Origin: Planctomycetota bacterium
GTDB taxonomy: Bacteria; Planctomycetota; Phycisphaerae; Phycisphaerales; SM1A02
Direction: 5' to 3'
Assembly (NCBI GenBank): GCA_003671025.1
Contig: QWPW01000015.1
Location: forward strand, 1 to 64,000
Length of the DNA: 64,000 bases
The position numbers were made by a program, and so were the translations under genes. Below are positions 1-64,000 of this stretch, in pieces; the stretch's first letter is position 1, and each line of letters begins with the position of its first letter. The notes below the pieces were generated by a model, which did not search any database, was not told the origin of the DNA, and was given only the letters and a program-made list of their open reading frames with translations.

Positions 1-18
1 TTTTTTGGAGTTTTTTAG

Positions 19-567
19 ATGAAGACTATTCTCGCTGCCGGCGTTGCCGCAGCCGCACTCGTGTCCGCCGCTTCGGCCGACGTCACCTACACCATGACGA
101 ACCAAACATGGACGGGTTTCAACTTCAGTGAAGCCTACACCGCTGGTTCACTCACGGGCACCCTCACCGGCGCTTCGATCAATGTCACGCTCAACGCGTC
201 GACGAACTACACCTACGCCGATGACCTCACCGTCTATGTCGCTGGTTCGCCTTTGGCGCTCGGTGGCATGCTGCAGTGCGGCGGCTTCTCGAACCTCAAC
301 GCTACCCCTGGCAATCGCTACTCCTGGCCAAACGGCGGTTCTTCGGCTCCTGGCACCACCTCGATCGGCACCGTGAACTTCACCACCGGCATCAACATGG
401 CTGCCAACCCAACGATGAGCGTGTGGATCGGTAACGGCTACGGCGCCGCAGGTACCTCGGGTACTTGGACCGGCACCATCACCCTCATCGGTGTGACCGC
501 AGTTCCAGCGCCAGGCGCGATCGCGCTCTTGGGCCTCGCTGGCCTCGTCGGTCGTCGTCGTCGCTGA
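19..567 (+). CDS. Exported PEP-CTERM-like protein of unknown function
   Basis: The 182-residue product begins with a clear Sec signal peptide (MKTILAAGVAAAALVSAASA) and has a Thr/Ser/Asn/Gly-rich body with no recognised domain. The C-terminus reads VPAPGAIALLGLAGLVGRRRR in outline: a Pro motif, a hydrophobic stretch and a terminal Arg run. That is the layout of PEP-CTERM-type sorting tails common in planctomycete exported proteins, which exosortase-like enzymes are thought to process. A GGAG Shine-Dalgarno lies 8 bases before the ATG. A strong terminator follows at 632-669, so this is probably the last or only gene of its transcript. The ligand or role of the body is not known. Confidence 0.8.
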   Translation: MKTILAAGVAAAALVSAASADVTYTMTNQTWTGFNFSEAYTAGSLTGTLTGASINVTLNASTNYTYADDLTVYVAGSPLALGGMLQCGGFSNLNATPGNRYSWPNGGSSAPGTTSIGTVNFTTGINMAANPTMSVWIGNGYGAAGTSGTWTGTITLIGVTAVPAPGAIALLGLAGLVGRRRR

Positions 568-631
568 ACGCGACGCGACAGGATGCGACAGTACATGATG
601 TGAGATGACAGAGTCTCCCATTTGACACTTT

Positions 632-669
632 CACAGCGCGGGCTCCTCGGAGTCCGCGCTGTGCTTTTT
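632..669 (+). terminator. Rho-independent terminator after the PEP-CTERM-like gene
   Basis: A perfect 10-bp stem (CACAGCGCGG at 632-641 pairing with CCGCGCTGTG at 654-663) is followed by CTTTTTG. The 12-base loop is itself partly self-complementary (CTCC/GGAG). It lies 65 bases after the stop codon of the exported protein. Confidence 0.85.
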
Positions 670-768
670 GCGACGAGCTGTGCGTTGGCCTAGACGAGTG
701 CGAGAGCCGCGGCGCGAGTACTCGGCGCCATCACGCGCACTCCAACCGACAGCGAGTACCTTTCGCGG

Positions 769-1920
769 ATGAACTCCAGCAAACCCGCTGTCATGCCTGA
801 TCGACGCAAGCGCTGGCTCGTGGAACTTCCGTTGGTGGTGGGTATCGCCACCGGTGTCGCGGTGCTCTGCCACTGGTCGCCTGCGGGCGCGATCAACAGC
901 GGGGCCAACATGGCGTGGAGTCTCTGGATGGTCGCGTGCATTCTGGTGTGCGCGTTCCGTGCCATGGCTCATGCCGACGCGTTGGCGGAACACTTCGGCG
1001 AGCCGCTGGGAACCGTGATCCTCACCATCTCGGCCATCACCATCGAAGTCGCCGCGGTGTGTGCGGTGATGCTCGGCAGTGACGGCGATCCCACGGTGGC
1101 GCGCGACACGATGTTCGCCGTGATCATGCTCATCCTCAATCTGCTCTTAGGTTTGTGCATGTTGGTTGGAGGACTCAAGCGCGGCGAACAAGAGTTCAAT
1201 CCGCAGAGCGCGCTGTCGTATCTCCCCATGGTCATTGCGCTGGGAACCATCGCGTTGATCTTGCCGCGATTCACTACGAGCGAAACAGGTGGGTGGATGA
1301 GCAACCCGATGGAACTGTTCGTCGGCGTCGCATCGTTGGCCATCTATGGGGTGTTCCTGCTGATGCAGACCACGCGACACAAGGAGTTCTTCGCACACCA
1401 CGGCGCCACCGAGCGCACGGTGCAATCGAGTTTGGAAGCCAATGTTGTGGGAGAGCACCACACGCCGGTGTCACCGTGGCGCGCAGGCACGCTGTTGGTG
1501 GTGTCTCTGTTGGCGGTGGTCATGATTGCGGAAGGACTCGCAGGCCGCGTGCATGGTTTGCTTGAAGCGCTGTACATCCCGCGCGCCATCGGCGGCGTCT
1601 TTATCGCGGCGTTGGTGCTCGCGCCGGAAGGGTTCGCCGCAGTCCGCGCCGCGGCGCACAACGAAATGCAACGCAGCATCAACGTGCTGCTGGGCAGCGC
1701 GTTGGCGACAATTGGCTTGACCGTCCCCGCCGTCATGGTCATTCGCTTCGCCACCGGTGTCTCACCCGAATTTGGATTGGACACGCCCTTGATCGTGCTC
1801 TTGACCTTGACCTTCGCGGTGTGCGCGCTCAATCTTGTGCGCGGCCGCGTCAATGCGATGCAAGGCTTCGTGCACATCCTGCTCTTCCTCGCGTGGATCG
1901 TGACGATTCTTGATTCTTAA
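769..1920 (+). CDS. chaA: ChaA-type calcium/proton (cation/H+) antiporter
   Basis: The 383-residue protein has about ten hydrophobic segments and the two-repeat architecture of the CaCA superfamily. The first repeat carries HADALAEHFGEPLGT followed by TIEVAAV. The second carries APEGFAAVRAA and then a long stretch closely resembling E. coli ChaA (LGSALATIGLTVPAV). Acidic residues in the GEPLGT/IEV and PEG motifs are the conserved cation-binding positions of this family. The likely role is proton-driven export of Ca2+, or possibly Na+/K+, across the inner membrane. The gene stands alone between a terminator and an exported-enzyme gene. Which cation is used cannot be told from sequence. Confidence 0.88.
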   Translation: MNSSKPAVMPDRRKRWLVELPLVVGIATGVAVLCHWSPAGAINSGANMAWSLWMVACILVCAFRAMAHADALAEHFGEPLGTVILTISAITIEVAAVCAVMLGSDGDPTVARDTMFAVIMLILNLLLGLCMLVGGLKRGEQEFNPQSALSYLPMVIALGTIALILPRFTTSETGGWMSNPMELFVGVASLAIYGVFLLMQTTRHKEFFAHHGATERTVQSSLEANVVGEHHTPVSPWRAGTLLVVSLLAVVMIAEGLAGRVHGLLEALYIPRAIGGVFIAALVLAPEGFAAVRAAAHNEMQRSINVLLGSALATIGLTVPAVMVIRFATGVSPEFGLDTPLIVLLTLTFAVCALNLVRGRVNAMQGFVHILLFLAWIVTILDS

Positions 1921-2008
1921 ATGGGCGCCTGAGGACATCAGCAAAGAAGCATGAGTGATGCACGTGCGATCGCAGCCGTTTCGCCGATGTTTTCTTACAC
2001 TGTTCGGC

Positions 2009-4477
2009 ATGCGGAACACCGTCCTCGGCGCGCTCATTGTCATGGTTGCACTCTCATTACGAGCAAGCGCGCTCGCGACGGAGGACACCAAAGAGACGCG
2101 CGAGAATTCCCCCGCGCTTGTGGCCACGCTCGATCGCGCGGGAGGCAATCGCGCGCAACTCGAACAGGCGCTCGCCACTGTGCCCGCGGCGCAACACGCG
2201 TCGATGGAATGGTTGATCACGCATATGCCCGCGAGTGATGCGAGTTCGCTTGATGCGAACTTCTTGCTCAAGCATGTCGACGGCGCGTACACCGCGTGGA
2301 AATCGGCGCCATGGCACGACGCTGTGACGCAAGAAGTTTTCTGCGATGGGATTCTTCCGTTTGCGAGCGTGAGTGAAGCACGCGAACTTTGGATCGACAC
2401 GTTGCGCGCGAAGTGCCTGCCGATGGTGGCGGCCGCGAAGAGTTCAGGCGAAGCGGCGGTCCTGCTCAACCAGCAGATTTTCCCGTCATTCAAGGTGAAA
2501 TACTCAACTGCGCGCGCACGCGCCGATCAAGCGCCGAGTGAGTCGATGCAGTCGGGACTCGCGTCGTGCACGGGCCTTTCGATTCTCCTCATCGATGCGT
2601 GTCGCTCCGTAGGCGTGCCCGCGCGATTTGTCGGCGTGCCCATGTGGACCGATGGCAGCGGCAATCACTCGTGGGTGGAAATCTGGGATGGCACTGCGTG
2701 GCGATTCACTGGCGCGGCCGAGCCATCGGGTGATGCGCTCGATGCAGGTTGGTTCGCCGGACGCGCTTCGGGGCAGAATCGCGACAAGCCTGAACACGCA
2801 ATCTACGCGGTCACTTGGCGCGATACGGGCGTCGAGTTCCCCATGGTGTTTGATCAGACACGCGCGCGCGCACGCGCCATCGATGTCACTGATCGTTACG
2901 CGCACAAGAGCGCCGAGGTGCCCGAAGGAATGGAACTCGTGCGCGTGGTCGTGCGTGATCCCACGACGCAACTGCGCGTTGCGCGGCAAGTCACCGCGTA
3001 CCTCAGCGCGAAGGGCGCCGTCGAGATCATCGCGCAAGGCAAGAGCAAAGACGAGCGATTCGATCTCAACGATCATCTCGAACTGGTCGTGCCCATCGGC
3101 ACGGATCATCTGTACTTTCTTGATGGAACGCTCGCGATGCAACGCGTGTCGCTGCGCAACAACCAGAAGCTCATCGAACTCATCGCGCAAGACGCCGTCG
3201 AGAGTTCACCCAAGAACACCGTCGCCGCGCCTGGAGCCGTGACGGGACGTTGGACCAATCACCTCAACGCTGTGATGCAAGACGGTGCCACGCGCAAGCC
3301 GGCCACGGTCATCGACAGCCTGCGCGTCTTCCTCAAGAAGGGCGCGCTCAACGATGTTCCCGCGCAAGCGTTTGCCAAAACGCGTCTGGCGGCTGGCGAC
3401 ATCGCGCGCTTGCAATCGACGCTGATCAAGCAGTACCAAAACACGCTCAAAACCGCGGATTCCAAGGAGTTTCAGGCCAAGGTGCTCGAGGTTGACGGAG
3501 TCGCGATGCCGTTTTGGTACGCGGTCTACGGCGAGAAACCCAAGTCCGGACGAAGCCTGTACATCTCGATGCATGGCGGCGGTGGCGCGCCCAAAGAAGT
3601 CAACGACAAGCAATGGGAGAACCAGAAAAAACTCTACACCCCCGCTGAAGGCGTGTACGTCGCACCGCGCGCGCCCACCGACACGTGGAACCTTTGGCAT
3701 CAAGGACACATCGACGCGCTCTTCGCGAAACTCATTCGCGACATGATCGTGTTTGAAGATGTCGACCCCAATCACGTCTACATCATGGGCTACAGCGCCG
3801 GCGGTGATGGCGTGTATCAGTTGGCTCCGCGCATGGCCGACTACCTCGCAGCGGCCGCGATGATGGCGGGTCATCCCAACGAAACCAAACCTGATGGTCT
3901 GCGCAATCTGCCCTTCACGCTGCACATGGGCGGCGAGGACAAAGCGTTTGATCGCAACGAGATTGCGCGCAAGTGGAAAGTCACGCTCGACGAACTGAGC
4001 GCCAAGGATCCCGGCGGATATCCCCACGAAGTTGTGGTGCACGAGGGCAAAGGTCACTGGATGGATCGCCAAGACGCCGTGGCAATCCCATGGATGGCCA
4101 AGTTCGCGCGCGAACTTCGCCCACAGAAGATCGTGTGGTTGCAAGACGATGTGACCAGCGCGCGTTTCTATTGGTTGGCCAATCCCACGCCCAAGCCGCA
4201 ACAGCGCGTGGTCGCGGTGCGCGATGGTCAGACCATCACCATCGAAGACGCGACGGGTGTCGATGATCTGCTCATTCGCCTTGACGACTCGATGTGTCAA
4301 CTCGATGAACGCGTGGTGGTGAAGCTCGGCGCGTCGCTCGGTGGCATCGTGCTCTATGACGCGATTCCTACGCGCACCCTCGCAGTCATGGCCAAGACGC
4401 TCATCGAACGCGGCGATCCGACGGGAGTGTTCTCAGTGGAACTCGCGGTGAAGATTCCGCACGCGCTGTCTGAGTGA
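2009..4477 (+). CDS. Exported transglutaminase-like / alpha-beta hydrolase (esterase) fusion
   Basis: The start at 2009 gives a signal peptide (MRNTVLGALIVMVALS then RASALA), while the frame is open from 1955. Numbered from 2009, residues about 140-270 form a transglutaminase-like core: Cys187 in SCTGLS, His220 in GNHSWVEIW, then an acidic residue about 15 residues later. From about residue 500 an alpha/beta-hydrolase follows, with an HGGGG oxyanion motif, the nucleophile Ser596 in GYSAGGD and a C-terminal catalytic His683 in GKGHW. The hydrolase half resembles PHB-depolymerase/feruloyl-esterase-like enzymes. The protein therefore carries two cysteine/serine hydrolase sites on one exported chain, 822 residues long. 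Substrates are unknown. Confidence 0.82.
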   Translation: MRNTVLGALIVMVALSLRASALATEDTKETRENSPALVATLDRAGGNRAQLEQALATVPAAQHASMEWLITHMPASDASSLDANFLLKHVDGAYTAWKSAPWHDAVTQEVFCDGILPFASVSEARELWIDTLRAKCLPMVAAAKSSGEAAVLLNQQIFPSFKVKYSTARARADQAPSESMQSGLASCTGLSILLIDACRSVGVPARFVGVPMWTDGSGNHSWVEIWDGTAWRFTGAAEPSGDALDAGWFAGRASGQNRDKPEHAIYAVTWRDTGVEFPMVFDQTRARARAIDVTDRYAHKSAEVPEGMELVRVVVRDPTTQLRVARQVTAYLSAKGAVEIIAQGKSKDERFDLNDHLELVVPIGTDHLYFLDGTLAMQRVSLRNNQKLIELIAQDAVESSPKNTVAAPGAVTGRWTNHLNAVMQDGATRKPATVIDSLRVFLKKGALNDVPAQAFAKTRLAAGDIARLQSTLIKQYQNTLKTADSKEFQAKVLEVDGVAMPFWYAVYGEKPKSGRSLYISMHGGGGAPKEVNDKQWENQKKLYTPAEGVYVAPRAPTDTWNLWHQGHIDALFAKLIRDMIVFEDVDPNHVYIMGYSAGGDGVYQLAPRMADYLAAAAMMAGHPNETKPDGLRNLPFTLHMGGEDKAFDRNEIARKWKVTLDELSAKDPGGYPHEVVVHEGKGHWMDRQDAVAIPWMAKFARELRPQKIVWLQDDVTSARFYWLANPTPKPQQRVVAVRDGQTITIEDATGVDDLLIRLDDSMCQLDERVVVKLGASLGGIVLYDAIPTRTLAVMAKTLIERGDPTGVFSVELAVKIPHALSE

Positions 4478-4523
4478 TGCGCATTGAACGCTCCTCTCGG
4501 GTTGCGCTTAAGATTCGAACTGC

Positions 4524-5114
4524 ATGAATATTCGACTCGTCGCCTCGCGCCTCATGGTCATTGCCGCTGTCAGTGTGGCGATCTTCACTGAGCATCTTTG
4601 GGCGGAAAACGGCGTCGGCGAACGTGCTCTGGCCTCCGCTGGATTCTTGTGTCTGCTCGCGGGATGCATCGGGCGCATTTGGTGCGCAGTGCACATCGCT
4701 GGTCGCAAGAACAACACGCTCGTGACCGAGGGCCCGTTCTCCATCATGCGCAACCCGCTGTATTTCTTCACCTCGATCGCGATGGTGGGCGCGGGGCTTT
4801 CGTTTGATTCACTCACGCTTGCTGCGCTGTTTGCGGTGGTCTTCTTCATGACCCACTGGCGCACGATCTTGCTTGAAGAAACCAATCTTCGCGCCATCTT
4901 CGGTACCGCCTTTGATGCGTATCAAGCCGCCGTTCCTCGGTTTTTCCCCAATCCGCGTCTCTATAAACCGGCGACGACCATCACCATCAGCGCACCAGCA
5001 TTCATGCGCGCTATGACTGAAGCCGCGCTCATTCCGTTGGCGTTCTTGGGCGGACAAGGCGTCGTCGCGTTGCATCAGGCGGGCGTGCTTCCGACGTTGA
5101 TCAAACTCTACTGA
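4524..5114 (+). CDS. Isoprenylcysteine carboxyl methyltransferase-like membrane protein
   Basis: The 196-residue membrane protein has about five hydrophobic segments. Its central and C-terminal region carries the hallmark of the ICMT/phospholipid-methyltransferase superfamily: TEGPFSIMRNPLYF, then an EETNLRAIFG...Y...VPRFFP signature. These motifs form the SAM-binding part of the family. In bacteria such proteins methylate small lipid-like or cysteine-containing acceptors, and the acceptor cannot be predicted here. The gene lies 46 bases after the esterase fusion and ends just before the C25 peptidase gene, so the three may be co-transcribed. Confidence 0.78.
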   Translation: MNIRLVASRLMVIAAVSVAIFTEHLWAENGVGERALASAGFLCLLAGCIGRIWCAVHIAGRKNNTLVTEGPFSIMRNPLYFFTSIAMVGAGLSFDSLTLAALFAVVFFMTHWRTILLEETNLRAIFGTAFDAYQAAVPRFFPNPRLYKPATTITISAPAFMRAMTEAALIPLAFLGGQGVVALHQAGVLPTLIKLY

Positions 5115-5141
5115 GTGCCCGCGCCGCCTTACACTTTCGAC

Positions 5142-6566
5142 ATGCATGTCGCTTCACTTGTTGCTTCGTCGCTCATCGCACTGAGTGGAATTGCGCGAGC
5201 GACAGACGACGTGCGAACGCCGAGTGTTGCAACCGAACTCGCGCAAACGCGATTGCTCATCGTCGCACCAGACGCGTGGGTCGATGCGCTGAATTCATTT
5301 GCACAGTCCAAACGAAGCTTGCCTTGGATCGCCAGTTGCGAAGTGGTGTCACTGAAATCGCTGTGCCAAGGGCACGCAGGCGACGAAGCCGAACAACTCA
5401 AACGAGGCTTGTTTTCTCGATGGAATCGCGTCGAGCCAGCCAACACGTCGGCGCATGACTTCGACGCGGTGCTGCTCGTGGGAGACACCGAGGTCATGCC
5501 CATTCGCTTCATGATGCTCGACCGCGCCACCACGCCCGCGTTCGATGTTGCCTTCTACCCATGCGATCTCTACTTCGCCGACTTGACCGACGAGAGTGGT
5601 GCGTTTGACGACTGGAACGCACGCGTCGACGGTCATCACGCGCGTTACATCGGCGAGGTGCACGGCGAGAGCGCGAAGGACGGACCGATCGACGCCGATG
5701 GTTGTCAGTTGGTGCCGGAGATTTCCATCGGACGTTGGCCAGTGTCGACGCTCGACGAGCTCAACGGCGTCATCGCCAAGGCCATCGCGCACGATCGCGC
5801 CACACTCACCTCTCGCAGCAAGGATGCTGCAGCGCGCAAAGTCGAACTCGTCGCATGCGGCGGATGGATCGACAACGCTGCGCGCATTGAAGGCGTGGCA
5901 CGCAGCATGGAACCCGCGTTCGCGGTGCAACGCATGTTCTACAGCGACACTGACGCGTCGCGTCATCCCGATCCCACGCGCGTGATCGAAGCGCTTGCTC
6001 AGGGACGCGCGCTCATCTTGCACACGGGACATGGTCAGCCGCATGGATGGGAGCACGGATTGCAGGCGAAGGACCTGGCGCGCACGAGTGGACAGAAGTC
6101 GCTTGCGGTCTTGCTCTCGATTGGCTGTTCTACTGCGGAAGTCTCGGCACAACCGCCCTACACCGCCTACCTCGATGCCGACGGTGTTAGTCACGTTGGA
6201 ACCAACAGTGGCGAGATATTCTCCGCGCCCCCACCGCCGCCAGCGTGTCGTCAGAGCGCGCAGTTTGGTGCGACAAGTCTCGGTGAAGCGAGCGTGCGCA
6301 TGCCTGATGGCGGCGCGATTGCGTACATCGGCTGCGTCACGGGAAGTCAACCGTGCGCGCACACGCTGCTTGATGGTTTCGCCGAGTTCGTCGGCGCGCA
6401 TCCAACGACATCGATTGGTGCGGCGTGGAAATTTGCACTCACGCGCTATGTGCGCGTGGAACATCTCGCGACACTCAAGCCCACCTCCGACTGGTATCCG
6501 CCGAGCGTCTACTTTCAACCGATGAAATTCGTTTTGCTCGGCGACCCTTCGGTGGTCTTGCGCTGA
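5142..6566 (+). CDS. Exported gingipain-like cysteine peptidase (family C25)
   Basis: The ATG at 5142 gives a signal peptide (MHVASLVASSLIALSGIARA). A GTG at 5115 is possible but adds residues ahead of it. The body has the caspase-like fold signature of peptidase family C25: the catalytic His297 in LILHTGHGQ and, 32 residues later, the catalytic Cys329 in LLSIGCSTAEV. An earlier LLVGDTEVMPIR strand and a PEISIGRWPV motif also match gingipain-type domains. At 474 residues it lacks the long haemagglutinin/adhesin extensions of gingipains and has no recognisable sorting tail. It probably cleaves proteins in the periplasm or outside the cell. Specificity is not predictable. Confidence 0.78.
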   Translation: MHVASLVASSLIALSGIARATDDVRTPSVATELAQTRLLIVAPDAWVDALNSFAQSKRSLPWIASCEVVSLKSLCQGHAGDEAEQLKRGLFSRWNRVEPANTSAHDFDAVLLVGDTEVMPIRFMMLDRATTPAFDVAFYPCDLYFADLTDESGAFDDWNARVDGHHARYIGEVHGESAKDGPIDADGCQLVPEISIGRWPVSTLDELNGVIAKAIAHDRATLTSRSKDAAARKVELVACGGWIDNAARIEGVARSMEPAFAVQRMFYSDTDASRHPDPTRVIEALAQGRALILHTGHGQPHGWEHGLQAKDLARTSGQKSLAVLLSIGCSTAEVSAQPPYTAYLDADGVSHVGTNSGEIFSAPPPPPACRQSAQFGATSLGEASVRMPDGGAIAYIGCVTGSQPCAHTLLDGFAEFVGAHPTTSIGAAWKFALTRYVRVEHLATLKPTSDWYPPSVYFQPMKFVLLGDPSVVLR

Positions 6567-6597
6567 TGCACCCATACTGCGCAACGACGAGCGATTC

Positions 6598-7710
6598 ATG
6601 AGTGACGCGACGCAACACACTCACACACTTTCGTGCTCACGGAGCAGGCAGCGACCGATCTTCATCATCGGCTGCGGATCGATCGTGCGTGATGCACATC
6701 TTCCGGGATACGCACTGCTCGCTGCGCCGATCGCAGGGTTCTTCGATCTTGATCATGCGCGCGCGCAGACCATGGCGCACACGGTTCGGGGAAGCGTGGC
6801 GTTTGCATCACTGCATGCGCTCATTGCCGCGTGCACCGCCGCGGATGGAATCTTCGATGTCGCGCTTCCTCCGGCGGCGCAGGAAGCGGCGCTGCTTGAA
6901 TTGCCCTTGAATTCACGGGTTTTGCTGCAAAAACCATTCGGCGAAACGCTCGAACACGCAACTCGGCTGCTGACGATTGCTCGCCAACGCACGCTGGTTG
7001 GCGCAGTCAATTTCCAGCTGCGCCACTCGCCGTGCATTGGTGCCGTGCGTGGATTGCTCGCGCAAGAAGCCATCGGCGAAGTCATCGACATCGAGTGTCG
7101 CGTGGTCTGCCACATGCCGTGGGAGACGTGGAGCTTCACGCGTCTTATGCCGCGCATGGAAGTGGTCATGCATTCGATTCACTACCTCGATCTCGTGCGT
7201 GGGTTGTTCGGCGAGCCCGAGCGTGTGTGGTGTTCGACGACGCAACATCCACTGTCGAGCGATCTCACCGACACACGATCGGCAACGATCATGAGCTTTG
7301 GTCCCACCCGCCGCGCCGTGGTGACAACGTTTCATCATCACCGCGCGCCGCAAGCACACGACTGCTCGCAACTAAAGATCGAAGGCACGCGCGGAACCAT
7401 CGTCGCGCAACTCGGCGTCAACCTCGACTACCCGCGCGGTCGTCCCGATCATGTGCAGTGGTCCCGCGATGAACAACCGTGGACGAGCGTACCCCTCGAA
7501 GGCAACTGGTTCCCGCATGCGTTCGCTGGCTCGATGAATGCGTTGCAACGTTTTGTTGCCGGCGAATCCACCACCCTCGAGTCGGAGTTCGCCGACGCGT
7601 GGCGCACCATGGCGTTGGTCGAAACCTGTTACCAAAGTGCCGCGCGCGGCGAAACTCCTCCCAATCCGCCAGAAAACCGCGATTTTTCCGCGATGCCTCT
7701 GCCACTATGA
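6598..7710 (+). CDS. Gfo/Idh/MocA-family NAD(P)-dependent sugar oxidoreductase
   Basis: The N-terminal Rossmann fold shows a degenerate GxGxxG (IIGCGSIVRDAH). The family EKP motif appears as QKPFGET, with the catalytic Lys kept. The C-terminal half contains the conserved HSIHYLDLVRGLFGEP segment. The length of 370 residues is typical. The stop overlaps the start of the L-fuconate dehydratase gene by ATGA, so translation is coupled and the enzyme is likely to act on the same sugar. A role as the first oxidation step (aldose to lactone) is plausible by context only. Many family members oxidise other hydroxyl positions. Confidence 0.82.
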   Translation: MSDATQHTHTLSCSRSRQRPIFIIGCGSIVRDAHLPGYALLAAPIAGFFDLDHARAQTMAHTVRGSVAFASLHALIAACTAADGIFDVALPPAAQEAALLELPLNSRVLLQKPFGETLEHATRLLTIARQRTLVGAVNFQLRHSPCIGAVRGLLAQEAIGEVIDIECRVVCHMPWETWSFTRLMPRMEVVMHSIHYLDLVRGLFGEPERVWCSTTQHPLSSDLTDTRSATIMSFGPTRRAVVTTFHHHRAPQAHDCSQLKIEGTRGTIVAQLGVNLDYPRGRPDHVQWSRDEQPWTSVPLEGNWFPHAFAGSMNALQRFVAGESTTLESEFADAWRTMALVETCYQSAARGETPPNPPENRDFSAMPLPL

Positions 7711-9065
7711 ACAATCAACATCCCGCTCTGATCACCATTCTCGACTTCGACATCGTCGACCTGCGCTTCCCCACTTCGGAAGAAGCGCACGGCTCGGATG
7801 CGGTGCACGTCGACCCTGACTACTCCGCGGCGTATGTGGTGTTGCGCACCGACGCACGCACACACGATGGCGCTCCGCTCGAAGGCTACGGCTTGACCTT
7901 CACCATCGGCCGAGGCAATGAGATTGTCTGTCAAGCGATTCGTTCGCTCATGCCACTCGTGCAAGGACAGACGCTGGCGCACATCGCCCATGATCGACGC
8001 GGCTTCTGGCGCTCGCTCGCGCAAGACTCGCAGTTCCGTTGGCTTGGTCCTGAGAAGGGCGTGATGCAACTCGCGCTGGCAGCGATCGTCAACGCGGTGT
8101 GGGATCTCGAAGCGCGCGTGGCGGGAGTTCCGCTGTGGAAGTTGCTCGCAAACATGCCTGCCGAAGAACTCGTGGCCGCGACCGACTTGCACGGCATTCG
8201 TGATGCCGTCGATGAAGCCGCGATGTTGGCCATGCTGCATGCCAACGATGCCACGCGAGACGCACGCATCAAACATGTCGAAAACGCCGGTTTTCCTGCA
8301 TATACCACCAGCTGCGGTTGGATCGGATACTCCGATGAAACCATTCGAACGCGCTGCCGTGAAGCGCTCAATGACGGCTTCACTCACTTCAAGATGAAGA
8401 TCGGACAATCGATCGAGGACGACGTCCGCCGCGCGCGCATCATCCGTCAAGAGATCGGCGCTAACGGCGTGCTCATGGTTGATGCCAACCAACGCTTCGA
8501 TGTGCAGCAAGCGATTGAGTGGATCAAGCCGCTCGCGCAGTTCAACCTGTGGTGGTTTGAAGAACCGATCTCGCCGGACGACATCCTCGGTCACGCGGAG
8601 ATTGCGCGCGCCATTCAACCGATCCGCGTGGCCACTGGTGAGCAGTGCCAGAACCGTGTGATGTTCAAGCAGTTTCTTGCATCAGGCGGAATGCAGATTT
8701 GCCAACTCGATAGTTGTCGCGTCGGAGGCGTGAACGACAACCTTGCGATCATGGCACTCGCACGCCGCTACGGCGTGCCCGTCTGTCCACATGCCGGCGG
8801 AGTTGGTCTGTGCGAGTTGGTCGCCCATCTCATCATGGTTGACTACATTCGTTTCAATCCATCGATGGATGGACGCGTGTGCGAGTTCGTCGATCATCTG
8901 CATGAACACTTCGTCGATCCTTGCTCGGTGGTCAACGGCCGCTATCGCGCGCCGACATTGCCGGGATACTCAACTCAAGTCAAACCAGAATCACTGATCG
9001 CGTTTGCGTTTCCTCACGGACCTGAATGGACGCGACGCACAAAAACCAAGGGAGTTTCTCGATGA
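7707..9065 (+). CDS. fucD: L-fuconate dehydratase (enolase superfamily)
   Basis: This 452-residue enolase-superfamily enzyme probably dehydrates L-fuconate to 2-keto-3-deoxy-L-fuconate. Active-site residues visible from the ATG at 7707 are Lys229 and Lys231 (KMK), the Mg2+ ligands Asp259 (VDANQR), Glu285 (WWFEEP) and Glu312 (ATGEQC), and His362 (CPHAGG). Their spacing is that of the characterised Xanthomonas fuconate dehydratase shifted by 11, as I recall its numbering. The N-terminal DLRFPTSEEAHGSDA stretch is also typical of that group. The start overlaps the preceding stop (ATGA), and the stop overlaps the next gene's ATG in the same way. This gives a tightly coupled three-gene operon. Confidence 0.88.
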   Translation: MNNQHPALITILDFDIVDLRFPTSEEAHGSDAVHVDPDYSAAYVVLRTDARTHDGAPLEGYGLTFTIGRGNEIVCQAIRSLMPLVQGQTLAHIAHDRRGFWRSLAQDSQFRWLGPEKGVMQLALAAIVNAVWDLEARVAGVPLWKLLANMPAEELVAATDLHGIRDAVDEAAMLAMLHANDATRDARIKHVENAGFPAYTTSCGWIGYSDETIRTRCREALNDGFTHFKMKIGQSIEDDVRRARIIRQEIGANGVLMVDANQRFDVQQAIEWIKPLAQFNLWWFEEPISPDDILGHAEIARAIQPIRVATGEQCQNRVMFKQFLASGGMQICQLDSCRVGGVNDNLAIMALARRYGVPVCPHAGGVGLCELVAHLIMVDYIRFNPSMDGRVCEFVDHLHEHFVDPCSVVNGRYRAPTLPGYSTQVKPESLIAFAFPHGPEWTRRTKTKGVSR

Positions 9066-9844
9066 ATCTTGCGACTGAAGCCCAAGCGAACAACCGCGAA
9101 ACTGTCGGACGATTACAGGGCAAGCGCGTATTTGTGACCGCGGCAGGAGCGGGCATCGGACGCGCCTGCGCATTGCACATGGCTCGCGCGGGCGCGCAAG
9201 TCATCGCGACCGACATCGACGCCGCGGCACTCGCGTCGCTCAACCGCGAGTCGCCGACGATTCAGGTGCGCACGCTTGACGCGCGCGATTTCGCGGCGGT
9301 GCGGGCGTTGGCACTTGAGCTCGGCGCGATCGATGTCTTGCTCAATGCGGCAGGCTTCGTCCATCAAGGCACGCTGTTGCAGTGCGATGAAGCGTCGTGG
9401 GACTTTTCTTTCGACCTCAATGTGAAGAGCGTGTATCGCATGCTTCATGCGTTCTTGCCAGGGATGATCGAACGCAAGCGCGGCAGCGTCATCACCATCG
9501 CCAGCGTCGCGTCGAGCATTCGTGGCGTTCCCAATCGCGCGGCGTACAGCGCGACCAAGGCCGCGCTCATCGGTCTCACCAAAGCGGTTGCCGCGGATGT
9601 CGTTGCTCACGGCGTGCGCGTCAACGCGATTTGTCCCGGCACTGTGGAGACGCCTTCGCTCGCGGGTCGCATCAACGAGAACGCCGATCCCGTCGCGGCG
9701 CGCGCTGCGTTTGTGGCACGACAACCGATGGGTCGCCTCGGAACGACAGACGAGATTGCGCAACTCGCGGTCTATCTCGCGAGTGATGAAGCGAGTTACA
9801 CCACCGGTGCGATTCATGTCATCGACGGCGGATGGACCATGTGA
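9062..9844 (+). CDS. SDR dehydrogenase, probably 2-keto-3-deoxy-L-fuconate dehydrogenase
   Basis: This is a classical short-chain dehydrogenase of 260 residues. It has a cofactor-binding TAAGAGIGRA loop near residue 25, NAAG-like LNAAGFV, a catalytic Ser in ITIASVASS, and YSATKAALIGL with catalytic Tyr and Lys. It ends with the usual GAIHVIDGGWTM. The start at 9062 is preferred over 9026 because it makes an ATGA overlap with fucD and has an AGGGAG ribosome site 8 bases upstream. Its position directly after fucD matches the dehydrogenase step of the non-phosphorylative fucose route. The substrate assignment is by context. Confidence 0.82.
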   Translation: MNLATEAQANNRETVGRLQGKRVFVTAAGAGIGRACALHMARAGAQVIATDIDAAALASLNRESPTIQVRTLDARDFAAVRALALELGAIDVLLNAAGFVHQGTLLQCDEASWDFSFDLNVKSVYRMLHAFLPGMIERKRGSVITIASVASSIRGVPNRAAYSATKAALIGLTKAVAADVVAHGVRVNAICPGTVETPSLAGRINENADPVAARAAFVARQPMGRLGTTDEIAQLAVYLASDEASYTTGAIHVIDGGWTM

Positions 9845-9901
9845 CGGGCAGATGGCAGACGCCTGAATACCAGCGGAAAACAAGGCATAAAGGCGGCGTT
9901 G

Positions 9902-10780
9902 TCACATTCGATATGTCGCACACGCAGCGCCGCGCAGAATCTGATCTTGCTCCGTCGCCGTGAGTTCGCCCGCAAGCGTTGCGCTCAGTTCGATCCATTC
10001 GACAAGCGACGCGTGCGCGAAGCACACGGGCCAGTTGGAACCCCAGAGAACTCGCTGCGCACCGAAGCACGCGAGGCACCACTCGAACCACGGACGCGCT
10101 TGTGCGAGAGACAGTGCGCCTCCCGCATTCTCAAACATCGCGGACCACTTGACGCAGGTGTTGCCGTTCGATGCCACGCGCGCGATGAGTCGCTGCCACT
10201 GCTGCGCCTGGGGAGAATTCCATCCCGCACGAATCGGCGGATTCCCAAGATGATCAACGATGATCGTCATAGAAGCGAGTTCGCACGCGAGTTGATCGAC
10301 CTTCGCGAGATCGCTCCAACGCACACAGAAGTCAAAACTCATTCCCTGCGCCGACAGAGATTGCATGTCTTGCGCAAAGCCGCGCGTGCCGAACTCGATC
10401 TCACCCGCGTGCAACACGCGTCGACTCCCGCGCACGCGAGGAATTCGTTTCATCGCGGCGAGCTCGCTCGCGAAACTCACGCGGTTGGGTTCAATCGCCG
10501 CAACAATCGCACACTCGCGCGTGCTCGCCACGACCGTCTCTTGGGCCCATGCATCGAGCAACTGTGCTTCGCGTTCACGATCTGCCACCGCCACATCCGC
10601 TTCAATCAGAACCATCGATTGCGCCGCACCGCCCTCGCGTTGGTAGCGAGAAACATCGAATTTCCCCGCGAAATGCGGTGCCTGCGCCAACCACGGCGGC
10701 GCAAGCAACGACGAGTTCCACAGATGCAAATGTGCATCGACCCAAGTTCGCGGATCACTCGCAATTGCCCAACGCTTCAT
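9902..10780 (-). CDS. Amidohydrolase-2 family lactonase, probably L-fuconolactone hydrolase
   Basis: The 292-residue TIM-barrel hydrolase carries the COG3618-type signatures: VDAHLHLW at the N-terminus (metal-binding HxH), IVDHLGNPP near residue 180 and LWGSNWPVCF near the C-terminus with the catalytic Asp replaced by the family's Asn-Trp-Pro context. This group includes L-fucono-1,5-lactonase and related sugar lactonases. It converges with the SDR gene, 57 bases apart. Its divergent neighbour is the aldo/keto reductase. In the proposed pathway it opens the lactone formed by sugar oxidation to give the acid used by FucD. Confidence 0.8.
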   Translation of the reverse strand: MKRWAIASDPRTWVDAHLHLWNSSLLAPPWLAQAPHFAGKFDVSRYQREGGAAQSMVLIEADVAVADREREAQLLDAWAQETVVASTRECAIVAAIEPNRVSFASELAAMKRIPRVRGSRRVLHAGEIEFGTRGFAQDMQSLSAQGMSFDFCVRWSDLAKVDQLACELASMTIIVDHLGNPPIRAGWNSPQAQQWQRLIARVASNGNTCVKWSAMFENAGGALSLAQARPWFEWCLACFGAQRVLWGSNWPVCFAHASLVEWIELSATLAGELTATEQDQILRGAACATYRM

Positions 10781-10818
10781 GCGCGCAGCCTATCGAAGTC
10801 AACCGCTACCCTGCGCTC

Positions 10819-11931
10819 ATGTCTGCTCGAACCAACGCTCTTAATCATTACGTCACCCTTGGGCGCTCAGGCTTGCGCGTCTCACCCATCTGTCTTGGCA
10901 CGATGACCTTTGGGCTCGAGTGGGGTTTCGGTTGTCCTGAAGAAATCAGCGTGTCGATGATTTCGCGCTTTCGCGAATTAGGCGGCAACTTCTTTGACGC
11001 GGCCAACATCTACACCAATGGTCACAACGAAACGATTCTCGGCGACTACTTCGCAAGCGGTCCTGGTCGAGGTCAACGCGACAGCGCGGTGATCGCCACC
11101 AAGTTCGGCGGCAACATGTGGCCCAAGGATCCCAACGGTGGTGGTTCGGGGCGCAAGTCCATGTTCACCGCGGTGGAGCATTCGCTGCGACGACTCAAGA
11201 CCGACTACATCGATCTCTTGTGGTGCCACTTCGAAGACGCGCACACGCCCATCCAAGAGATGGTCGCCTCGATGGATTTACTGGTGAAACAAGGCAAAGT
11301 GCGCTACCTCGGACTCTCCGATCATCCCGCGTGGGTGTGCACACAGGCGCAGTACGAAGCCGCTGCGCACAGCATGACGCCGTTTATCGCGCTGCAAGTT
11401 GAGTACTCGCTGCTGCAACGCACGGTTGAGAATGAACTCATGCCTATGGCCCGCGCGTTAGGAATGGGAGTCACACCGTGGAGTCCGCTGCGTGGCGGGG
11501 TGCTCTCGGGCAAATTCACGCGCCAACATCATCCCGCCGACGATGGTTCCACGCGCGTGAAGAGCGATTCCAAATTTCTCAATGAACACACATTCGTCTT
11601 GCTCGATGCTCTCGCGGAAATCGCCGCAGCGCATTCGGTGACCTCCGCGCAAGTCGCGCTGCGCTGGGTCATGGATCGCGATGGCGTGGGCAGCACCATC
11701 ATCGGCGCACGTTCGCTGGCGCAACTCGATGACAATCTCGCGGCGTGCGCGGTGCAACTTTCTCCCAGCGAAACCAAGCATCTCGATGCGTTGACCACCC
11801 CCGCACACGCGTTTCCTCACGAGTTTCTCGCGAATCTGGTACCCATCATTAGCCAAGGCGGCACCACCATCAACGGACGCAGCGCGGCACCGTGGCCGTT
11901 GTCGCCGCAGAGTGACGCGGATCGTTGGTGA
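10819..11931 (+). CDS. Aldo/keto reductase family oxidoreductase
   Basis: The frame is open from 10549. The ATG at 10819 gives the normal AKR N-terminus (LGRSGLRVSPICLGTMTFG). Catalytic residues follow the family pattern: Asp and Tyr in FDAANIYTNG, Lys in IATKFGG, and His in the LLWCHFED segment. The C-terminal NADP-binding TIIGARSLAQLDDNL is also present. The length of 370 residues is typical of the AKR subfamilies that include pyridoxal, galactose and fucose dehydrogenases. The 38-base gap to the divergent lactonase suggests shared regulation, and it may supply the first oxidation of the sugar. The direction of catalysis is not certain. Confidence 0.83.
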   Translation: MSARTNALNHYVTLGRSGLRVSPICLGTMTFGLEWGFGCPEEISVSMISRFRELGGNFFDAANIYTNGHNETILGDYFASGPGRGQRDSAVIATKFGGNMWPKDPNGGGSGRKSMFTAVEHSLRRLKTDYIDLLWCHFEDAHTPIQEMVASMDLLVKQGKVRYLGLSDHPAWVCTQAQYEAAAHSMTPFIALQVEYSLLQRTVENELMPMARALGMGVTPWSPLRGGVLSGKFTRQHHPADDGSTRVKSDSKFLNEHTFVLLDALAEIAAAHSVTSAQVALRWVMDRDGVGSTIIGARSLAQLDDNLAACAVQLSPSETKHLDALTTPAHAFPHEFLANLVPIISQGGTTINGRSAAPWPLSPQSDADRW

Positions 11932-12003
11932 GCGCGTGCGTGCTGCGGCGCAGTAGGAATCGGCGCACAATCACGGAATTCACGCACTGAGGAACCACAA
12001 CTG

Positions 12004-13353
12004 ATGCCAGAAGTGAACTTCGATGGAATCGTGGGAGCAACGCATAGTTACGCGGGACTGTCGTACGGAAACGTGGCTAGCTCGCGCAATCAAGGCGCGC
12101 AAAGCAATCCGCGTTCTGCCGCGTTGCAAGGGCTCGCGAAGATGGAGGCGGTCGCGGCGCTAGGCATCGTTCAAGGCGTGTTGCCGCCACACGAACGACC
12201 TCATCTTCCCACGCTGCGCGCGCATGGTTACAGCGGTAGCGACGGCGATGTGTTGTCGAAGGTTGCGCATGATGATCCCGTGTTGCTCGCGCGTGTGTCT
12301 AGCGCCAGCGCCATGTGGACGGCGAATGCGGCGACGGTGATGCCGGCGTGCGACACACGCGATGGACGCACGCACTTGGTCACCGCGAATCTGCGCGAAA
12401 TGTTCCACCGCGCGATAGAGCCAGCGGTCACCGCACGCGCGCTGCGAGCGGTCTTCACCGATGACACGCGCTTTCATGTGCACGAAGCGTTGAGCGGCAA
12501 TCGAGACGCGATGAACTTCGGTGATGAGGGCGCCGCCAATCACACGCGACTCACGCGCAGCGCGCAAAATGGTGGTGAAACCGCAGGAATTCACCTGTTT
12601 GTCTACGGCACCGCGCCCGAATGCGCGCGCGTGCCCACGCAATTTCCTGCGCGACAGACGCGCGCCGCCAGCGAGCGCATCGCGCAACTCGGCGGTCTTG
12701 ACCCCGCGTCTTGCGTGTACGCGCAACAGAGCGCGGACTGCATCGACGCGGGCGTCTTTCACAACGATGTCATCTGCGTGGGCAATGGAAATTTGCTCTT
12801 GTGTCACGAAGCCGCGTTTGAAGATCGCGCACGCACGCACGCGTCGTTGCGTCACGCAGTCGGCGACGCGCTCATCATCACTGAGATCACTCAGGAAGAA
12901 CTCACGCTCGATGAAGCGGTGAAGAGCTACCTCTTCAACAGCCAACTGCTCACACTCGTTGACGGCACGATGGCATTGGTCTGTCCTATCGAGTGCCAAG
13001 AGTTTCCGCGCGTGTGCGCGGCCATCGAACGCGTCATTAGCGATACCGCTAATCCGCTGCGACGCGCGATCTTCATAGATGTCCGCGAGAGCATGCGTAA
13101 CGGCGGCGGTCCCGCGTGTCTGCGTTTGCGCGTTCCTCTGACGACGGCTGATCTCAACTGCGTGAACCCTGCAATGATCGTGAACGCCGAGAAATTGCGG
13201 CAATTGCGCGACTGGGTCACGCGACGCTATCGCGAAACGCTGATGCCGATGGATCTTGCGGATCCGACATTGTTGCGCGAGACCCGCGATGGACTCGACG
13301 AACTCACGCGCCTACTGTCGATGGGAAACATCTACGATTTTCAACGCGAGTGA
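12004..13353 (+). CDS. astB: N-succinylarginine dihydrolase
   Basis: The 449-residue product aligns over its whole length with E. coli AstB, which converts N2-succinylarginine to succinylornithine, ammonia and CO2. Signature blocks include VNFDGIVGATHSYAGLSYGN at the start, GDEGAANH with Glu175, FHNDV with His253 and NGGGPACLRLRV with the nucleophile Cys372. These correspond to E. coli Glu174, His248 and Cys365, as I recall the numbering. A GAGGA ribosome site precedes the ATG. No astA, astC, astD or astE is in the window, so the rest of the arginine succinyltransferase pathway must lie elsewhere or be absent. Confidence 0.95.
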   Translation: MPEVNFDGIVGATHSYAGLSYGNVASSRNQGAQSNPRSAALQGLAKMEAVAALGIVQGVLPPHERPHLPTLRAHGYSGSDGDVLSKVAHDDPVLLARVSSASAMWTANAATVMPACDTRDGRTHLVTANLREMFHRAIEPAVTARALRAVFTDDTRFHVHEALSGNRDAMNFGDEGAANHTRLTRSAQNGGETAGIHLFVYGTAPECARVPTQFPARQTRAASERIAQLGGLDPASCVYAQQSADCIDAGVFHNDVICVGNGNLLLCHEAAFEDRARTHASLRHAVGDALIITEITQEELTLDEAVKSYLFNSQLLTLVDGTMALVCPIECQEFPRVCAAIERVISDTANPLRRAIFIDVRESMRNGGGPACLRLRVPLTTADLNCVNPAMIVNAEKLRQLRDWVTRRYRETLMPMDLADPTLLRETRDGLDELTRLLSMGNIYDFQRE

Positions 13354-13368
13354 GCAACGCAGCAACTG

Positions 13369-13794
13369 GTGCACGCCTCCAACGTGAACTCTCCCGCGAT
13401 CATCCTCTTTGATGGGAAGTGCAACCTGTGCGCGAATGTGGTGCGCTTTGTGTTACCTCGCGACACGCGTGGATACTTTCGCTTTGCGTCGTTGCAAAGC
13501 TCAGCGGCGACGCGTGAATGCGCCGTGCTCGGGTTCATCCTCGAGAGTGGCACCACTCCCACGACATTGATCGTGCTCGAGCATGGACGCGTCCTGAAAG
13601 CGAGCGATGCGGCGCTCGCGATCGCGCGTCAACTTTCGTTTCCGTGGTGCATTGCAGTCGTGTTTCGCGTCGTGCCCCGCGCACTGCGCGACGTGTTCTA
13701 TCGCTTCGTGGCCGCGCATCGGTACCGCTGGTTTGGCGCGAGCGAACACTGTTTGCTCCCCGGGGATTCGATGCGCAATCGCTTCCTCGAGTGA
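13369..13794 (+). CDS. DCC-family (DUF393) thiol-disulfide oxidoreductase-like protein
   Basis: The 141-residue protein starts its domain with IILFDGKCNLCANVVRFVLPRD, which carries the DGxCxLC motif of the DCC family. It ends with the RYRWFG and CLLP segment typical of the family's C-terminus. Function is poorly defined; members are proposed to be thiol-disulfide oxidoreductases. No ATG is available. GTG at 13369 or 13384 must be used, both giving a very short leader before the domain. It starts 16 bases after astB and may be translated from the same mRNA. Confidence 0.78.
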   Translation: MHASNVNSPAIILFDGKCNLCANVVRFVLPRDTRGYFRFASLQSSAATRECAVLGFILESGTTPTTLIVLEHGRVLKASDAALAIARQLSFPWCIAVVFRVVPRALRDVFYRFVAAHRYRWFGASEHCLLPGDSMRNRFLE

Positions 13795-13956
13795 GCCTTG
13801 GAGAAAGCTCTAGAAAAAAGCCTAAAAACCGACGAACGCGCTCCTGCGACGACGTCGAACCGCCACCGCATCGGGGTATGGTGAACGCGCAAGGCGCTGC
13901 CCGCGCCCCTCCGTTTGACGGCTCTCCCCCATCTCGATCGAAAGGACCTCCGCACT

Positions 13957-14340
13957 ATGCGCACCACTTTGCTTGCTCTGGTCGTTGCCTCGCTGGCCGC
14001 ACTCACTGCGATCTGGAATCCACTCACGAGCGAACGATCCGCGAGCGCGCTCGTCGCAGTTCACGCTGTGCCGCCGGCAGGACTCTCGGTCGAAGCAAAG
14101 GATGCCGCGATGCATCGCGGCTTCGACTTCAAGTTTAAATCGGATCTCTCCACCGCAACCATCACCATCGATCCTTTGGGCTCGCGATTGACCGACAGCG
14201 CATCACTCTCGTCGCGATCGGGTTCGATCTCGTTGACGGGGCGCTTCGATAGGCTTGCGCGCACTATCGAAATCACCGCCAAGCGCAGCGGAACCGAGAT
14301 TGGTTCCTATTCATGGCGCATTGAGGCCGTGCTGCGCTAA
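13957..14340 (+). CDS. Small exported protein of unknown function
   Basis: The 127-residue product is read from the ATG at 13957, which has an AAAGGA ribosome site; the open frame reaches back to 13915. The N-terminus (MRTTLLALVVASLAALTAIW) is a signal peptide or membrane anchor. The mature part is rich in Ser/Thr and alternating hydrophobic residues (ATITIDPLGSRLTDSAS, SISLTGRFDRLARTIEI), suggesting a small beta-sheet protein. I do not recognise a family. It stands between a DCC-family protein and a Tat-exported isomerase-like protein. Confidence 0.65.
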   Translation: MRTTLLALVVASLAALTAIWNPLTSERSASALVAVHAVPPAGLSVEAKDAAMHRGFDFKFKSDLSTATITIDPLGSRLTDSASLSSRSGSISLTGRFDRLARTIEITAKRSGTEIGSYSWRIEAVLR

Positions 14341-14406
14341 GAAAAAAGTCTCGCGTTCACCCACTGCGTGCTTGGAGCGCCGCGTGTGAAGCGTTAGATT
14401 GCACAC

Positions 14407-15297
14407 ATGCAACGCCGCGACTTTCTCGCTTCGTCCGTCACCGCCGCCACAGCACTTCCCTTGGTCGCCGCGCTCGCCAGCGCAGCGCCCCCAGTGCCGG
14501 CCGTTGATCCAAGTCGCGCCACTTCCGGTCCGACTCCGCGCAAAGGAAACATCCGTCACTCAGTGTCGGCATGGTGCTTCAGCGGCATGCCGTTGGAAAA
14601 ACTCTGCAGCGAAGCGAGCATGATGGGATTCTCCGGCATCGACCTGCTCAGCGAAAATGAGTGGGAAACGCCGCGAAAATATGGCATGGTCTGTTCGATC
14701 GCCAATGGACCGACCACCATTTCGCAAGGCTTGAATCGCGTCGAGAATCACGACCGCGTCGAGGCCGAGTGCCACCGCTTGCTTCCGCTCGCCGCGAAAT
14801 CTGGCGTGACCGAGTTCATGCTCTTCTCTGGCAATCGCTTTGACATGAGCGATGAGCAAGGCCTGACCAACTGCGCCAAGGCGCTCGAACGCGTGCTGCC
14901 CATCGCGAAAGCAAACGGCGTGACCATCGTGATGGAGTTGCTCAACTCGCGCGTCGATCACACGGACTACATGTGCGACAAGACTCCGTGGGGAGTTGAG
15001 CTGTGCAAGCGTGTGGGAGCGGACAACTTTCGATTGCTCTACGACATCTACCACATGCAAATCATGGAAGGCGATGTCATCCGCACCATTCGCAACAACC
15101 ATCAGTACTTCTCGCACTACCACACCGCGGGAAATCCAGGACGCAACGAAATCGATCTCACGCAAGAGCTGAACTACGTGGCGATTTGCGAGACGCTCAA
15201 AGAGGTTGGCTTCAAGGGTTTCCTCGGACAAGAGTTCATGCCGCGACGCGATGCCATGACCAGTTTGCGCGAGTCGATTGATCTTTGCGATGTTTAA
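14407..15297 (+). CDS. Tat-exported hydroxypyruvate isomerase-like TIM-barrel protein
   Basis: The N-terminus MQRRDFLASSVTAATALPL is a twin-arginine signal with a hydrophobic stretch and an Ala-rich cleavage region. The rest is a xylose-isomerase-like TIM barrel. HSVSAWCFSGMPLEKLCSEA, VMELLNSRVDHTDYM (metal-binding Glu), LYDIYHMQIMEGD and FLGQEFMPRRD match the hydroxypyruvate isomerase (Hyi) group. Export is usual for planctomycete homologues of this fold and argues against a role in central metabolism. The physiological substrate is unknown. The stop at 15297 lies within 11 bases of the start of the sulfatase, so the two genes are probably co-expressed. Confidence 0.82.
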   Translation: MQRRDFLASSVTAATALPLVAALASAAPPVPAVDPSRATSGPTPRKGNIRHSVSAWCFSGMPLEKLCSEASMMGFSGIDLLSENEWETPRKYGMVCSIANGPTTISQGLNRVENHDRVEAECHRLLPLAAKSGVTEFMLFSGNRFDMSDEQGLTNCAKALERVLPIAKANGVTIVMELLNSRVDHTDYMCDKTPWGVELCKRVGADNFRLLYDIYHMQIMEGDVIRTIRNNHQYFSHYHTAGNPGRNEIDLTQELNYVAICETLKEVGFKGFLGQEFMPRRDAMTSLRESIDLCDV

Positions 15298-15307
15298 GTT
15301 GCGTCGC

Positions 15308-16837
15308 ATGACTCCGACGCACCAAGCAACGTCGAGTCGCGAGCGCGGGTTTTTGTGCTGGTTTTCTAGTGGTTTTCTGACGAATGCTTCGGCGACGTGC
15401 GGCGCGACACTCCTGTTGTTAGTCACGCTGTCGAACATGGCGTGCAGCAGCGCGCGCAACACACGCCCTCCAAACATCATCTTGATTTACGCCGATGACC
15501 TCGGCTACGGCGAACTCGGTTGCTACGGACAGACGCGCATCCTCACGCCGCACATCGATCAACTTGCAGCCGATGGTGCGCGCTTCACGCAGTTCTACAG
15601 CGCCGCTCCCGTGTGCGCTCCTTCGCGCGCGGCGATGCTCACGGGATTGCACTTGGGCCATGTGGGCATTCGCGACAACGCCGAAGTGCAGCCCGAAGGT
15701 CAAGCTCCACTTGCCGCCGACGCGACCACCCTCGCCGATGATCTCAAGCGCGCGGGATATATCACCGCGTGCATTGGAAAGTGGGGATTGGGATTTGTCG
15801 GTAGTACCGGCGATCCCAACGCGAACGGCTTTGATCTTTTCTTTGGCTACAACTGTCAACGTCAAGCGCACAACTATTACCCCACGCACTTGTGGCGCAA
15901 CGATCAGCGCGTGCCGCTTGTGGGCAACGATCCAACACAACGAAGCGAGATCATCTTCGCGCCTGACCTCATGCTTGACGAAGCGCTCGCGTTCATCGAA
16001 CACGCCAACGAGAGCGGTGATGCAACACCGTTTTTTCTTGTCTACACCACGACGCTTCCGCACATGGCGATGCAACCCAAAGCGTCAGATGTTGCGCGAT
16101 ATCAGGGGAAATTCGAGGAAACGCCGTATGTCAGCGGCAAGGGCTATCTCCCGCACGCAACGCCGCGCGCGGGCTATGCCGCGATGATCACCCGGCTCGA
16201 TAGTGAAGTCGGCGCGTTGTGTGAAGCGGTTCGTCGCAGCGGCGACGCAGACAACACCGTCATCATTGTCACCAGCGACAACGGGCCCACTCACGATGTG
16301 GGCGGAGTCGACACACAGTTCTTCCATTCGACGGCCTCGCTGCGCGGTCGCAAAGGTTCGGTGTGGGAAGGCGGCATTCGCGTGCCTTGCATCGCTTCGT
16401 GGCCGCGACACATCGATGCGGGACGCGTGATTGATACGCCCGCGTGGACGGTGGATCTTCGTGCGACGCTGAATGCGTTTGCGCTCACGACGAGCGACGG
16501 CGAAACCGATGGAGTCAACTTGGTGCCGCTGCTGTTGCACTCCGAGCCCATCGCGCCGCGCGCGCTGTACTGGCCATTCGCGGGATACGGCGGACAACAA
16601 GCGGTACGCGAAGGCGATTGGAAAATCGTCCGCCGCTCACTCGACGCGCGCGCGAAGAAACCAAACGCGACTCCACTCACAGCACTTGAAGGCTGGGAGT
16701 TGTTCGACCTCGCGCACGATCCCAACGAGACCACTGACCTCGCGTCGACCCATCCCGAAATCGTCGCGCGTCTCGCGGCTATCGCCACAACAGAGCACAC
16801 GAAGTCGCAGACGTTTCCCATCCCTGGTGTTGATTGA
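15308..16837 (+). CDS. Exported arylsulfatase-type sulfatase
   Basis: The protein belongs to the formylglycine-dependent sulfatase family. The active-site signature is CAPSRAAMLTG with Cys103 (from 15308), the residue converted to formylglycine. Metal-binding residues appear in IYADDLGYGELGCYG and TSDNGP, followed by GKWGLGF and a C-terminal EGDWKIVR...ELFDLAHDPNET segment. The N-terminal hydrophobic stretch ends in SNMACSS, which could be a weak lipobox or a signal-peptidase I site. Earlier in-frame starts (15278, 15290) would overlap the upstream gene. The partner FGE that activates it is not obvious in the window. The SUMF1-like gene at 30163 lacks one key Cys. Confidence 0.88.
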   Translation: MTPTHQATSSRERGFLCWFSSGFLTNASATCGATLLLLVTLSNMACSSARNTRPPNIILIYADDLGYGELGCYGQTRILTPHIDQLAADGARFTQFYSAAPVCAPSRAAMLTGLHLGHVGIRDNAEVQPEGQAPLAADATTLADDLKRAGYITACIGKWGLGFVGSTGDPNANGFDLFFGYNCQRQAHNYYPTHLWRNDQRVPLVGNDPTQRSEIIFAPDLMLDEALAFIEHANESGDATPFFLVYTTTLPHMAMQPKASDVARYQGKFEETPYVSGKGYLPHATPRAGYAAMITRLDSEVGALCEAVRRSGDADNTVIIVTSDNGPTHDVGGVDTQFFHSTASLRGRKGSVWEGGIRVPCIASWPRHIDAGRVIDTPAWTVDLRATLNAFALTTSDGETDGVNLVPLLLHSEPIAPRALYWPFAGYGGQQAVREGDWKIVRRSLDARAKKPNATPLTALEGWELFDLAHDPNETTDLASTHPEIVARLAAIATTEHTKSQTFPIPGVD

Positions 16838-16864
16838 GTGACGACGCGCGACGAGTCGCGTGCG

Positions 16865-17581
16865 CTAACGCCAATGCTCAGCGACCCACGGAGTCTTGTG
16901 CACGTGACGGGTGATCTTCTTGGTGATCCCCGCAACCGCGTCGGGCGGATTGGGATGTCCGTGAAAAACCACGATGCGCGCTTGATCGGGAATACGCGGC
17001 GGAACCCACCAATTCATAGGGAATTTCGCCATGCAGCCGTACTTGAAACTCACGCACCACTGCGAAGGCCAGTACGAAAGTTTGCCCGCGTTGTGCAACT
17101 CACGCGAGATGTACTCCTGTTCATTGCGCACCTCGCTGCGAATCGCCGCGTGCTCGCGCATGAACTTGTCGAGGATCCACGGCTGCGAACCTGCGTCAAA
17201 GCGATAGACCGACGAGTTCCCCGTCGGTCGCCACGGCCGCGCCCAATCTTTGATGATGAGAAACTCGCCCGGATGCGAGAACAGACAGTCCAGATTTCCC
17301 ACAATCACGATGTCGATGTCGAGGAACAAAGTTGGTCCGACGAGATCAAACAGCGGCTGACGAAAGGTCGATATTTTTCGCCATCCCCGCTCTGGTCCAC
17401 CGGGATCGTCAAAGTCGGGCAACGGCCGCGCATCGATGCCCGCGTCGAGACCAGTTGGGTCATCGGTCATGCACACGAAGCGATAAGGAATGGTCATATG
17501 CCGCCGCACCATCGATGCGAGGCGGTTGACATACTCGGGGCCGTACTTGGTGCCCCACTTCATGCAAATGATGTTGGCCAT
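16865..17581 (-). CDS. Putative glycosyltransferase with DxD motif
   Basis: The 238-residue protein starts MANIICMKWGTKYGPEYVNRLASMV and contains PTLFLDIDIVIVGNLD, a DxD-type metal/nucleotide-sugar motif in the position expected for a GT-A glycosyltransferase. A GTG two codons upstream (17587) is an alternative start. The remaining sequence (FDAGSQPWILDKF, NEQEYISREL) fits the acceptor-side region of small sugar transferases. It is convergent with the sulfatase (28 bases apart) and lies 24 bases downstream of a second glycosyltransferase on the same strand, which suggests a joint role in surface polysaccharide synthesis. Donor and acceptor are unknown. Confidence 0.72.
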   Translation of the reverse strand: MANIICMKWGTKYGPEYVNRLASMVRRHMTIPYRFVCMTDDPTGLDAGIDARPLPDFDDPGGPERGWRKISTFRQPLFDLVGPTLFLDIDIVIVGNLDCLFSHPGEFLIIKDWARPWRPTGNSSVYRFDAGSQPWILDKFMREHAAIRSEVRNEQEYISRELHNAGKLSYWPSQWCVSFKYGCMAKFPMNWWVPPRIPDQARIVVFHGHPNPPDAVAGITKKITRHVHKTPWVAEHWR

Positions 17582-17605
17582 CTGCACGCAATGTAGCGAG
17601 CCTCA

Positions 17606-18712
17606 TCACACTCCGCGCGCGGCCAACGCACGCGCGAGGTTTCGCGGATCGTGTTCGCGCGCCAATGTGTCCGAGGCAATCGCGGCGTTCGCGGCGTACT
17701 GATCCCATCGTTGCAACACGCGATCGATGCTGCGCAGCAAGTGCGCTGCAGTGCGCTCTTTCAAGGCAATTCCCGCATCAAAACGCTCAACGACATCGCC
17801 CGCCCATGTGCCCGCGGTGGCCACAACCGGTGCGCCGTGCAACAGCGCGTCGAGCACAACACCACTCACACCATCGGCGAACTTCGCTCGTTCATAGGGA
17901 GCGAGCACCAACGCGCCGGCATAGCGCGCGGCGTATTGGGCGCGATCAGGCGCGTTCGCATCCGCGACCAGTCCTGGGTAATTCGCCGCGAGCAATCGCG
18001 CGACGCACGCAGCCTCACGCGGCGAGTGATGCGTGACATGTTTGGGTGAGACTTGCACCAGCAGTTGCATGGTGCGGCCTTCACCACTCAACAATTCCGC
18101 CAACTCGGCAATCGTGTCCAGTCCTTTGTTTAGACGCGCGGCTCCGGCCATCAACAGGTATGCGAATGGACTGCGCATCGGCGCGTTGGCCAGACGCGTG
18201 GCGGGATAGTTCACCACGAGGGCGTGATCGCATTCCGCGACTTTGAGTGCGTCGAGCACGCCGCGTGTGGGCGCAACAAACAACGACTCAGCGCGCGTGC
18301 GGCGAGCCAACGCCAACGCCAATCGCGCCGAGGGCTTGACCAACGGCCAGTGCACAAACGTCGAAAAACGCCGCAAATCAGCGCGTTTTTGCCACCCGAG
18401 GCCATCGGCCATCAGCGCGTGCGACGCGTTCGCGGTGAGCACAAACGTATGCCGACCTTGATGCAGTGAGTCATTGATCGCGCGCATTTCGGAAAGAGGC
18501 CCGCGAGGCAACGGATGAGCGACCACGGGCACCGTGCCGCCTAGCGAAGGAATGAACTCACGCGCGCGCGCAGAAGCCACCACCTCGATGCATCCGAACA
18601 CATCATCGCAACGGGAGGCGAGCGCGCGAATGAACTCCGCGTAATGCCCACTGCAACCGACGAGCTGCGGCTCGATGATGCGCAGCGTCGGCAGAGTTGT
18701 TGATGAGCGCAT
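17606..18712 (-). CDS. GT4-like glycosyltransferase
   Basis: From ATG 18712 the 368-residue protein begins LRIIEPQLVGCSGHYAEFIRALA, typical of GT-B glycosyltransferases. It ends with a glycosyltransferase group-1 C-terminal domain: LLMAGAARLNKGLDTIAELAELL, LAPYERAKFADGVSGVVLDALLHGAPVVATAGTWAGDVV, with the usual acidic residue replaced in the EX7E region. The open frame continues upstream to 18817 but the extra residues are Arg/Cys-rich and unlikely to be coding. The start overlaps the divergent truD start region. It pairs with the DxD glycosyltransferase downstream. Confidence 0.75.
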   Translation of the reverse strand: MRSSTTLPTLRIIEPQLVGCSGHYAEFIRALASRCDDVFGCIEVVASARAREFIPSLGGTVPVVAHPLPRGPLSEMRAINDSLHQGRHTFVLTANASHALMADGLGWQKRADLRRFSTFVHWPLVKPSARLALALARRTRAESLFVAPTRGVLDALKVAECDHALVVNYPATRLANAPMRSPFAYLLMAGAARLNKGLDTIAELAELLSGEGRTMQLLVQVSPKHVTHHSPREAACVARLLAANYPGLVADANAPDRAQYAARYAGALVLAPYERAKFADGVSGVVLDALLHGAPVVATAGTWAGDVVERFDAGIALKERTAAHLLRSIDRVLQRWDQYAANAAIASDTLAREHDPRNLARALAARGV

Positions 18713-19959
18713 CACGCGGCGAAGGGTACAGTGTCTCTCCTGTGACAATTCGCCGCACACCCGAGGATTTCCGCGTCGCGGAACGCAACACCGATGCGTT
18801 CCATGCATCACTCTCACGCGAGTGCATGGCCTCGCATCCGTTCGCGGCGTTCACGCTGGAAAAGATTTCGCTGGCCACGCCCGACGCGTTGGAGTTCGTG
18901 GCCAAGCGATTGCGCGTGCCCCGCACCGCCGTCAGTGCGGCGGGACTCAAGGATCGTCACGCGATCACGACACAGGTGATCACCGTCGATACCGCCGCGC
19001 TTCATGGATCCCCGCCCATGCACGCCGAAGATCCTGCGTGGCGATTGACGCGCTTGGGATTTGTGCCCCGCGCTGCGGATTCCACCATCATTTCGCGCAA
19101 CGCCTTCACCATCGTGGTGCGCGGACTCGACAAGCGACAAGCCGATGAGATGGTGCGCCGTGTCGATTCGCTGCGCACGCGCGACGGCGTCATCGCCTTC
19201 GTGAACTACTTCGGTGATCAACGATTTGGCAGCGCGCGCCACGGCAAAGGATTCGTCGGCCCCGCCTTGCTCGCGGGAGATTTCGAGCAAGCGCTGCGCT
19301 TGGCCATCGGTACGCCCGCGCGCAAAGATTCTGGTGCGGTGCGTTCGCTGACGCGCGCATTGGCAACGTATTGGGGCGATTGGCCGCGTGCGTTGGAAAA
19401 CTTTCCGCGCATGCCTGAGCGTGCCTCCATCGAAGTGCTCGCGCGCGGTGGATCGTTCAAAGAGGCGTTTGCGGCGCTGCCGAAGTTCACTCAAGAGATT
19501 TGCATCGAGGCGTACCAATCGCACCTGTGGAATTCCATCGCGCGCGAGTTGTCGGGCGCACTGGCTGAGTCCATGGCGCAGCGCTGTTTCGAAGCAGAAG
19601 ATGATTACGGCGCGCTGGTGTTTCCCCGCGCGGCCGCGCTGACTCCTGCGTTTCGCGCGTTGGAAATCCCCATGCCTTCGCCGCGCGCGCAGATGCCCGA
19701 GTGCCTCTCGATCATCGCCGAGGGCGTGTTCGCCGATGCCGGAGTCACCCTCGAAACCATGCGAATTCCTGGGCTTTCCAAGCCTTTCTTCGGTGGCGGC
19801 GCTCGCCCATTCATCAGTCATGCCCACGAATACTCGATGAGCGCACCAACCCACGACGAGTTCAGCAGCGGCGGACCCAACTGCCTGTCATGCGTAGTTT
19901 CGTTTGAACTCCCTCGCGGCTCCTACGCAACGGTACTGCTGCGCGCACTCGGCCAGTGA
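18703..19959 (+). CDS. truD: tRNA pseudouridine(13) synthase TruD
   Basis: TruD isomerises U13 in tRNA. The conserved TPEDFRV entry motif lies near the start. AGLKDRHAITTQ carries the catalytic Asp84 (numbered from 18703), and NYFGDQRFGSARHGKGFVG is the family's second signature. The insertion-domain region with ARGGSFKEAFAALPK and the C-terminal RPFISHAHEYSM and SFELPRGSYATVLLRAL strands are also present. The ATG at 18703 overlaps the start of the divergent glycosyltransferase. A GTG at 18742, right before the TIRRTPEDF motif, is a reasonable alternative that removes the overlap. Confidence 0.9.
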   Translation: MSASRGEGYSVSPVTIRRTPEDFRVAERNTDAFHASLSRECMASHPFAAFTLEKISLATPDALEFVAKRLRVPRTAVSAAGLKDRHAITTQVITVDTAALHGSPPMHAEDPAWRLTRLGFVPRAADSTIISRNAFTIVVRGLDKRQADEMVRRVDSLRTRDGVIAFVNYFGDQRFGSARHGKGFVGPALLAGDFEQALRLAIGTPARKDSGAVRSLTRALATYWGDWPRALENFPRMPERASIEVLARGGSFKEAFAALPKFTQEICIEAYQSHLWNSIARELSGALAESMAQRCFEAEDDYGALVFPRAAALTPAFRALEIPMPSPRAQMPECLSIIAEGVFADAGVTLETMRIPGLSKPFFGGGARPFISHAHEYSMSAPTHDEFSSGGPNCLSCVVSFELPRGSYATVLLRALGQ

Positions 19960-20002
19960 TCCGCTGCCGCGAGCGGTGATGCGCTCACGCTACTCTGCCG
20001 CA

Positions 20003-20467
20003 ATGCGCTTCACGTCATTCATTTCATACACGGTGATTGCAAGTTCCTGCGTAACGTTGGTGGCATGCGGCCACGCGACCAAGATCAATGGCAACGCCGA
20101 TGAAGCATGGGCGCGCACGCTGCAAGCCTTGCACGTTCAGGGCGTGATGCCCGAGCAGATCGAATCGGGACTGACGCGTCCACGCGTCGATCGCATCAAA
20201 GGTGAGATCGATTTGCCCTACGCCGCAAGTGTGTACTACGGCGACGGCGCGGCCTTCATTCAAGTTGATGTGAGTGATCCTCTTGAGGTGTGCAATCGTT
20301 CGGTGCGCATGTGGGTCGACTATCCCGTGGGCAACAATGTGGTGCGCTTTGGTCGCGCCATTGATGAGCGCGAGAGCGACAACTTCTATCGCGCGTTCAC
20401 CAAGGCACTCGCGGCCTTGCCCGCGACTGCGCCAACGCCGATCGTGCTCGACGAGGTGCAACCATGA
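20003..20467 (+). CDS. Small lipoprotein of unknown function
   Basis: The 154-residue protein starts at the ATG at 20003. It has a signal sequence ending in VTLVACGH, a good lipobox with the lipidated Cys at about residue 22. The mature part has mixed strands (IKGEIDLPYAASVYYGDGAAFIQVDVSD, VVRFGRAIDERESDNFYRAF) and no recognised domain. The stop overlaps the purT ATG by four bases (ATGA), so translation is coupled to an unrelated purine-biosynthesis gene. This is probably just compact packing. Confidence 0.7.
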   Translation: MRFTSFISYTVIASSCVTLVACGHATKINGNADEAWARTLQALHVQGVMPEQIESGLTRPRVDRIKGEIDLPYAASVYYGDGAAFIQVDVSDPLEVCNRSVRMWVDYPVGNNVVRFGRAIDERESDNFYRAFTKALAALPATAPTPIVLDEVQP

Positions 20468-21645
20468 GCGCCAAGATCCTGCTTCTGGGCAGCGGTGAAC
20501 TGGGAAAAGAATTCGTCATCAGTGCCAAGCGACTTGGTTGTCGCGTGATCGCGGTCGATCGCTACGCGGATGCTCCCGCGATGCAAGTGGCCGACGCGCA
20601 TGAAGTCATCGACATGCTCGATGGACGCGCGTTGCAACAACTGGCCAAGCGCCACAAGCCCGATTTCATCGTGCCCGAGATCGAAGCCATTCGCACCGAA
20701 GAGTTGCTTCGCCTCGAAAAGGCTGGGTTTTCAGTGGTTCCCAGCGCCTTCGCCGCGCACATGACCATGAACCGCGATGCGATTCGCGATCTCGCCGCAC
20801 GCGAACTCAAGTTGCTCACCGCCAGATATGCATACGCGGCGAGTGCAGTCGAACTGCAACAAGCGATTCTTGGTCCGCGCGGAATGGGATTCCCTTGCGT
20901 GGTCAAACCCACGATGAGTTCGTCAGGCAAAGGCCAATCAGTGCTGCGCAGCAAACGCGACATCGCCAAAGCATTTGACTACGCCGTCGCCAACATGCGC
21001 GGCGACAAGCCGGTGGTGATCGTCGAAGAGTTCATCAACTTCGACTACGAGATCACCCTGCTCACAGTGAAGGAGCGACGCGCGCAAGGTGGCGGAGTGA
21101 AATTTGTCGAACCGATCGGTCACCGCCAAGAGCGTGGCGACTATCAAGAGTCTTGGATGCCTTGCCCCATGAAACCCGCGGCAAAACGCGCCGCGCAGCG
21201 CATGGCTCAAGCAGTGGTCGAGCGACTTGCGGGTAAAGACGGCGCGGGAATTTTCGGCGTCGAGTTTTTTGTGCAAGGCGATCGTGTGATCTTCAGCGAA
21301 CTTTCGCCACGCCCGCATGACACAGGAATGGTCACGCTGCGCTCACAAGATTTGTCCGAGTTTGATTTGCATCTGCGCGCGATTTTGGGTCTGCCCATTC
21401 CATCGATTCGCTACGCGGGCGCGACTGCTTCCGCGGTGGTGTTGGCCACCCGTGATTCAACGCGCGCGCCGCGCATCACCGGAGTCGAGAAAGCGTTGGA
21501 GATTCCTTCGGTGGAAGTGCGCATCTTCGGCAAGCCCAGCACACGCAAACATCGACGCATGGGAGTCGTGTTGGCGCACGGCGCGACTGCTGCGAAGGCG
21601 CGCGCGATTGCCACGCGTGCCGCGGCAATGATTCAGGTTCGGTGA
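20464..21645 (+). CDS. purT: Formate-dependent phosphoribosylglycinamide formyltransferase
   Basis: PurT is an ATP-grasp enzyme that makes formyl-GAR from GAR, formate and ATP in de novo purine synthesis. The N-terminal ILLLGSGELGKEFVISAKRLG and VPEIEAIRTEELLRLE are PurT hallmarks. The ATP-grasp core shows VVKPTMSSSGKGQSVL, VVIVEEFINFDYEITLL and GAGIFGVEFFVQGD, with metal-binding FSELSPRPHDTGMVT. The C-terminal RMGVVLAHG is also typical. The 393-residue length is standard, and the start overlaps the lipoprotein stop. Confidence 0.95.
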   Translation: MSAKILLLGSGELGKEFVISAKRLGCRVIAVDRYADAPAMQVADAHEVIDMLDGRALQQLAKRHKPDFIVPEIEAIRTEELLRLEKAGFSVVPSAFAAHMTMNRDAIRDLAARELKLLTARYAYAASAVELQQAILGPRGMGFPCVVKPTMSSSGKGQSVLRSKRDIAKAFDYAVANMRGDKPVVIVEEFINFDYEITLLTVKERRAQGGGVKFVEPIGHRQERGDYQESWMPCPMKPAAKRAAQRMAQAVVERLAGKDGAGIFGVEFFVQGDRVIFSELSPRPHDTGMVTLRSQDLSEFDLHLRAILGLPIPSIRYAGATASAVVLATRDSTRAPRITGVEKALEIPSVEVRIFGKPSTRKHRRMGVVLAHGATAAKARAIATRAAAMIQVR

Positions 21646-22035
21646 GGCACGCAGCGGCGTTTATGCGGCTCGCGATTTATCAAATCAAGCCGAGATCGCT
21701 TGGACATATCTTTTCTTAGGAGTAGCTTCTCGCGTGCGCAGCGATTTCGTGATCGCCGCCGCGTCTTCCCTTTCGAGGTGGTCGGGGCTACGCGCTCGCC
21801 GTCGTCCTGGTGACTGCGTCGCTCCTTAGACTCGCTCCCCGATTTCGCAGGGGAAAGTTCCGTGAGGCGGCGAAGCGATTCGAGGTCATGTGTTGGTTCG
21901 GAGTAATGCTCGGCGGGATCATCTTGGTGATCGACACGCTGGTGCGCAAGACATCGAGAGCGAAAGCATGCGGTGAATTGAGGGCCTTTGGCCCCGAATG
22001 CGCTCGCACATATTTCTCGTGGCGTGCCGCGCGGA
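21646..22035. other. Intergenic stretch with no supportable gene
   Basis: These 390 bases between purT and the Rrf2 regulator contain only short or shadow frames. The longest plus-strand frame (21810-22124) has one hydrophobic stretch (MCWFGVMLGGIILVIDTL) but runs into the end of the Rrf2 gene and has poor codon use. Local base composition is less GC-skewed at third positions than in the neighbours. I see no tRNA or terminator. Confidence 0.4.
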
Positions 22036-22542
22036 CTACTTCGTCGTGCGTGGCTTGCGCGTCTGTGCGGCGCGGAACGATTCGCGCGCATTCTCAACGC
22101 GCACACCTTTGGCGACCGGCTTGAGCCCGTCTTCTTGCACCGCTTTGCGGAAGATCTCGAAGGTGGTTTCGTTGAGAAGCTTCTGCACGGAAACCTGCAT
22201 GGAAACCAGGCGATCATGAATCGCGCACGGTGCTCCGACGCCACACACTCCGCCGCCGAAGGGGCAGTTGAGGCTGTTGTCGACGCGTTCAAAAATCTCG
22301 TACACCTCGTGCAACGAAAGCTCGTTCGGCGCGCGCGCCAACAGGTAGCCGCCGCCAGGACCGGGAGAGCCTTTGACCAAGCCAGCCTGCGAGAGCGTCG
22401 AGAGAATCTTCGCCACCATCGCGCGCGGAAGTCCGCGCTGATCCGCAATCTCGATCGCAGACAGCCGCGTCTTGCCGTTGTCCCAAACCTCAGCCAGTCG
22501 ACTCATGGCTGCAATCGCGGTCTCTGTTTGCTTTCCGTACAT
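22036..22542 (-). CDS. Rrf2-family transcriptional regulator
   Basis: The product of about 168 residues starts at the ATG at 22542; the open frame extends to 22578. The winged-helix DNA-binding region includes LSAIEIADQRGLPRAMVAKILSTL and GPGGGYLLAR, both typical of Rrf2 proteins. Three cysteines in NCPFGGGVCGVGAPC resemble the Fe-S ligand cluster found in IscR/NsrR-type members, so it may sense redox state, NO or iron-sulfur supply. An imperfect inverted repeat lies at 22582-22605, 40 bases upstream of the start. The target genes are not evident. Confidence 0.85.
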   Translation of the reverse strand: MYGKQTETAIAAMSRLAEVWDNGKTRLSAIEIADQRGLPRAMVAKILSTLSQAGLVKGSPGPGGGYLLARAPNELSLHEVYEIFERVDNSLNCPFGGGVCGVGAPCAIHDRLVSMQVSVQKLLNETTFEIFRKAVQEDGLKPVAKGVRVENARESFRAAQTRKPRTTK

Positions 22543-22581
22543 CTGAGGGCGCTCCGAAGTGACATCTCGAGCAAGCACTCA

Positions 22582-22605
22582 CTCGCGGGACAACTGTCGC
22601 GCGAG
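22582..22605. promoter_or_regulatory. Imperfect inverted repeat upstream of the Rrf2 regulator
   Basis: CTCGCGGGAC (22582-22591) and GTCGCGCGAG (22596-22605) pair over ten positions with one mismatch around a 4-base loop. The repeat is 40 bases upstream of the Rrf2 start and 48 bases downstream of the stop of the ArsR-like gene (both minus strand). It could be an operator or an intergenic hairpin. There is no T-run to make it a terminator. Confidence 0.35.
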
Positions 22606-22653
22606 CGGCTCGCGTGTCGAGAGTATCAGATCGACGAAATCATGAGTTGAATA

Positions 22654-23406
22654 TCAGCAATTTGAGTTTTCACCGACGATGTTCAGGGAGACGTGGCCAT
22701 TCACTGGAACCGAATGACCATTCAGTGGCATGTCGGGAAGCGTGGGCGAGTTGGTTTCCGAGAGAGAGCAGCCCACGAAGTGCGTCGCGCAGATCGGGGC
22801 GTTGCGTCCCACGCGGCGACTGCGCGCTGATTCGACAATGCGCGCGATTTCCTGCATGCTTGCATGAATCGCTGCGACATCTGCTTTATCGAGTACCTCG
22901 AGCCGAAACATCGGCGCGCCCGCACCGTTTGAGGCCGTCGATTCAATCGCCGCTTGAATGCCTGCCGACGAAAGCGCGTCGAGCAACATCTTGCACCGCT
23001 TGATTGCGAGCTCATCTCCATCGAAGAACCCTGCAGGAAACTCGGCGAAGACGGCGCGGTAAGCGCGCGCCTCGGGTCCGCGTGAAAGCGTCCGCTCGTT
23101 GCGTGTCTCTGCGACCACGAGACCCCCCTTGATAAGAACATTCAGGTGGTAGTAGAGCTTCGGTGCGTTGGCACCCAGCGCCTCCGCGAGCGCGCGTGCA
23201 TCGACTCCGGGACAGGATCGAATCGCTTCAAAAAGCTGCAATCGCGAGGGCGAGCGCAACGCATTCCACGTTTCGCGATTCGCGAGTGAGAGTGGTTTGG
23301 CTGATGAGCCAACGTCTGATCCGATGGACGAACCAGCAACTGATCCATTTGCGGATGCCGCAACGACGTTGCCGTCGTTCGACGCCGCGAATTTCTCTTC
23401 CAACAT
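22654..23406 (-). CDS. ArsR-like winged-helix regulator
   Basis: The 250-residue protein has a disordered N-terminus (Ser/Gly/Asn-rich, to about residue 40), then an HTH domain: ETWNALRSPSRLQLFEAIRS, VDARALAEALGANAPKLYYHLNVLIKGGLV. This pattern is typical of ArsR/HTH_20 regulators. The second half (residues about 110-215) resembles the effector/dimerisation half of a similar protein at 46046-46825, and the two look paralogous. The N-terminus starts with ATG at 23406. It is divergent from the methyltransferase at 23572, so it may regulate that gene. No metal-binding Cys cluster is seen in the HTH region. Confidence 0.72.
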   Translation of the reverse strand: MLEEKFAASNDGNVVAASANGSVAGSSIGSDVGSSAKPLSLANRETWNALRSPSRLQLFEAIRSCPGVDARALAEALGANAPKLYYHLNVLIKGGLVVAETRNERTLSRGPEARAYRAVFAEFPAGFFDGDELAIKRCKMLLDALSSAGIQAAIESTASNGAGAPMFRLEVLDKADVAAIHASMQEIARIVESARSRRVGRNAPICATHFVGCSLSETNSPTLPDMPLNGHSVPVNGHVSLNIVGENSNC

Positions 23407-23524
23407 TCTCTGACCCCATAGAAGTAAATGTGCCTAAGGCTGCGCGGACGCGCGCCGACGTCGAGAGCCTACCATGACTTCGTCATCTGACGCAAGTGAA
23501 AGCGACAGTACTGAAGCAGCTGTG

Positions 23525-23557
23525 ACGATCCGCATTCCCTTGCTCGCATCGGATCGT
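23525..23557. promoter_or_regulatory. Inverted repeat just upstream of the methyltransferase
   Basis: ACGATCCG (23525-23532) and CGGATCGT (23550-23557) are perfect 8-base complements separated by 17 bases. They lie 14 bases before the ATG at 23572, in the divergent region shared with the ArsR-like gene. It may be an operator or an mRNA hairpin. The function is inferred from position only. Confidence 0.35.
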
Positions 23558-23571
23558 GTTAGGTTGTGCTC

Positions 23572-24534
23572 ATGATCGCCTTCTATCGCCGCAGCGCGCT
23601 GTACTCTGCTTTTTTCGCACCTTCGCCCGAGATTCGGGCGGCAATCGATCGATTGTTGCGGCTGCACTTACGACGCAAACCCCGCCGCGTCCTCGATCCC
23701 GCATGTGGACCTGGCTTGTGGCTCTCCCATTTTTTTGACCAAGGTTCGGAAGTCGCTGGCAGTGATCTTGAAGAACTCGCGGTGAAGCTCGCTAGCGCGC
23801 GGCTTCCTGCGCGCGGCGCGATGGTGATGGTCGGTGATATGCGTCGACCCCCCGATGAGCTCGGCACCGACTTCGATTGCGCGATCAACCTCGACAACTC
23901 CGTGGGCCATCTTCCCGCCTATGAAGATGTCGTCGAGCACTTCAAATCGATGCGCCAACGCCTGACAAACAAGGGGATTTATCTGATCGGGCTGGCGATT
24001 CGTGAGCCCAACGACAAGATCCAAACTGGTGTGGTCTACGAGCGCGGTCCCGTCGACATCGAAGGTGGCGGCTTTGCGGCACTGCGCACGGAATCGCTAG
24101 GACTGCAGCCTCAAACGCGTTGCGAGCGCATTCGTCAGATCGCCATTACCGCCAATGTTCCAGACGCGCCTGCTGTCATCGCAGAACAGTACGACCTGCT
24201 CACTTTTACATTTGCAATGTTGCGTGACATCCTCGCCGCCGCGGGCGGATTTGATGTGCTCGGTTGTTACGACGCGACCGATGAAGGTCTTCCCGCGAAA
24301 CCATTTCGCAAGAGCGCAGGCGATGTGGTGCTGGTGTTGCGCGCGAGCGCGGCGCGGACGGTTTCGCAGCGCGGTGCGCGATCGGTGGTGAAGTCGTCAG
24401 TGAAGTCCGCGGTGAAGACCGCGGCGAAGTCGGCATCGAAGGCATCGAAGAAATCTGCGGCGAAACCAGCCGCGAAAAAAGGTACGACCGCTTCACCGCA
24501 AGGCGCGAGCACGCGGAAACGTAACCCTCGATGA
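23572..24534 (+). CDS. SAM-dependent methyltransferase with histone-H1-like basic tail
   Basis: Residues 1-250 form a class I methyltransferase: VLDPACGPGLWLSHFFDQG is motif I, GSDLEELAVKLA follows, and INLDNSVGHLP is near motif IV. The last 65 residues are almost only Lys, Ala, Ser, Arg and Thr (SVKSAVKTAAKSASKASKK, AAKPAAKKGTT), like bacterial histone-H1 (Hc1/KfrA-type) tails that bind DNA or RNA. The tail is in frame and ends naturally. The stop overlaps the ATG of the phosphopantetheinyl transferase (ATGA). The substrate is unknown, but the tail suggests nucleic-acid association. Confidence 0.75.
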   Translation: MIAFYRRSALYSAFFAPSPEIRAAIDRLLRLHLRRKPRRVLDPACGPGLWLSHFFDQGSEVAGSDLEELAVKLASARLPARGAMVMVGDMRRPPDELGTDFDCAINLDNSVGHLPAYEDVVEHFKSMRQRLTNKGIYLIGLAIREPNDKIQTGVVYERGPVDIEGGGFAALRTESLGLQPQTRCERIRQIAITANVPDAPAVIAEQYDLLTFTFAMLRDILAAAGGFDVLGCYDATDEGLPAKPFRKSAGDVVLVLRASAARTVSQRGARSVVKSSVKSAVKTAAKSASKASKKSAAKPAAKKGTTASPQGASTRKRNPR

Positions 24535-25244
24535 CCGGTCCCCTGCCACGGATCATTCGCCCCGTTTCCCCCGCGTTTCCTGCAGGATTCATTCTTGCGG
24601 AGTACGACGCGCGGCACGCGAAACGTCTCGCACTTGATGAAGCAACGTTGCCCGCAGACGAGCGCGCGTTGGCTGAATCATTTCGCTCGACGCCTAGGCG
24701 GACGGGCTTCACCGCTGGTCGTCTCGCGCTGCATGGAGCACTGGTTGCCGGCGGCGACAGTGAGGGCGCAACGCGGAGCGTGCTGCGCGATGAGCGCGGC
24801 CGACCGCAACCATCGTGGAGCGCCGCGCCGCGCATCTCCATCGCGCACACACGCGCGCGCGCGATTGCCGCAGTGGCGCCGATTGATTCATGCGTGGCCA
24901 TCGGCATCGATGTCGAAGAAGTCGACGAAGCGCGCGCGCACGCGATCGTGCGCATGTCGCTTTCACCCGACGAACTCGCGCGCGTACAAGCGATCGACGA
25001 AGCGCTGCTGCATGGACCGCTCGCGCTGTGGTGTGCGCGCGAATCTTGTGTGAAAGCGCACGCGCTCGAGGTGGGATGGTTTGGGACTGCGTTAGTCGCA
25101 ACACGCATCGAAGTCTGCGACGCCGCCATCGACGACGCGACGCACGCGTGGAACATCGAGATCTCCTTCGAGTCGCACGCGCCGATGTGGGCGCATGCGT
25201 GGCACGCGCGCAATGCGATTTTCGCCGTGGCCATGCGTCGTTGA
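24531..25244 (+). CDS. 4'-phosphopantetheinyl transferase (Sfp/EntD-type)
   Basis: The 237-residue protein has the three motifs of the Sfp-like family: ISIAHTRARAIAAVAP, GIDVEEVDEARA with the Mg2+-binding Asp, and LWCARESCVKAHALE with Glu and Lys. The enzyme transfers phosphopantetheine from CoA to carrier proteins of fatty-acid, polyketide or peptide synthesis. The coupling to an upstream methyltransferase (ATGA overlap) is not a known functional pairing. No carrier protein or synthase is nearby, so its target must be elsewhere in the genome. Confidence 0.8.
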   Translation: MTGPLPRIIRPVSPAFPAGFILAEYDARHAKRLALDEATLPADERALAESFRSTPRRTGFTAGRLALHGALVAGGDSEGATRSVLRDERGRPQPSWSAAPRISIAHTRARAIAAVAPIDSCVAIGIDVEEVDEARAHAIVRMSLSPDELARVQAIDEALLHGPLALWCARESCVKAHALEVGWFGTALVATRIEVCDAAIDDATHAWNIEISFESHAPMWAHAWHARNAIFAVAMRR

Positions 25245-25457
25245 GTCATGCGCGTGGCGGTGAGTGCGGCCGCGACTCATCTCTGAACCTCACGAAAACA
25301 CCTCAAAACAAGGGAGAATCAGCAAAGGCGCGTCGCCGACTGGCCCGCTCGCGTCGTGATAGTCGCGGCTCTCCCGGGCACGAGGCCCGCTCATGAAACG
25401 AATCGCTGCACCATCACAAGTGGAGCAACGTTGCTTGATGCCGTACATTCTCCACCT

Positions 25458-27686
25458 ATGGCACTCCCCCACCTGAACGATGAACAGATCCGCACTTGGA
25501 CCCGTGAGCAGAAAGATCGTTGGTGGTTGGAAAATGTTTTCCGCGGCGACATGGCGCAGCTCACGCTGCGTTCGGCGCTCACGGGCTTTCTGCTCGGTGG
25601 CGTGCTCTCGGCGACGAATCTCTACATCGGCGCGAAGACCGGTTGGACGCTCGGCGTCGGCGTGACCAGCGTCATCATGTCGTTCGTCATGTTCCGCACA
25701 CTCTCGCGGTTGCAAGTGTCCAAGGACATGACCATCCTCGAGAACAACGCGGTGCAATCGATCGCGACCGCCGCGGGATATATGACGGGGCCGCTCATCT
25801 CCGCGCTGATGGCTTATATGTTCGTGACCAACACGGAGATGATCTGGTACCAGATGTTGATCTGGAACATCATCGCCAGCTTTCTCGGCGTGATGGTGGC
25901 GTTCCCTATGAAGCGCCGCTTCATCAATGATGAACAACAACCGTTTCCAGAAGGACGAGCGTGCGCGGTGGTGCTCGACTCGCTCTATCCCGATGCGCCG
26001 CAAGGCGGAACCAAGAACATGGTTGACATGATTCCCGTTGCCACTGTGCGCGCAGACGGCGCGACGGGCGTAGACGCGGGCGTGTTCAAGGCCAAGGCAC
26101 TTGCCGTCGCCGCCTCACTCGGCGCGGTGCTGCAATTAGTGGTCGCCGGCGGCTACATGGCGATTCTGCAGATCTCAGTGTTAGGAACGGCCAAGGCAAA
26201 GGACGCGCTGTACAAGATTCCCGATCGACTCGACCTCTGGTATTACGAGTTTGCCAAAGCTCGTCCGGGGACGTGGGTTCCAAACTCCAACGGTGTGAGT
26301 TTCGATCAACTCGGCGCACATGCAGTGTTCGACTTATCCATGGTTGGCGCGGGCGGACTCATGGGAATGCGCATCGCGGCCAGCGTGTTCATTGGCATGG
26401 TGGCGAACTTCCTCATCGTCGCGCCGATCATGATTGCCTACGGCGAAATCGTGCCCAAAAACTACGCCGCCATTGTGCAGCCCGATGGAACTTATGACAT
26501 GGCCGCTGCGGTGTTCGGGCGCGCTTGGCTCACCAATTCATGGTGTCTGTGGTGGGGCGTTGCGATGATGGTCACCGCTTCGATGGTGAGTTTGTTTGCG
26601 AAGCCGAAGATGATCTACGGCGCATTCACTGGGCTGTTTGCCAAGAAGGAAAAGACCGAAGATTGCCTGCGCGAAATCGAGTTTCCTCTCAAGTGGAGCT
26701 TGATCGGAATTCCTATCGCTTCGGCCGCGATCATCTGGCTGAACTATGAATGGTTCGGCGTAAACCCTTGGTTAGGCGCGCTCTCGATTCCAATGATCAT
26801 CGTGCTCACGCTGATCGCCGCGAACGCCACCGCGCTCACATCGACGACTCCGACCGGCTCGCTGTCAAAGATCACCCAGTTCACATTCGGTGCCATGCAA
26901 CCGGCCAATCCTGCGACCAACCTCATGACTGCGGGAGTGACCACGGAAGTCGCTTCCAACGCCTCGAATCTGTTGATGGACATCAAGCCCGGCTACATGC
27001 TCGGCGCCAAGCCGCGTCAGCAAGCAGTCGGTCACTGCATCGGTATTGTCGCGGGCGCACTCGCGTCCACGCCGCTCTTCTTCATCTTGTTCCTCAGCAA
27101 CAAGAAAGCAGAAACCTCGATCAAGGATCACATCACTGATGACTGGGCCGTGCCCGGAGCGATTCAGTGGGCCGCGATTTCCGATGTCATCGGGGGCATG
27201 GGAAAGCAAGGCGTGCAACTGCTGCAAGTCGGCGCCGATCACATCACTAAGTTGTGGGGAGTGCTGCCAGTGAGCGCCGCGTGGGCCATGCTCGCGGGCG
27301 CGATCCTTGCGGTGATCTTCGAAGTTGCGCGCATCGCAACCAAGGGCAAGTTTCCCTTGAGCGCCGTCGGTATCGGCCTCGGCGTGGTGTTGCCGCCCGA
27401 CTCGACAGTGATGATGTTTACAGGCGCGTTGATCTTCGCATTCTTTGAGCGCAAGTATCACAAAGCCGTTGGAACATTCGGCTGGAAGTTGTGGGTTGAC
27501 TCGAAGGAAGCCGTGTGCGCGGGACTCATCGCAGGATGGGCGCTCGTAGGCGTGGGTGACGGCGTGATCTCGGCGTTCATTCCTTATCACGACACGACTG
27601 AAGAGGCGGAAGCAGAAGCCGCGAAAGCGTCGGGCACTGTGATGACACCCGCAGAACTCGATGCGGAACACGCACTGCGTTCGTAA
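25458..27686 (+). CDS. OPT-family oligopeptide/metal-chelate transporter
   Basis: The 742-residue membrane protein has about 15 hydrophobic segments, starting after a short soluble head. It fits the OPT superfamily: LTLRSALTGFLLGGVLSATNLYIGAKTGWTLG in the first segment, ENNAVQSIATAAGYM, PFPEGRACA and TPTGSLSKITQFTFGAMQPANPATNLMTAGVT. OPT members import peptides or metal-chelator complexes using proton symport. The frame is open to 25356, but the ATG at 25458 gives the standard N-terminus. A strong bidirectional terminator follows at 27715-27747. Confidence 0.87.
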   Translation: MALPHLNDEQIRTWTREQKDRWWLENVFRGDMAQLTLRSALTGFLLGGVLSATNLYIGAKTGWTLGVGVTSVIMSFVMFRTLSRLQVSKDMTILENNAVQSIATAAGYMTGPLISALMAYMFVTNTEMIWYQMLIWNIIASFLGVMVAFPMKRRFINDEQQPFPEGRACAVVLDSLYPDAPQGGTKNMVDMIPVATVRADGATGVDAGVFKAKALAVAASLGAVLQLVVAGGYMAILQISVLGTAKAKDALYKIPDRLDLWYYEFAKARPGTWVPNSNGVSFDQLGAHAVFDLSMVGAGGLMGMRIAASVFIGMVANFLIVAPIMIAYGEIVPKNYAAIVQPDGTYDMAAAVFGRAWLTNSWCLWWGVAMMVTASMVSLFAKPKMIYGAFTGLFAKKEKTEDCLREIEFPLKWSLIGIPIASAAIIWLNYEWFGVNPWLGALSIPMIIVLTLIAANATALTSTTPTGSLSKITQFTFGAMQPANPATNLMTAGVTTEVASNASNLLMDIKPGYMLGAKPRQQAVGHCIGIVAGALASTPLFFILFLSNKKAETSIKDHITDDWAVPGAIQWAAISDVIGGMGKQGVQLLQVGADHITKLWGVLPVSAAWAMLAGAILAVIFEVARIATKGKFPLSAVGIGLGVVLPPDSTVMMFTGALIFAFFERKYHKAVGTFGWKLWVDSKEAVCAGLIAGWALVGVGDGVISAFIPYHDTTEEAEAEAAKASGTVMTPAELDAEHALRS

Positions 27687-27714
27687 TCGCGCAAACGAAG
27701 CACTCGAAAAACAC

Positions 27715-27747
27715 AACGGCGGCTGCTGATGCAGCCGCCGTTTTTTG
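27715..27747 (+). terminator. Strong (probably bidirectional) rho-independent terminator
   Basis: A perfect 12-bp stem (27715-27726 with 27731-27742, AACGGCGGCTGC/GCAGCCGCCGTT) with a TGAT loop is followed by a T-run. On the minus strand the hairpin is followed by GTGTTTTT, so it could also stop transcripts from the minus-strand gene at 27780. Confidence 0.88.
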
Positions 27748-27779
27748 TTGAACTCGATACACCCGCAGTGTTGATCGGG

Positions 27780-28124
27780 TCACGCTTTGCGCTTCATACG
27801 AAACACCGGGTTATGTCTGGGTTTTTCATCCTCGGTGCTCGTCCAGTTCGACTGCACGGTCGCAAGATTGGTGATGTCCTTCGTCACAAACTCCACGCGC
27901 TCGCTCCCGTCACTCTCCTTGGTCGCGGCCTTCGCTTGCAAGCGCGGTTGATTGCCCGCCGCGCAGGAATGCGTGCACAACAGTTGCGCTCCGATCATCG
28001 CGCGCACGTGTGCGTTGAAGTTCGGCGCACGATGCAAGGCGGGCGCAGCGGTCGCATGTTCATCGGGTTCCAAGCGAGCCGCGGACGCGATCACGTATGC
28101 GGCAGGACCCAAGATGCCAGGCAC
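27780..28124 (-). CDS. Small protein of unknown function
   Basis: The 114-residue frame uses G/C at the third position almost throughout, as real genes here do, and opens with GTG directly after GGAG. An in-frame TGA four codons upstream rules out a longer gene. The N-terminus (MPGILGPAAYVIASAARLE) is mildly hydrophobic. The rest is basic and polar (QPRLQAKAATKESDGSERVEF, ending FRMKRKA). I do not recognise it. It converges on the OPT transporter and would share the bidirectional terminator. It may be a short unknown protein or the remnant of a longer gene. Confidence 0.45.
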   Translation of the reverse strand: MPGILGPAAYVIASAARLEPDEHATAAPALHRAPNFNAHVRAMIGAQLLCTHSCAAGNQPRLQAKAATKESDGSERVEFVTKDITNLATVQSNWTSTEDEKPRHNPVFRMKRKA

Positions 28125-28312
28125 AATCTCCGCTCATTCCACCGCCGCTCTTGCAAAGGCCGTATTCGGCAGTACCTTCCACTGTCTGTCCCGAATGCGG
28201 CCACAGGGTTGTTTGTTGCTCAATTCGAATGAAGTGACATCTGCACAGCCAACTCTTACGAAGAGCCACGCGACCTCCCCCGGCGCCCTTGGCCCCACTT
28301 TGCGAAACCACC

Positions 28313-30166
28313 ATGAATTCAATTCCTAGTTTGAAGGCTGCCACGACCCTCGGATGCATCGCCCTTGGAGTCGCGGCTGTGTTGCTCGGACAGATCACCG
28401 CCACCGCCGCCGACGCGAAGAATCGCGAGCGAAAGTCAGGCAATGCGGGAGAGGGCGGCGTCGCTGGTGGCGCAGCCGATTGCGGTTCTGCCTCGTCGAT
28501 TGCCTTGGGCGAAACGCCCTTTGACACCACGACTTCGACGGTGAATCTGCAGATTCCCGCCGAAGCTCCCTGTGGCGCGCACACGATTTTCAAGTCGGTC
28601 TTCTTCCGTTTCACCGCCGAAGAAACGGGCTTGTACACCTTTGAAACGTGCGGCAACGATGTCTGGGACACGCGCATCGCGATCCTCAACGACTGCGACG
28701 TTGCGTTGGGCGTGATCGGTTGCGACGACGACGGTTGTGCCTGGCGCAGTCGCGCGGGCGCGGCGCTCGTCGCAGGCAACACCTATCGCGTGGCCATCGG
28801 CGCCTATTACGAGAACGACGGCGGCGTGGGAGTCCTCAAGGTTACCGAGCCAACTGGCGGTGGTACTGGCGGACCTCCTGATGTCATCGTCGGCGGTATT
28901 CCTGATGTTTCAAAGTATGGATCGACCGTCAGCGGTGGCGTGACCACCATGGCCTATTCATTTGGCACCACGAGTTGCAACATTGGCACGGGCCAACTCA
29001 GTTGGTACGGCGCGCCCGACAATCGGCATCCCTTCATTCCAATGAACATGTATCGATATAAGGGTGGGCGTTTGGAACAAATCGGAATGAGTTGGGGCAA
29101 GCACGGCTTCTGCGCGTTGCAAGGAACGCTGTGCAGCGCGTGCATTCCTGCGGGCGACGGCTGCCCGCCGATTCTCGGTGTTGGTTGCTCTGATCCCTAT
29201 TCATCCGACCTCAACGGTAGTCAAGGCGGACTCGGTACCCGCAAAGAAGTGAACGCCGCAACTGGCGCGTTTCCTGGCAGTTTCAACGCAGGAATGCCCG
29301 CCGCGTCGGCCACGATTGGTCGTCGATTGCAAGTGTTGGCCAACGATCTCAACCCTGCGATGAATGCCAACGCGCAGTATCTCGCCGAGGGTCAATACAT
29401 TCATCCTGAAGATGCGGCCGCGAACAACGACAACAACAACGCGTCGTGGCGGCAACTGGCTGTGGGCGCGCTCAGTGCGGGCGCGTACACGCTCACTCTC
29501 ACCGGCAACACGAAGCAACAACAAGCGGGCATCGAAGCGTGGAAGACCTTTAACCCCGCGGTGACATTAGTCAACACCGATGTCGTCGATGACGGTCGCT
29601 TCATTACCGCGTTCACCGTGACCAACAATGGAAACGGAACCTGGCGCTACGAATATGCAGTGCAGAATCTCAACTCCGATCGCTCCGCACGTTCGCTGTC
29701 GCTGCCGATTCCTGCGGGAGTGACCGTGAGCAACGCGGGATTCCATGACATCAACTATCACTCGGGCGATCCCTATGACCCCACTGATTGGAGCATCAAT
29801 GTGGGCAGCCAAGCGGTGACGTGGAGCGGCGGAACCTACGCCGTGAATGTCAACGGAAACGCATTACGCTTTGCAACTCTTTATAACTTCTGGTTCGACG
29901 CCAACCAGCCGCCCGCGGATGCCAGCGCCACACTCGGACTGTTCAAGCCAGGCGCAGCGGGCGCACCGACCGCGGTCTATGTGCCTGTTCAAGGCCCCGC
30001 CGCTCCTGCGGGCAACCCAGCCGACCTCAACAGTGACGGGTTCGTGAATGCCGCTGATCTCGCGATGTTGCTGGGAAACTGGGGCAACGCGGGCGTGGGC
30101 GACATCAACGGCGATAGCGTGGTGAACGCTGCCGATGTCACCATACTGTTGGGCGCATGGCAATGA
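28313..30166 (+). CDS. Secreted protein with PPC-like, novel conserved and dockerin domains (copy A)
   Basis: The 617-residue protein starts with a signal region (ATTLGCIALGVAAVLLGQ). Residues about 55-180 look like a bacterial pre-peptidase C-terminal (PPC) domain (FFRFTAEETGLYTFETCG, DTRIAILNDCD, VIGCDDDGC). From about 190 to 550 there is a domain I cannot assign, nearly shared with the protein at 31307-33118 (NRHPFIPMNMYRYKGGR, LGVGCSDPYSSDLNGSQGG, YEYAVQNLNSDRSARS). The last 50 residues are a dockerin pair (DLNSDGFVNAADLAMLLGNW, DINGDSVVNAADVTILLGAW) with Ca2+-binding Asp/Asn loops. The stop overlaps the next gene's start (ATGA). Confidence 0.75.
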   Translation: MNSIPSLKAATTLGCIALGVAAVLLGQITATAADAKNRERKSGNAGEGGVAGGAADCGSASSIALGETPFDTTTSTVNLQIPAEAPCGAHTIFKSVFFRFTAEETGLYTFETCGNDVWDTRIAILNDCDVALGVIGCDDDGCAWRSRAGAALVAGNTYRVAIGAYYENDGGVGVLKVTEPTGGGTGGPPDVIVGGIPDVSKYGSTVSGGVTTMAYSFGTTSCNIGTGQLSWYGAPDNRHPFIPMNMYRYKGGRLEQIGMSWGKHGFCALQGTLCSACIPAGDGCPPILGVGCSDPYSSDLNGSQGGLGTRKEVNAATGAFPGSFNAGMPAASATIGRRLQVLANDLNPAMNANAQYLAEGQYIHPEDAAANNDNNNASWRQLAVGALSAGAYTLTLTGNTKQQQAGIEAWKTFNPAVTLVNTDVVDDGRFITAFTVTNNGNGTWRYEYAVQNLNSDRSARSLSLPIPAGVTVSNAGFHDINYHSGDPYDPTDWSINVGSQAVTWSGGTYAVNVNGNALRFATLYNFWFDANQPPADASATLGLFKPGAAGAPTAVYVPVQGPAAPAGNPADLNSDGFVNAADLAMLLGNWGNAGVGDINGDSVVNAADVTILLGAWQ

Positions 30167-31095
30167 GCGCATCGCATTGCAGATTTCTGCTGGTCGCGTT
30201 GGCTGCAGGCGTGCTCGGTGCGTTCACGCCGCAAGTCCTCGCGCAAAATGCTGGCTGCCCCGAAGATGTCAACAGCGACGGTGTGGTTGACTCTAGCGAC
30301 CTCGCGATGGTGCTCTCCAAGTGGGGTCCCTGCGAGACCACTCTGGGTTGGGCCACCACCTTGGAGTTCGAACCTAACCCCGCGGTGGTCACCGACGAGA
30401 GCTTTCGCCAACGCATGGTTTCCACGGGCCTTCCGTGGCGCGTGCGCGACAACGGCACGCAGATGGAAATGCTGCTCGTCCCACCAGGCACCTACATGAT
30501 GGGTGCGAGTAAAGACGACAGTGAAGCGACGAAGGAGGAGTACCCCGCGCATGAGGTGACGCTCACCCATGCGTTCTATCTCAGCCGCACAGAAGTCACA
30601 CAAGCGACATGGCAAGCAACGATGAAGCAGAAGGACCCCAGCTCCTTCCACGGCGCGACGCTGCCCGTCAACAACCTGACCTTTGATCAAGCGAATCAGT
30701 TCTGCGCGGCGAATTCGATGCGACTTCCTACCGAAGCCGAGTGGGAGTACGCATGTCGCGGCGGCAACACCACTCCGCGCTACGGCGCGCTTGACGACAT
30801 CGGTTGGTATGTCGCCAACTCGCAACTCTCCACCCATCCCGTCGCGGAGAAACTACCCAATCCGCTGGGTTTCTACGACATGATTGGCAACGTGCGTGAG
30901 TGGTGCCAAGATTGGTACAGCGACTACACCGCCGCCGCCGTGGTTGATCCCATGGGACCAAAGAGTGGCGACGTGCGCATCCTTCGCGGTGGCTCATGGG
31001 TGATCAGCGCGGCGTATTGCCGAGCGTCCATTCGCGTCGAGACCCCGACGTTTTTCAGCTTCAGCATTGGATTCCGTGCCGCGCGAAATCCGTAG
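30163..31095 (+). CDS. Secreted dockerin-SUMF1 (formylglycine-generating-enzyme-like) protein
   Basis: Read from the ATG at 30163 (ATGA overlap with the upstream stop), it has a signal peptide (FLLVALAAGVLGAFTPQVLA), a short dockerin-like loop (DVNSDGVVDSSDLAMVLSKW) at about residues 35-60 and a SUMF1/FGE-sulfatase domain to the end. Typical blocks are VPPGTYMMGASKDD, FYLSRTEVTQATW, LPTEAEWEYACRGG, GNVREWCQDWYSDY and LRGGSWV. In true aerobic FGEs the segment after GGS carries two active-site cysteines; here only the second is present (AAYCRASIR) and the first is Ile. It is therefore more likely a non-catalytic or differently acting SUMF1 protein. Confidence 0.75.
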   Translation: MSASHCRFLLVALAAGVLGAFTPQVLAQNAGCPEDVNSDGVVDSSDLAMVLSKWGPCETTLGWATTLEFEPNPAVVTDESFRQRMVSTGLPWRVRDNGTQMEMLLVPPGTYMMGASKDDSEATKEEYPAHEVTLTHAFYLSRTEVTQATWQATMKQKDPSSFHGATLPVNNLTFDQANQFCAANSMRLPTEAEWEYACRGGNTTPRYGALDDIGWYVANSQLSTHPVAEKLPNPLGFYDMIGNVREWCQDWYSDYTAAAVVDPMGPKSGDVRILRGGSWVISAAYCRASIRVETPTFFSFSIGFRAARNP

Positions 31096-31306
31096 CGCAA
31101 AGGCGAGCGTTGAGGTGCGAGTGATGATGCGCTTGAATGCAACGCACCCCGTGAACAGCCGTGCGATCGCGCGATTTCAACTGTTTCTAGAATCCGCCTT
31201 TTGATTTCCGCGCACTCGGAGTACTCTTGACGAAGCCGCACGAGTGTGCGCGTTGTCGCATTGCGCGGAGTCCGTCGGCTCCACCACCCCCCGCTGAGAT
31301 TGCCTC

Positions 31307-33118
31307 ATGAAGACCTTCCTCACCCTCGCTCTCACGACTCTGGGAACCGCCGCAGTGCTCCTGGGACAATTCGAATCAAGCGCTAGCGGCGGCGGCAAAG
31401 GTGATGGGAAGGGCGACGGAGGTGTGGCTGGCGGATCAACCGACTGCGCGACTGCAGTGGCCGCCGTAGTGGGAGCGAACGCGTTCAACACGTCGAGCGC
31501 GACCGGTTCGATCGCGGTGGGTGCGGGCGGCGCTTGCGGCGCGCACACCATTTACAAGCCGAACTATTTCACCTTCACCCCTGCCACTACCGGCTCGTAC
31601 ACGATCGCCACCTGCAACAACTCGACGTGGGACACGCGCATCGCGGTGAACGCGGCGTGCGGCGCGAACCTCTCACCCATCGCGTGCGATGACGACAGCT
31701 GCGGCACGCAGAGTTCGGCGGTGGGCACCTTCACTGGGGGTGTGACCTATCGCGTCATCGTGGGTGGCTTCGGCAGTGGCGACAGCGGCGCGGGTTCGAT
31801 TCTGATCAGCTCGGGCGGCGGTTCTGGCGGCGGAACGATTGGTCCAGATGTCATCGTCGGATCGATTCCTGACATTTCTAAGTACGGATCTGTGGTCGTG
31901 AGTGGACAAACCATCATGGCCTACGCCATCGGTACCACGAGCTGCAACATCGGCGACGCGCTGCTCGATTGGTTCGCTTCGCCCGACAACCGCCATCCCT
32001 TCATCCCGCAGAACATCTACCGCATCAAGAGCGGACGCATCGAGCAAATCGGTCTCGGTTGGGGCAAGCACGGTTTCACTGCTTTGCAAGGGACTTTGTG
32101 CGGTTCCTGCACTCCTTCATCGAGCGGAAACTGGCTCGGGGTCGGTTGCAGTGATCCCTACAGCTCAGGCCTCAACGGAAGCCAAGGCGGATGCGGCACG
32201 CGCAGTGAAGTGAACGCTGCTACTGGCGTCTTCCCCGGCACCTACAACTCGGGAATGCCCGCTGCGCCCGCGACCATCGGTCGGCGCATTCAAGTCAACG
32301 GAAATGACCTTAATCCAACATTGAACCCATCGGCGACCTATCTGGTCGAGGCGCAGTACTACCACCCTGGCGACGCCAGCGCGGGCAACGACAACAACAA
32401 CGCCTCGTGGCGCTCGATCACCGTGGGCTCGCTCACCTCGGGCGCGTACAGCCTCACCCTCACTGGCGCGACCAATCAACAGAAGGCTGCGATCGAGGCG
32501 TGGAAGACGGCTGACGCCGCGGTCACGTTGGTCAACGCCGATGTCGCGCTCGATGGACGCTTCATCCTCGGCTACAAGGTCACCGACAACGGCAATGGCA
32601 CGTGGCACTACGAATACGCGGTGCAGAATCTCAACTCCGATCGCTCGGGGCAGTCGTTCTCCATTCCGCTTCCTGCGGGAACTGTGGTGACTGGGAGCGG
32701 GTTCCACGATGTGAACTATCACTCGGGCGATCCATACAGCCTCACCGATTGGGTCTTCACTTCCACGGGCGGCGCTGCGAAGTGGACCGGCGGAACCTAC
32801 GCCACCAGCGTGAACAGCAACGCGCTGCGTCTCTCGACGATCTACAACTTTTGGTTTGACGCGAATCGCGCGCCGACGGCGGTCAACGCAACGCTGGGGC
32901 TGTTCAAGCCGGGAGCATCGCCATCAATCACCATCGCCGCGCAAGGCCCCGCTGCTGCGGCGGGCAATCCATCCGACCTCAACTTCGATGGTCTGGTGAA
33001 TGGCTCTGACCTCGCGATCCTGCTCAACAACTGGGGCGGCACTGGCCTCGGCGACATCAACAACGACAGCGTTGTCAACGGCGCGGATCTCGCCGAGCTG
33101 CTCAACGCGTGGGGATGA
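31307..33118 (+). CDS. Secreted protein with PPC-like, novel conserved and dockerin domains (copy B)
   Basis: The 603-residue protein is the close paralogue of the protein at 28313. It has a signal peptide (LTLALTTLGTAAVLLGQ), a PPC-like domain (YFTFTPATTGSYTIATCN, DTRIAVNAACG, PIACDDDSCG), then the shared unassigned domain (NRHPFIPQNIYRIKSGRIEQ, LGVGCSDPYSSGLNGSQGG, NGTWHYEYAVQNLNSDRS). It ends in a dockerin pair (DLNFDGLVNGSDLAILLNNW, DINNDSVVNGADLAELLNAW). Long identical blocks shared with copy A point to a fairly recent duplication that left the SUMF1 gene between them. No catalytic motif was seen. Confidence 0.75.
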   Translation: MKTFLTLALTTLGTAAVLLGQFESSASGGGKGDGKGDGGVAGGSTDCATAVAAVVGANAFNTSSATGSIAVGAGGACGAHTIYKPNYFTFTPATTGSYTIATCNNSTWDTRIAVNAACGANLSPIACDDDSCGTQSSAVGTFTGGVTYRVIVGGFGSGDSGAGSILISSGGGSGGGTIGPDVIVGSIPDISKYGSVVVSGQTIMAYAIGTTSCNIGDALLDWFASPDNRHPFIPQNIYRIKSGRIEQIGLGWGKHGFTALQGTLCGSCTPSSSGNWLGVGCSDPYSSGLNGSQGGCGTRSEVNAATGVFPGTYNSGMPAAPATIGRRIQVNGNDLNPTLNPSATYLVEAQYYHPGDASAGNDNNNASWRSITVGSLTSGAYSLTLTGATNQQKAAIEAWKTADAAVTLVNADVALDGRFILGYKVTDNGNGTWHYEYAVQNLNSDRSGQSFSIPLPAGTVVTGSGFHDVNYHSGDPYSLTDWVFTSTGGAAKWTGGTYATSVNSNALRLSTIYNFWFDANRAPTAVNATLGLFKPGASPSITIAAQGPAAAAGNPSDLNFDGLVNGSDLAILLNNWGGTGLGDINNDSVVNGADLAELLNAWG

Positions 33119-33130
33119 GTCGGTGAAACA

Positions 33131-33799
33131 TCACCCCTCGCGCGGAAACTCATAGCCAAACTGTGTGAGTTCGACTGCGCACGCTTGTTCGACGACCGAG
33201 CGCGCGCGCTCGGAGTACATCGATGCCACAGTTGCTTCGCGAGGACGAATTCCCGCCTTGAACGTCGGCAGCGCGTCGGGCTCCCAGGGGATGCTCAGTC
33301 GCGCGCATGTCGACGCCATGTCGGCGGCCATCTGTTCATGGCGAATCACTCCGTCGAGGCAAAACACACCGTCGATCAAGTACTGATCCTGATCGAGCAT
33401 CGGCCCGTCGCTCACGAGCCATTGCTCGAATTGTTCAGGCTCGCTGAGCGTCGCATCAAGCGCAATCGCGCCCTTGCGCTTCTTAAAGAAAAACGCGGAC
33501 ACAGCCTTTTCAAAGGGATTTCGCACCACGCAGAACTTGTAATAGCGCTGCCAGAATTCTTCGCCGATCTGTTGCCGCAGCATCGACGCCGGCATGTGAT
33601 TCCACCAACGGCACAATGCGAGATCAATCTTGCCGCGCCGCCCGATGATGCCCTCAGGCGAAACCAATTCCTCGCGCGCGTGACTGGCACTCCACTCCCC
33701 CGGCGCCATGCAGTAGCGCTCAAAAAACGCTTCCACCGAAGTGCCGCCCGTCTTCACAGTCTTGGTGTAAATGAACTGGCACCGATGGCTTACGAGCAT
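33131..33799 (-). CDS. Sulfotransferase-family protein
   Basis: The 222-residue protein has the two PAPS-binding elements of cytosolic/Golgi-type sulfotransferases. The 5'-phosphosulfate loop is FIYTKTVKTGGTSVEAFF near residue 10. The 3'-phosphate region is CVVRNPFEKAVSAFFFKKR near residue 90, with the usual Arg and Ser. It would transfer sulfate to a carbohydrate or lipid acceptor. It sits convergent to copy B of the dockerin proteins (13 bases apart). A link to a sulfated polysaccharide is possible but unproven. Confidence 0.75.
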   Translation of the reverse strand: MLVSHRCQFIYTKTVKTGGTSVEAFFERYCMAPGEWSASHAREELVSPEGIIGRRGKIDLALCRWWNHMPASMLRQQIGEEFWQRYYKFCVVRNPFEKAVSAFFFKKRKGAIALDATLSEPEQFEQWLVSDGPMLDQDQYLIDGVFCLDGVIRHEQMAADMASTCARLSIPWEPDALPTFKAGIRPREATVASMYSERARSVVEQACAVELTQFGYEFPREG

Positions 33800-34129
33800 G
33801 GATTACTTTCGCGCGCGGACACAGTTTCAACACGCGTTGCCCGCGTGCGTTTCTAGTGTCACCAAGTATACGAACGCGCGCGCGCAGACGATCGACACTG
33901 CGAGCGTCGGCAAGATGTTTGACGCGGCGTGAGTCAGTTGCAGGCGACTGAGATGCAAGCGTGGTCGATGTAGTCGCGCGCGCATGGCCACGACACCACC
34001 TCAATTCATCGCCACACCGCGCGTCGACCCAACCGCCATCCGCCATCCGATCATCCCCAACGCGACCGACGCTGCAACACACAGTACAATCTCGCCCCAC
34101 CACGCGCGACCTTCCGTCACAATCCGCGC
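33800..34129. other. Intergenic stretch between divergent genes
   Basis: About 330 bases separate the divergent sulfotransferase and YihY genes. Only shadow frames are open here. No terminator, tRNA or clear operator was recognised. It should hold both promoters. Confidence 0.45.
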
Positions 34130-35425
34130 ATGGCACAAACTTCAACGGCGACATCGACTGCGGGCACCGCGGGCACTCCGCGCACGCGCGACCTTGTGCG
34201 TGCGTTGCGCTTTGCGTTGCTGCAACTTCAACAATCGCAAGCGCCGACGATGGCGGCAAACCTCGCGTTTCGCACGTTGTTTGGCATGTTGCCAGTGTTG
34301 GTGGTGGCGACCATTGTGACTAGTGCGGTGCTTGGTGATGCGTTCAGCGATCTCGTGCACAACGTGGTATTGGCGCTCGGTCTGGACACGATCACTGTCG
34401 CGCCGGCGCAGGGTTCTCTCGTGCAAGGTTCGCCAACTGCAGGAGTCCCACTGGGCGCGTGGATCGAGAACATGGCCAGCGAAGCGGCCAACGTTGATCT
34501 TCCCGCCATCGGCGCGGTCGGCGCGCTGATCGTCGTGTTCAGTGCGGTGTGGACGGTGGCGGCGATCGAAGCGAGTTTCAACACCATCTGTCGCGCGCCT
34601 TCTGGTCGCCCGTTCGTGCGCCGCGTGCTCATCTATTGGTTTGTGATCACTGCGGGACCCGTGCTCTTCGCGGCGATTCCGTTGGCGTTTCGCTCGATCA
34701 ACGAGTTCGTTGGACATGACACCGCGGCGACGCATTTCGTGCTCAACGCCATCTCGACTGTCGGCGGATTCGTTTCGTTGTGGGTGCTGTTGTTCGCGGC
34801 TTACGCGATGGTTCCTAATGCGCGCGTGAACTTGCGCGCGGCGATGCTCGGAGCATTTGTCGCGACGCTGCTCATCGAGATTGGCAAGCGCTTTCTCGGT
34901 GCGTCGCTCACTGGTTCATTCGCTGCGAGTCGTCTTTACGGTTCACTCGGGTTGGTGCCGCTGTTCATGTTGTGGGTGTACCTGATGTGGCTGGTTGTGC
35001 TGTTTGGCCTGCAAACAGCGGCAATTTTGGAAGGTCTCGCGGGACGAGGTCGCATACTCGCTGCTCCCGCAAACGCGCCTGACATCTTCGAACCTGCGAC
35101 AAGCCTCGCTTGCTTTCGCGCGGTGTGCGCGCGTTTCCGTCACGGTCGTGGTGCCTCGGTGGAAACACTGGTGCGGGAATGCGGCGTCGCTCCCGCGTGC
35201 GCGCGCGACCTGCTCGCCATCCTCGAGCGTCGTCAGTTGGTGCACCGTGCGGACAGCAATCGACGCGATTACATGCCGTCGCGTCCGCCGGAAACCATTG
35301 CCCAAGCCGATGTACTGCGCGCGGCCTTCGCCCTCGCGGACGGCGGCGAAGAGTGCCATGCATATGACGAAATCGCCGAGCTTCGCGAGGCACAACTCGC
35401 GAAGCTCGGCGATGCGACATTTTGA
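34130..35425 (+). CDS. YihY/BrkB-family membrane protein with C-terminal winged helix
   Basis: The 431-residue protein has six hydrophobic segments in the YihY/virulence-factor-BrkB pattern: AANLAFRTLFGMLPVLVVAT, SAVWTVAAIEASFN, LFAAYAMVPNARVNLRAAMLGAFVATLL and GSLGLVPLFMLWVYLMWLVVLFGLQ. These proteins were once called ribonuclease BN but are membrane proteins without proven RNase activity. Residues about 330-430 form a soluble winged-helix-like domain (VETLVRECGVAPACARDLLAILERRQLV) with DRRDY-type contacts, as seen in some planctomycete and proteobacterial members. Function is unknown. Confidence 0.8.
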   Translation: MAQTSTATSTAGTAGTPRTRDLVRALRFALLQLQQSQAPTMAANLAFRTLFGMLPVLVVATIVTSAVLGDAFSDLVHNVVLALGLDTITVAPAQGSLVQGSPTAGVPLGAWIENMASEAANVDLPAIGAVGALIVVFSAVWTVAAIEASFNTICRAPSGRPFVRRVLIYWFVITAGPVLFAAIPLAFRSINEFVGHDTAATHFVLNAISTVGGFVSLWVLLFAAYAMVPNARVNLRAAMLGAFVATLLIEIGKRFLGASLTGSFAASRLYGSLGLVPLFMLWVYLMWLVVLFGLQTAAILEGLAGRGRILAAPANAPDIFEPATSLACFRAVCARFRHGRGASVETLVRECGVAPACARDLLAILERRQLVHRADSNRRDYMPSRPPETIAQADVLRAAFALADGGEECHAYDEIAELREAQLAKLGDATF

Positions 35426-35450
35426 TGCGCATTGATTGACGACTCAACTC

Positions 35451-36494
35451 TTACGGACACACGCCCCATGCTGAAAGCAGAACGGTGATGTCAGCAGCAT
35501 CGACCATTCCATCATTGGTGACATCCGCAAGATCGGTGCCCCAGTAGGCGAGCATGGTGGCGAGATCCGCCGCGCCCACATTGCCATCAAGATCAAGATC
35601 CGCAGGACATGGCGTGCTGCCGCCACCGGGAAGTTCGATCACGGCAACGTGCACGTAGCCCGCACCCGCGTCGTTGAGATCATTCCATTTCCCGTTCGAA
35701 CCAAGCATTTCCGCGTAGTGCTCGACCGCGCCGGAGTTGTTGGGCTCGCCCGGATTCCAGTTGGTGTACTTGGCCGAGGAACCATCGCTCCAGTAAAACG
35801 CTCCTTCGGATCCGAAGTCAGTGAAGCCAATCCACAGACGACGATCGACGCCAGCGATGTTGCCGAAGTTGCTGAGCACGAAGTCTTGTTCAGCTTGATC
35901 GTTGATCGATGCAAGGTGTCCACCGAGCGAAACCGCGAGCGCCTCCGATGAGGTCCAAGTGGTTCCGATCAGGCTGACGTAGCGAATGCCCGTGGACTTG
36001 TCGGTGGCCTCGTGAAGAAAGGCGATGGGACCAATGGTCATGGTGCCGCTGCCGAAGTTAGTCGCGCCGTAAGCACCCATGCGAATGAGATACGACTGAC
36101 CCGCGGTGGCGCTGAAACTTACTTTGGTTTGCAGCGAGCAATTGTCATCCGAGCAGGCGATCACTGGTGACGCGCAATCAGTTCCGCCGTAAATCGCGAT
36201 CTTCGTATCGAGCGTGCTCTGCGCGCAGGTCGAGACGTCGACGATGGTGGACTCGGGCGCGGTGAAGGTGAACCAGACATCGTTGAAGATCTGTTGGTTG
36301 CCGAAGAAGGTGCACAACACGTCGGCGAGACCGTCGGTGGTTGAGCCGACGTTGCTAAACGGATAGGTGCCGTAGCCCTTGGTCGACTGCGCCGACGCGC
36401 AATCGTTGGCGCCTTGTGCCGCGGCGAACGCGCACGAAGAAAGTGCAGCCGTCACGGCAGCGAATCGAAGGAAGACAGACGTTGATCGTTTCAT
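35451..36494 (-). CDS. Secreted PPC-like, C-type-lectin-like and dockerin protein
   Basis: Numbered from ATG 36494 (the frame is open to 36524), the 347-residue protein has a signal peptide (FLRFAAVTAALSSCAFAAAQ). A PPC-like domain follows (WFTFTAPESTIVDVSTCA, DTKIAIYGGTDC, VIACSDDNC), as in the two 28-33 kb proteins. A C-type-lectin-like domain covers about residues 155-285 (SSEALAVSLGGHLASINDQ, LWIGFTDFGSEG, WNPGEPNNSG with EPN, GKWNDLND with WND). The C-terminus carries a dockerin pair (DLDLDGNVGAADLATMLAYW, VTNDGMVDAADITVLLSAW). EPN and WND suggest Ca2+-dependent mannose-type sugar binding. Confidence 0.8.
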   Translation of the reverse strand: MKRSTSVFLRFAAVTAALSSCAFAAAQGANDCASAQSTKGYGTYPFSNVGSTTDGLADVLCTFFGNQQIFNDVWFTFTAPESTIVDVSTCAQSTLDTKIAIYGGTDCASPVIACSDDNCSLQTKVSFSATAGQSYLIRMGAYGATNFGSGTMTIGPIAFLHEATDKSTGIRYVSLIGTTWTSSEALAVSLGGHLASINDQAEQDFVLSNFGNIAGVDRRLWIGFTDFGSEGAFYWSDGSSAKYTNWNPGEPNNSGAVEHYAEMLGSNGKWNDLNDAGAGYVHVAVIELPGGGSTPCPADLDLDGNVGAADLATMLAYWGTDLADVTNDGMVDAADITVLLSAWGVCP

Positions 36495-36782
36495 GGGACC
36501 TCGAAAAAAGAACTCTGCACCCACACCGCGCCGCGTTACGCACGACGCTAGCTTCGAGCGACGCGCGGCTGCGAAAGCAGCGCCATCAACTCTCGGACTC
36601 GTAGGATTAACTTGCCACCAACGCGGACCGAGTCAATGAAAATCTCGGCACAAAGGCTTAAGCGGCGAACATCATGAAGCTCGGAGCTCGTTTCATTTGC
36701 GCTCGGGCGATTTTCGGCTTCGCGGCAATCGATTGCGCACTCAAGGCGTTGCCCTGTCGATACTTTCGGAGTTCAACCGCTC

Positions 36783-39665
36783 ATGCCTCGCGCTCGACTC
36801 GCCCTCCTTCGCTCGATTACCTCCATGAATATCCGCCACAACAGCGAACTCGCGCTCGCATCGATGCTCACCGCAACGCTGCTCACGCTCTGGGATTATT
36901 CAGCCGCAGCAGCGTTGATCGACACACCCGTCGAGCCGCCAATGGAAGAGAACGCGTCGAACGAGATGTCGCAAGAGATGTCGCAGGAGATGACGGGCGA
37001 GATGTCAGAAGCGACCCCTGATGAAGGCTCCGCGAACGCGCGGCTCTCTGCCGACGAACTCAAGTTTTTCGAGAGCGAGATTCGACCGATTCTGATTTCG
37101 AATTGCTACGGCTGCCACTCGATTTCGGCGGGAAAGAGCAAGGGCGGCTTGCGCCTCGACACGCGCGCATCGATTCGGCGCGGCGGAAAGTCCGGACCAG
37201 CAGTGGTGGTCGGCGATATCGATTCGTCGCTGCTCATTCGCGCGGTGCGCTACGTCGATCTCGATGTCGCGATGCCTCCCGATGGCCCGCTCTCGCTTGA
37301 TGATGTCGCGCTGTTGGAGAAGTGGATTGCCATGGGCGCGCCTGACCCGCGCGATGAGCCGCAACGCCAAGTGAGCAACACTGCTCCTGCAAGCGACAAC
37401 AGCAACGGCGCATCGCCAGGGACGGCACATCGATGGAGTGCGCAAGACATCATCGATGGCAAGAACAATCACTGGTCGTATCGCGCGATCGAACTTGCTG
37501 AGGCACCCGAAGTGAATGATGCGTCGTGGAGTCGCAGCGCGATCGATGCGTTTCTGCTTCGCGAGATGACGGAGCGCGGACTCACGCACGCGCGGGAAGC
37601 GCAACCAGCGACATTGTTGCGTCGCGCGAGTTTTGATCTCACTGGTTTGCCGCCCACGGATGCGATGGTGGAGTCGTTCGCGCGTGACAGATCGCCTGAC
37701 GCGTTCGCTCACGCGATTGATGCGCTGCTCGCCAGTCCACAATTCGGCGAGCGTTGGGGCCGACACTGGCTTGATGTCGCGCGTTACGCAGAATCAAGCG
37801 GCAAAGAATCAAACATCGCCTATCCCCATGCGTGGCGCTATCGCGACTATGTGATTGAGGCGTTCAACAGCGACAAACCCTATGACGACTTCTTGATCGA
37901 GCAACTCGCGGGTGACCTGTTGCCCGCCGCAGACTCGGATACTCGCGCGCAGAACTTGATCGCCACGGGCTATCTCGCGCTGGGCACAAAGAGCCACAAT
38001 GGCCGCGGAAAACCGCAGTTTCAGATGGATCTCGCCGACGAGCAGATTGATGCGGTGACGCAAGGCATGCTCGGACTCACGGTTGCCTGCGCCCGTTGCC
38101 ACGATCACAAGTTTGATCCGATTCCTCAACGCGATTACTACGCCGTCGCGGGAATCTTCCTCTCCACCGATACGCGCTACGGCACCTTCGAGGCGCAAGG
38201 GAACAATCATCCCGCATCGTTGATCGAGCTTCCCAAAGACGCGAATGTTTCGTGGGGACCAACGATGTCGGTCGCGCAACGATCACTCATTACCCGCGCT
38301 CAAGAGCGCGCCGCCGATGAAGCAGCGAAGGGCGCGCTGCTGCTGCAAGAAGCGCTCGAGGCGCGACGCGCGGGCAAAGAGATTCCCGCAGCATTGCAGC
38401 GGCAAGTTCAGCGCGCGCGCGCTGCCGCGGGGGCCTCGTCTAATCTCGCGAGTGTCGCTGCGCGCTACGACGAGCGCGGTGAGCCCACCGAGAAAAACTT
38501 GATGGCGATGGGCGTCGGTGAACGCGGCCAATCATTGAACGCGCGCATTCTCGATCGCGGTGAACTCGATAAACCAGGAACAGTCGTGCCTCGGGGACTG
38601 GTGCAAGTCTTGTGCGATGGAACCGAGCCGAAGATCACCAAGGGTTCAGGACGCCTCGCGTTTGCGCAGTGGGTCGCCGACGAAAACAATCCGCTCACTG
38701 CGCGGGTGTGGGCCAATCGCGTGTGGCTGCATCTCTTTGGCGAACCGCTCGTGCCCACGCCGGACAACTTCGGAATGAGCGGACAGAAACCAACGCATCC
38801 CGAGTTGCTCGACTATCTCGCGACGCGGCTGATTGCCCACGAATGGAGCACAAAGAAGCTCATTCGCGAAATCATGCTCACGCAAGCCTATGGCATGTCG
38901 AGTGCGTGGGACGAGACCAACGCAGAGATCGATCCCGACAACAACTATCTCTGGCGCATGCCGCAGAAACGTCTTGAAGCGGAAGCGCTGCGCGATTCGA
39001 TGCTGCACGCAGGAGGACTGTTGGACCTCGTTCCCCGCCCTGGTTCAGTCGTGGCCTTCACAGAAGGCGGAACGCGCGGTGCCGGACAAGAGCGCATCGC
39101 GGGCGCGGCTGTCGATGGCGCAAACAATCAGCGCAGCGTGTACTTGCCCATCATGCGCGACAAGATTCCCGAAGCGCTCGAAGTGTTTGATTTCGCCGAG
39201 CCTGCGTTCGTCACTGGTCAACGCGACAGCACCAACGTGCCCACACAGGCGCTGTACTTGATGAACAGCGCGGAGATGACGCGGATGTGCGATGCCTTTG
39301 CATCTCGCGTCGTCGCCGCGGGCGATACCGAAGCAGAACAGATCACGGCCGCGTTTCACATCGCGTTTGGTCGCAAGGCCACTCCTGCGGAAATCATCGC
39401 TTGCCGCAGCTTTCTTGATGATTTCCGCAAAGCACTGTCCAAGGATTCGCGCAGTGGAAGTTCGGCGAACAGCTCATCCAATGACGATGCAGGCGCGGCG
39501 AACGGCAACGCTCGTCGTGGCCAGGCGGCGTTGCGTGAACGCGCGCGTCAACGCGCGCAAGCGAATGCGTCGCAAACCAACGCGACCGACCTCGGTCCCA
39601 ATCCCGCCTACTCCGCGATGTGCCAAGCGCTGCTCTTGAGCGGTGAGTTCCGCACCGTCGATTGA
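36783..39665 (+). CDS. Cytochrome-domain PSD1 protein (PSCyt1-DUF1549-DUF1553)
   Basis: The 960-residue protein has a signal region (LALASMLTATLLTLWDY); the ATG at 36825 is an alternative start. A PSCyt1-type haem domain follows with CYGCH at residues 108-112. Next come DUF1549 (DAFLLREMTERGLTHA, FDLTGLPPTDAMVESF, RWGRHWLDVARYAESSG) and DUF1553 near the C-terminus (ENPLTARVWANRVWLHLFG-like, PTPDNFGMSG, RMPQKRLEAEALRDSML). These are planctomycete-typical exported proteins of unknown enzymatic role. The Met/Gln/Glu-rich segment near residue 60 is a 12-base tandem repeat. The next gene, a DUF1501 protein, is its usual partner. Confidence 0.87.
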   Translation: MPRARLALLRSITSMNIRHNSELALASMLTATLLTLWDYSAAAALIDTPVEPPMEENASNEMSQEMSQEMTGEMSEATPDEGSANARLSADELKFFESEIRPILISNCYGCHSISAGKSKGGLRLDTRASIRRGGKSGPAVVVGDIDSSLLIRAVRYVDLDVAMPPDGPLSLDDVALLEKWIAMGAPDPRDEPQRQVSNTAPASDNSNGASPGTAHRWSAQDIIDGKNNHWSYRAIELAEAPEVNDASWSRSAIDAFLLREMTERGLTHAREAQPATLLRRASFDLTGLPPTDAMVESFARDRSPDAFAHAIDALLASPQFGERWGRHWLDVARYAESSGKESNIAYPHAWRYRDYVIEAFNSDKPYDDFLIEQLAGDLLPAADSDTRAQNLIATGYLALGTKSHNGRGKPQFQMDLADEQIDAVTQGMLGLTVACARCHDHKFDPIPQRDYYAVAGIFLSTDTRYGTFEAQGNNHPASLIELPKDANVSWGPTMSVAQRSLITRAQERAADEAAKGALLLQEALEARRAGKEIPAALQRQVQRARAAAGASSNLASVAARYDERGEPTEKNLMAMGVGERGQSLNARILDRGELDKPGTVVPRGLVQVLCDGTEPKITKGSGRLAFAQWVADENNPLTARVWANRVWLHLFGEPLVPTPDNFGMSGQKPTHPELLDYLATRLIAHEWSTKKLIREIMLTQAYGMSSAWDETNAEIDPDNNYLWRMPQKRLEAEALRDSMLHAGGLLDLVPRPGSVVAFTEGGTRGAGQERIAGAAVDGANNQRSVYLPIMRDKIPEALEVFDFAEPAFVTGQRDSTNVPTQALYLMNSAEMTRMCDAFASRVVAAGDTEAEQITAAFHIAFGRKATPAEIIACRSFLDDFRKALSKDSRSGSSANSSSNDDAGAANGNARRGQAALRERARQRAQANASQTNATDLGPNPAYSAMCQALLLSGEFRTVD
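36963..37010 (+). repeat. 12-base in-frame tandem repeat in the PSD1 gene
   Basis: Four head-to-tail 12-base units (GAGATGTCGCAA and variants) run from 36963 to 37010 and encode EMSQ, EMSQ, EMTG, EMSE. Copies 1 and 2 differ by one base, copies 3 and 4 by more. The unit is in frame, in the linker between the signal region and the haem domain. Confidence 0.8.
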
Positions 39666-39691
39666 TCTGATCAGCGAAACGAGATTCCACA

Positions 39692-41113
39692 ATGTCTGAC
39701 CTCTGCTGCAATCGACTTCCCATCGCCTACTCACGCCGTGACATGTTGCGTTACGCGGCGTGTGGTTTCGGTTCGCTGGCCTTCGCGGCGATGAGCGCGC
39801 GCGCCTCGGGCGCTTCTTTGTTGGGCATGAGCAACGCACGCGACGATGAGCCGCGATCACCGCTGGCAGCCAAAAAGCCGCACTTTGCGCCGACAGCGAA
39901 GCGCATCATCTTCTTGTGCATGGCGGGTGCGCCTTCGCATGTCGACACCTTTGACTACAAGCCAGAGCTCGCCGCGCGCGATGGACAGACCTTCCGGGGC
40001 AACGCGAAATTGCTCGCGAGTCCATGGAAGTTTTCCCAGCAAGGCAAAGGCGGATTGTGGATCAGCGATCTCTTTCCCAACCTCGGCAAGCAAGCCGATC
40101 ACATGTGTCTCTTGCGCGGCATGAAGGCGGAGATTCCCGCGCACGCGCAGGCCTCGATCCAATTGCACACTGGTTCGTTTCAGTTTGTGCGTCCGTCGAT
40201 GGGAGCGTGGGCGCTGTACGGCCTCGGCACGGAGAACGAAAATCTTCCCGGCTTCATCGCCATCAATCCGCGCGGAGACAACGGCGGCGCGCAGTTGTAT
40301 GGAAGCGGATTTTTGCCCGCGAGTTACCAAGCGACTCCGGTGCGCTTGAGTCGACGCGGAAGCGACGACGCGGTCGCGCACATCAACAACGAACGCTTCG
40401 GTACCGCAGCGCAACGCGAACAACTCGATCTCGTTCAGCGCCTCAACAAAGAACGACTCAAGCGTGAGAAGAGCGATCGCGAACTCGAAGGCGTCATCGA
40501 AAGTTACGAGCTTGCGTTTCGCATGCAAGCGGAAGTTCCCGATCTCGTCGACTTCGCCGATGAAGACAAGAAGACGCTCGAGATGTACGGCATCGGTCAA
40601 GAGCCCACCGATGACTTTGGACGACAGTGCCTTCTCGCGCGTCGTTTTGCGGAGAAAGGCGTGCGTTTCATCGAAGTCGGTCACGGCGGTTGGGACACGC
40701 ATCGCAACTTGCGTGAAGAGTTGGGGCAGCAGTGCAGCGAGATTGATCAGCCGATCGCGGCGCTGCTCGCCGACCTCAAGCGTCGCGGCATGCTCGATGA
40801 AACGCTCGTGCTCTGGGGTGGCGAGTTTGGTCGCACTCCGTATGCGCAAGGAACCGACGGCCGCGATCACAACGCCAAAGGCTTCACCATGTGGATGGCT
40901 GGCGGCGGCGTGAAAGGTGGAATCTCACACGGCGCCACCGATGATGTTGGCGCGGAAGCCGTCGACGGCGTGATGGACATTCACGATCTTCACGCGACCA
41001 TCTTGCATCTCGCGGGACTTGATCACGAGCGTCTCACGCACCGTCACGCGGGACGCGACTTCCGCCTCACTGACGTCAAGGGTCGCGTCAACAAAGAGAT
41101 CTTGCGCGCGTGA
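39692..41113 (+). CDS. Tat-exported DUF1501 protein
   Basis: The 473-residue protein has the twin-arginine signal YSRRDMLRYAACGFGSLAFAAMS near residue 13. The DUF1501 domain follows (FLCMAGAPSHVDTFDYKPEL, GDNGGAQLYGSGFLPASYQ, VLWGGEFGRTPYAQGTDGRDHN, GGWDTHRNL). The family is related in fold to sulfatases/alkaline phosphatases, with metal-binding residues in GGEFGRTP and DHN segments. It lies 26 bases after the PSD1 gene, its usual planctomycete neighbour. Function is unknown. Confidence 0.87.
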   Translation: MSDLCCNRLPIAYSRRDMLRYAACGFGSLAFAAMSARASGASLLGMSNARDDEPRSPLAAKKPHFAPTAKRIIFLCMAGAPSHVDTFDYKPELAARDGQTFRGNAKLLASPWKFSQQGKGGLWISDLFPNLGKQADHMCLLRGMKAEIPAHAQASIQLHTGSFQFVRPSMGAWALYGLGTENENLPGFIAINPRGDNGGAQLYGSGFLPASYQATPVRLSRRGSDDAVAHINNERFGTAAQREQLDLVQRLNKERLKREKSDRELEGVIESYELAFRMQAEVPDLVDFADEDKKTLEMYGIGQEPTDDFGRQCLLARRFAEKGVRFIEVGHGGWDTHRNLREELGQQCSEIDQPIAALLADLKRRGMLDETLVLWGGEFGRTPYAQGTDGRDHNAKGFTMWMAGGGVKGGISHGATDDVGAEAVDGVMDIHDLHATILHLAGLDHERLTHRHAGRDFRLTDVKGRVNKEILRA

Positions 41114-41116
41114 GCT

Positions 41117-41152
41117 GACGAAAACCTCGAGGTTTCATGGGGTTTTTTGTCG
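41117..41152 (+). terminator. Possible terminator after the DUF1501 gene
   Basis: The stretch contains AAACCTCGAGGTTT (41122-41135), a perfect palindrome, followed by GGGG and a TTTTTT run (41143-41148). GACGAAAACC and GGTTTTTTGTC can also pair around it, with a two-base bulge. It lies between convergent genes, so it might act on both strands. Pairing is weaker than for the terminators at 27715 and 54734. Confidence 0.45.
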
Positions 41153-41211
41153 TTAGCGCATTCATGGAGACTGCGCATCAACAGTAGGCCAGACGCTTCG
41201 TCACCAAACGC

Positions 41212-44200
41212 TTATGGCTTCGCGAGCGATTTCTCCGAGCGCTTGCGGCCTGCGAGCAAGAGCGCCACGTCGGGGTCGACGACGGCGCGCGCGGGAACGA
41301 AGTCGCAGCGCACTTCAAACGCAATTGGTTCGCCCGGCGCCACCGCGACAACACTGTCGCTGTGCGGAGTGATCTTGTCCGCGCCCACTTCACCTTCGAC
41401 GCGCACGACCACGTTCACTTCGCCAGTGCCGATGTTTTGAATCGTGCCGCGCACGATGTAGCTCTCGCCGTCGAGCTCGGTCGCTTCCACCGTGAGTTCG
41501 AACTCGGGCAACACCGTGCCCAAGATCCACTGATTCACAAACGCTTCAAACGCCGCGGAATCTGGCGCGTGCGGACGCAGGCTGGCGAGAAAATCTTCGA
41601 TGAGAGGAAAGTCCAAACCGCCTTCCATCGCGACACCATCGCGCCAACGCACGACGAAATCTTGCATTCCCGCGAGCATCGCCGCTTCACCCATCACACT
41701 GCGCAACATCCAAAACGCCCAACCCGCACGCTGATAGGTGACCACTTGATCACCCGGACGCGAGCCGTCAATGCGATTGATGGCGCGCTCATTGTCCGCG
41801 CTGCGCCCTTGGACATATTGCGCTTCCCATCGACGACGCAGCGTTGCTGCTTGCTTCTCGCCGCGTTCATGATGAAGCAACATCAGCGCAGAAAACTCGG
41901 CGAGTCCTTCAGAAATGATGTTGCCGCCAGGACCTTTGCCCGGAGTAACGATGTTGCCCCACCACTGATGTCCTGACTCATGGGCCACGATGTAAAAGGC
42001 GACGTCGAGCTCGCCCGCATCAGAGTCGTCATCGTCATCGCCGCTCTGCACTGGAAGCGACATGAAGCCAATTCCCTCGGAAAACGAGATGTTTCCCGGG
42101 AATCCTTGCGCGTAGCCGGCGAGTGCGGGGAACTGGGTGACGCGCAAGTTGGTCCACGGATACGCGCCAAACCAAGCGCTGTAATTCTTGCGCGCGGCGT
42201 CGAGCGCACTCACCATCGCGGGCACGTTGTGCGCGGTGCGCGCATCGTGGAAGACCGTCGTGCTCTCGCCTTTACTCGCAAGTAACGGACCACCGACGAT
42301 GTTGAAGAAGCGCACGGGATGTTCGGTTTCCCACAGCGTTCTGCGACGACCGTCTTGTTGCGTCGATTCCTTTTCGACTCCGACGACGTTGATGATCCAA
42401 TCGTCAGGGCCTTCCACCATCAATCGAACCTTCGTACTCCACGCGGGACCAAAGCCAGGATCAACGCGAGTCTTCCAGTGATCGAGCGGATATTCGCGCG
42501 CATCACGACCATTGCGTTCATCGATACCAACGCCGTCAACGAACCCGAGAACAGGCAGGAAACTCGCGGTAAAGCTGGTGAGCACAACGCCAGAGGGAAG
42601 CACGAATTCGCTCGCACCTGCACTCGAACGCGACCAACCGTTGGGCAAGGCACCCACGAGTTTGAAGGACACGGTGAGCGACTCGTTGCATGCCAGCGGC
42701 TGCAGCGGTTGGATCACGTAGAGCCCGGAACGATTCTCAATCGAGGGAAGCGGCTGATCGTTTTTGGTGGGATCAGTGGCAACTCCGTTCACTGTCCACT
42801 CGCTCGAAACGAAATGCGCTCCCACCGAAAGCGGAATCTCCGCCACAGACTTGAGGTGCGGATTGCGCAACGTGTACGTGCCGGTGACTTCGAGTGAGCG
42901 CGTCTGCGGAAAGAGCTTCACCTCGGCATCAACGGCATCGAGCGCCAGCGAAGGAACGTCTTCCCACGTTTGCGAATTGCGCTTCCAATAGGCTCGTTGC
43001 GCGTCGCGCTGCGGTGCCCCTTGGTATCCATCGCGAATCGCTTTGCCTGCGTACACACCCAGCACGACCACGGGCATCGCCGCGATCGCAGGGAACATCA
43101 GCGCGCGCAGCAACGAAGCTGGACGAATGCGGTCAGCGACTGCGCGCAAATCGGGAAGTCGTCGCGGCCACATCGAAAGCGTGGCCACGATGAAGAATCC
43201 CGCGAGCGCAAGCGCAACCAATCGGTTCATCACCATCGCGTCCCACATGAAGGCGAGACGATCGAGTTCGCTCCACTGCACGCCGCTCCACATGTGCCAC
43301 GAGGTCAGCCAGTTGAGATAGCCGAACTGGGTGGCGAATCCGGTCGCGATCAACACGCCCAGTGCAACGCCATAGACCACGAAGCGATTACGCAGCAGCG
43401 CGTACAAGAATGCCGTGAACGCGCACCACACGATGAGCGTCGGCGCAAGCAGCACGCCCAGCACCAACAACAACACGCTCGCCTGCAACGGGATGATGAT
43501 TCCTGTTTTGAACGCTTGCACTGCGAGCACGATGGCGATGGCCAACGACGCCGCGCCGATGATCACGAGTGCGAGCATCGCGTTGGCAAGAACTTTGCCC
43601 GCGAGCACCGCCGCAGTTGAAACGGGCGCGGCGCGAAAAATCGCCGAGAGACCGCAACGTTCTTCGCGCACCAAACTTTCGACGGTGTAGAAGAGCGTCA
43701 AGAAACACAGCAGCAACGTGAGCGTGTTGAACGCGCCTGCCGCGCCGGTGCCCGTGGTCATCAGCAGTTCTGTGTCGAGTGGACCATCGCGAAACGAAGT
43801 GGTCGCCCATGTTTGCAAGAGGATGAGTGGACCGAACAGCCACACGCCAGGCGAGCGCAACAGCGCGCGCGTTTCCAGCGCGAACACATGGAGCGTCGAG
43901 AACACGAACCCAGGAACTTGCACGATTGCTGCAGGATTTCCCCCGCGCGCGGCAATCGACGCGTGCTGCGTTTCGCCGCGAGCGTCCTGCGCGCGCTGCG
44001 CATCCGCGAGCAGTTGCGTGATGTTGCCTACGCGCAGATCACGATGCTCCGTACGCTCGAGTCGTCGTCCCGTGGCCCACACTGCCGCGAAACCCACCGC
44101 GACAAATGCGATTCGACTGAAGGCAAAGAGCGCGTCGGGCGCGACTGTCGCCGAGTTGTAGAAGGCCACGCCACGATCTTCTTCAATGAATGTGTTCATG

Positions 44201-44916
44201 AACCAACGCACGCCGGTGGGATCGAGCGCCATCATCAATCGGTCGACCCAATGCGGCAGCCACTCAGGCGAGAAGTTCCACACGAAGAATATTCCGCTCA
44301 CCACGATGACTACTGGAAGTGCGAACACCAACACCGGTTGTCGGGTGCGCACGCCCAACCACATCGAGAGTCCACCAGTGAACACGCTTAGCGGCAACGC
44401 GAAGAGGAGGAGCGGCACCACATACGCACTCAGCGAAAACGCGGCGCGCGTGCGTTCGGTCTCATCGATAGGCCAGAGTTGATAGAGACCGATTTGCACA
44501 ATCAGCCACGCGCCGAGAATGAGTGCAACGACCGCGATCGCTCCAGCGAAACGCGACATCGCGTAGGTCAAATGTGAGAGCGGCGTCGCAGCGATGAGGC
44601 GATGGATGCGACGATCGAAATCCAAGAGCACGGGCATGCCGCAGGCGACTGCCACAAAAAACGGCAAAAACAAGGCGAAAGTCAGCACATCGACGAAGGC
44701 GAGATTGAACGCGGCGTTCATCGCCAGCTTCGGTCCACCGGTGTCGGCCGAACCCGCGCGCACTTGCACGCCGCCGGCGACGAAGCCAAACGCCATCAGC
44801 GCGAACAGTGCAAACATAATGATGTTGAGTGGACGTTTCCAAAACGTGGCCAACTCAAGACGCGGGTAGACCCAAAACGGCGCGCACAAGAAACGTGTGA
44901 TTGGATTGCTGGCCAT
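41212..44916 (-). CDS. ABC-2 permease fused to an M1-type aminopeptidase
   Basis: The 1,234-residue chain has an N-terminal half of about a dozen hydrophobic segments in two ABC-2 blocks (for example FALFLPFFVAVACGMPVLLDFDR near residue 80 and TVESLVREERCGLSAIFRAAP near 405). Its C-terminal half is an M1 peptidase with HESGH at residues 979-983 and the third ligand Glu1003 in SEGLAEF. The HEXXH-to-Glu spacing is 19 residues rather than the usual 18, a pattern I recall from other permease-M1 fusions. The ATG overlaps the ATPase stop (TGATG), so both parts form one ABC unit. Substrate and peptidase target are unknown. Confidence 0.85.
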   Translation of the reverse strand: MASNPITRFLCAPFWVYPRLELATFWKRPLNIIMFALFALMAFGFVAGGVQVRAGSADTGGPKLAMNAAFNLAFVDVLTFALFLPFFVAVACGMPVLLDFDRRIHRLIAATPLSHLTYAMSRFAGAIAVVALILGAWLIVQIGLYQLWPIDETERTRAAFSLSAYVVPLLLFALPLSVFTGGLSMWLGVRTRQPVLVFALPVVIVVSGIFFVWNFSPEWLPHWVDRLMMALDPTGVRWFMNTFIEEDRGVAFYNSATVAPDALFAFSRIAFVAVGFAAVWATGRRLERTEHRDLRVGNITQLLADAQRAQDARGETQHASIAARGGNPAAIVQVPGFVFSTLHVFALETRALLRSPGVWLFGPLILLQTWATTSFRDGPLDTELLMTTGTGAAGAFNTLTLLLCFLTLFYTVESLVREERCGLSAIFRAAPVSTAAVLAGKVLANAMLALVIIGAASLAIAIVLAVQAFKTGIIIPLQASVLLLVLGVLLAPTLIVWCAFTAFLYALLRNRFVVYGVALGVLIATGFATQFGYLNWLTSWHMWSGVQWSELDRLAFMWDAMVMNRLVALALAGFFIVATLSMWPRRLPDLRAVADRIRPASLLRALMFPAIAAMPVVVLGVYAGKAIRDGYQGAPQRDAQRAYWKRNSQTWEDVPSLALDAVDAEVKLFPQTRSLEVTGTYTLRNPHLKSVAEIPLSVGAHFVSSEWTVNGVATDPTKNDQPLPSIENRSGLYVIQPLQPLACNESLTVSFKLVGALPNGWSRSSAGASEFVLPSGVVLTSFTASFLPVLGFVDGVGIDERNGRDAREYPLDHWKTRVDPGFGPAWSTKVRLMVEGPDDWIINVVGVEKESTQQDGRRRTLWETEHPVRFFNIVGGPLLASKGESTTVFHDARTAHNVPAMVSALDAARKNYSAWFGAYPWTNLRVTQFPALAGYAQGFPGNISFSEGIGFMSLPVQSGDDDDDSDAGELDVAFYIVAHESGHQWWGNIVTPGKGPGGNIISEGLAEFSALMLLHHERGEKQAATLRRRWEAQYVQGRSADNERAINRIDGSRPGDQVVTYQRAGWAFWMLRSVMGEAAMLAGMQDFVVRWRDGVAMEGGLDFPLIEDFLASLRPHAPDSAAFEAFVNQWILGTVLPEFELTVEATELDGESYIVRGTIQNIGTGEVNVVVRVEGEVGADKITPHSDSVVAVAPGEPIAFEVRCDFVPARAVVDPDVALLLAGRKRSEKSLAKP

Positions 44917-45863
44917 CAAGCGCCGCCTTCCACCGTGACTGGCACCGCATGCGAGAGCGCCGCGGGCACTTCGTGGCGTGGACAGCGCATGAGCACGAGA
45001 TACGCGTCTTCGAGGGTCGCACGGCTTCGCTCAAATCCACTGGGCAGCGGCGCATCGGTTGCGACAAAGATGCGCACACGATTGGTTCGACCTTCGACGA
45101 GCACCGCGCTCGTCACGCGATGGTTCGCGCCAAACTCAGGCAACTGCGCATCCGCCACGAATCCTTCGTAGATCATTCCGTCGACCGCGTTGCGCGCCGC
45201 GCTCGGGGTTGTGTCCGCCACCACTTCACCAGTGTGAATCACCACCAAGCGCGGACAGAGCGTCGACACGTCATCCACGATGTGCGTCGACAACAAGACG
45301 ATGCGCCCTGCGCTCATCTCGGCAAGCAGTCGGTAAAAACGCTGACGCTCTTCGGGATCGAGTCCCGCCGTTGGTTCATCGACAATGAGCACGCGCGGGT
45401 TTCCCGCGATCGCTTGTGCCAGTCCAAGGCGCTGACGCATGCCGCCGGAATAGCCGCCGACTTTGCGTGTCGCGGCACTGGTGAGATTCACGCGCTCCAG
45501 CAATTCGTCGGCCAATGCGCGACGACCTTTCGGCCCCGTGACGCCCTTCATCTTCAACAAAAACTCCAACATGCCGCGGCCTGTGAGATCGGGATAAAAC
45601 CCAAAATCCTGCGGCAAATAGCCCAATCTCTCGCGCATGTAGCGCGGATGAGCAACGACGTCGACTCCGTCGAGATGCACCTGCCCCGCGGTCGGCTCGA
45701 TGAGACCGGCCACGATGTTCATGAACGTCGACTTGCCCGCACCGTTGGGCCCGAGCAAACCAAACATGCCTTCAGGGATATCGAGGTCAACGCCGCGCAA
45801 CGCGCAGACTGGTCCAGGATGAATCTTGACGAGGCCGCGGATGGAGAGTGGTGCCGTATTCAT
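44916..45863 (-). CDS. ABC transporter ATP-binding protein
   Basis: The 315-residue protein starts at ATG 45863 (the open frame reaches 45953). The Walker A motif is GPNGAGKS in GLLGPNGAGKSTFMNI, the Q-loop is YLPQDFGFYP, the signature is YSGGMRQRLGLAQA, and Walker B is RVLIVDEPTAGLDP followed by the H-loop STHI. It is of the ABC-2/drug- or lipid-exporter class. The stop overlaps the permease-peptidase start by one base. Together they probably form an exporter or membrane-remodelling system. Confidence 0.9.
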   Translation of the reverse strand: MNTAPLSIRGLVKIHPGPVCALRGVDLDIPEGMFGLLGPNGAGKSTFMNIVAGLIEPTAGQVHLDGVDVVAHPRYMRERLGYLPQDFGFYPDLTGRGMLEFLLKMKGVTGPKGRRALADELLERVNLTSAATRKVGGYSGGMRQRLGLAQAIAGNPRVLIVDEPTAGLDPEERQRFYRLLAEMSAGRIVLLSTHIVDDVSTLCPRLVVIHTGEVVADTTPSAARNAVDGMIYEGFVADAQLPEFGANHRVTSAVLVEGRTNRVRIFVATDAPLPSGFERSRATLEDAYLVLMRCPRHEVPAALSHAVPVTVEGGA

Positions 45864-46045
45864 AGACAGAGTGCTCGATGAGTTCGTTGGTGTCGCTAAT
45901 CGTGTCGCTGATGGTGCAAAGGTTGCAGCCGTTGCGGTTGTTGCTGAAGTCAATCATGTCCAGACGTGACACGAAATAAGAAGAGTTGCGCGCTGCGAAC
46001 ACTCTGCGCGTGACTCGGGTAGCTCTGGGCATTCAACGCGATAAG

Positions 46046-46825
46046 TCAGCCGAGTGACGCGTGCCGGGTTGCCTTCGCACGCGGGCGCGCTGCTTGGGAC
46101 TGCGCGACGCGCGATTTCGAAACCGCGCTAACCGTCGCGATTTTCTTGATCACCTTTTTGCTCGTCGCAACTTTGGGCGCACCAACGGTGACCGCCACAC
46201 TCGGCAAGGAGCGAGACGCAGTTGCGCCGCGCTTGCGCACGACCGGCGCCGCCATGATCACCGCGAAATACAGCCTTCCCGCGCGTCGCTGCTTACTGCC
46301 GTCCATGATCGCCTTGATGCGCATCATCAGCTCGCGAATCTGCGTGAACTGGTCGTGCGTGATCCAACTGTGTTCGATCTTGGCGATCATGTTGCGCTTG
46401 TCGCCCATGCCGATGAGCTGTCCTGCCGCGGCAGAATCACGCACTGCGCGCAGCGCCGCCTTGATAATGGAATGCGCCGCGTCGTAATACGCTTTGTTCG
46501 CTGTAGTGACACTCGCGTCCTTAAACCCGGGGCGAACATCGTCGGCCACAAGGTCGAAGATCTGCTCGAAGCGTCGACCGCTGCGGCGAATTCCAGCCTC
46601 GACCACGACGCCGATCTGTTTGAGTTTGCCGATGTGGCGATAGAGCGCGTCCGCTGGTCGATCAAGTACCTCACTGATCTGCGCAATCGAGCACGGCGCC
46701 AAGATGCGCATTGCTTCGAAAATCTCCAATCGCACTGGCGCGACGAGGACGCTCCACGCCTTGGTCGTCGGAACCAGAAAGATCGCAGGACGCGGCATCG
46801 ACGCAGGATAAACAACAGTTGACAT
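46046..46825 (-). CDS. ArsR-like winged-helix regulator with basic C-terminal tail
   Basis: The 259-residue protein has an HTH region at about residues 25-80 (KAWSVLVAPVRLEIFEAMR, SIAQISEVLDRPADALYRHIGKLKQIGVV) in the same layout as the regulator at 22654-23406. A mixed alpha region follows (HSIIKAALRAVRDSAAAGQL, THDQFTQIRELMMRI). The last 60 residues are Lys/Arg/Ala-rich (SKKVIKKIATVSAVSKSRV), a basic tail. A 19-base palindrome (46835-46853) lies 10 bases upstream of the start, in the 79 bases shared with the divergent MBL-fold gene. It is likely autoregulated. The effector is unknown. Confidence 0.72.
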   Translation of the reverse strand: MSTVVYPASMPRPAIFLVPTTKAWSVLVAPVRLEIFEAMRILAPCSIAQISEVLDRPADALYRHIGKLKQIGVVVEAGIRRSGRRFEQIFDLVADDVRPGFKDASVTTANKAYYDAAHSIIKAALRAVRDSAAAGQLIGMGDKRNMIAKIEHSWITHDQFTQIRELMMRIKAIMDGSKQRRAGRLYFAVIMAAPVVRKRGATASRSLPSVAVTVGAPKVATSKKVIKKIATVSAVSKSRVAQSQAARPRAKATRHASLG

Positions 46826-46834
46826 TCGAGGCGC

Positions 46835-46853
46835 AAGGTCAATCGTTGACCTT
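46835..46853. promoter_or_regulatory. Palindromic candidate operator (AAGGTCAA-TCG-TTGACCTT)
   Basis: Perfect 8-base arms around a 3-base centre give a 19-base inverted repeat in the divergent interval between the ArsR-like regulator and the MBL-fold hydrolase. It is 10 bases from the regulator's ATG and 52 from the hydrolase's GTG. A perfect -35-like TTGACA lies at 46819-46824 on the plus strand, but I found no convincing -10 element. Confidence 0.6.
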
Positions 46854-46904
46854 TGTGATTTTCTCCACGAGCGGGTAGCCGAGGTGCGCGGCTAACATGG
46901 CCGA

Positions 46905-47855
46905 GTGCCTTCACTGTCCTACTGTGCGCTTGACACGATGTATCTCGGCACGCCGCAAGCGGCCCTGGCGTTTGTGGTGCGCGGACGCGATGGCGCGATT
47001 CTCGTCGAGTGCGGTTGCGCGGTTGCGTTCGCCAGCATTTGCGCGCAATTGGCTCAAATCGGCCTCAAACCGAGCGATCTCAAGGCGCTGTTGGTCACCC
47101 ACATTCATCTCGACCACGCAGGAAGCGCGGGCCACTTCGCCGCCCTCGGCGTTCCTGTGTTTGTCCATCCGCGCGGCGAGCGGCATCTCGTCGACCCCTC
47201 GCGACTCATCGCTGGCTCGCGCGCTGTTCACGGTGAACGCTACGACACTTTTTTTGGCGACCCCTTACCCATCGCGCCATCAATGATCCACTCGGTGGCT
47301 GATCGCGCGACCATCGAAGTCGCTGGACTCCACATCGAAGCGATCGAGACGCTCGGTCACGCGCGCCATCATCATGCATGGCGCGTGCGTGACGCTGCAT
47401 CGCGCGTGAGTTGCACCGAGCCGGATCTTCTCTTCGTCGGCGACGTCGTGGGAATGGTGTCGCCCGACTCCAACTACATTTCGATTCCAGTTCCGCCGAG
47501 TGACATTGATATTCCTGCGTGGCGCACTTCGATGCAGCGGCTGCGCCAATTGCACCGCGAGACGCGCGCAATACTCACGCACGGAGGCGAACGAAACCTG
47601 GGGACGCATCTCGATGCATTCGTTGCGCGCATGAATGAAGAGCTCCCGCTTCTCGCGTCGTTGGTCGAGCGAGGCCGCAAGGATCCCTCCGGTGCGGACG
47701 AGGCCTATCGCGCATTTCTTATGCCCCGTGCACAAGCCGCGGGAGTCAACCAAGCGTTGCGCGAAGCACTGCTTGGACTCGCGTTTCGCTCCATGAATCT
47801 CGCGGGTATCGCCGATGCGGTTGCGAGGAATAGATTCGCTGAGAGTGTGGAGTGA
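46905..47855 (+). CDS. MBL-fold metallo-hydrolase
   Basis: The 316-residue protein shows the metallo-beta-lactamase metal motif HIHLDHAGSAGH (HxHxDH), a further His at ETLGHARHHH, Asp in LLFVGDVVG and a last His in ILTHGGE. The fold fits glyoxalase-II-like hydrolases. The start is GTG 46905. It is divergent from the ArsR-like gene and is a candidate target of that regulator. The substrate is unknown. Confidence 0.82.
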   Translation: MPSLSYCALDTMYLGTPQAALAFVVRGRDGAILVECGCAVAFASICAQLAQIGLKPSDLKALLVTHIHLDHAGSAGHFAALGVPVFVHPRGERHLVDPSRLIAGSRAVHGERYDTFFGDPLPIAPSMIHSVADRATIEVAGLHIEAIETLGHARHHHAWRVRDAASRVSCTEPDLLFVGDVVGMVSPDSNYISIPVPPSDIDIPAWRTSMQRLRQLHRETRAILTHGGERNLGTHLDAFVARMNEELPLLASLVERGRKDPSGADEAYRAFLMPRAQAAGVNQALREALLGLAFRSMNLAGIADAVARNRFAESVE

Positions 47856-47896
47856 GCGTGACCGATCACGCCGCATCTGCGACGGGGCGCGCGCTC

Positions 47897-48418
47897 TCAG
47901 GAGTGAATTGACTCGAGAAACGCAGGCATTTGCCGCGCAATGAACCAATCGAGAGCGGTGCGCGTGGCGTGCGCATCGACACCCCACATGGTCACGCTCG
48001 GTTCAAGGAACGCGAGATCCGCGAGCACTTGCAGCTTGCCGTCAACCACGTATGCCTTGGGAAGACGCGTGCCGTAGTACGCGCTGGCCGCATTGTGGCT
48101 GGGCTCACCGATGGTGATCGTTGGTTGCAACAACAACTCTTGATCATTGAGGTACCACAAGTCACTCATCACCAATGGAATCAATCGCGCGGACTCCCTC
48201 TCGACATGCGCGCGTTGCCATTGGCGAATCGCGACCGCCAATCGATTGGCCAGTGGTCGGTCGGCAACTTCACTGCGCGGATGTGCGCCGACAACGATGG
48301 GAAGGAGTCGCGCGTTCTCCAATTCAAGGTCGGGCGAAAGCATGGCCCACGCCGCATCGATGGCGGAATCAGCAAGCCCTTGCGTGTGCGAAGGCGACGG
48401 CTGCGAAGGTTGCTGCAT
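47897..48418 (-). CDS. Conserved-looking protein of unknown function
   Basis: The 173-residue protein has no signal peptide and no recognised motif. It has regular coding character (GC-rich third positions) and balanced composition, with an aromatic and charged C-terminal half (DLWYLNDQELLLQPTITIG, YYGTRLPKAYVVDGKLQVL). It starts with ATG at 48418, converges with the MBL gene (41 bases apart) and is followed upstream by the membrane protein at 48498. Confidence 0.55.
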   Translation of the reverse strand: MQQPSQPSPSHTQGLADSAIDAAWAMLSPDLELENARLLPIVVGAHPRSEVADRPLANRLAVAIRQWQRAHVERESARLIPLVMSDLWYLNDQELLLQPTITIGEPSHNAASAYYGTRLPKAYVVDGKLQVLADLAFLEPSVTMWGVDAHATRTALDWFIARQMPAFLESIHS

Positions 48419-48497
48419 GGACTAGCGCTATCGGCAAAGCAGCGCGAGTTTCGACAACGCTCTGCTCGCTTCGTGCGCGAAGCGATGGCGCGCGCAA

Positions 48498-49622
48498 TCA
48501 CTCCTGCGACGCAAGCTCAGTGCGCGGCTCTGGATGAGCCCAACTCGAGAGCATCAAGTGCAACGGCTGCCAAGCGCCGCTCTTCGCGCCCTGTCTTTCA
48601 GAGACGTTTTTAATCCCTACGGACTGAGCAGCGTGCGCAAACGTTTGCCGCAACACGTCGCGGATCGCCTGAAACGGCTTGTTTTTCGGCATTTGCGCGA
48701 TTGTGGAGTCGCGTTCTTGTGGCAGCCGCATCGACAAACAGTACGCCTCGACCTTGTCCGACGTGATGCAACGCAACTCGACATAGGCCGAGTTCACACA
48801 CACGATCATCAGGCTTTCATCGACAGTCCAAAGTTTGCCGCGTCCTTCGCGCAGCCAGCCCGCGCCGATGGTCGCTGGCGTGGTGATGAACCCCTGCATG
48901 CCGAGCTTCTGGTGCAGCAACGGATCGAAGACGATCGGCAGCAACACACCGATCACAGACGCAATGCTGAACCAGTTCATCCACGACAGCGGTTCACCGT
49001 TGATGAACGCGCGCCACGATCCCTCCGACATGAGCAGCACTGGAATCAACAGGACAGCCATCGTCAACGACAGTCCGGGCGCGCCCTTCGAAATGCCTAG
49101 CGTCTCGGGCTCAGGCAAACTTCCGCGCGGCGCGAGCGCGTCCATCGCCTTCGGGAAGTCGAGCAACTCAAGCAACGCGTGATCCAGGATGAGCACCGGT
49201 CGCTGCGGCAATGCCAAGAGTTCCGCATACGACGCAGGATCAAGCCGCGCACGGCGCGAGGTGTTGCACGCGAGAAGTAGTCGCCCGATGGGATCGTCAA
49301 GCGCTTGTTCGCGCGTACGACGCCGAGCGTGATGCGCATCCTTGACCGCGTTGATGAAACTGATTCCCAGCACCGCTGCAACCATCGCGCCCAGAGGAAA
49401 CACCACGACACCCATCCACCAATATCCAGTGACAACCACTGCTCCGAAGCCACATGCCAGCGAGAAAAACGCTCCGACCAAACACGCGAGCATGCGCAGG
49501 TACAGACGACGCGTTGTGCGCGGGTTCACTATTGGAGACGGCGGGAATCGCGCGATGGCCACGCGTCTTCCCGCGATGCAATCTGCCCAACTCGCGGGAA
49601 TGATCGTGCTGGGTTCGATCAT
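48498..49622 (-). CDS. Membrane protein of unknown function
   Basis: The 374-residue protein has two hydrophobic hairpins: residues about 40-95 (LYLRMLACLVGAFFSLACGFGAVVV, WWMGVVVFPLGAMVAAVLGI) and about 195-245 (SLTMAVLLIPVLLMSEG, WFSIASVIGVLLPIVFD). A soluble C-terminal part follows with a PH/GRAM-like beta region (LWTVDESLMIVCVNSAYVELRC). I do not recognise a family. The start is ATG 49622, 64 bases from the glyA stop, on the same strand. Confidence 0.6.
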   Translation of the reverse strand: MIEPSTIIPASWADCIAGRRVAIARFPPSPIVNPRTTRRLYLRMLACLVGAFFSLACGFGAVVVTGYWWMGVVVFPLGAMVAAVLGISFINAVKDAHHARRRTREQALDDPIGRLLLACNTSRRARLDPASYAELLALPQRPVLILDHALLELLDFPKAMDALAPRGSLPEPETLGISKGAPGLSLTMAVLLIPVLLMSEGSWRAFINGEPLSWMNWFSIASVIGVLLPIVFDPLLHQKLGMQGFITTPATIGAGWLREGRGKLWTVDESLMIVCVNSAYVELRCITSDKVEAYCLSMRLPQERDSTIAQMPKNKPFQAIRDVLRQTFAHAAQSVGIKNVSERQGAKSGAWQPLHLMLSSWAHPEPRTELASQE

Positions 49623-49685
49623 CCGTTCCGTCTGAAATCACGGGTGAGGTTGCACATGAGTTCGCACATGACGCGCGAGGCGCGT

Positions 49686-51026
49686 TCAATGAAACAGCGG
49701 AAATCGTGCGGAAAAAGCCCGTACTTCCGCGCGAACCGTCGCGATGACCGTCGCGTCGCCGCTGCTCCCGAGCACGCGATCGATCCACTGCGCCACAAGT
49801 TCCATCTCTGCTTCACGAAGTCCGCGCGTCGTCAACGCAGGAGTTCCTAAACGCAAGCCGCTCGTCACCACTGGTGAACGCGGATCGTTGGGGATGCCAT
49901 TCTTGTTCACGATGATTCCCGCCGCCTCAAGCCACTTCTCGGCATCGGCGCCGGTGAGATCAGCCGCGCGCGCGCGCAGATCAACCAACATGAGGTGATT
50001 GTCCGTGCCCCCAGTGCAAAGTCGGTAACCGCGGGTAGTCAGCGCCGCCGCAAGTGCCTGCGCGTTCTTCACCACCTGTTCGCAATACGTCTTGAACTCA
50101 GGCTTGAGCGCTTCGCCAAACGCGATCGCCTTTGCCGCGATCACATGCATCAACGGTCCGCCTTGCGTCCCTGGAAAAATTTTACGATCGATCTTCTTCG
50201 CGAGCTCCTCATCGTTGGTGAGAATGAGACCTCCGCGCGGACCACGCAACGTCTTGTGCGTAGTGGTGGTGACCACATGCGCGTGAGGAAATGGCGAAGG
50301 ATGCACGCCCGCTGCGACCAGTCCCGCGATGTGCGCAATGTCCGCCATGAGTACCGCGCCCACTTCATCGGCGATGGCGCGGAAGCGCGCGAAGTCGATG
50401 ACGCGTGAGTACGCCGAGTAGCCGCAGATGATCATTTTCGGCTTGGTTTCACGGGCAATCTTGGCAATCGCGTCGTAGTCGAGTCGCTCACTGGTCGCGT
50501 CAAGGTCGTACTCCACGATCTTGTAAAACGTGCCCGAGAAATTCACCTTGAGGCCGTGCGAAAGATGTCCGCCCGACTTGATGGGCAGAGACAAGATGGT
50601 GTCGCCAGGGTTGCACACCGCCATGAACACCGCCGTGTTGGCATTGGCACCACTGTGCGCCTGCACGTTGGCGAAGTTGCAGCCGAAGAGTTGCTTGGCG
50701 CGATTGCGCGCGAGATCTTCGATGCCATCATGAAACTCGCAGCCGCCGTAGTAGCGCTTGCCCGGATAGCCCTCGGCGTATTTGTTGGTGAGCCACGATC
50801 CTGCGCTGTGCATCACTTCGGCGGAAACATGATTCTCGCTCGCGATAAGTTCGAGCGTCGTTGCTTGTCGCTCTGCTTCGAGCGCCATCAATCGCGCTGC
50901 AGCTGGGTCGTACTTCTCCAACATCGTGAGCAGCGCCATCGACATCGGGTCGAGCGGAATATCCGAGGGGAATCCCGCAATTGAGGGACGCGAAGCGGAC
51001 ACGGTCGCAGAGGTCGCAGAGGTCAT
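49686..51026 (-). CDS. glyA: Serine hydroxymethyltransferase
   Basis: This PLP enzyme interconverts serine and glycine and feeds one-carbon units to folate. From ATG 51026 the 446-residue protein shows [11 protein letters not shown], the substrate-binding [43 protein letters not shown] and the PLP Lys in [14 protein letters not shown]. The C-terminal [19 protein letters not shown] is also typical. The frame is open to 51068, but the extra residues precede the normal N-terminus. No other glycine-cleavage gene is near. Confidence 0.96.
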
Positions 51027-51094
51027 GCATCGAATGTTACCAATGCGATTCGTCTGGTTTTGCGGCATAGACGCGGCGCGCTACCATCGCGTGC

Positions 51095-51595
51095 GTGCCT
51101 AATCACGCCGCGAAAGTCACTGCGCTGAAGACTCCGGTGGGCCGACTTATTGCCATGCGTCGCGGCAGCAAACTCACGCTTGATTGGATTCTTCCAGGCG
51201 AGCCGCTGCCGAAAGAGCGCGCGGTTGATGCTGATGCGTGCAAGATTCTCGCTGCAGTCGAGCGCTCGTTGGATGGCGATGATCGCGGACTCGCCGCGAT
51301 TCCCACCGCTGTCGGAACTCCGTTTCAACGGAGCGTGTGGAACTGCTGCCGCACTATTCCCTCGGGCCAAACGCGCACTTACGGATGGATCGCTGCTCGT
51401 TTGGGTCGGTCCAACGCTTGCTGCCGCGCGATCGGACAGGCGCTGCGGCGCAACCCACTTTCGGTGGTGGTCCCCTGTCATCGCGTGGTCTCGGCTTCGG
51501 GACTCGGCGGATACTCCGGAGAGACCTCAGGCCCCATGGCGCGAGTGAAGAGTTGGCTCATCGCACGTGAAAAATCCGCGCAAACGGCCGATTGA
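51095..51595 (+). CDS. ogt: Methylated-DNA-protein-cysteine methyltransferase (Ogt-type)
   Basis: The 166-residue protein repairs O6-alkylguanine by moving the alkyl group to its own Cys128 in VVPCHRVVS. The C-terminal domain is typical: GTPFQRSVWNCCRTIPSGQTRTY, AIGQALRRNPLSVVVPCHRV and GLGGYSGE. The N-terminal half is short, as in compact bacterial Ogt proteins. The start is GTG 51095, divergent from glyA. Confidence 0.92.
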   Translation: MPNHAAKVTALKTPVGRLIAMRRGSKLTLDWILPGEPLPKERAVDADACKILAAVERSLDGDDRGLAAIPTAVGTPFQRSVWNCCRTIPSGQTRTYGWIAARLGRSNACCRAIGQALRRNPLSVVVPCHRVVSASGLGGYSGETSGPMARVKSWLIAREKSAQTAD

Positions 51596-51817
51596 CGCGT
51601 GTTCTTGAGCGACCGTGATCAACCGAATGCGCGCGCGCTTCCCATGTTGTGCGTACGAGCATCTGTCGCGATGAAGACTCTCGATCCTTCACAGATCAGA
51701 TTCCTCAAAGACTCGAGGCCAACGCGCCGATTGAACTGACCCAACCCACCTCGCGGTTGGTACTACAGTGAGCATCCGACGTGGAGTGCGGCGGAATCTC
51801 GAAACATGGAGCATCAG

Positions 51818-53152
51818 ATGAAGTTGACGATGGTTGGAACCGGCTATGTCGGACTCGTAACGGGCGCGTGTTTTGCGGAGACAGGCAATGACGTGTTTTG
51901 CCTTGACGTCGATCACAACAAGATCGAGATGCTTCGTCGTGGCGAGAGTCCTATCTATGAGCCCGGCCTCTCGGAAATGATTCTGCGCAACGCAGCGTCA
52001 GGACGCCTGCGTTTCACCACCGACAAACTTGAGGCCTATCGCCACGCCGAAATCATCTTCATTTGCGTGGGCACTCCCAGCGGCGAAGATGGCAGCGCGG
52101 ACCTGCAATACGTACTTCATGTCGCGAGTGATATTGCCGACGCGATCAACGCCATCGGTCCCACCGCGGCTACCAAGACCGTCGTGGTGAAGAGCACCGT
52201 GCCAGTGGGCACGAGTCACAAGGTGCGCGATCTCATCGCGGCCAAGACCAAGATTCCCTTCCATATCGCCGACAATCCTGAGTTTCTCAAAGAAGGCGAC
52301 GCCATCAGCGACTTCATGAAACCGGATCGTGTCGTGTGTGGAGTCGAGAGCGCCGCGGCGGGCACTGTGATGCGCGAGCTCTACGACCCCTTCGTGCGTC
52401 AAGGCAATCCGATCTTCGTGATGGATGTGCGTTCCGCCGAAATGGTGAAGTACGCGTCGAATGCGATGCTCGCGTGCAAGATTTCGTTCATCAACGAAAT
52501 CGCCAATCTGTGCGAGAAGTACGGCGCCAACATCACCAGCGTGCGTGAAGGAATGTGCGCCGACAAGCGCATCGGAAATCAGTTTCTCTATCCCGGCCTC
52601 GGCTACGGCGGATCGTGCTTCCCCAAGGACACCCTCGCTGTCGTTTCGATGGGGCGCGCCATTGGCTTCGAGTGCGAACTCAACGCCGCAGTGCACAACG
52701 TGAATCAAGCGCAGCGCACCCACTTCTGGTCGAAGATCGAAGGTGCGATGGGCAAGAATCTCGCGGGCAAACGACTGGCATTCTGGGGTGTCGCCTTCAA
52801 GCCACGCACCGATGACATTCGCGAGGCACCTGCGATTTCACTGATGCGTAAAGCCGTGGCGGCGGGCGCGAAAGTGCGCGCGTTTGATCCTGTGGCCCTG
52901 GAAAACTTGGGCAAAGAGTTTCCCGAGATCGAGCATGGTCATGACATGTATCACACGCTCGAAGGCGCCGACGCATTGGTGATCGCGACCGAGTGGAACG
53001 AATTCCGCACTCCTGAGTTTGATCGCGTCGCTGCGCTGATGCCGTCGAAGTTGATTTTTGACGGCCGAAATCTTTATAAGCGACAGACGATGGAAGACCG
53101 AGGCTTTGCGTATTACTCGGTAGGACGCGCGCCCGTGAACCCTCGTGGGTGA
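51818..53152 (+). CDS. ugd: UDP-glucose/GDP-mannose 6-dehydrogenase
   Basis: The 444-residue protein oxidises a sugar nucleotide to the uronate, most likely UDP-glucose to UDP-glucuronate. Motifs: the NAD fold MVGTGYVGLVTGACFAETG, ICVGTPSGEDGSADL, KSTVPVGTS, EFLKEGDAISDFMKPDR and the catalytic Cys267 in GYGGSCFPKDT. The C-terminal domain has FWGVAFKPRTDDIREAPA. GGAG 6 bases upstream favours ATG 51818 over ATG 51806. It would supply uronic acids for surface polysaccharides and may serve the glycosyltransferases in this window. Confidence 0.93.
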   Translation: MKLTMVGTGYVGLVTGACFAETGNDVFCLDVDHNKIEMLRRGESPIYEPGLSEMILRNAASGRLRFTTDKLEAYRHAEIIFICVGTPSGEDGSADLQYVLHVASDIADAINAIGPTAATKTVVVKSTVPVGTSHKVRDLIAAKTKIPFHIADNPEFLKEGDAISDFMKPDRVVCGVESAAAGTVMRELYDPFVRQGNPIFVMDVRSAEMVKYASNAMLACKISFINEIANLCEKYGANITSVREGMCADKRIGNQFLYPGLGYGGSCFPKDTLAVVSMGRAIGFECELNAAVHNVNQAQRTHFWSKIEGAMGKNLAGKRLAFWGVAFKPRTDDIREAPAISLMRKAVAAGAKVRAFDPVALENLGKEFPEIEHGHDMYHTLEGADALVIATEWNEFRTPEFDRVAALMPSKLIFDGRNLYKRQTMEDRGFAYYSVGRAPVNPRG

Positions 53153-53181
53153 GCGGTGACCGTTGTTGGTGCGCGGCGTTA

Positions 53182-53202
53182 TTCAAGCTGACTGCGCTTG
53201 AA
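53182..53202. promoter_or_regulatory. Small perfect hairpin between ugd and the FHA gene
   Basis: TTCAAGC (53182-53188) and GCTTGAA (53196-53202) are perfect complements around a 7-base loop. It has no following T-run, so it is not a normal terminator. It could be an operator or RNA hairpin 20 bases upstream of the FHA gene's ATG. Confidence 0.35.
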
Positions 53203-53221
53203 CCGTGCCCGCTGGGACTCC

Positions 53222-54073
53222 ATGAACGATCTCCGCGTTTGCCGACCCGATGGAACCGAACTGCTCACCAAGCGGCTCGATCCCGTGCGTAGCTACTGGA
53301 TTGGTCGTGACGCGCATTGCGACATCGTGATCGAAAACCCCTCGGTGAGTCGTCGCCACGCGGTGATGTTCAACACGAGTGGACACTGGTTCATCTCCGA
53401 TTGTGGTTCGCTCGAAGGACTTGACTGCAGCCTCGGGAAAACCCGCTGTTTGCGCATGACTTCCGAGGCCTACGTACAAATCGCCGACACCGTGTTTTGG
53501 GTGATGGGCGGTCCGGCCAATCCGCCAGAGTGGATCGACACGCGCGCGGAGCGTCTCGACAGCGCGTCGCCGCTGATGGCACGCCTAGGCAATGAGAGTC
53601 TCACCGAACGCGCGCGCGCAGCCCCGAAAGAACTTCTCGTCATCGCCGATGCGCAGGGCGGGATTCAATTGTGTGCCGACTTGAGTCAAGTGATCTCGCA
53701 AGAGGGTTCGGGCTCGGCGCGAATCACCATCGGTCGCGCGAACACGATGGATGTGCAGCTCTGTCACGCGTCGGTCGATCCGCTGCACTGCGTCATGGTG
53801 CGCGGCGCCGAGAGTTGGTCGCTCATCGACGCGGGAAGTTCGTGCGGCATCAACTATGACGGGAAACGCTGGTTTCGCAAGCGTTTTGACGAGGGCATCA
53901 CCCTTCCCGTGGGCGACTTCCGCTTCTCGATTCAACGGCTGACTCATGCCAAGCCAGCGCTGCCGCCGGCGATGGTTGGCCGTGAGCATGCTGCGCGCAC
54001 AGGCGACGCGCCCGTACGGCGCTCCTCGGTGTTCCTCGGTGAACCGCGCTCGCGCTCGCAATCGGAAGAGTGA
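53222..54073 (+). CDS. Protein with one intact and one degenerate FHA domain
   Basis: The 283-residue protein (ATG 53222; open frame from 53198) has an N-terminal FHA domain: YWIGRDAHCDIVIENPSVSRRHAVMF, with the Gly-Arg, Ser and Arg-His phosphothreonine-binding residues in place. A second similar domain lies at about residues 140-240 (ITIGRANTMDVQLCHASVDPLHCVMV), where the Ser-Arg-Arg-His element is replaced by DPLH, so it may not bind phosphopeptides. The C-terminus is a short basic tail. No kinase gene is near. A role in phospho-dependent signalling is inferred. Confidence 0.8.
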   Translation: MNDLRVCRPDGTELLTKRLDPVRSYWIGRDAHCDIVIENPSVSRRHAVMFNTSGHWFISDCGSLEGLDCSLGKTRCLRMTSEAYVQIADTVFWVMGGPANPPEWIDTRAERLDSASPLMARLGNESLTERARAAPKELLVIADAQGGIQLCADLSQVISQEGSGSARITIGRANTMDVQLCHASVDPLHCVMVRGAESWSLIDAGSSCGINYDGKRWFRKRFDEGITLPVGDFRFSIQRLTHAKPALPPAMVGREHAARTGDAPVRRSSVFLGEPRSRSQSEE

Positions 54074-54162
54074 TCGCCTCGCGCGTCGATGCAGAGGCGA
54101 CGTTGAGTGCAGACCAAAAATCATGTAAAAACACGGGAAAATAAGGCGGTTTTGCCAGAATA

Positions 54163-54266
54163 GCGAAAAACCTCGCGTTTTTCGCAGTTTTCAGCCTTCG
54201 AAGGCCTTGCACACAACGTCCAAGGCCTTTATTTTCCGCAAAATCGACAAACATGGAGTTTGTCGA
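54163..54266 (+). promoter_or_regulatory. Leader of the HU gene with three perfect hairpins
   Basis: Three separate 9-bp inverted repeats are packed in about 100 bases: GCGAAAAAC/GTTTTTCGC (54163-54171 with 54177-54185, 5-base loop), AAGGCCTTG/CAAGGCCTT (54201-54209 with 54221-54229, 11-base loop, followed by TTATTTT), and TCGACAAAC/GTTTGTCGA (54244-54252 with 54258-54266, 5-base loop). The region is AT-rich for this genome. The first two may end the FHA transcript. The third lies about 90 bases before the HU start. Confidence 0.6.
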
Positions 54267-54356
54267 AAAACGAGTTTCGTCGTACCGCGACTCGTGCCAC
54301 CACGAATCCTCTGCATGAGGCTTGTCTCACCAGAAGGCAAGAAAGGACTCCGACCT

Positions 54357-54689
54357 ATGGCCAGCAAACTCAAAGTCACACCAGCTGCAAAGATCCGTAC
54401 CAAGGGCTCGATCTACAAGGACATCGCAACGATCTCCGAGCTCACTCGCAAGCAGGTTGTCACTGTGTTCGACACCCTCACCGAGATGATGAAGTCTGAC
54501 CTCTCGAAGAAGGGTTGTGGCACGTTCAATCTTCTTGGCCTCGCCAAGATGCGCACCGTGATCAAGCCTGCGACCAAGACTCGCAAGGGCAAGAATCCCT
54601 TCACCGGCGAAGAGATCACCATCAAGGCCAAGCCTGCAAGCCGCAAGGTTCGCATCCGCGCCATGAAGGGCCTCAACGAGGCAGTGTGA
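54357..54689 (+). CDS. HU/IHF-family DNA-binding protein
   Basis: The 110-residue protein starts at ATG 54357 with an AAAGGA ribosome site; the open frame extends to 54207 without coding character. It has the HU fold signature: helical KGSIYKDIATISELTRKQVVTVFDTLTEMM and the beta-arm region KTRKGKNPFTGEEITIKAKPASRKVRIRAMKGL. It is about 20 residues longer than E. coli HU, with a Lys-rich N-terminal extension. It compacts DNA and should be highly expressed. A strong terminator follows at 54734. Confidence 0.92.
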   Translation: MASKLKVTPAAKIRTKGSIYKDIATISELTRKQVVTVFDTLTEMMKSDLSKKGCGTFNLLGLAKMRTVIKPATKTRKGKNPFTGEEITIKAKPASRKVRIRAMKGLNEAV

Positions 54690-54733
54690 ATTCCCGAGGC
54701 TTGCCTCTGGAAGACATGAATCGATTCAACTAC

Positions 54734-54767
54734 AGCGCGCCGCGGTTTCCGCGGCGCGCTTGTTTTT
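54734..54767 (+). terminator. Rho-independent terminator after the HU gene
   Basis: A perfect 12-bp stem (54734-54745 AGCGCGCCGCGG with 54749-54760 CCGCGGCGCGCT) and a TTT loop are followed by TTGTTTTTA. It lies 44 bases after the HU stop. Confidence 0.9.
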
Positions 54768-54842
54768 ACCTTGTTTCATAGTTGTTTTTGAGCGCGGCCG
54801 ATCGCTCAGTGATGCTTGCGCTTCAGTCACAGCACACACGAC

Positions 54843-55763
54843 TCAGCCAATCGCCGCGCGCAGCGAGCCATGATGACGCGCGAGTGTGCGCGCGGCTTCT
54901 TCGCAACTCTCGTTGCGTGCGCGCATGACCAACGCGAGTTTGAGCAGTCCTCCCGCGAGTTGCAACTGCGCGTGCGCGGCCTCGCGCGAATCGTTGGGGA
55001 AGAACTCGCGATAGATGCGCAACGCGCGATCAACCAACTTGTCGTTGGTCGCCGCGAGATCAACCATCAAGTTGCCGTAGGTCTTTCCCAGTCGCACGAA
55101 CATCGCGGTGGTGATGGCGTTGAGTGCGATCTTGGTTGCGGTTCCCGCTTTGAGTCTCGTCGAGCCAGTGAGAATTTCTGCACCACTAGCGAGCACGATG
55201 CGGTGATCGCAGTGCGATGGTTGTGCGTGCGGCGCGCAGGTCAAGAACCCAGTCGTCGCATTGCGTTCTTTCGCCAAGCGCAATGCGCCTAATGCATACG
55301 GAGTTGTGCCGCCCGCAGCGATGGCGAGAAACGAATCGTTGCCATTGAGATCAATTCGCTCGAACTCGGCGTTGATGCCTTCGAACTCATCTTCGCGGCC
55401 TTCACTCGAGACGCGCAGCGCCGAGTCACCGCCCGCGATGATGCCAATGACTTGCGACGGAAGACAGCGAAATGTCGGCGGACACTCGCTGGCATCGAGC
55501 ACCGCCAGTCGACCACTGCTGCCCGCACCCGCGTAAATCAGACGGCCACCCAAAGCGAGCGAATGCGCTGCCGCATCGGCAAATGCAGCGATTCCCGCCG
55601 CGGCGGCCTCCACACTCTCGACGGCGCGGCGTTGGTCGCGCGCCAAGAGCAACACAATCTCTTGGGTGGTGAGCGTGTCGAGCGCGTTCGATTCGGCGTG
55701 GCGCTGCTCGGTGGCGACGTGCGAACGGTCGGGCGGAAGTTGGGCGGCGTGATCGCGGTTCAT
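54843..55763 (-). CDS. murQ: N-acetylmuramic acid 6-phosphate etherase
   Basis: From ATG 55763 the 306-residue protein carries the SIS-domain signature of MurQ: TEQRHAESNALDTLTTQEIV, RLIYAGAGSSGRLAVLDASECPPTF, IAGGDSALRVSSEGRED, LAIAAGGTTPYALGAL and STRLKAGTATKIALNAITTAMFVRLGKTYGNLMVDL. MurQ cleaves the lactyl ether of MurNAc-6-P in peptidoglycan recycling. The start overlaps the stop of the peptidase upstream (ATGA). Upstream in-frame codons up to 55889 belong to the peptidase gene in another frame. Confidence 0.95.
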   Translation of the reverse strand: MNRDHAAQLPPDRSHVATEQRHAESNALDTLTTQEIVLLLARDQRRAVESVEAAAAGIAAFADAAAHSLALGGRLIYAGAGSSGRLAVLDASECPPTFRCLPSQVIGIIAGGDSALRVSSEGREDEFEGINAEFERIDLNGNDSFLAIAAGGTTPYALGALRLAKERNATTGFLTCAPHAQPSHCDHRIVLASGAEILTGSTRLKAGTATKIALNAITTAMFVRLGKTYGNLMVDLAATNDKLVDRALRIYREFFPNDSREAAHAQLQLAGGLLKLALVMRARNESCEEAARTLARHHGSLRAAIG

Positions 55764-58057
55764 GAGTTGCTCGTGCTTGACGTGCGCGCTTTCGCTCCCG
55801 TCGCTGCGGGCGCGCTCTCGTCGCTCAGACCCTTCTTGCTCGGCCAGACCGGAGGCACCGGCGCAAGCGCTTCCACAAAGAAGGACCACTTGACGCTCTC
55901 AACTGCAGGACTGTTGATGCTGTGATCCGAGGCGGGAAAGAGCATCATCGAGAACGGACGATTGACCGCCTGCAACGCGTTGGCCAGTTGCAGCGTGTTG
56001 TTGGGATGCACGTTGTCGTCGACGAGCCCCTGCAGCAACAGCAACTTCCCTTTGAGTTTGCTCGCGTTCTTGACGCAACTTCCCGCGTCGTAGCCTTCGG
56101 TGTTTTCTGCGGGCGTGCGCATGTAGCGCTCGGTGTAGATGGTGTCGTAGTTGCGCCAATCCGTCGGCGGCGCTCCGGCAACGGCCGCATGAAAAACATC
56201 GCCACGACGCACCACTGCAATCGCTGCCATGTATCCGCCGTAGCTATGACCAGTGATTCCTACGCGCGTGCCGTCGACATAAGAACGCGTGGTGGCAAGA
56301 TGGGTGACCGCGGCTGCTTGATCATCAAGATCAACTTGCCCAAGTTGGAGATATGCCGCACTTTCAAAGGCTTTTCCGCGTCCTGGCGTGCCTCGGTTGT
56401 CGACGGTCATCACCAAGAACCCTAACGCCGTGTTGCGGTCACCCGCATCAAATCGATCGGTCACCAGACGAATCGTTGGTCCGCCATAGGTGTCGACGAT
56501 CATGGGATATTTTTTCGTCGCATCGAACGCGGGTGGAAACGCGAGTCGACCGTAGAGATCGGTCACGCCATCCGCGGCTTTGCATGTGAAGAGTTCCGTC
56601 GGCATGAGTTCATGCGTGGCGAACCCTTTGCTCGAACCCTCGGCCAGTGTTGCCAAGAGTGTGCCTTGCTGATCACCGCCGCGCGAGTACACCACAGTGC
56701 GTGCGGGCATCGCGGTCGTTTGCGCGGTGGCGATCACCTTCGATCCGTCGGGCGAAATTCCATAGCCCGAGTGATGGAAGTCTTCGCTGGTCACACGCTC
56801 GCAATGCGAACCGTCGAGCTTCGCGACATGCAATTGTTGTTGCACGGGAATCTTGCCGCTCCACGCGGTGAACCAAATCTCGCCCGCCTCTTCGTCGACC
56901 AGTTCGATTGAGTCGACAGGCCACGCACCGTTGGTGACAGTCGCGATGAGCGACGCAGGACGCGCTGGTGAACTCGCGCCCTGATCGATGCCGCCGAGCG
57001 AGCGCAATTCAATGTGCTTGAATCCGGTCTTCTCGGTCTCCCACAAGAAGCGCTGGCCGTCTTTGAGAAACCGCATGTTGGGGCGGTTTTCTTGCCATGT
57101 TTCTTGCACTTCGCGCACCACGATGCGTGATGCGCCGCTGTGCGGATTCGCGGCTAACACCTCAAGCACATCTTGTCGCCGCGGCGTGCGTGAGTACAAC
57201 AACTCACTTCCGTCTGGGGTCCACAACGTGTTGTAGAGGTAGTACTCGGTGCCTGCGATTGCGCCCGACGCTTCGCTGAAGCTGTCGACTTGCGCGCGCG
57301 TGCGCGTGGCCAACTCGTAAATCATCAGCGTCGCGGTGGGATTGGCGCCACCAGGTTTGGGATACGCCTCACTCATGATGCGCGTGTTGGTTTCGGTCCA
57401 ACCGCCGACGATGAAGAAGTCTTTCACCTTCGATTCATCGAAGCGATAGAACGCGATGAAGCGCGAATCAGGCGACCACCACATGGCCGTGGTTTGATCG
57501 AGTTCTTCTCCGTACACCCACGAGGCTTGGCCGTACTTGATGTCGTCAGTGCCATCAGTGGTGACCGCGATGCGCTCGGCCTCTTGATCGCCTTGCTTTT
57601 TCGGCTCGAGAAACAGATTGCCCTTCTCGCTCACTGCGGTCCAATTGCCGTCGGGACTTTCCGCGCGCGTGAATTGACGACCGCGTGCGGGCCGACGGGA
57701 ACCACCACCGCGATCGCTGCGCGAATCTTGCGCCGTCGCCGGTGGACCATCTTTCCCACCGTCTGCAGAAGGGTTGATCGCGCCCGATGCGAGGTCGACG
57801 GTCTTCCATCCATCCTTCTCAAACCACAGTTGTCCTGCGACGAGATCCCACTTGCTCGCGCCAATGTCACCGCCGTCGCCGATGCCACTCATCGCACTTT
57901 GCATGCGACGCATCAATTCGTTGCCCGGAATATTTTTGAGCGGCGTGTACGTTTGTCCCAGCGCGGTGGATGCACCAATTGTGGCGCAAACAAGGGCAAA
58001 ACCAGCAACGCGCGAAGGTGCCGAAGCACGCACGACCAGACGCATGAAGTCAAGCAT
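55760..58057 (-). CDS. Exported dipeptidyl-peptidase-IV-like serine peptidase (S9B)
   Basis: The 765-residue protein has a signal peptide (SRVAGFALVCATIGASTALG) and an N-terminal beta-propeller half of the DPP-IV type (WSPDSRFIAFYRFDES, YELATRTRAQVD, LWTPDGSELLYSRT). The C-terminal S9 hydrolase has Ser605 in GITGHSYGGYMAA, the acid in GLVDDNVHPNN and His in FPASDHSI. It would release N-terminal dipeptides from peptides outside the cytoplasm. Residues about 100-130 contain a Gly/Arg/Ser-rich insert. murQ overlaps its stop, hinting at joint use of peptidoglycan-derived or environmental peptides. Confidence 0.87.
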   Translation of the reverse strand: MLDFMRLVVRASAPSRVAGFALVCATIGASTALGQTYTPLKNIPGNELMRRMQSAMSGIGDGGDIGASKWDLVAGQLWFEKDGWKTVDLASGAINPSADGGKDGPPATAQDSRSDRGGGSRRPARGRQFTRAESPDGNWTAVSEKGNLFLEPKKQGDQEAERIAVTTDGTDDIKYGQASWVYGEELDQTTAMWWSPDSRFIAFYRFDESKVKDFFIVGGWTETNTRIMSEAYPKPGGANPTATLMIYELATRTRAQVDSFSEASGAIAGTEYYLYNTLWTPDGSELLYSRTPRRQDVLEVLAANPHSGASRIVVREVQETWQENRPNMRFLKDGQRFLWETEKTGFKHIELRSLGGIDQGASSPARPASLIATVTNGAWPVDSIELVDEEAGEIWFTAWSGKIPVQQQLHVAKLDGSHCERVTSEDFHHSGYGISPDGSKVIATAQTTAMPARTVVYSRGGDQQGTLLATLAEGSSKGFATHELMPTELFTCKAADGVTDLYGRLAFPPAFDATKKYPMIVDTYGGPTIRLVTDRFDAGDRNTALGFLVMTVDNRGTPGRGKAFESAAYLQLGQVDLDDQAAAVTHLATTRSYVDGTRVGITGHSYGGYMAAIAVVRRGDVFHAAVAGAPPTDWRNYDTIYTERYMRTPAENTEGYDAGSCVKNASKLKGKLLLLQGLVDDNVHPNNTLQLANALQAVNRPFSMMLFPASDHSINSPAVESVKWSFFVEALAPVPPVWPSKKGLSDESAPAATGAKARTSSTSNS

Positions 58058-58144
58058 GCGCGCAGAGTAGCGTCAGATTATGTGATGCACGCGTGGCAGT
58101 TGTTGCTGCGACGAGTCACGCGCGCAGTCGCACGGCGCCGTGTT

Positions 58145-59077
58145 TCAGACACGAGCAACGCGCGCGAAGTCGCGGTAGCGCGACTCAAGCTCGGCTCGTG
58201 TCACTCGCGCCACACCATCGAGCGAGAACGCAGCGATGGTAAAGCTGGCCATCACTGTGCCCCACGAAAGCGCGGTCTGCATCGTTTCGAAATCCGTCTT
58301 GCCTGTGCGCGCAAGATGCGCCATGAATCCACCAGCGAACGTGTCGCCGGCACCAGTAGGGTCGACCACCATGTCGGCTTCGGCGGGAAACGCGGGGACT
58401 GCGGCGACTCCATCACGATGAACCAACACCGCGCCATGCTCGCCCTTCTTGACCACGACGAACTGCGGCCCGTAGGCAAGGATGCGTCGACCCGCGGAGA
58501 CCGCGTTACGAATGCCCGTGAGATGCATCGCTTCAGAATCGTTGAGCAGAATGCCGTCGATGTTTCCTAAGAGCGCGACCAACGAATCATGTGCGATGTT
58601 GATCCACAGATCCATCGTGTCCGCCACTGCCAATGTGCGCTGCGGAACTTGCTTGAGTAATCCGAGTTGCACCTCGGGATGGGTGTTGCCGAGGAAGACC
58701 AACTTGCTGTTGGCAAACGCGGCGGGCACGGTCGGCGGCGCTTCGGCGACGACGCCGAGTTCGGTGAAGAGCGTCTCGCGATCATTCATATTGACGAGGT
58801 ATTTGCCGCCCCAGGCGAAGGTCTTGCCGCCCGCGCGGGTTTCGAGTCCGCGCAGATCGACGCCCTCAAGACTCTCGAGCAACGCGCGATGATGCGCAGG
58901 CCAATCCTCACCCACCACTCCAACCAATCGCACTGGTGCGAGACGACTCGCTGCGGCGGCGAAGTAGGACGCACTACCACCGAGCACGCGATCTGCGCGT
59001 GATGACGGCGTCTCCACTGTGTCAATACCAATGGTGCCGGTGACAAGAAGAGACGAGGGATTCACGAGAGTCGACAT
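58145..59077 (-). CDS. PfkB-family carbohydrate/nucleoside kinase
   Basis: From ATG 59077 the 310-residue protein has the PfkB/ribokinase layout: an N-terminal GGSASYFAAAASRLAPVRLVGVVGEDW and the C-terminal catalytic DPTGAGDTFAGGFMAHLARTG with the base Asp. The length and motifs fit sugar kinases, while the substrate cannot be deduced. The frame is open to 59182, where it crosses the neighbouring membrane-protein gene. It is followed upstream by that gene, 37 bases away on the same strand. Confidence 0.85.
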   Translation of the reverse strand: MSTLVNPSSLLVTGTIGIDTVETPSSRADRVLGGSASYFAAAASRLAPVRLVGVVGEDWPAHHRALLESLEGVDLRGLETRAGGKTFAWGGKYLVNMNDRETLFTELGVVAEAPPTVPAAFANSKLVFLGNTHPEVQLGLLKQVPQRTLAVADTMDLWINIAHDSLVALLGNIDGILLNDSEAMHLTGIRNAVSAGRRILAYGPQFVVVKKGEHGAVLVHRDGVAAVPAFPAEADMVVDPTGAGDTFAGGFMAHLARTGKTDFETMQTALSWGTVMASFTIAAFSLDGVARVTRAELESRYRDFARVARV

Positions 59078-59114
59078 GGGTCTCGCAGAGTACCGCGAGT
59101 GGCGTTGCGTGACT

Positions 59115-59930
59115 CTACGCTTCGCGCGTCGCAACGAATCCGCGCGCAAATCCAAAGCCAAGCGACACGCCCGCAAGCACACCTGCTGCGATGTCGACTG
59201 GCATCAAGCGCAGCAGTCGCGGCAGACTGCCATCGACAATTCCAACCGCGAGATCGCCACGCAAGGTGAATCCGTAGAACGCGAACACCGCAGCAAACGC
59301 CGCGATGGTTACCGCGGCCAGATAGATCGGCGGTGTGCGCGGAGCAAGCATCCGACCGATGGCGCCGGCCACAAATCCAGCGGCAACGGTGGCGCCAATC
59401 GCTTGTCCTTTGTTCATGGTGATGACAACTCCCCACGCAACAACGACAGCAGCAATCGCAGCGAACCATGACTTGCGCGCGGCGCTTCCGATGGGACTAT
59501 CGATGTCGTCGTCGTGTGTTAGCGGCACATCAGGCAGCGCTCCGCCGAAACGAAAAATCGCCCACGAAGCAGCGGCAACCAACAACGCCCAGCAGAACAC
59601 TTCGATCGCGCCAGCAAGAACGCTCGAGTGACCGAAGGCAAAATCAAGCGCGCTTCCCGAACGCATCGCCAACAAACCCACGCCTGTTCCCAGCACAAAT
59701 AGTGCGACGACTGCGTTGACCATTCGCCCGACGAGAACAGCGATCACGGTCGTTGCGGAGAAAGCGAGGAACGCCACCAGGGCGGCCATAATCGGACGTG
59801 CTGTGTCCGCGATGGTTGGTCCATTGACGCCGCGCGCGCTGGAAAACCATGGCAGCGTGAGCGCAAAAATGCTCACCGCGAGCGCGATCGCAATCACAAG
59901 CACACACACACGCCGCACGGATGAATCCAT
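59115..59930 (-). CDS. Polytopic membrane protein of unknown function
   Basis: The 271-residue protein has about seven hydrophobic segments (VCVLVIAIALAVSIFAL, FLAFSATTVIAVLVG, VVALFVLGTGVGLLAM, VFCWALLVAAASWAIF, AIAAVVVAWGVVITM, VTIAAFAAVFAFYGF, DIAAGVLAGVSLGFG), with an acidic HDDDIDSP loop in the middle. I do not recognise a family. It is divergent from hutH (65 bases). Confidence 0.65.
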   Translation of the reverse strand: MDSSVRRVCVLVIAIALAVSIFALTLPWFSSARGVNGPTIADTARPIMAALVAFLAFSATTVIAVLVGRMVNAVVALFVLGTGVGLLAMRSGSALDFAFGHSSVLAGAIEVFCWALLVAAASWAIFRFGGALPDVPLTHDDDIDSPIGSAARKSWFAAIAAVVVAWGVVITMNKGQAIGATVAAGFVAGAIGRMLAPRTPPIYLAAVTIAAFAAVFAFYGFTLRGDLAVGIVDGSLPRLLRLMPVDIAAGVLAGVSLGFGFARGFVATREA

Positions 59931-59995
59931 TGAAGCAGTGTGCGCGAAACAACTTCGGCCTGCAAGCGCGACGAAGCCGTATATTCCGCGCCCTT

Positions 59996-61561
59996 ATGAA
60001 TGTTGGCGCCGACACTGTCACCCTTGACGGAACTCCACTCACCATCGCGGATGTCACGCGTGTCGCGCGCGCCACACCGCTCAACCCCGTGCGCGTCACG
60101 GTGCACGCGAGTGCGCTCGCCGCCGTCGCTGCGGCGCGTGCGGTTGTGGAGACAACACTTGCATCGGGCTGCGTCGTGTACGGATTGAACACGGGCTTTG
60201 GCAGTCTCTCGCGTGTGCAGATCGATCACTCGCGCGCGTGCGAATTACAACGCAACATCATTCGCTCACACGCTGCAGGAGTGGGCGAACCGCTGCCGCG
60301 GGAAACGTCGCGCGCGCTGCTGTTGGTGTTGGCCGCGAGCCTTGCGCGCGGCGCGTCGGGCATTCGCGTGGCCACGCTCGAGCGCATCGTCGAACTGCTC
60401 AACAATCACATCGATCCCGTGATCCCAAGTCGCGGTTCAGTTGGAGCGTCAGGTGATCTCGCGCCGCTCGCACATGCGGCGCTCGTGCTCATTGGCGAAG
60501 GCGACGTGTGGTTCAACGGTCGCATCGAACCAGCAGCATGGGTCAACACCAGTCTGGGCTTCGCGCCGTTGGTGCTCGAAGAAAAAGAAGGACTCGCTCT
60601 TCTCAACGGCACCCATTTGATGTGCGCCACCGCGGCGCTGTTATGCCATGATTTCTCGGTGATTTTTGATGCTTCGGTGTGCACCGTCGCCATGGCGATG
60701 GACGCAGCCAAGGCGACCGATGCATTTCTCGATCCGCGCATTCATGCGATTCGATGCCAGCCGGGACAGATTGAAGTGGCCGCGCGATTGCGCGCGTTGC
60801 TTGAGGGAAGCACGATTCTTCCCTCGCACACGCAGAACGATCCGCGCGTGCAAGATCCCTATTCGCTGCGTGCGTCGGCGCAAGTACTCGGTGCAGTGCT
60901 TGATGGATTGCGTTTTGTTCAAGCGACGGTGACGCGCGAACTCGGTGCGGTGACCGACAATCCGTTGGTGTTCACCCATGACGCGGCGGGCAATGCTGCG
61001 CCTGCGGGTGAAGGCGACATCGTTTCTGGCGGTAATTTCCACGGAATGCCGCTGGCGATTGCTCTGGACATGCTCGCGATTTTGTGCGCGCATCTCGCAG
61101 GAATTTCCGAGCGTCGCACGTTTTGGGTCGTGAGCGGCTTCGATCAATTCGTGGGACATCGCCCCTACTTGGCGACAGATCCTGGCGTTGATTCGGGCTT
61201 GATGATTACCCAGTACACCGCTGCCGCGTGCGTCAATGAAATCGCGACCTACGCCAATCCCGCGAGTGTCACCAACATTTCGACGAGCGCGGGCATCGAA
61301 GATTACAACTCGTTCGGCGCGACCAGCGCGCTCAAAGCAACGCGATGTGTTTCGTTGGCGCGTTCGGTCATCGCCATCGAATTGCTGGTGATGTCTGAGG
61401 CGCTCGAGGCGCATCGACCACTGCGCTCGGGCGTTAAGGTCGAGAAGGTGCACGCGCGCGTGCGTACTCGCGTGGCCAAACTTGATCGCGATCGCGCGCC
61501 TGCTGGCGATATCCGTGCGCTCGAATTGATGATCGCAGCGAACGCACTCCTCACCGATTAG
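59996..61561 (+). CDS. hutH: Histidine ammonia-lyase
   Basis: HutH removes ammonia from histidine to give urocanate. From ATG 59996 (open frame from 59921) the 521-residue protein has YGLNTGFG with the active-site Tyr, Ala151-Ser152-Gly153 in [11 protein letters not shown] (self-cyclising to the MIO cofactor), LLNGTH, QDPYSLR and GNFHG. It is 10 bases ahead of hutU and likely in one operon. It differs from phenylalanine/tyrosine ammonia-lyases by its length and by the hutU neighbour. hutI and the last steps are not in the window. Confidence 0.93.
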
Positions 61562-61571
61562 ACTCGCGCGC

Positions 61572-63311
61572 ATGACTTCCACCGCTGCTGCCGCGACGAC
61601 CTTGAGTTTCAATTCCAGCGACGGGGCGAACAGTGGTTCACCCATGAATTCTGCGGGAAACGCGCCTGCGCGAGTGATTCGTGCGCCGCGCGGCAACCAG
61701 CGCGTGTGCTCGACATGGGCCGCGGAAGCGGCGATGCGCATGCTCATGAACAACCTCGATCCCGAAGTTGCCGAGCGCCCACAAGATCTTGTCGTGTACG
61801 GCGGCCGCGGTCAGGCCGCGCGCAATTGGGAGTGCTTTGACGCGATCATCGCGAGTCTCAAATCGCTCGCGCCCGATGAGACGTTGCTGGTGCAAAGTGG
61901 CAAACCGGTGGGCATCGTGCGCACACATCTCGATGCGCCGCGCGTGTTGATCGCCAACAGCAATCTCGTTCCGCACTGGGCCACGCAGAAGAACTTCGAT
62001 GATCTGGTTCAACGCGGCTTGATGATGTTCGGACAGATGACCGCGGGCTCGTGGATCTACATCGGCACGCAAGGAATCTTGCAAGGCACTTACGAAACCT
62101 ATGCCGAAGCGGCGCGACAACATTTCGGTGGCACGCTGCGCAACACATTGAATGTCACGGCAGGATGCGGAGGCATGGGCGGCGCGCAACCGTTGGCCAT
62201 CACCATGAATGACGGCACGTGTCTCATCGCCGAGATGTGTCGCGAACGACTCGAGAAGCGCATTCACGATCGCTATCTCGACGAGATGCACACCGATCTC
62301 GACAGTGCGATTGATCGCGCGGTGCTGTTGAAGTCACAAGGCGCTGCGGTGTCAGTCGGTTGGCTGGGAAACGCGGTGGAACTGCTGCGTCGTCTGCACG
62401 CGCGCGACATCATTCCTGACACGTTGACTGATCAGACCAGCGCGCACGATCCACTCGAAGGCTACTACCCCGCCGACATGACTCGCAGTGATGCCGATCC
62501 GTTGCGGGCGGCGAATCCTGAGCAATATCAAGCACTTTCGCTGGACTCGATGGATGAGCATGTGCGCTTGATGGTGAGCTTTCAGGAGCGTGGCGCCAAA
62601 GTGTTCGACTACGGCAACAACATTCGCCAGCGCGCGCTTGATCATGGATACGCCGACGCGTTTTCCTTTCCCGGATTTGTGCCCGCGTACATTCGTCCAC
62701 AATTTTGCACGGGTCGCGGACCGTTTCGTTGGGTCGCGTTGTCGGGCGATCCTGCGGATATCAAAGTCACCGACGACGCGATCGTGAAACTCTTTCCGCA
62801 CGATGCTTCACTGCAACGTTGGATTTCGATGGCGGGCGAACGCGTCGCCTTCCAAGGATTGCCCGCGCGCATTTGCTGGCTTGGTTTGGGACAGCGTCAT
62901 CAAGCGGGACTGCTGTTCAACGAACTCGTGCGCAGCGGCAAAGTGAAAGCGCCGATCGTGATTGGTCGCGATCATCTCGATTGCGGTTCGGTCGCGAGTC
63001 CTAATCGCGAAACCGAAGCGATGCAAGACGGCAGCGATGCGGTGAGCGATTGGGCCATTCTCAATTTCGCAGTGAGCACTGCCAGCGGCGCAAGTTGGAG
63101 CAGCTTTCATCACGGCGGTGGCGTGGGCATCGGCTTCTCGCAACACGCTGGACAAGTGGTGGTGGCCGATGGATCCGATCGCGCCGCGATACAGATTGAG
63201 CGCGTGCTCACCAACGATCCAATGATGGGTGTGTTTCGCCACGCCGATGCGGGATACGAAATCGCGCAGCGGTGCGCGCGCGAGCAAGCGGTCAAGATCC
63301 CGATGCTGTGA
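61572..63311 (+). CDS. hutU: Urocanate hydratase
   Basis: HutU hydrates urocanate to imidazolone propionate with bound NAD+. The 579-residue protein has an N-terminal extension of about 30 residues (Ser/Ala/Asn-rich) before the family body. Conserved parts include [78 protein letters not shown] and [23 protein letters not shown]. It follows hutH by 10 bases. The genes at both ends of the pair are unrelated. Confidence 0.95.
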
Positions 63312-63488
63312 GTCTTCAGTCGTGTGTTTTTGTCGGCAAAACAAGGCATAAACGCACAGCGGCGCCTGAACGAGCACCATGGAGTCGCCTCGCTGTTATC
63401 GCGCGAGTGGGTGCGTTCATCGCAGGTCATTGGTCGCGCGCGCGCCGCGCTCATGTCGCTCATGCCGCTTGGCGGATAGATTGAGCGC

Positions 63489-64000
63489 ATGCCTGAAATC
63501 CTGCAGCCCAACGCGGACACGATTGCGCAGTGCGTTGCGCAGTTGAAGCGTGGGATCCCCATGGCGTTTCCAACCGAGACGGTGTACGGGCTTGCGTGCG
63601 ACTCGACCAGTGAGCCTGCGGTGTGCGAGGTGTTTCGCCTCAAGCAACGACCCGCGAACAATCCGCTCATCGCGCATGTGCTCGACGCCGCGATGGCGAA
63701 GGCGACGGTGATTGGTTGGGATGTGCGCGCACAAAAGTTGGCCGATGCATTTTGGCCGGGACCGTTGGCAATCATTCTTCCGCGACGCGCGCATGTGTGT
63801 GCCGCGAGTGTTGGTGGACGCAGCAATGTTGCGGTGCGTTCGCCAGCGCATCCCGTCGCGCGCGCTCTCATCGAAGCGTTCGGTGGACCGATCTCCGCAC
63901 CGAGCGCCAATCGCAGCGGTCGCGTCTCACCGACGACGGCGCTGCATGTCGCAGAAGAGTTTTCCGACGCAGACGAGTTACTCATTCTCGATGGAGGTCC
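63489..64000 (+). CDS. Sua5/YrdC-type L-threonylcarbamoyladenylate synthase (5' part)
   Basis: The frame runs from ATG 63489 off the window end (170 codons seen). Its start (MPEILQPNADTIAQCVAQLK) leads into AFPTETVYGLACDST and KQRPANNPLIAHVL, the KxR...PxxPL nucleotide-binding motif of the Sua5/YrdC family. WPGPLAIILPRR, VAVRSPAHPVARALI and ISAPSANRSGRVSPT follow. The enzyme makes threonylcarbamoyl-AMP for the t6A37 modification of tRNA. The remaining C-terminal half, with or without a Sua5 extension, lies outside the window. Confidence 0.92.
   Translation, partial: MPEILQPNADTIAQCVAQLKRGIPMAFPTETVYGLACDSTSEPAVCEVFRLKQRPANNPLIAHVLDAAMAKATVIGWDVRAQKLADAFWPGPLAIILPRRAHVCAASVGGRSNVAVRSPAHPVARALIEAFGGPISAPSANRSGRVSPTTALHVAEEFSDADELLILDGG

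Follow-up and report, generated by a model that had tools for sequence, protein, structure and literature searches.

In animals, connective tissue is cross-linked by the enzyme lysyl oxidase (LOX). The LTQ cofactor of lysyl oxidase is formed by a lysine and a tyrosine, and an HxHxH motif is the enzyme's copper-binding histidine core. Lysyl oxidases (PF01186) include human LOX and LOXL2 as well as bacterial and archaeal LOX. In the excerpted account of archaeal LOX, activity was raised by copper only (PMC6452851). LOX-like proteins of the acidophilic red algae Cyanidium and Cyanidioschyzon retain the Lys and Tyr but not the copper-binding histidines, and the Cyanidium protein is secreted, according to excerpts of the published reports (PMC6508830, PMC4448552). 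Excerpts of a further study describe the planctosome, a hypothetical cohesin/dockerin peptidase complex (PMC6461901).

Here we analyzed two genes, A and B, in a 64,000-nucleotide stretch of planctomycete DNA (the window). The core domain of their products resembles lysyl oxidase in its predicted fold, in a Lys and a Tyr that align with the cofactor residues, with Asp two residues before the Tyr, and in its N-x-G and terminal NN motifs. Unlike lysyl oxidase, it has no HxHxH and no PF01186 match, contains ~30 more residues after D-x-Y, and is LOX-like only in its first part, which an Ig/CBM2-like sandwich follows. Compared by description only, the red algal proteins share with A and B the retained Lys and Tyr and the lost copper histidines; in contrast to A and B, they were found to be LOX homologues by ordinary sequence comparison, and the excerpts mention no dockerin (PMC6508830, PMC4448552).

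Organization and origin of genes A and B

The initial annotation of this region described a duplicated pair of long secreted proteins, each with a PPC-like domain, a large central domain left without a family assignment and a dockerin pair. Both frames are open, and comparison of the two copies, which had been proposed as a check, gave 60% identity over 564 residues (E 0.0), confirming the pair. The blocks NRHPFIP, GVGCSDPYSS and YEYAVQNLNSDRS of the central domain are indeed letter-identical in A and B. Both proteins are built from a PPC-like N-domain, a core of ~370 residues and a dockerin pair, and are likely exported, judging from signal peptides recognized by eye. The features discussed below are as follows.

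28313..30166, + strand: gene A, LOX-like dockerin protein, 617 aa; predicted signal peptide at ~residues 1-33
28472..28843, + strand: A, PPC-like N-terminal beta domain (alignment with B; PPC/GBD_T9SS_assoc link only via gene 35451-36524)
28868..29560, + strand: A, LOX-like module (family alignments; fold taken from the B model)
29099-29101 and 29198-29200, + strand: A, Lys codon and Tyr codon inside the LOX-like module
29561..30001, + strand: A, Ig/CBM2-like beta-sandwich that follows the LOX-like module (modelled on B)
30008..30160, + strand: A, dockerin pair (PF00404, two stretches)
30157..31095, + strand: SUMF1/FGE-fold gene with one dockerin-like repeat, not a conserved partner by neighbourhood tests (PF03781, E 2.8e-48)
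31307..33118, + strand: gene B, LOX-like dockerin protein, 603 aa; predicted signal peptide at ~residues 1-27
31436..31810, + strand: B, PPC-like N-terminal beta domain (alignment with A; match to gene 35451-36524)
31838..32521, + strand: B, LOX-like module, domain residues 1-228 (structure matches, profile alignment)
31994..31999, + strand: B, His53-Pro54, where lysyl oxidases have the copper-binding HxHxH (family alignments)
32066..32068, + strand: B, Lys77 of the domain, on the cofactor Lys of lysyl oxidases (profile alignment)
32153..32161, + strand: B, Asp106-Pro-Tyr108, Tyr on the cofactor Tyr of lysyl oxidases (profile alignment, LOX HMM)
32522..32950, + strand: B, Ig/CBM2-like beta-sandwich, domain residues 229-371 (predicted structure comparison)
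32969..33115, + strand: B, dockerin pair (PF00404, under cut-off; two visible repeats)

The C-terminal type I dockerin pair is present in both proteins: with a Pfam cut-off of 22.9 bits for PF00404, A passes at 29.8 bits and B, with its repeats visible, falls just short at 20.5 bits. The B dockerin shares 51% identity with that of the neighbouring gene 35451-36524. The PPC-like assignment stood only by way of this same neighbour. Pfam made no PPC call in A or B, but B residues 80-162 are 31% identical to the N-domain of gene 35451-36524, which matches GBD_T9SS_assoc (E 9.6e-5, under the family cut-off) and, weakly, PPC (0.011) in Pfam.

The core was found in 94 of 392 Planctomycetota genomes, about a quarter of those sampled. 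In a quick tree, B grouped with seven genus members and one family member (SH-aLRT 89), and A with two other rows (97). Because A and B sit in separate groups, they appear to be old paralogues that split before those species did, and a recent tandem duplication was ruled out. A mobile or viral origin was also rejected, as no relative was found in viral contigs (back-translated patterns) or in plasmids and phages (tblastn).

The SUMF1-type gene is not a conserved partner

The gene between A and B carries one Dockerin_1 stretch under the cut-off (19.5 bits). Its ATG overlaps the stop codon of A, and B starts 212 bp downstream of it. From its retention between the copies, the initial annotation had proposed a functional unit, and a single conserved cassette of all three genes would fit their common orientation, the overlapping stop and start codons, and the dockerin-like repeats found in each. 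For comparison, 60 loci from 39 genomes were hand-chosen, not at random, among the matches listed. Of these, 20 ranked high and were taken as A/B-like, and the other 40 as unlike A/B; the division follows rank rather than a tree of the whole set, and several loci end at contig ends. SUMF1 occurred at 0/60 of these loci (with flanks of ~5 kb unless the contig ended earlier), so homologues do not always adjoin a SUMF1-dockerin gene. It lay near 5 of 79 related loci, many of which end at contig ends, and never between tandem copies in either set; the whole genome contains five PF03781 matches. These counts rule out the conserved cassette, which we consider extremely improbable. An A-SUMF1-B operon confined to this single species is possible. 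No wider conserved neighbourhood emerged: across 48 mixed-clade loci (the window plus L061-L107, many shortened), the largest non-family neighbour cluster among the 14 widest listed spanned four loci.

The core resembles lysyl oxidase in predicted structure

By sequence, the core of A and B is as unassigned as the initial annotation had stated. The proposed Pfam search gave only chance-level matches, no family rose above chance in Pfam or NCBIfam, and no PDB sequence matched significantly, so a known family was rejected at this level. None of 64 core-family members matched PF01186 (membership threshold, 20.4 bits) among the 18 Pfam families listed at E up to 1, and this genome contains no PF01186 match. 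What did not stand is the lack of a described counterpart, as a likeness to the lysyl oxidase fold is clear in models, by structure comparison only.

Structure prediction, which had also been suggested, was applied to the first ~228 core residues of B alone, giving an AF2 pLDDT of 92.9. With this isolated module, Foldseek returned human LOXL2 as the best match (5ze3, E 4.3e-3, probability 0.99, 270 columns; runner-up E 4.5e-2), and VIA aligned it with LOXL2 residues 546-763 at Z 10.5 over 171 residues, compared to 7.4 for the next listed entry. The whole core gave the same LOXL2 entry in VIA (Z 10.2), the other rows matching mostly the second sandwich. Kinship with LOXL2 would be very distant, because the match of the modelled module has a TMq of 0.45, an rmsd of 4.3 Å and 9-11% identity. 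A viral structure library yielded nothing at E <= 0.001. In its second half, the core is predicted to resemble CBM2/Ig-like beta-sandwiches (2cwr and 1exg at Foldseek probability 1.00; 3ndy at Z 8.2 in VIA); the likeness is one of fold only, as adaptin and other sandwiches were level with CBM2 in VIA.

A profile alignment of the core family with 14 LOX sequences (nine loci, four of eight plasmid records, and LOXL2) scored 25.9 over 150 columns, compared to 16.2 +- 3.2 for block shuffles (1/200 reaching this score), 13.1 +- 2.3 for column shuffles (0/200) and 13.0 for the reversed profile. It placed N-x-G, Tyr-Arg, Lys, D-x-Y and the terminal NN in register, and the LOX HMM segment 'tCgkskkqgisvGwaDvYskdldgQ' paired with 'SCAGTDGSTLGVGCSDLYSSGLNGQ' of one family member. 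The LOX HMM scored none of the mutually related family members above 6.8 bits and gave 7.8 and 9.4 bits to unrelated ORFs. The probabilities reported by hhalign for the family against small LOX sets were low (0.1-9%), and its 'M first' global mode paired unrelated parts. Taken alone, the sequence link to LOX is weak; predicted fold and profile alignment together suggest homology.

The insignificant individual scores would also fit a core that is not LOX at all but an unrelated Ig-like double beta-sandwich with an adhesive function, resembling LOXL2 by chance, and whole-core Foldseek searches did return adhesins and integrins (SdrE E 4.3e-5, SdrG 2.9e-4, TMq ~0.2). We consider this explanation improbable. 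LOXL2 is alone on top for the isolated module, the independent profile alignment brings the cofactor residues into register, and the family shares its partner modules with planctomycete LOX, which in some cases carries PPC or dockerin modules (two of three canonical proteins scanned: L142 has a dockerin, L143 a PPC domain, and L144 lacks both).

Cofactor residues are retained and the copper motif is absent

Across three overlapping sequence sets, the aligned Lys is K in 64/64, 117/120 and 76/76 sequences, and the aligned Tyr is Y in 64/64, 119/120 and 75/76. The alignments thus indicate almost invariant counterparts of the LTQ-forming residues. The 64-row alignment consists of the two window cores and 62 of 81 references, with near-duplicates and fragments left out; the three rows of the 120 without an aligned K or Y are L098 (cut), L177 (gaps) and L118 (R, N, N). 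The L118 gene is broken by a stop codon. At the place of the copper motif, HxH was found in 0/120 and 0/76 sequences, HxHxH being absent, and Pro54 is kept in 116/120.

An invariant Lys and Asp could be cross-linked to each other by an isopeptide-type bond that makes an adhesin stalk stiffer, with no catalytic site. Ester-bond adhesin domains (Z 5.4-5.6) are among the weak structural rows, and FctA, an isopeptide domain, appears as a one-member Pfam row (E 0.15), but all such rows are well under LOXL2 and inside the background range, and the Tyr is equally invariant (64/64), making this reading very unlikely.

We give considerably more weight, though short of calling it probable, to a LOX-derived pseudoenzyme, in which the fold and the Lys, Asp and Tyr would be kept for structure or ligand binding, while the protein, no longer catalytic, would serve a surface complex as an adhesin or substrate-binding subunit. 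The copper triad is in no sequence examined, and its loss counts against LOX chemistry because, in the excerpted account, only copper raised archaeal LOX activity (PMC6452851). PPC-like and CBM2/Ig-like modules lie alongside the LOX-like module, and tandem family copies occur at 15 of the 60 chosen loci, a count that is not a rate because some stretches were widened to include a listed second copy. However, the LOX cofactor pair is among the strictest-kept residues phylum-wide, and a mere binding fold need not keep it.

Metallopeptidase neighbours and cohesin scaffolds

An M12B metallopeptidase adjoins the family gene at 17 of the 40 loci unlike A/B and at 0/20 A/B-like loci. Of the 17, 15 pass a strict downstream test; L193 and L195 have a same-strand peptidase whose open frame overlaps that of the family gene. 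The chance of such a neighbour is ~2.8% per locus, based on the density in this genome (eight matches), with a both-side window and related loci treated as independent.

Cohesin genes are present in this genome, with two cohesins on contig C36; overall, they were found in 14 of 41 genomes and not found in 27. A scaffold-like protein of 2228 aa combines LTD, P-domain, TSP3 and cohesin, the last of which was missed in the whole-protein scan and reached 27.5 bits, over the cut-off of 24.1, in a separate scan of its region. The other cohesin belongs to an adaptor protein of the order cohesin-HYR-dockerin, where the whole-protein scan did detect it. M12B frames with dockerin matches are also encoded, two examples lying on contigs C6 (757 aa) and C8 (890 aa). 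This scaffold, adaptor and set of peptidases resemble the planctosome, whose named passengers are peptidases; the excerpts mention no LOX-like passenger, and 'lysyl' occurs in them 0 times (PMC6461901).

The secreted complex suggested by the initial annotation is therefore plausible, since the genome also encodes cohesins and two planctosome scaffold-like proteins, but SUMF1 drops out as its conserved partner. The scaffold link is circumstantial because no M12B gene was found at A/B-like loci (0/20) and no cohesin in 27 of 41 genomes. We regard A and B as likely passengers of a surface complex that processes peptides.

Proposed function and implications

On balance, we favour the interpretation that A and B are exported, dockerin-tagged, copper-less divergent LOX-fold proteins that sit on cohesin surface scaffolds and act on amine groups. 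The core would combine a divergent LOX fold with a downstream Ig/CBM2-like beta-sandwich, having retained the Lys and Tyr of the LOX cofactor along with the Asp of D-x-Y, and lost the copper His triad. We infer that the dockerin attaches A and B to the cohesin-bearing surface scaffolds of the cell, beside dockerin-tagged metallopeptidases, where the target would be amine groups (peptidyl-lysine and the like) on proteinaceous particles. Any action would most likely use the Lys-Tyr site and no copper centre of the LOX type; failing that, A and B would only bind. A more specific version, which we put forward tentatively and think rather unlikely, is that the family comprises LOX-fold enzymes with a copper-talon-free Lys-Tyr cofactor that, as cohesin-dockerin passengers, oxidize lysines of particle proteins while metallopeptidases cut them.

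These findings offer a testable identity for a domain of 94/392 planctomycete genomes that is unnamed in Pfam and NCBIfam. Should the Lys-Tyr pair function as a cofactor, the family would show that LOX-type chemistry can do without the copper triad; otherwise, the family would provide a clean natural series from oxidase to binding module. A and B also extend the candidate parts of the hypothetical planctosome, a complex of abundant lake bacteria, beyond peptidases.

Genes A and B encode related dockerin-bearing proteins

Gene A, its relative gene B and the gene lying between them are as follows.

28313-30166, + strand: gene A
30157-31095, + strand: SUMF1/FGE-type gene, between A and B
31307-33118, + strand: gene B

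The products of A and B are 60% identical over 564 residues and share one layout: a signal peptide (assigned by eye) comes first, followed by a PPC-like beta domain, a ~370-residue core and two dockerins. The initial annotation had likewise described two secreted proteins sharing a PPC-like domain, a large central domain and a dockerin pair. The dockerins are the sole Pfam calls in both (29.8 bits in A and 20.5 bits in B, cut-off 22.9). We call the N-terminal domain PPC-like by its similarity to that of the neighboring C-type lectin gene at 35451-36524. The latter, on the - strand, combines a PPC/GBD_T9SS-like domain, a C-type lectin domain and a dockerin matching that of B. A sulfotransferase-family gene (33131-33799, - strand; PF03567, 25.8 bits) lies directly past B on the opposite strand.

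The FGE-fold protein encoded at 30157-31095 apparently lacks a cysteine that we take to be one of the pair in the FGE active site (...RGGSWVISAAYCRAS...), which makes a role as sulfatase activator improbable. The proposal that SUMF1 is kept with the duplicated genes as a unit did not hold, as SUMF1 was found near 5 of the best 79 loci among the matches listed and in none of 60 fetched loci hand-picked from a separate list of matches in related genomes.

The core defines a widespread family without a name

The core is a widespread family without a name. When 64 members were compared with Pfam and NCBIfam, no model rose above chance level, which agrees with the earlier failure to match the central domain to a known family. 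When 101 related genomes were searched with a profile built from A and B, 66 proved to have the core. A 64-row profile, run on 392 genomes of Planctomycetota, found it in 94; for most genomes in this survey only five candidates were scored, making copy counts lower bounds. The genome that contains A and B has three copies, two on contig C7 and one on contig C13. By title, the best 79 loci among the matches listed comprise 66 Planctomycetota, 9 unplaced bacteria and 4 from other phyla, the last under the depositors' labels Limnohabitans (L066, L098), Chitinophaga (L072) and Bacteroidia (L083). The three of these that were placed in a quick tree fall among planctomycete rows, so they are probably mislabelled bins. 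No members were found in viral contigs, plasmids or phages.

A quick tree built from 65 cores puts B in a cluster with eight rows, from seven members of its genus and one of its family (SH-aLRT 89). A falls with locus L061 and a single member of the genus (SH-aLRT 97), and three further rows join the C13 copy (SH-aLRT 99). A and B are old paralogues. At least two copies stand side by side in 15 of 60 loci of a hand-picked set. Among the loci listed, the module that follows the core varies, with dockerin pairs in Phycisphaerales relatives, another conserved C-terminal region in Pla86-like genomes and a FlgD-like end in locus L120 (the last two by eye); such variation would be expected if the core is the functional part and each lineage anchors it to the surface in its own way.

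The predicted fold of the core resembles lysyl oxidase

AlphaFold2 modeled the whole core from a 64-row alignment (pLDDT 94.9, pTM 0.93). The top VIA row was human lysyl oxidase-like 2 (LOXL2; 5ze3), with model residues 1-225 on LOXL2 546-762 (Z 10.2), while lower rows were sandwiches aligned to residues 225-371 (Z 9.1 and below). When residues 1-228 were modeled alone (pLDDT 92.9, pTM 0.90), Foldseek ranked LOXL2 first (E 4.3e-3, probability 0.99, TMq 0.45; next row E 4.5e-2), and VIA scored it at Z 10.5 over 171 residues versus 7.4 for the next entry. With no templates, 9-11% identity and TMq <0.5, this predicted resemblance is a remote match.

Sequence profiles were compared with 14 canonical lysyl oxidase (LOX) sequences, drawn from planctomycete genomes, four plasmid records and the LOXL2 segment. 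Using hhalign, the 64-row family profile scored 25.9 over 150 columns, with a probability of 7.8% by the program's own estimate; block shuffles gave 16.2 +- 3.2 (1 of 200 reached 25.9), column shuffles 13.1 +- 2.3 (0 of 200) and the reversed profile 13.0. This alignment places N37-x-G39, a Tyr-Arg pair, Lys77, Asp106-x-Tyr108 and a terminal Asn-Asn (core of B numbering) on LOX motifs. A LOX HMM separated 178 family proteins from 1479 other ORFs with an AUC of 0.96, the best family score being 6.8 bits and other ORFs reaching 7.8 (a short one 9.4). Conversely, the family HMM on 13 LOX proteins gave an AUC of 0.92, with a top LOX score of 3.6 bits versus 3.1 for other ORFs.

Canonical LOX (PF01186) was present in 8 of 199 planctomycete genomes searched; of three such proteins scanned, L142 has a dockerin, L143 has PPC domains and L144 has neither. 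The available text of PMC4448552 records LOX in five bacterial clades, Planctomycetes not being one of them. In the open-access literature searched, no paper pairs lysyl oxidase with Planctomycetota, nor with Planctomycetes and bacteria together; two pair it with dockerin and, judged by their listed entries, look unrelated.

The Lys and Tyr are kept and the copper ligands are lost

LOX activity requires a histidine copper core together with a Lys and a Tyr (K320 and Y355 in human LOX), according to the available part of PMC4448552. Lys77, Asp106 and Tyr108 are each conserved in 64/64 family rows, and in two larger, overlapping sets they occur in 117, 119 and 119 of 120 sequences and in 76, 76 and 75 of 76. 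No HxH was found at the aligned place in either set (0/120 and 0/76), and the last copper-His position aligns with Pro54 (116/120), as judged from the ungapped stretch ahead of the Tyr-Arg pair. His53 (108/120) and His78 (110/120) are common, short of universal, so another putative metal site via these residues cannot be general. Cys88, Cys91 and Cys104 are each present in 120/120. Red-algal LOX-like proteins provide a precedent, since they too keep both residues while having no histidine core (PMC4448552 and PMC6508830). In one locus (L118 7380-9656), a family gene is broken by a stop, and the conserved Lys, Asp and Tyr are all replaced (R, N, N).

The putative site of A and B could serve either amine oxidation or binding alone. 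Strict conservation of the cofactor pair favors chemistry, and loss of the copper ligands disfavors LOX chemistry as it is known. In an archaeal LOX, copper alone raised activity (PMC6452851, available part).

Metallopeptidase neighbors and a cohesin scaffold

A LOX-like gene with a directly adjoining M12B metallopeptidase gene is a recurrent pair. A reprolysin-type M12B gene, reading in the same direction, adjoins the family gene in 17 of 40 loci unlike A/B (L186-L195, L197, L200, L201, L203, L204, L206 and L209; 15 pass a strict downstream test) and in none of 20 A/B-like loci. From the eight Reprolysin_4 matches in the genome of A and B, ~2.8% M12B neighbors would be expected per locus. The C13 copy forms a further such pair (L185 3535-5943; Pfam Reprolysin), and the end of its peptidase resembles the dockerin of B (E 2e-8), with a Pfam score of 13.9 bits, below the cut-off.

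The same 3.2-Mb genome has 45 Dockerin_1 matches, far above its two cohesin matches, both of which are on contig C36 (locus L184).

5435-12121: scaffold-like protein of 2228 residues, with lamin tail (LTD), P-domains, TSP3 repeats and cohesin
12506-14086: adaptor, with cohesin, HYR and dockerin

A dockerin-tagged alpha-amylase frame lies nearby (L184 16575-19139). The scaffold and adaptor genes match the parts of the planctosome, a hypothetical cohesin/dockerin peptidase surface complex put forward for freshwater Nemodlikiaceae (PMC6461901, available part); its name occurs in four papers of the open-access literature searched. Of 41 genomes, 14 had detectable cohesins, so either some genomes lack the scaffold or detection misses it in some. 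Most likely, A and B would ride as passengers on a planctosome-like surface complex and, alongside metallopeptidases, bring a LOX-like but copper-less site to particles made of protein.
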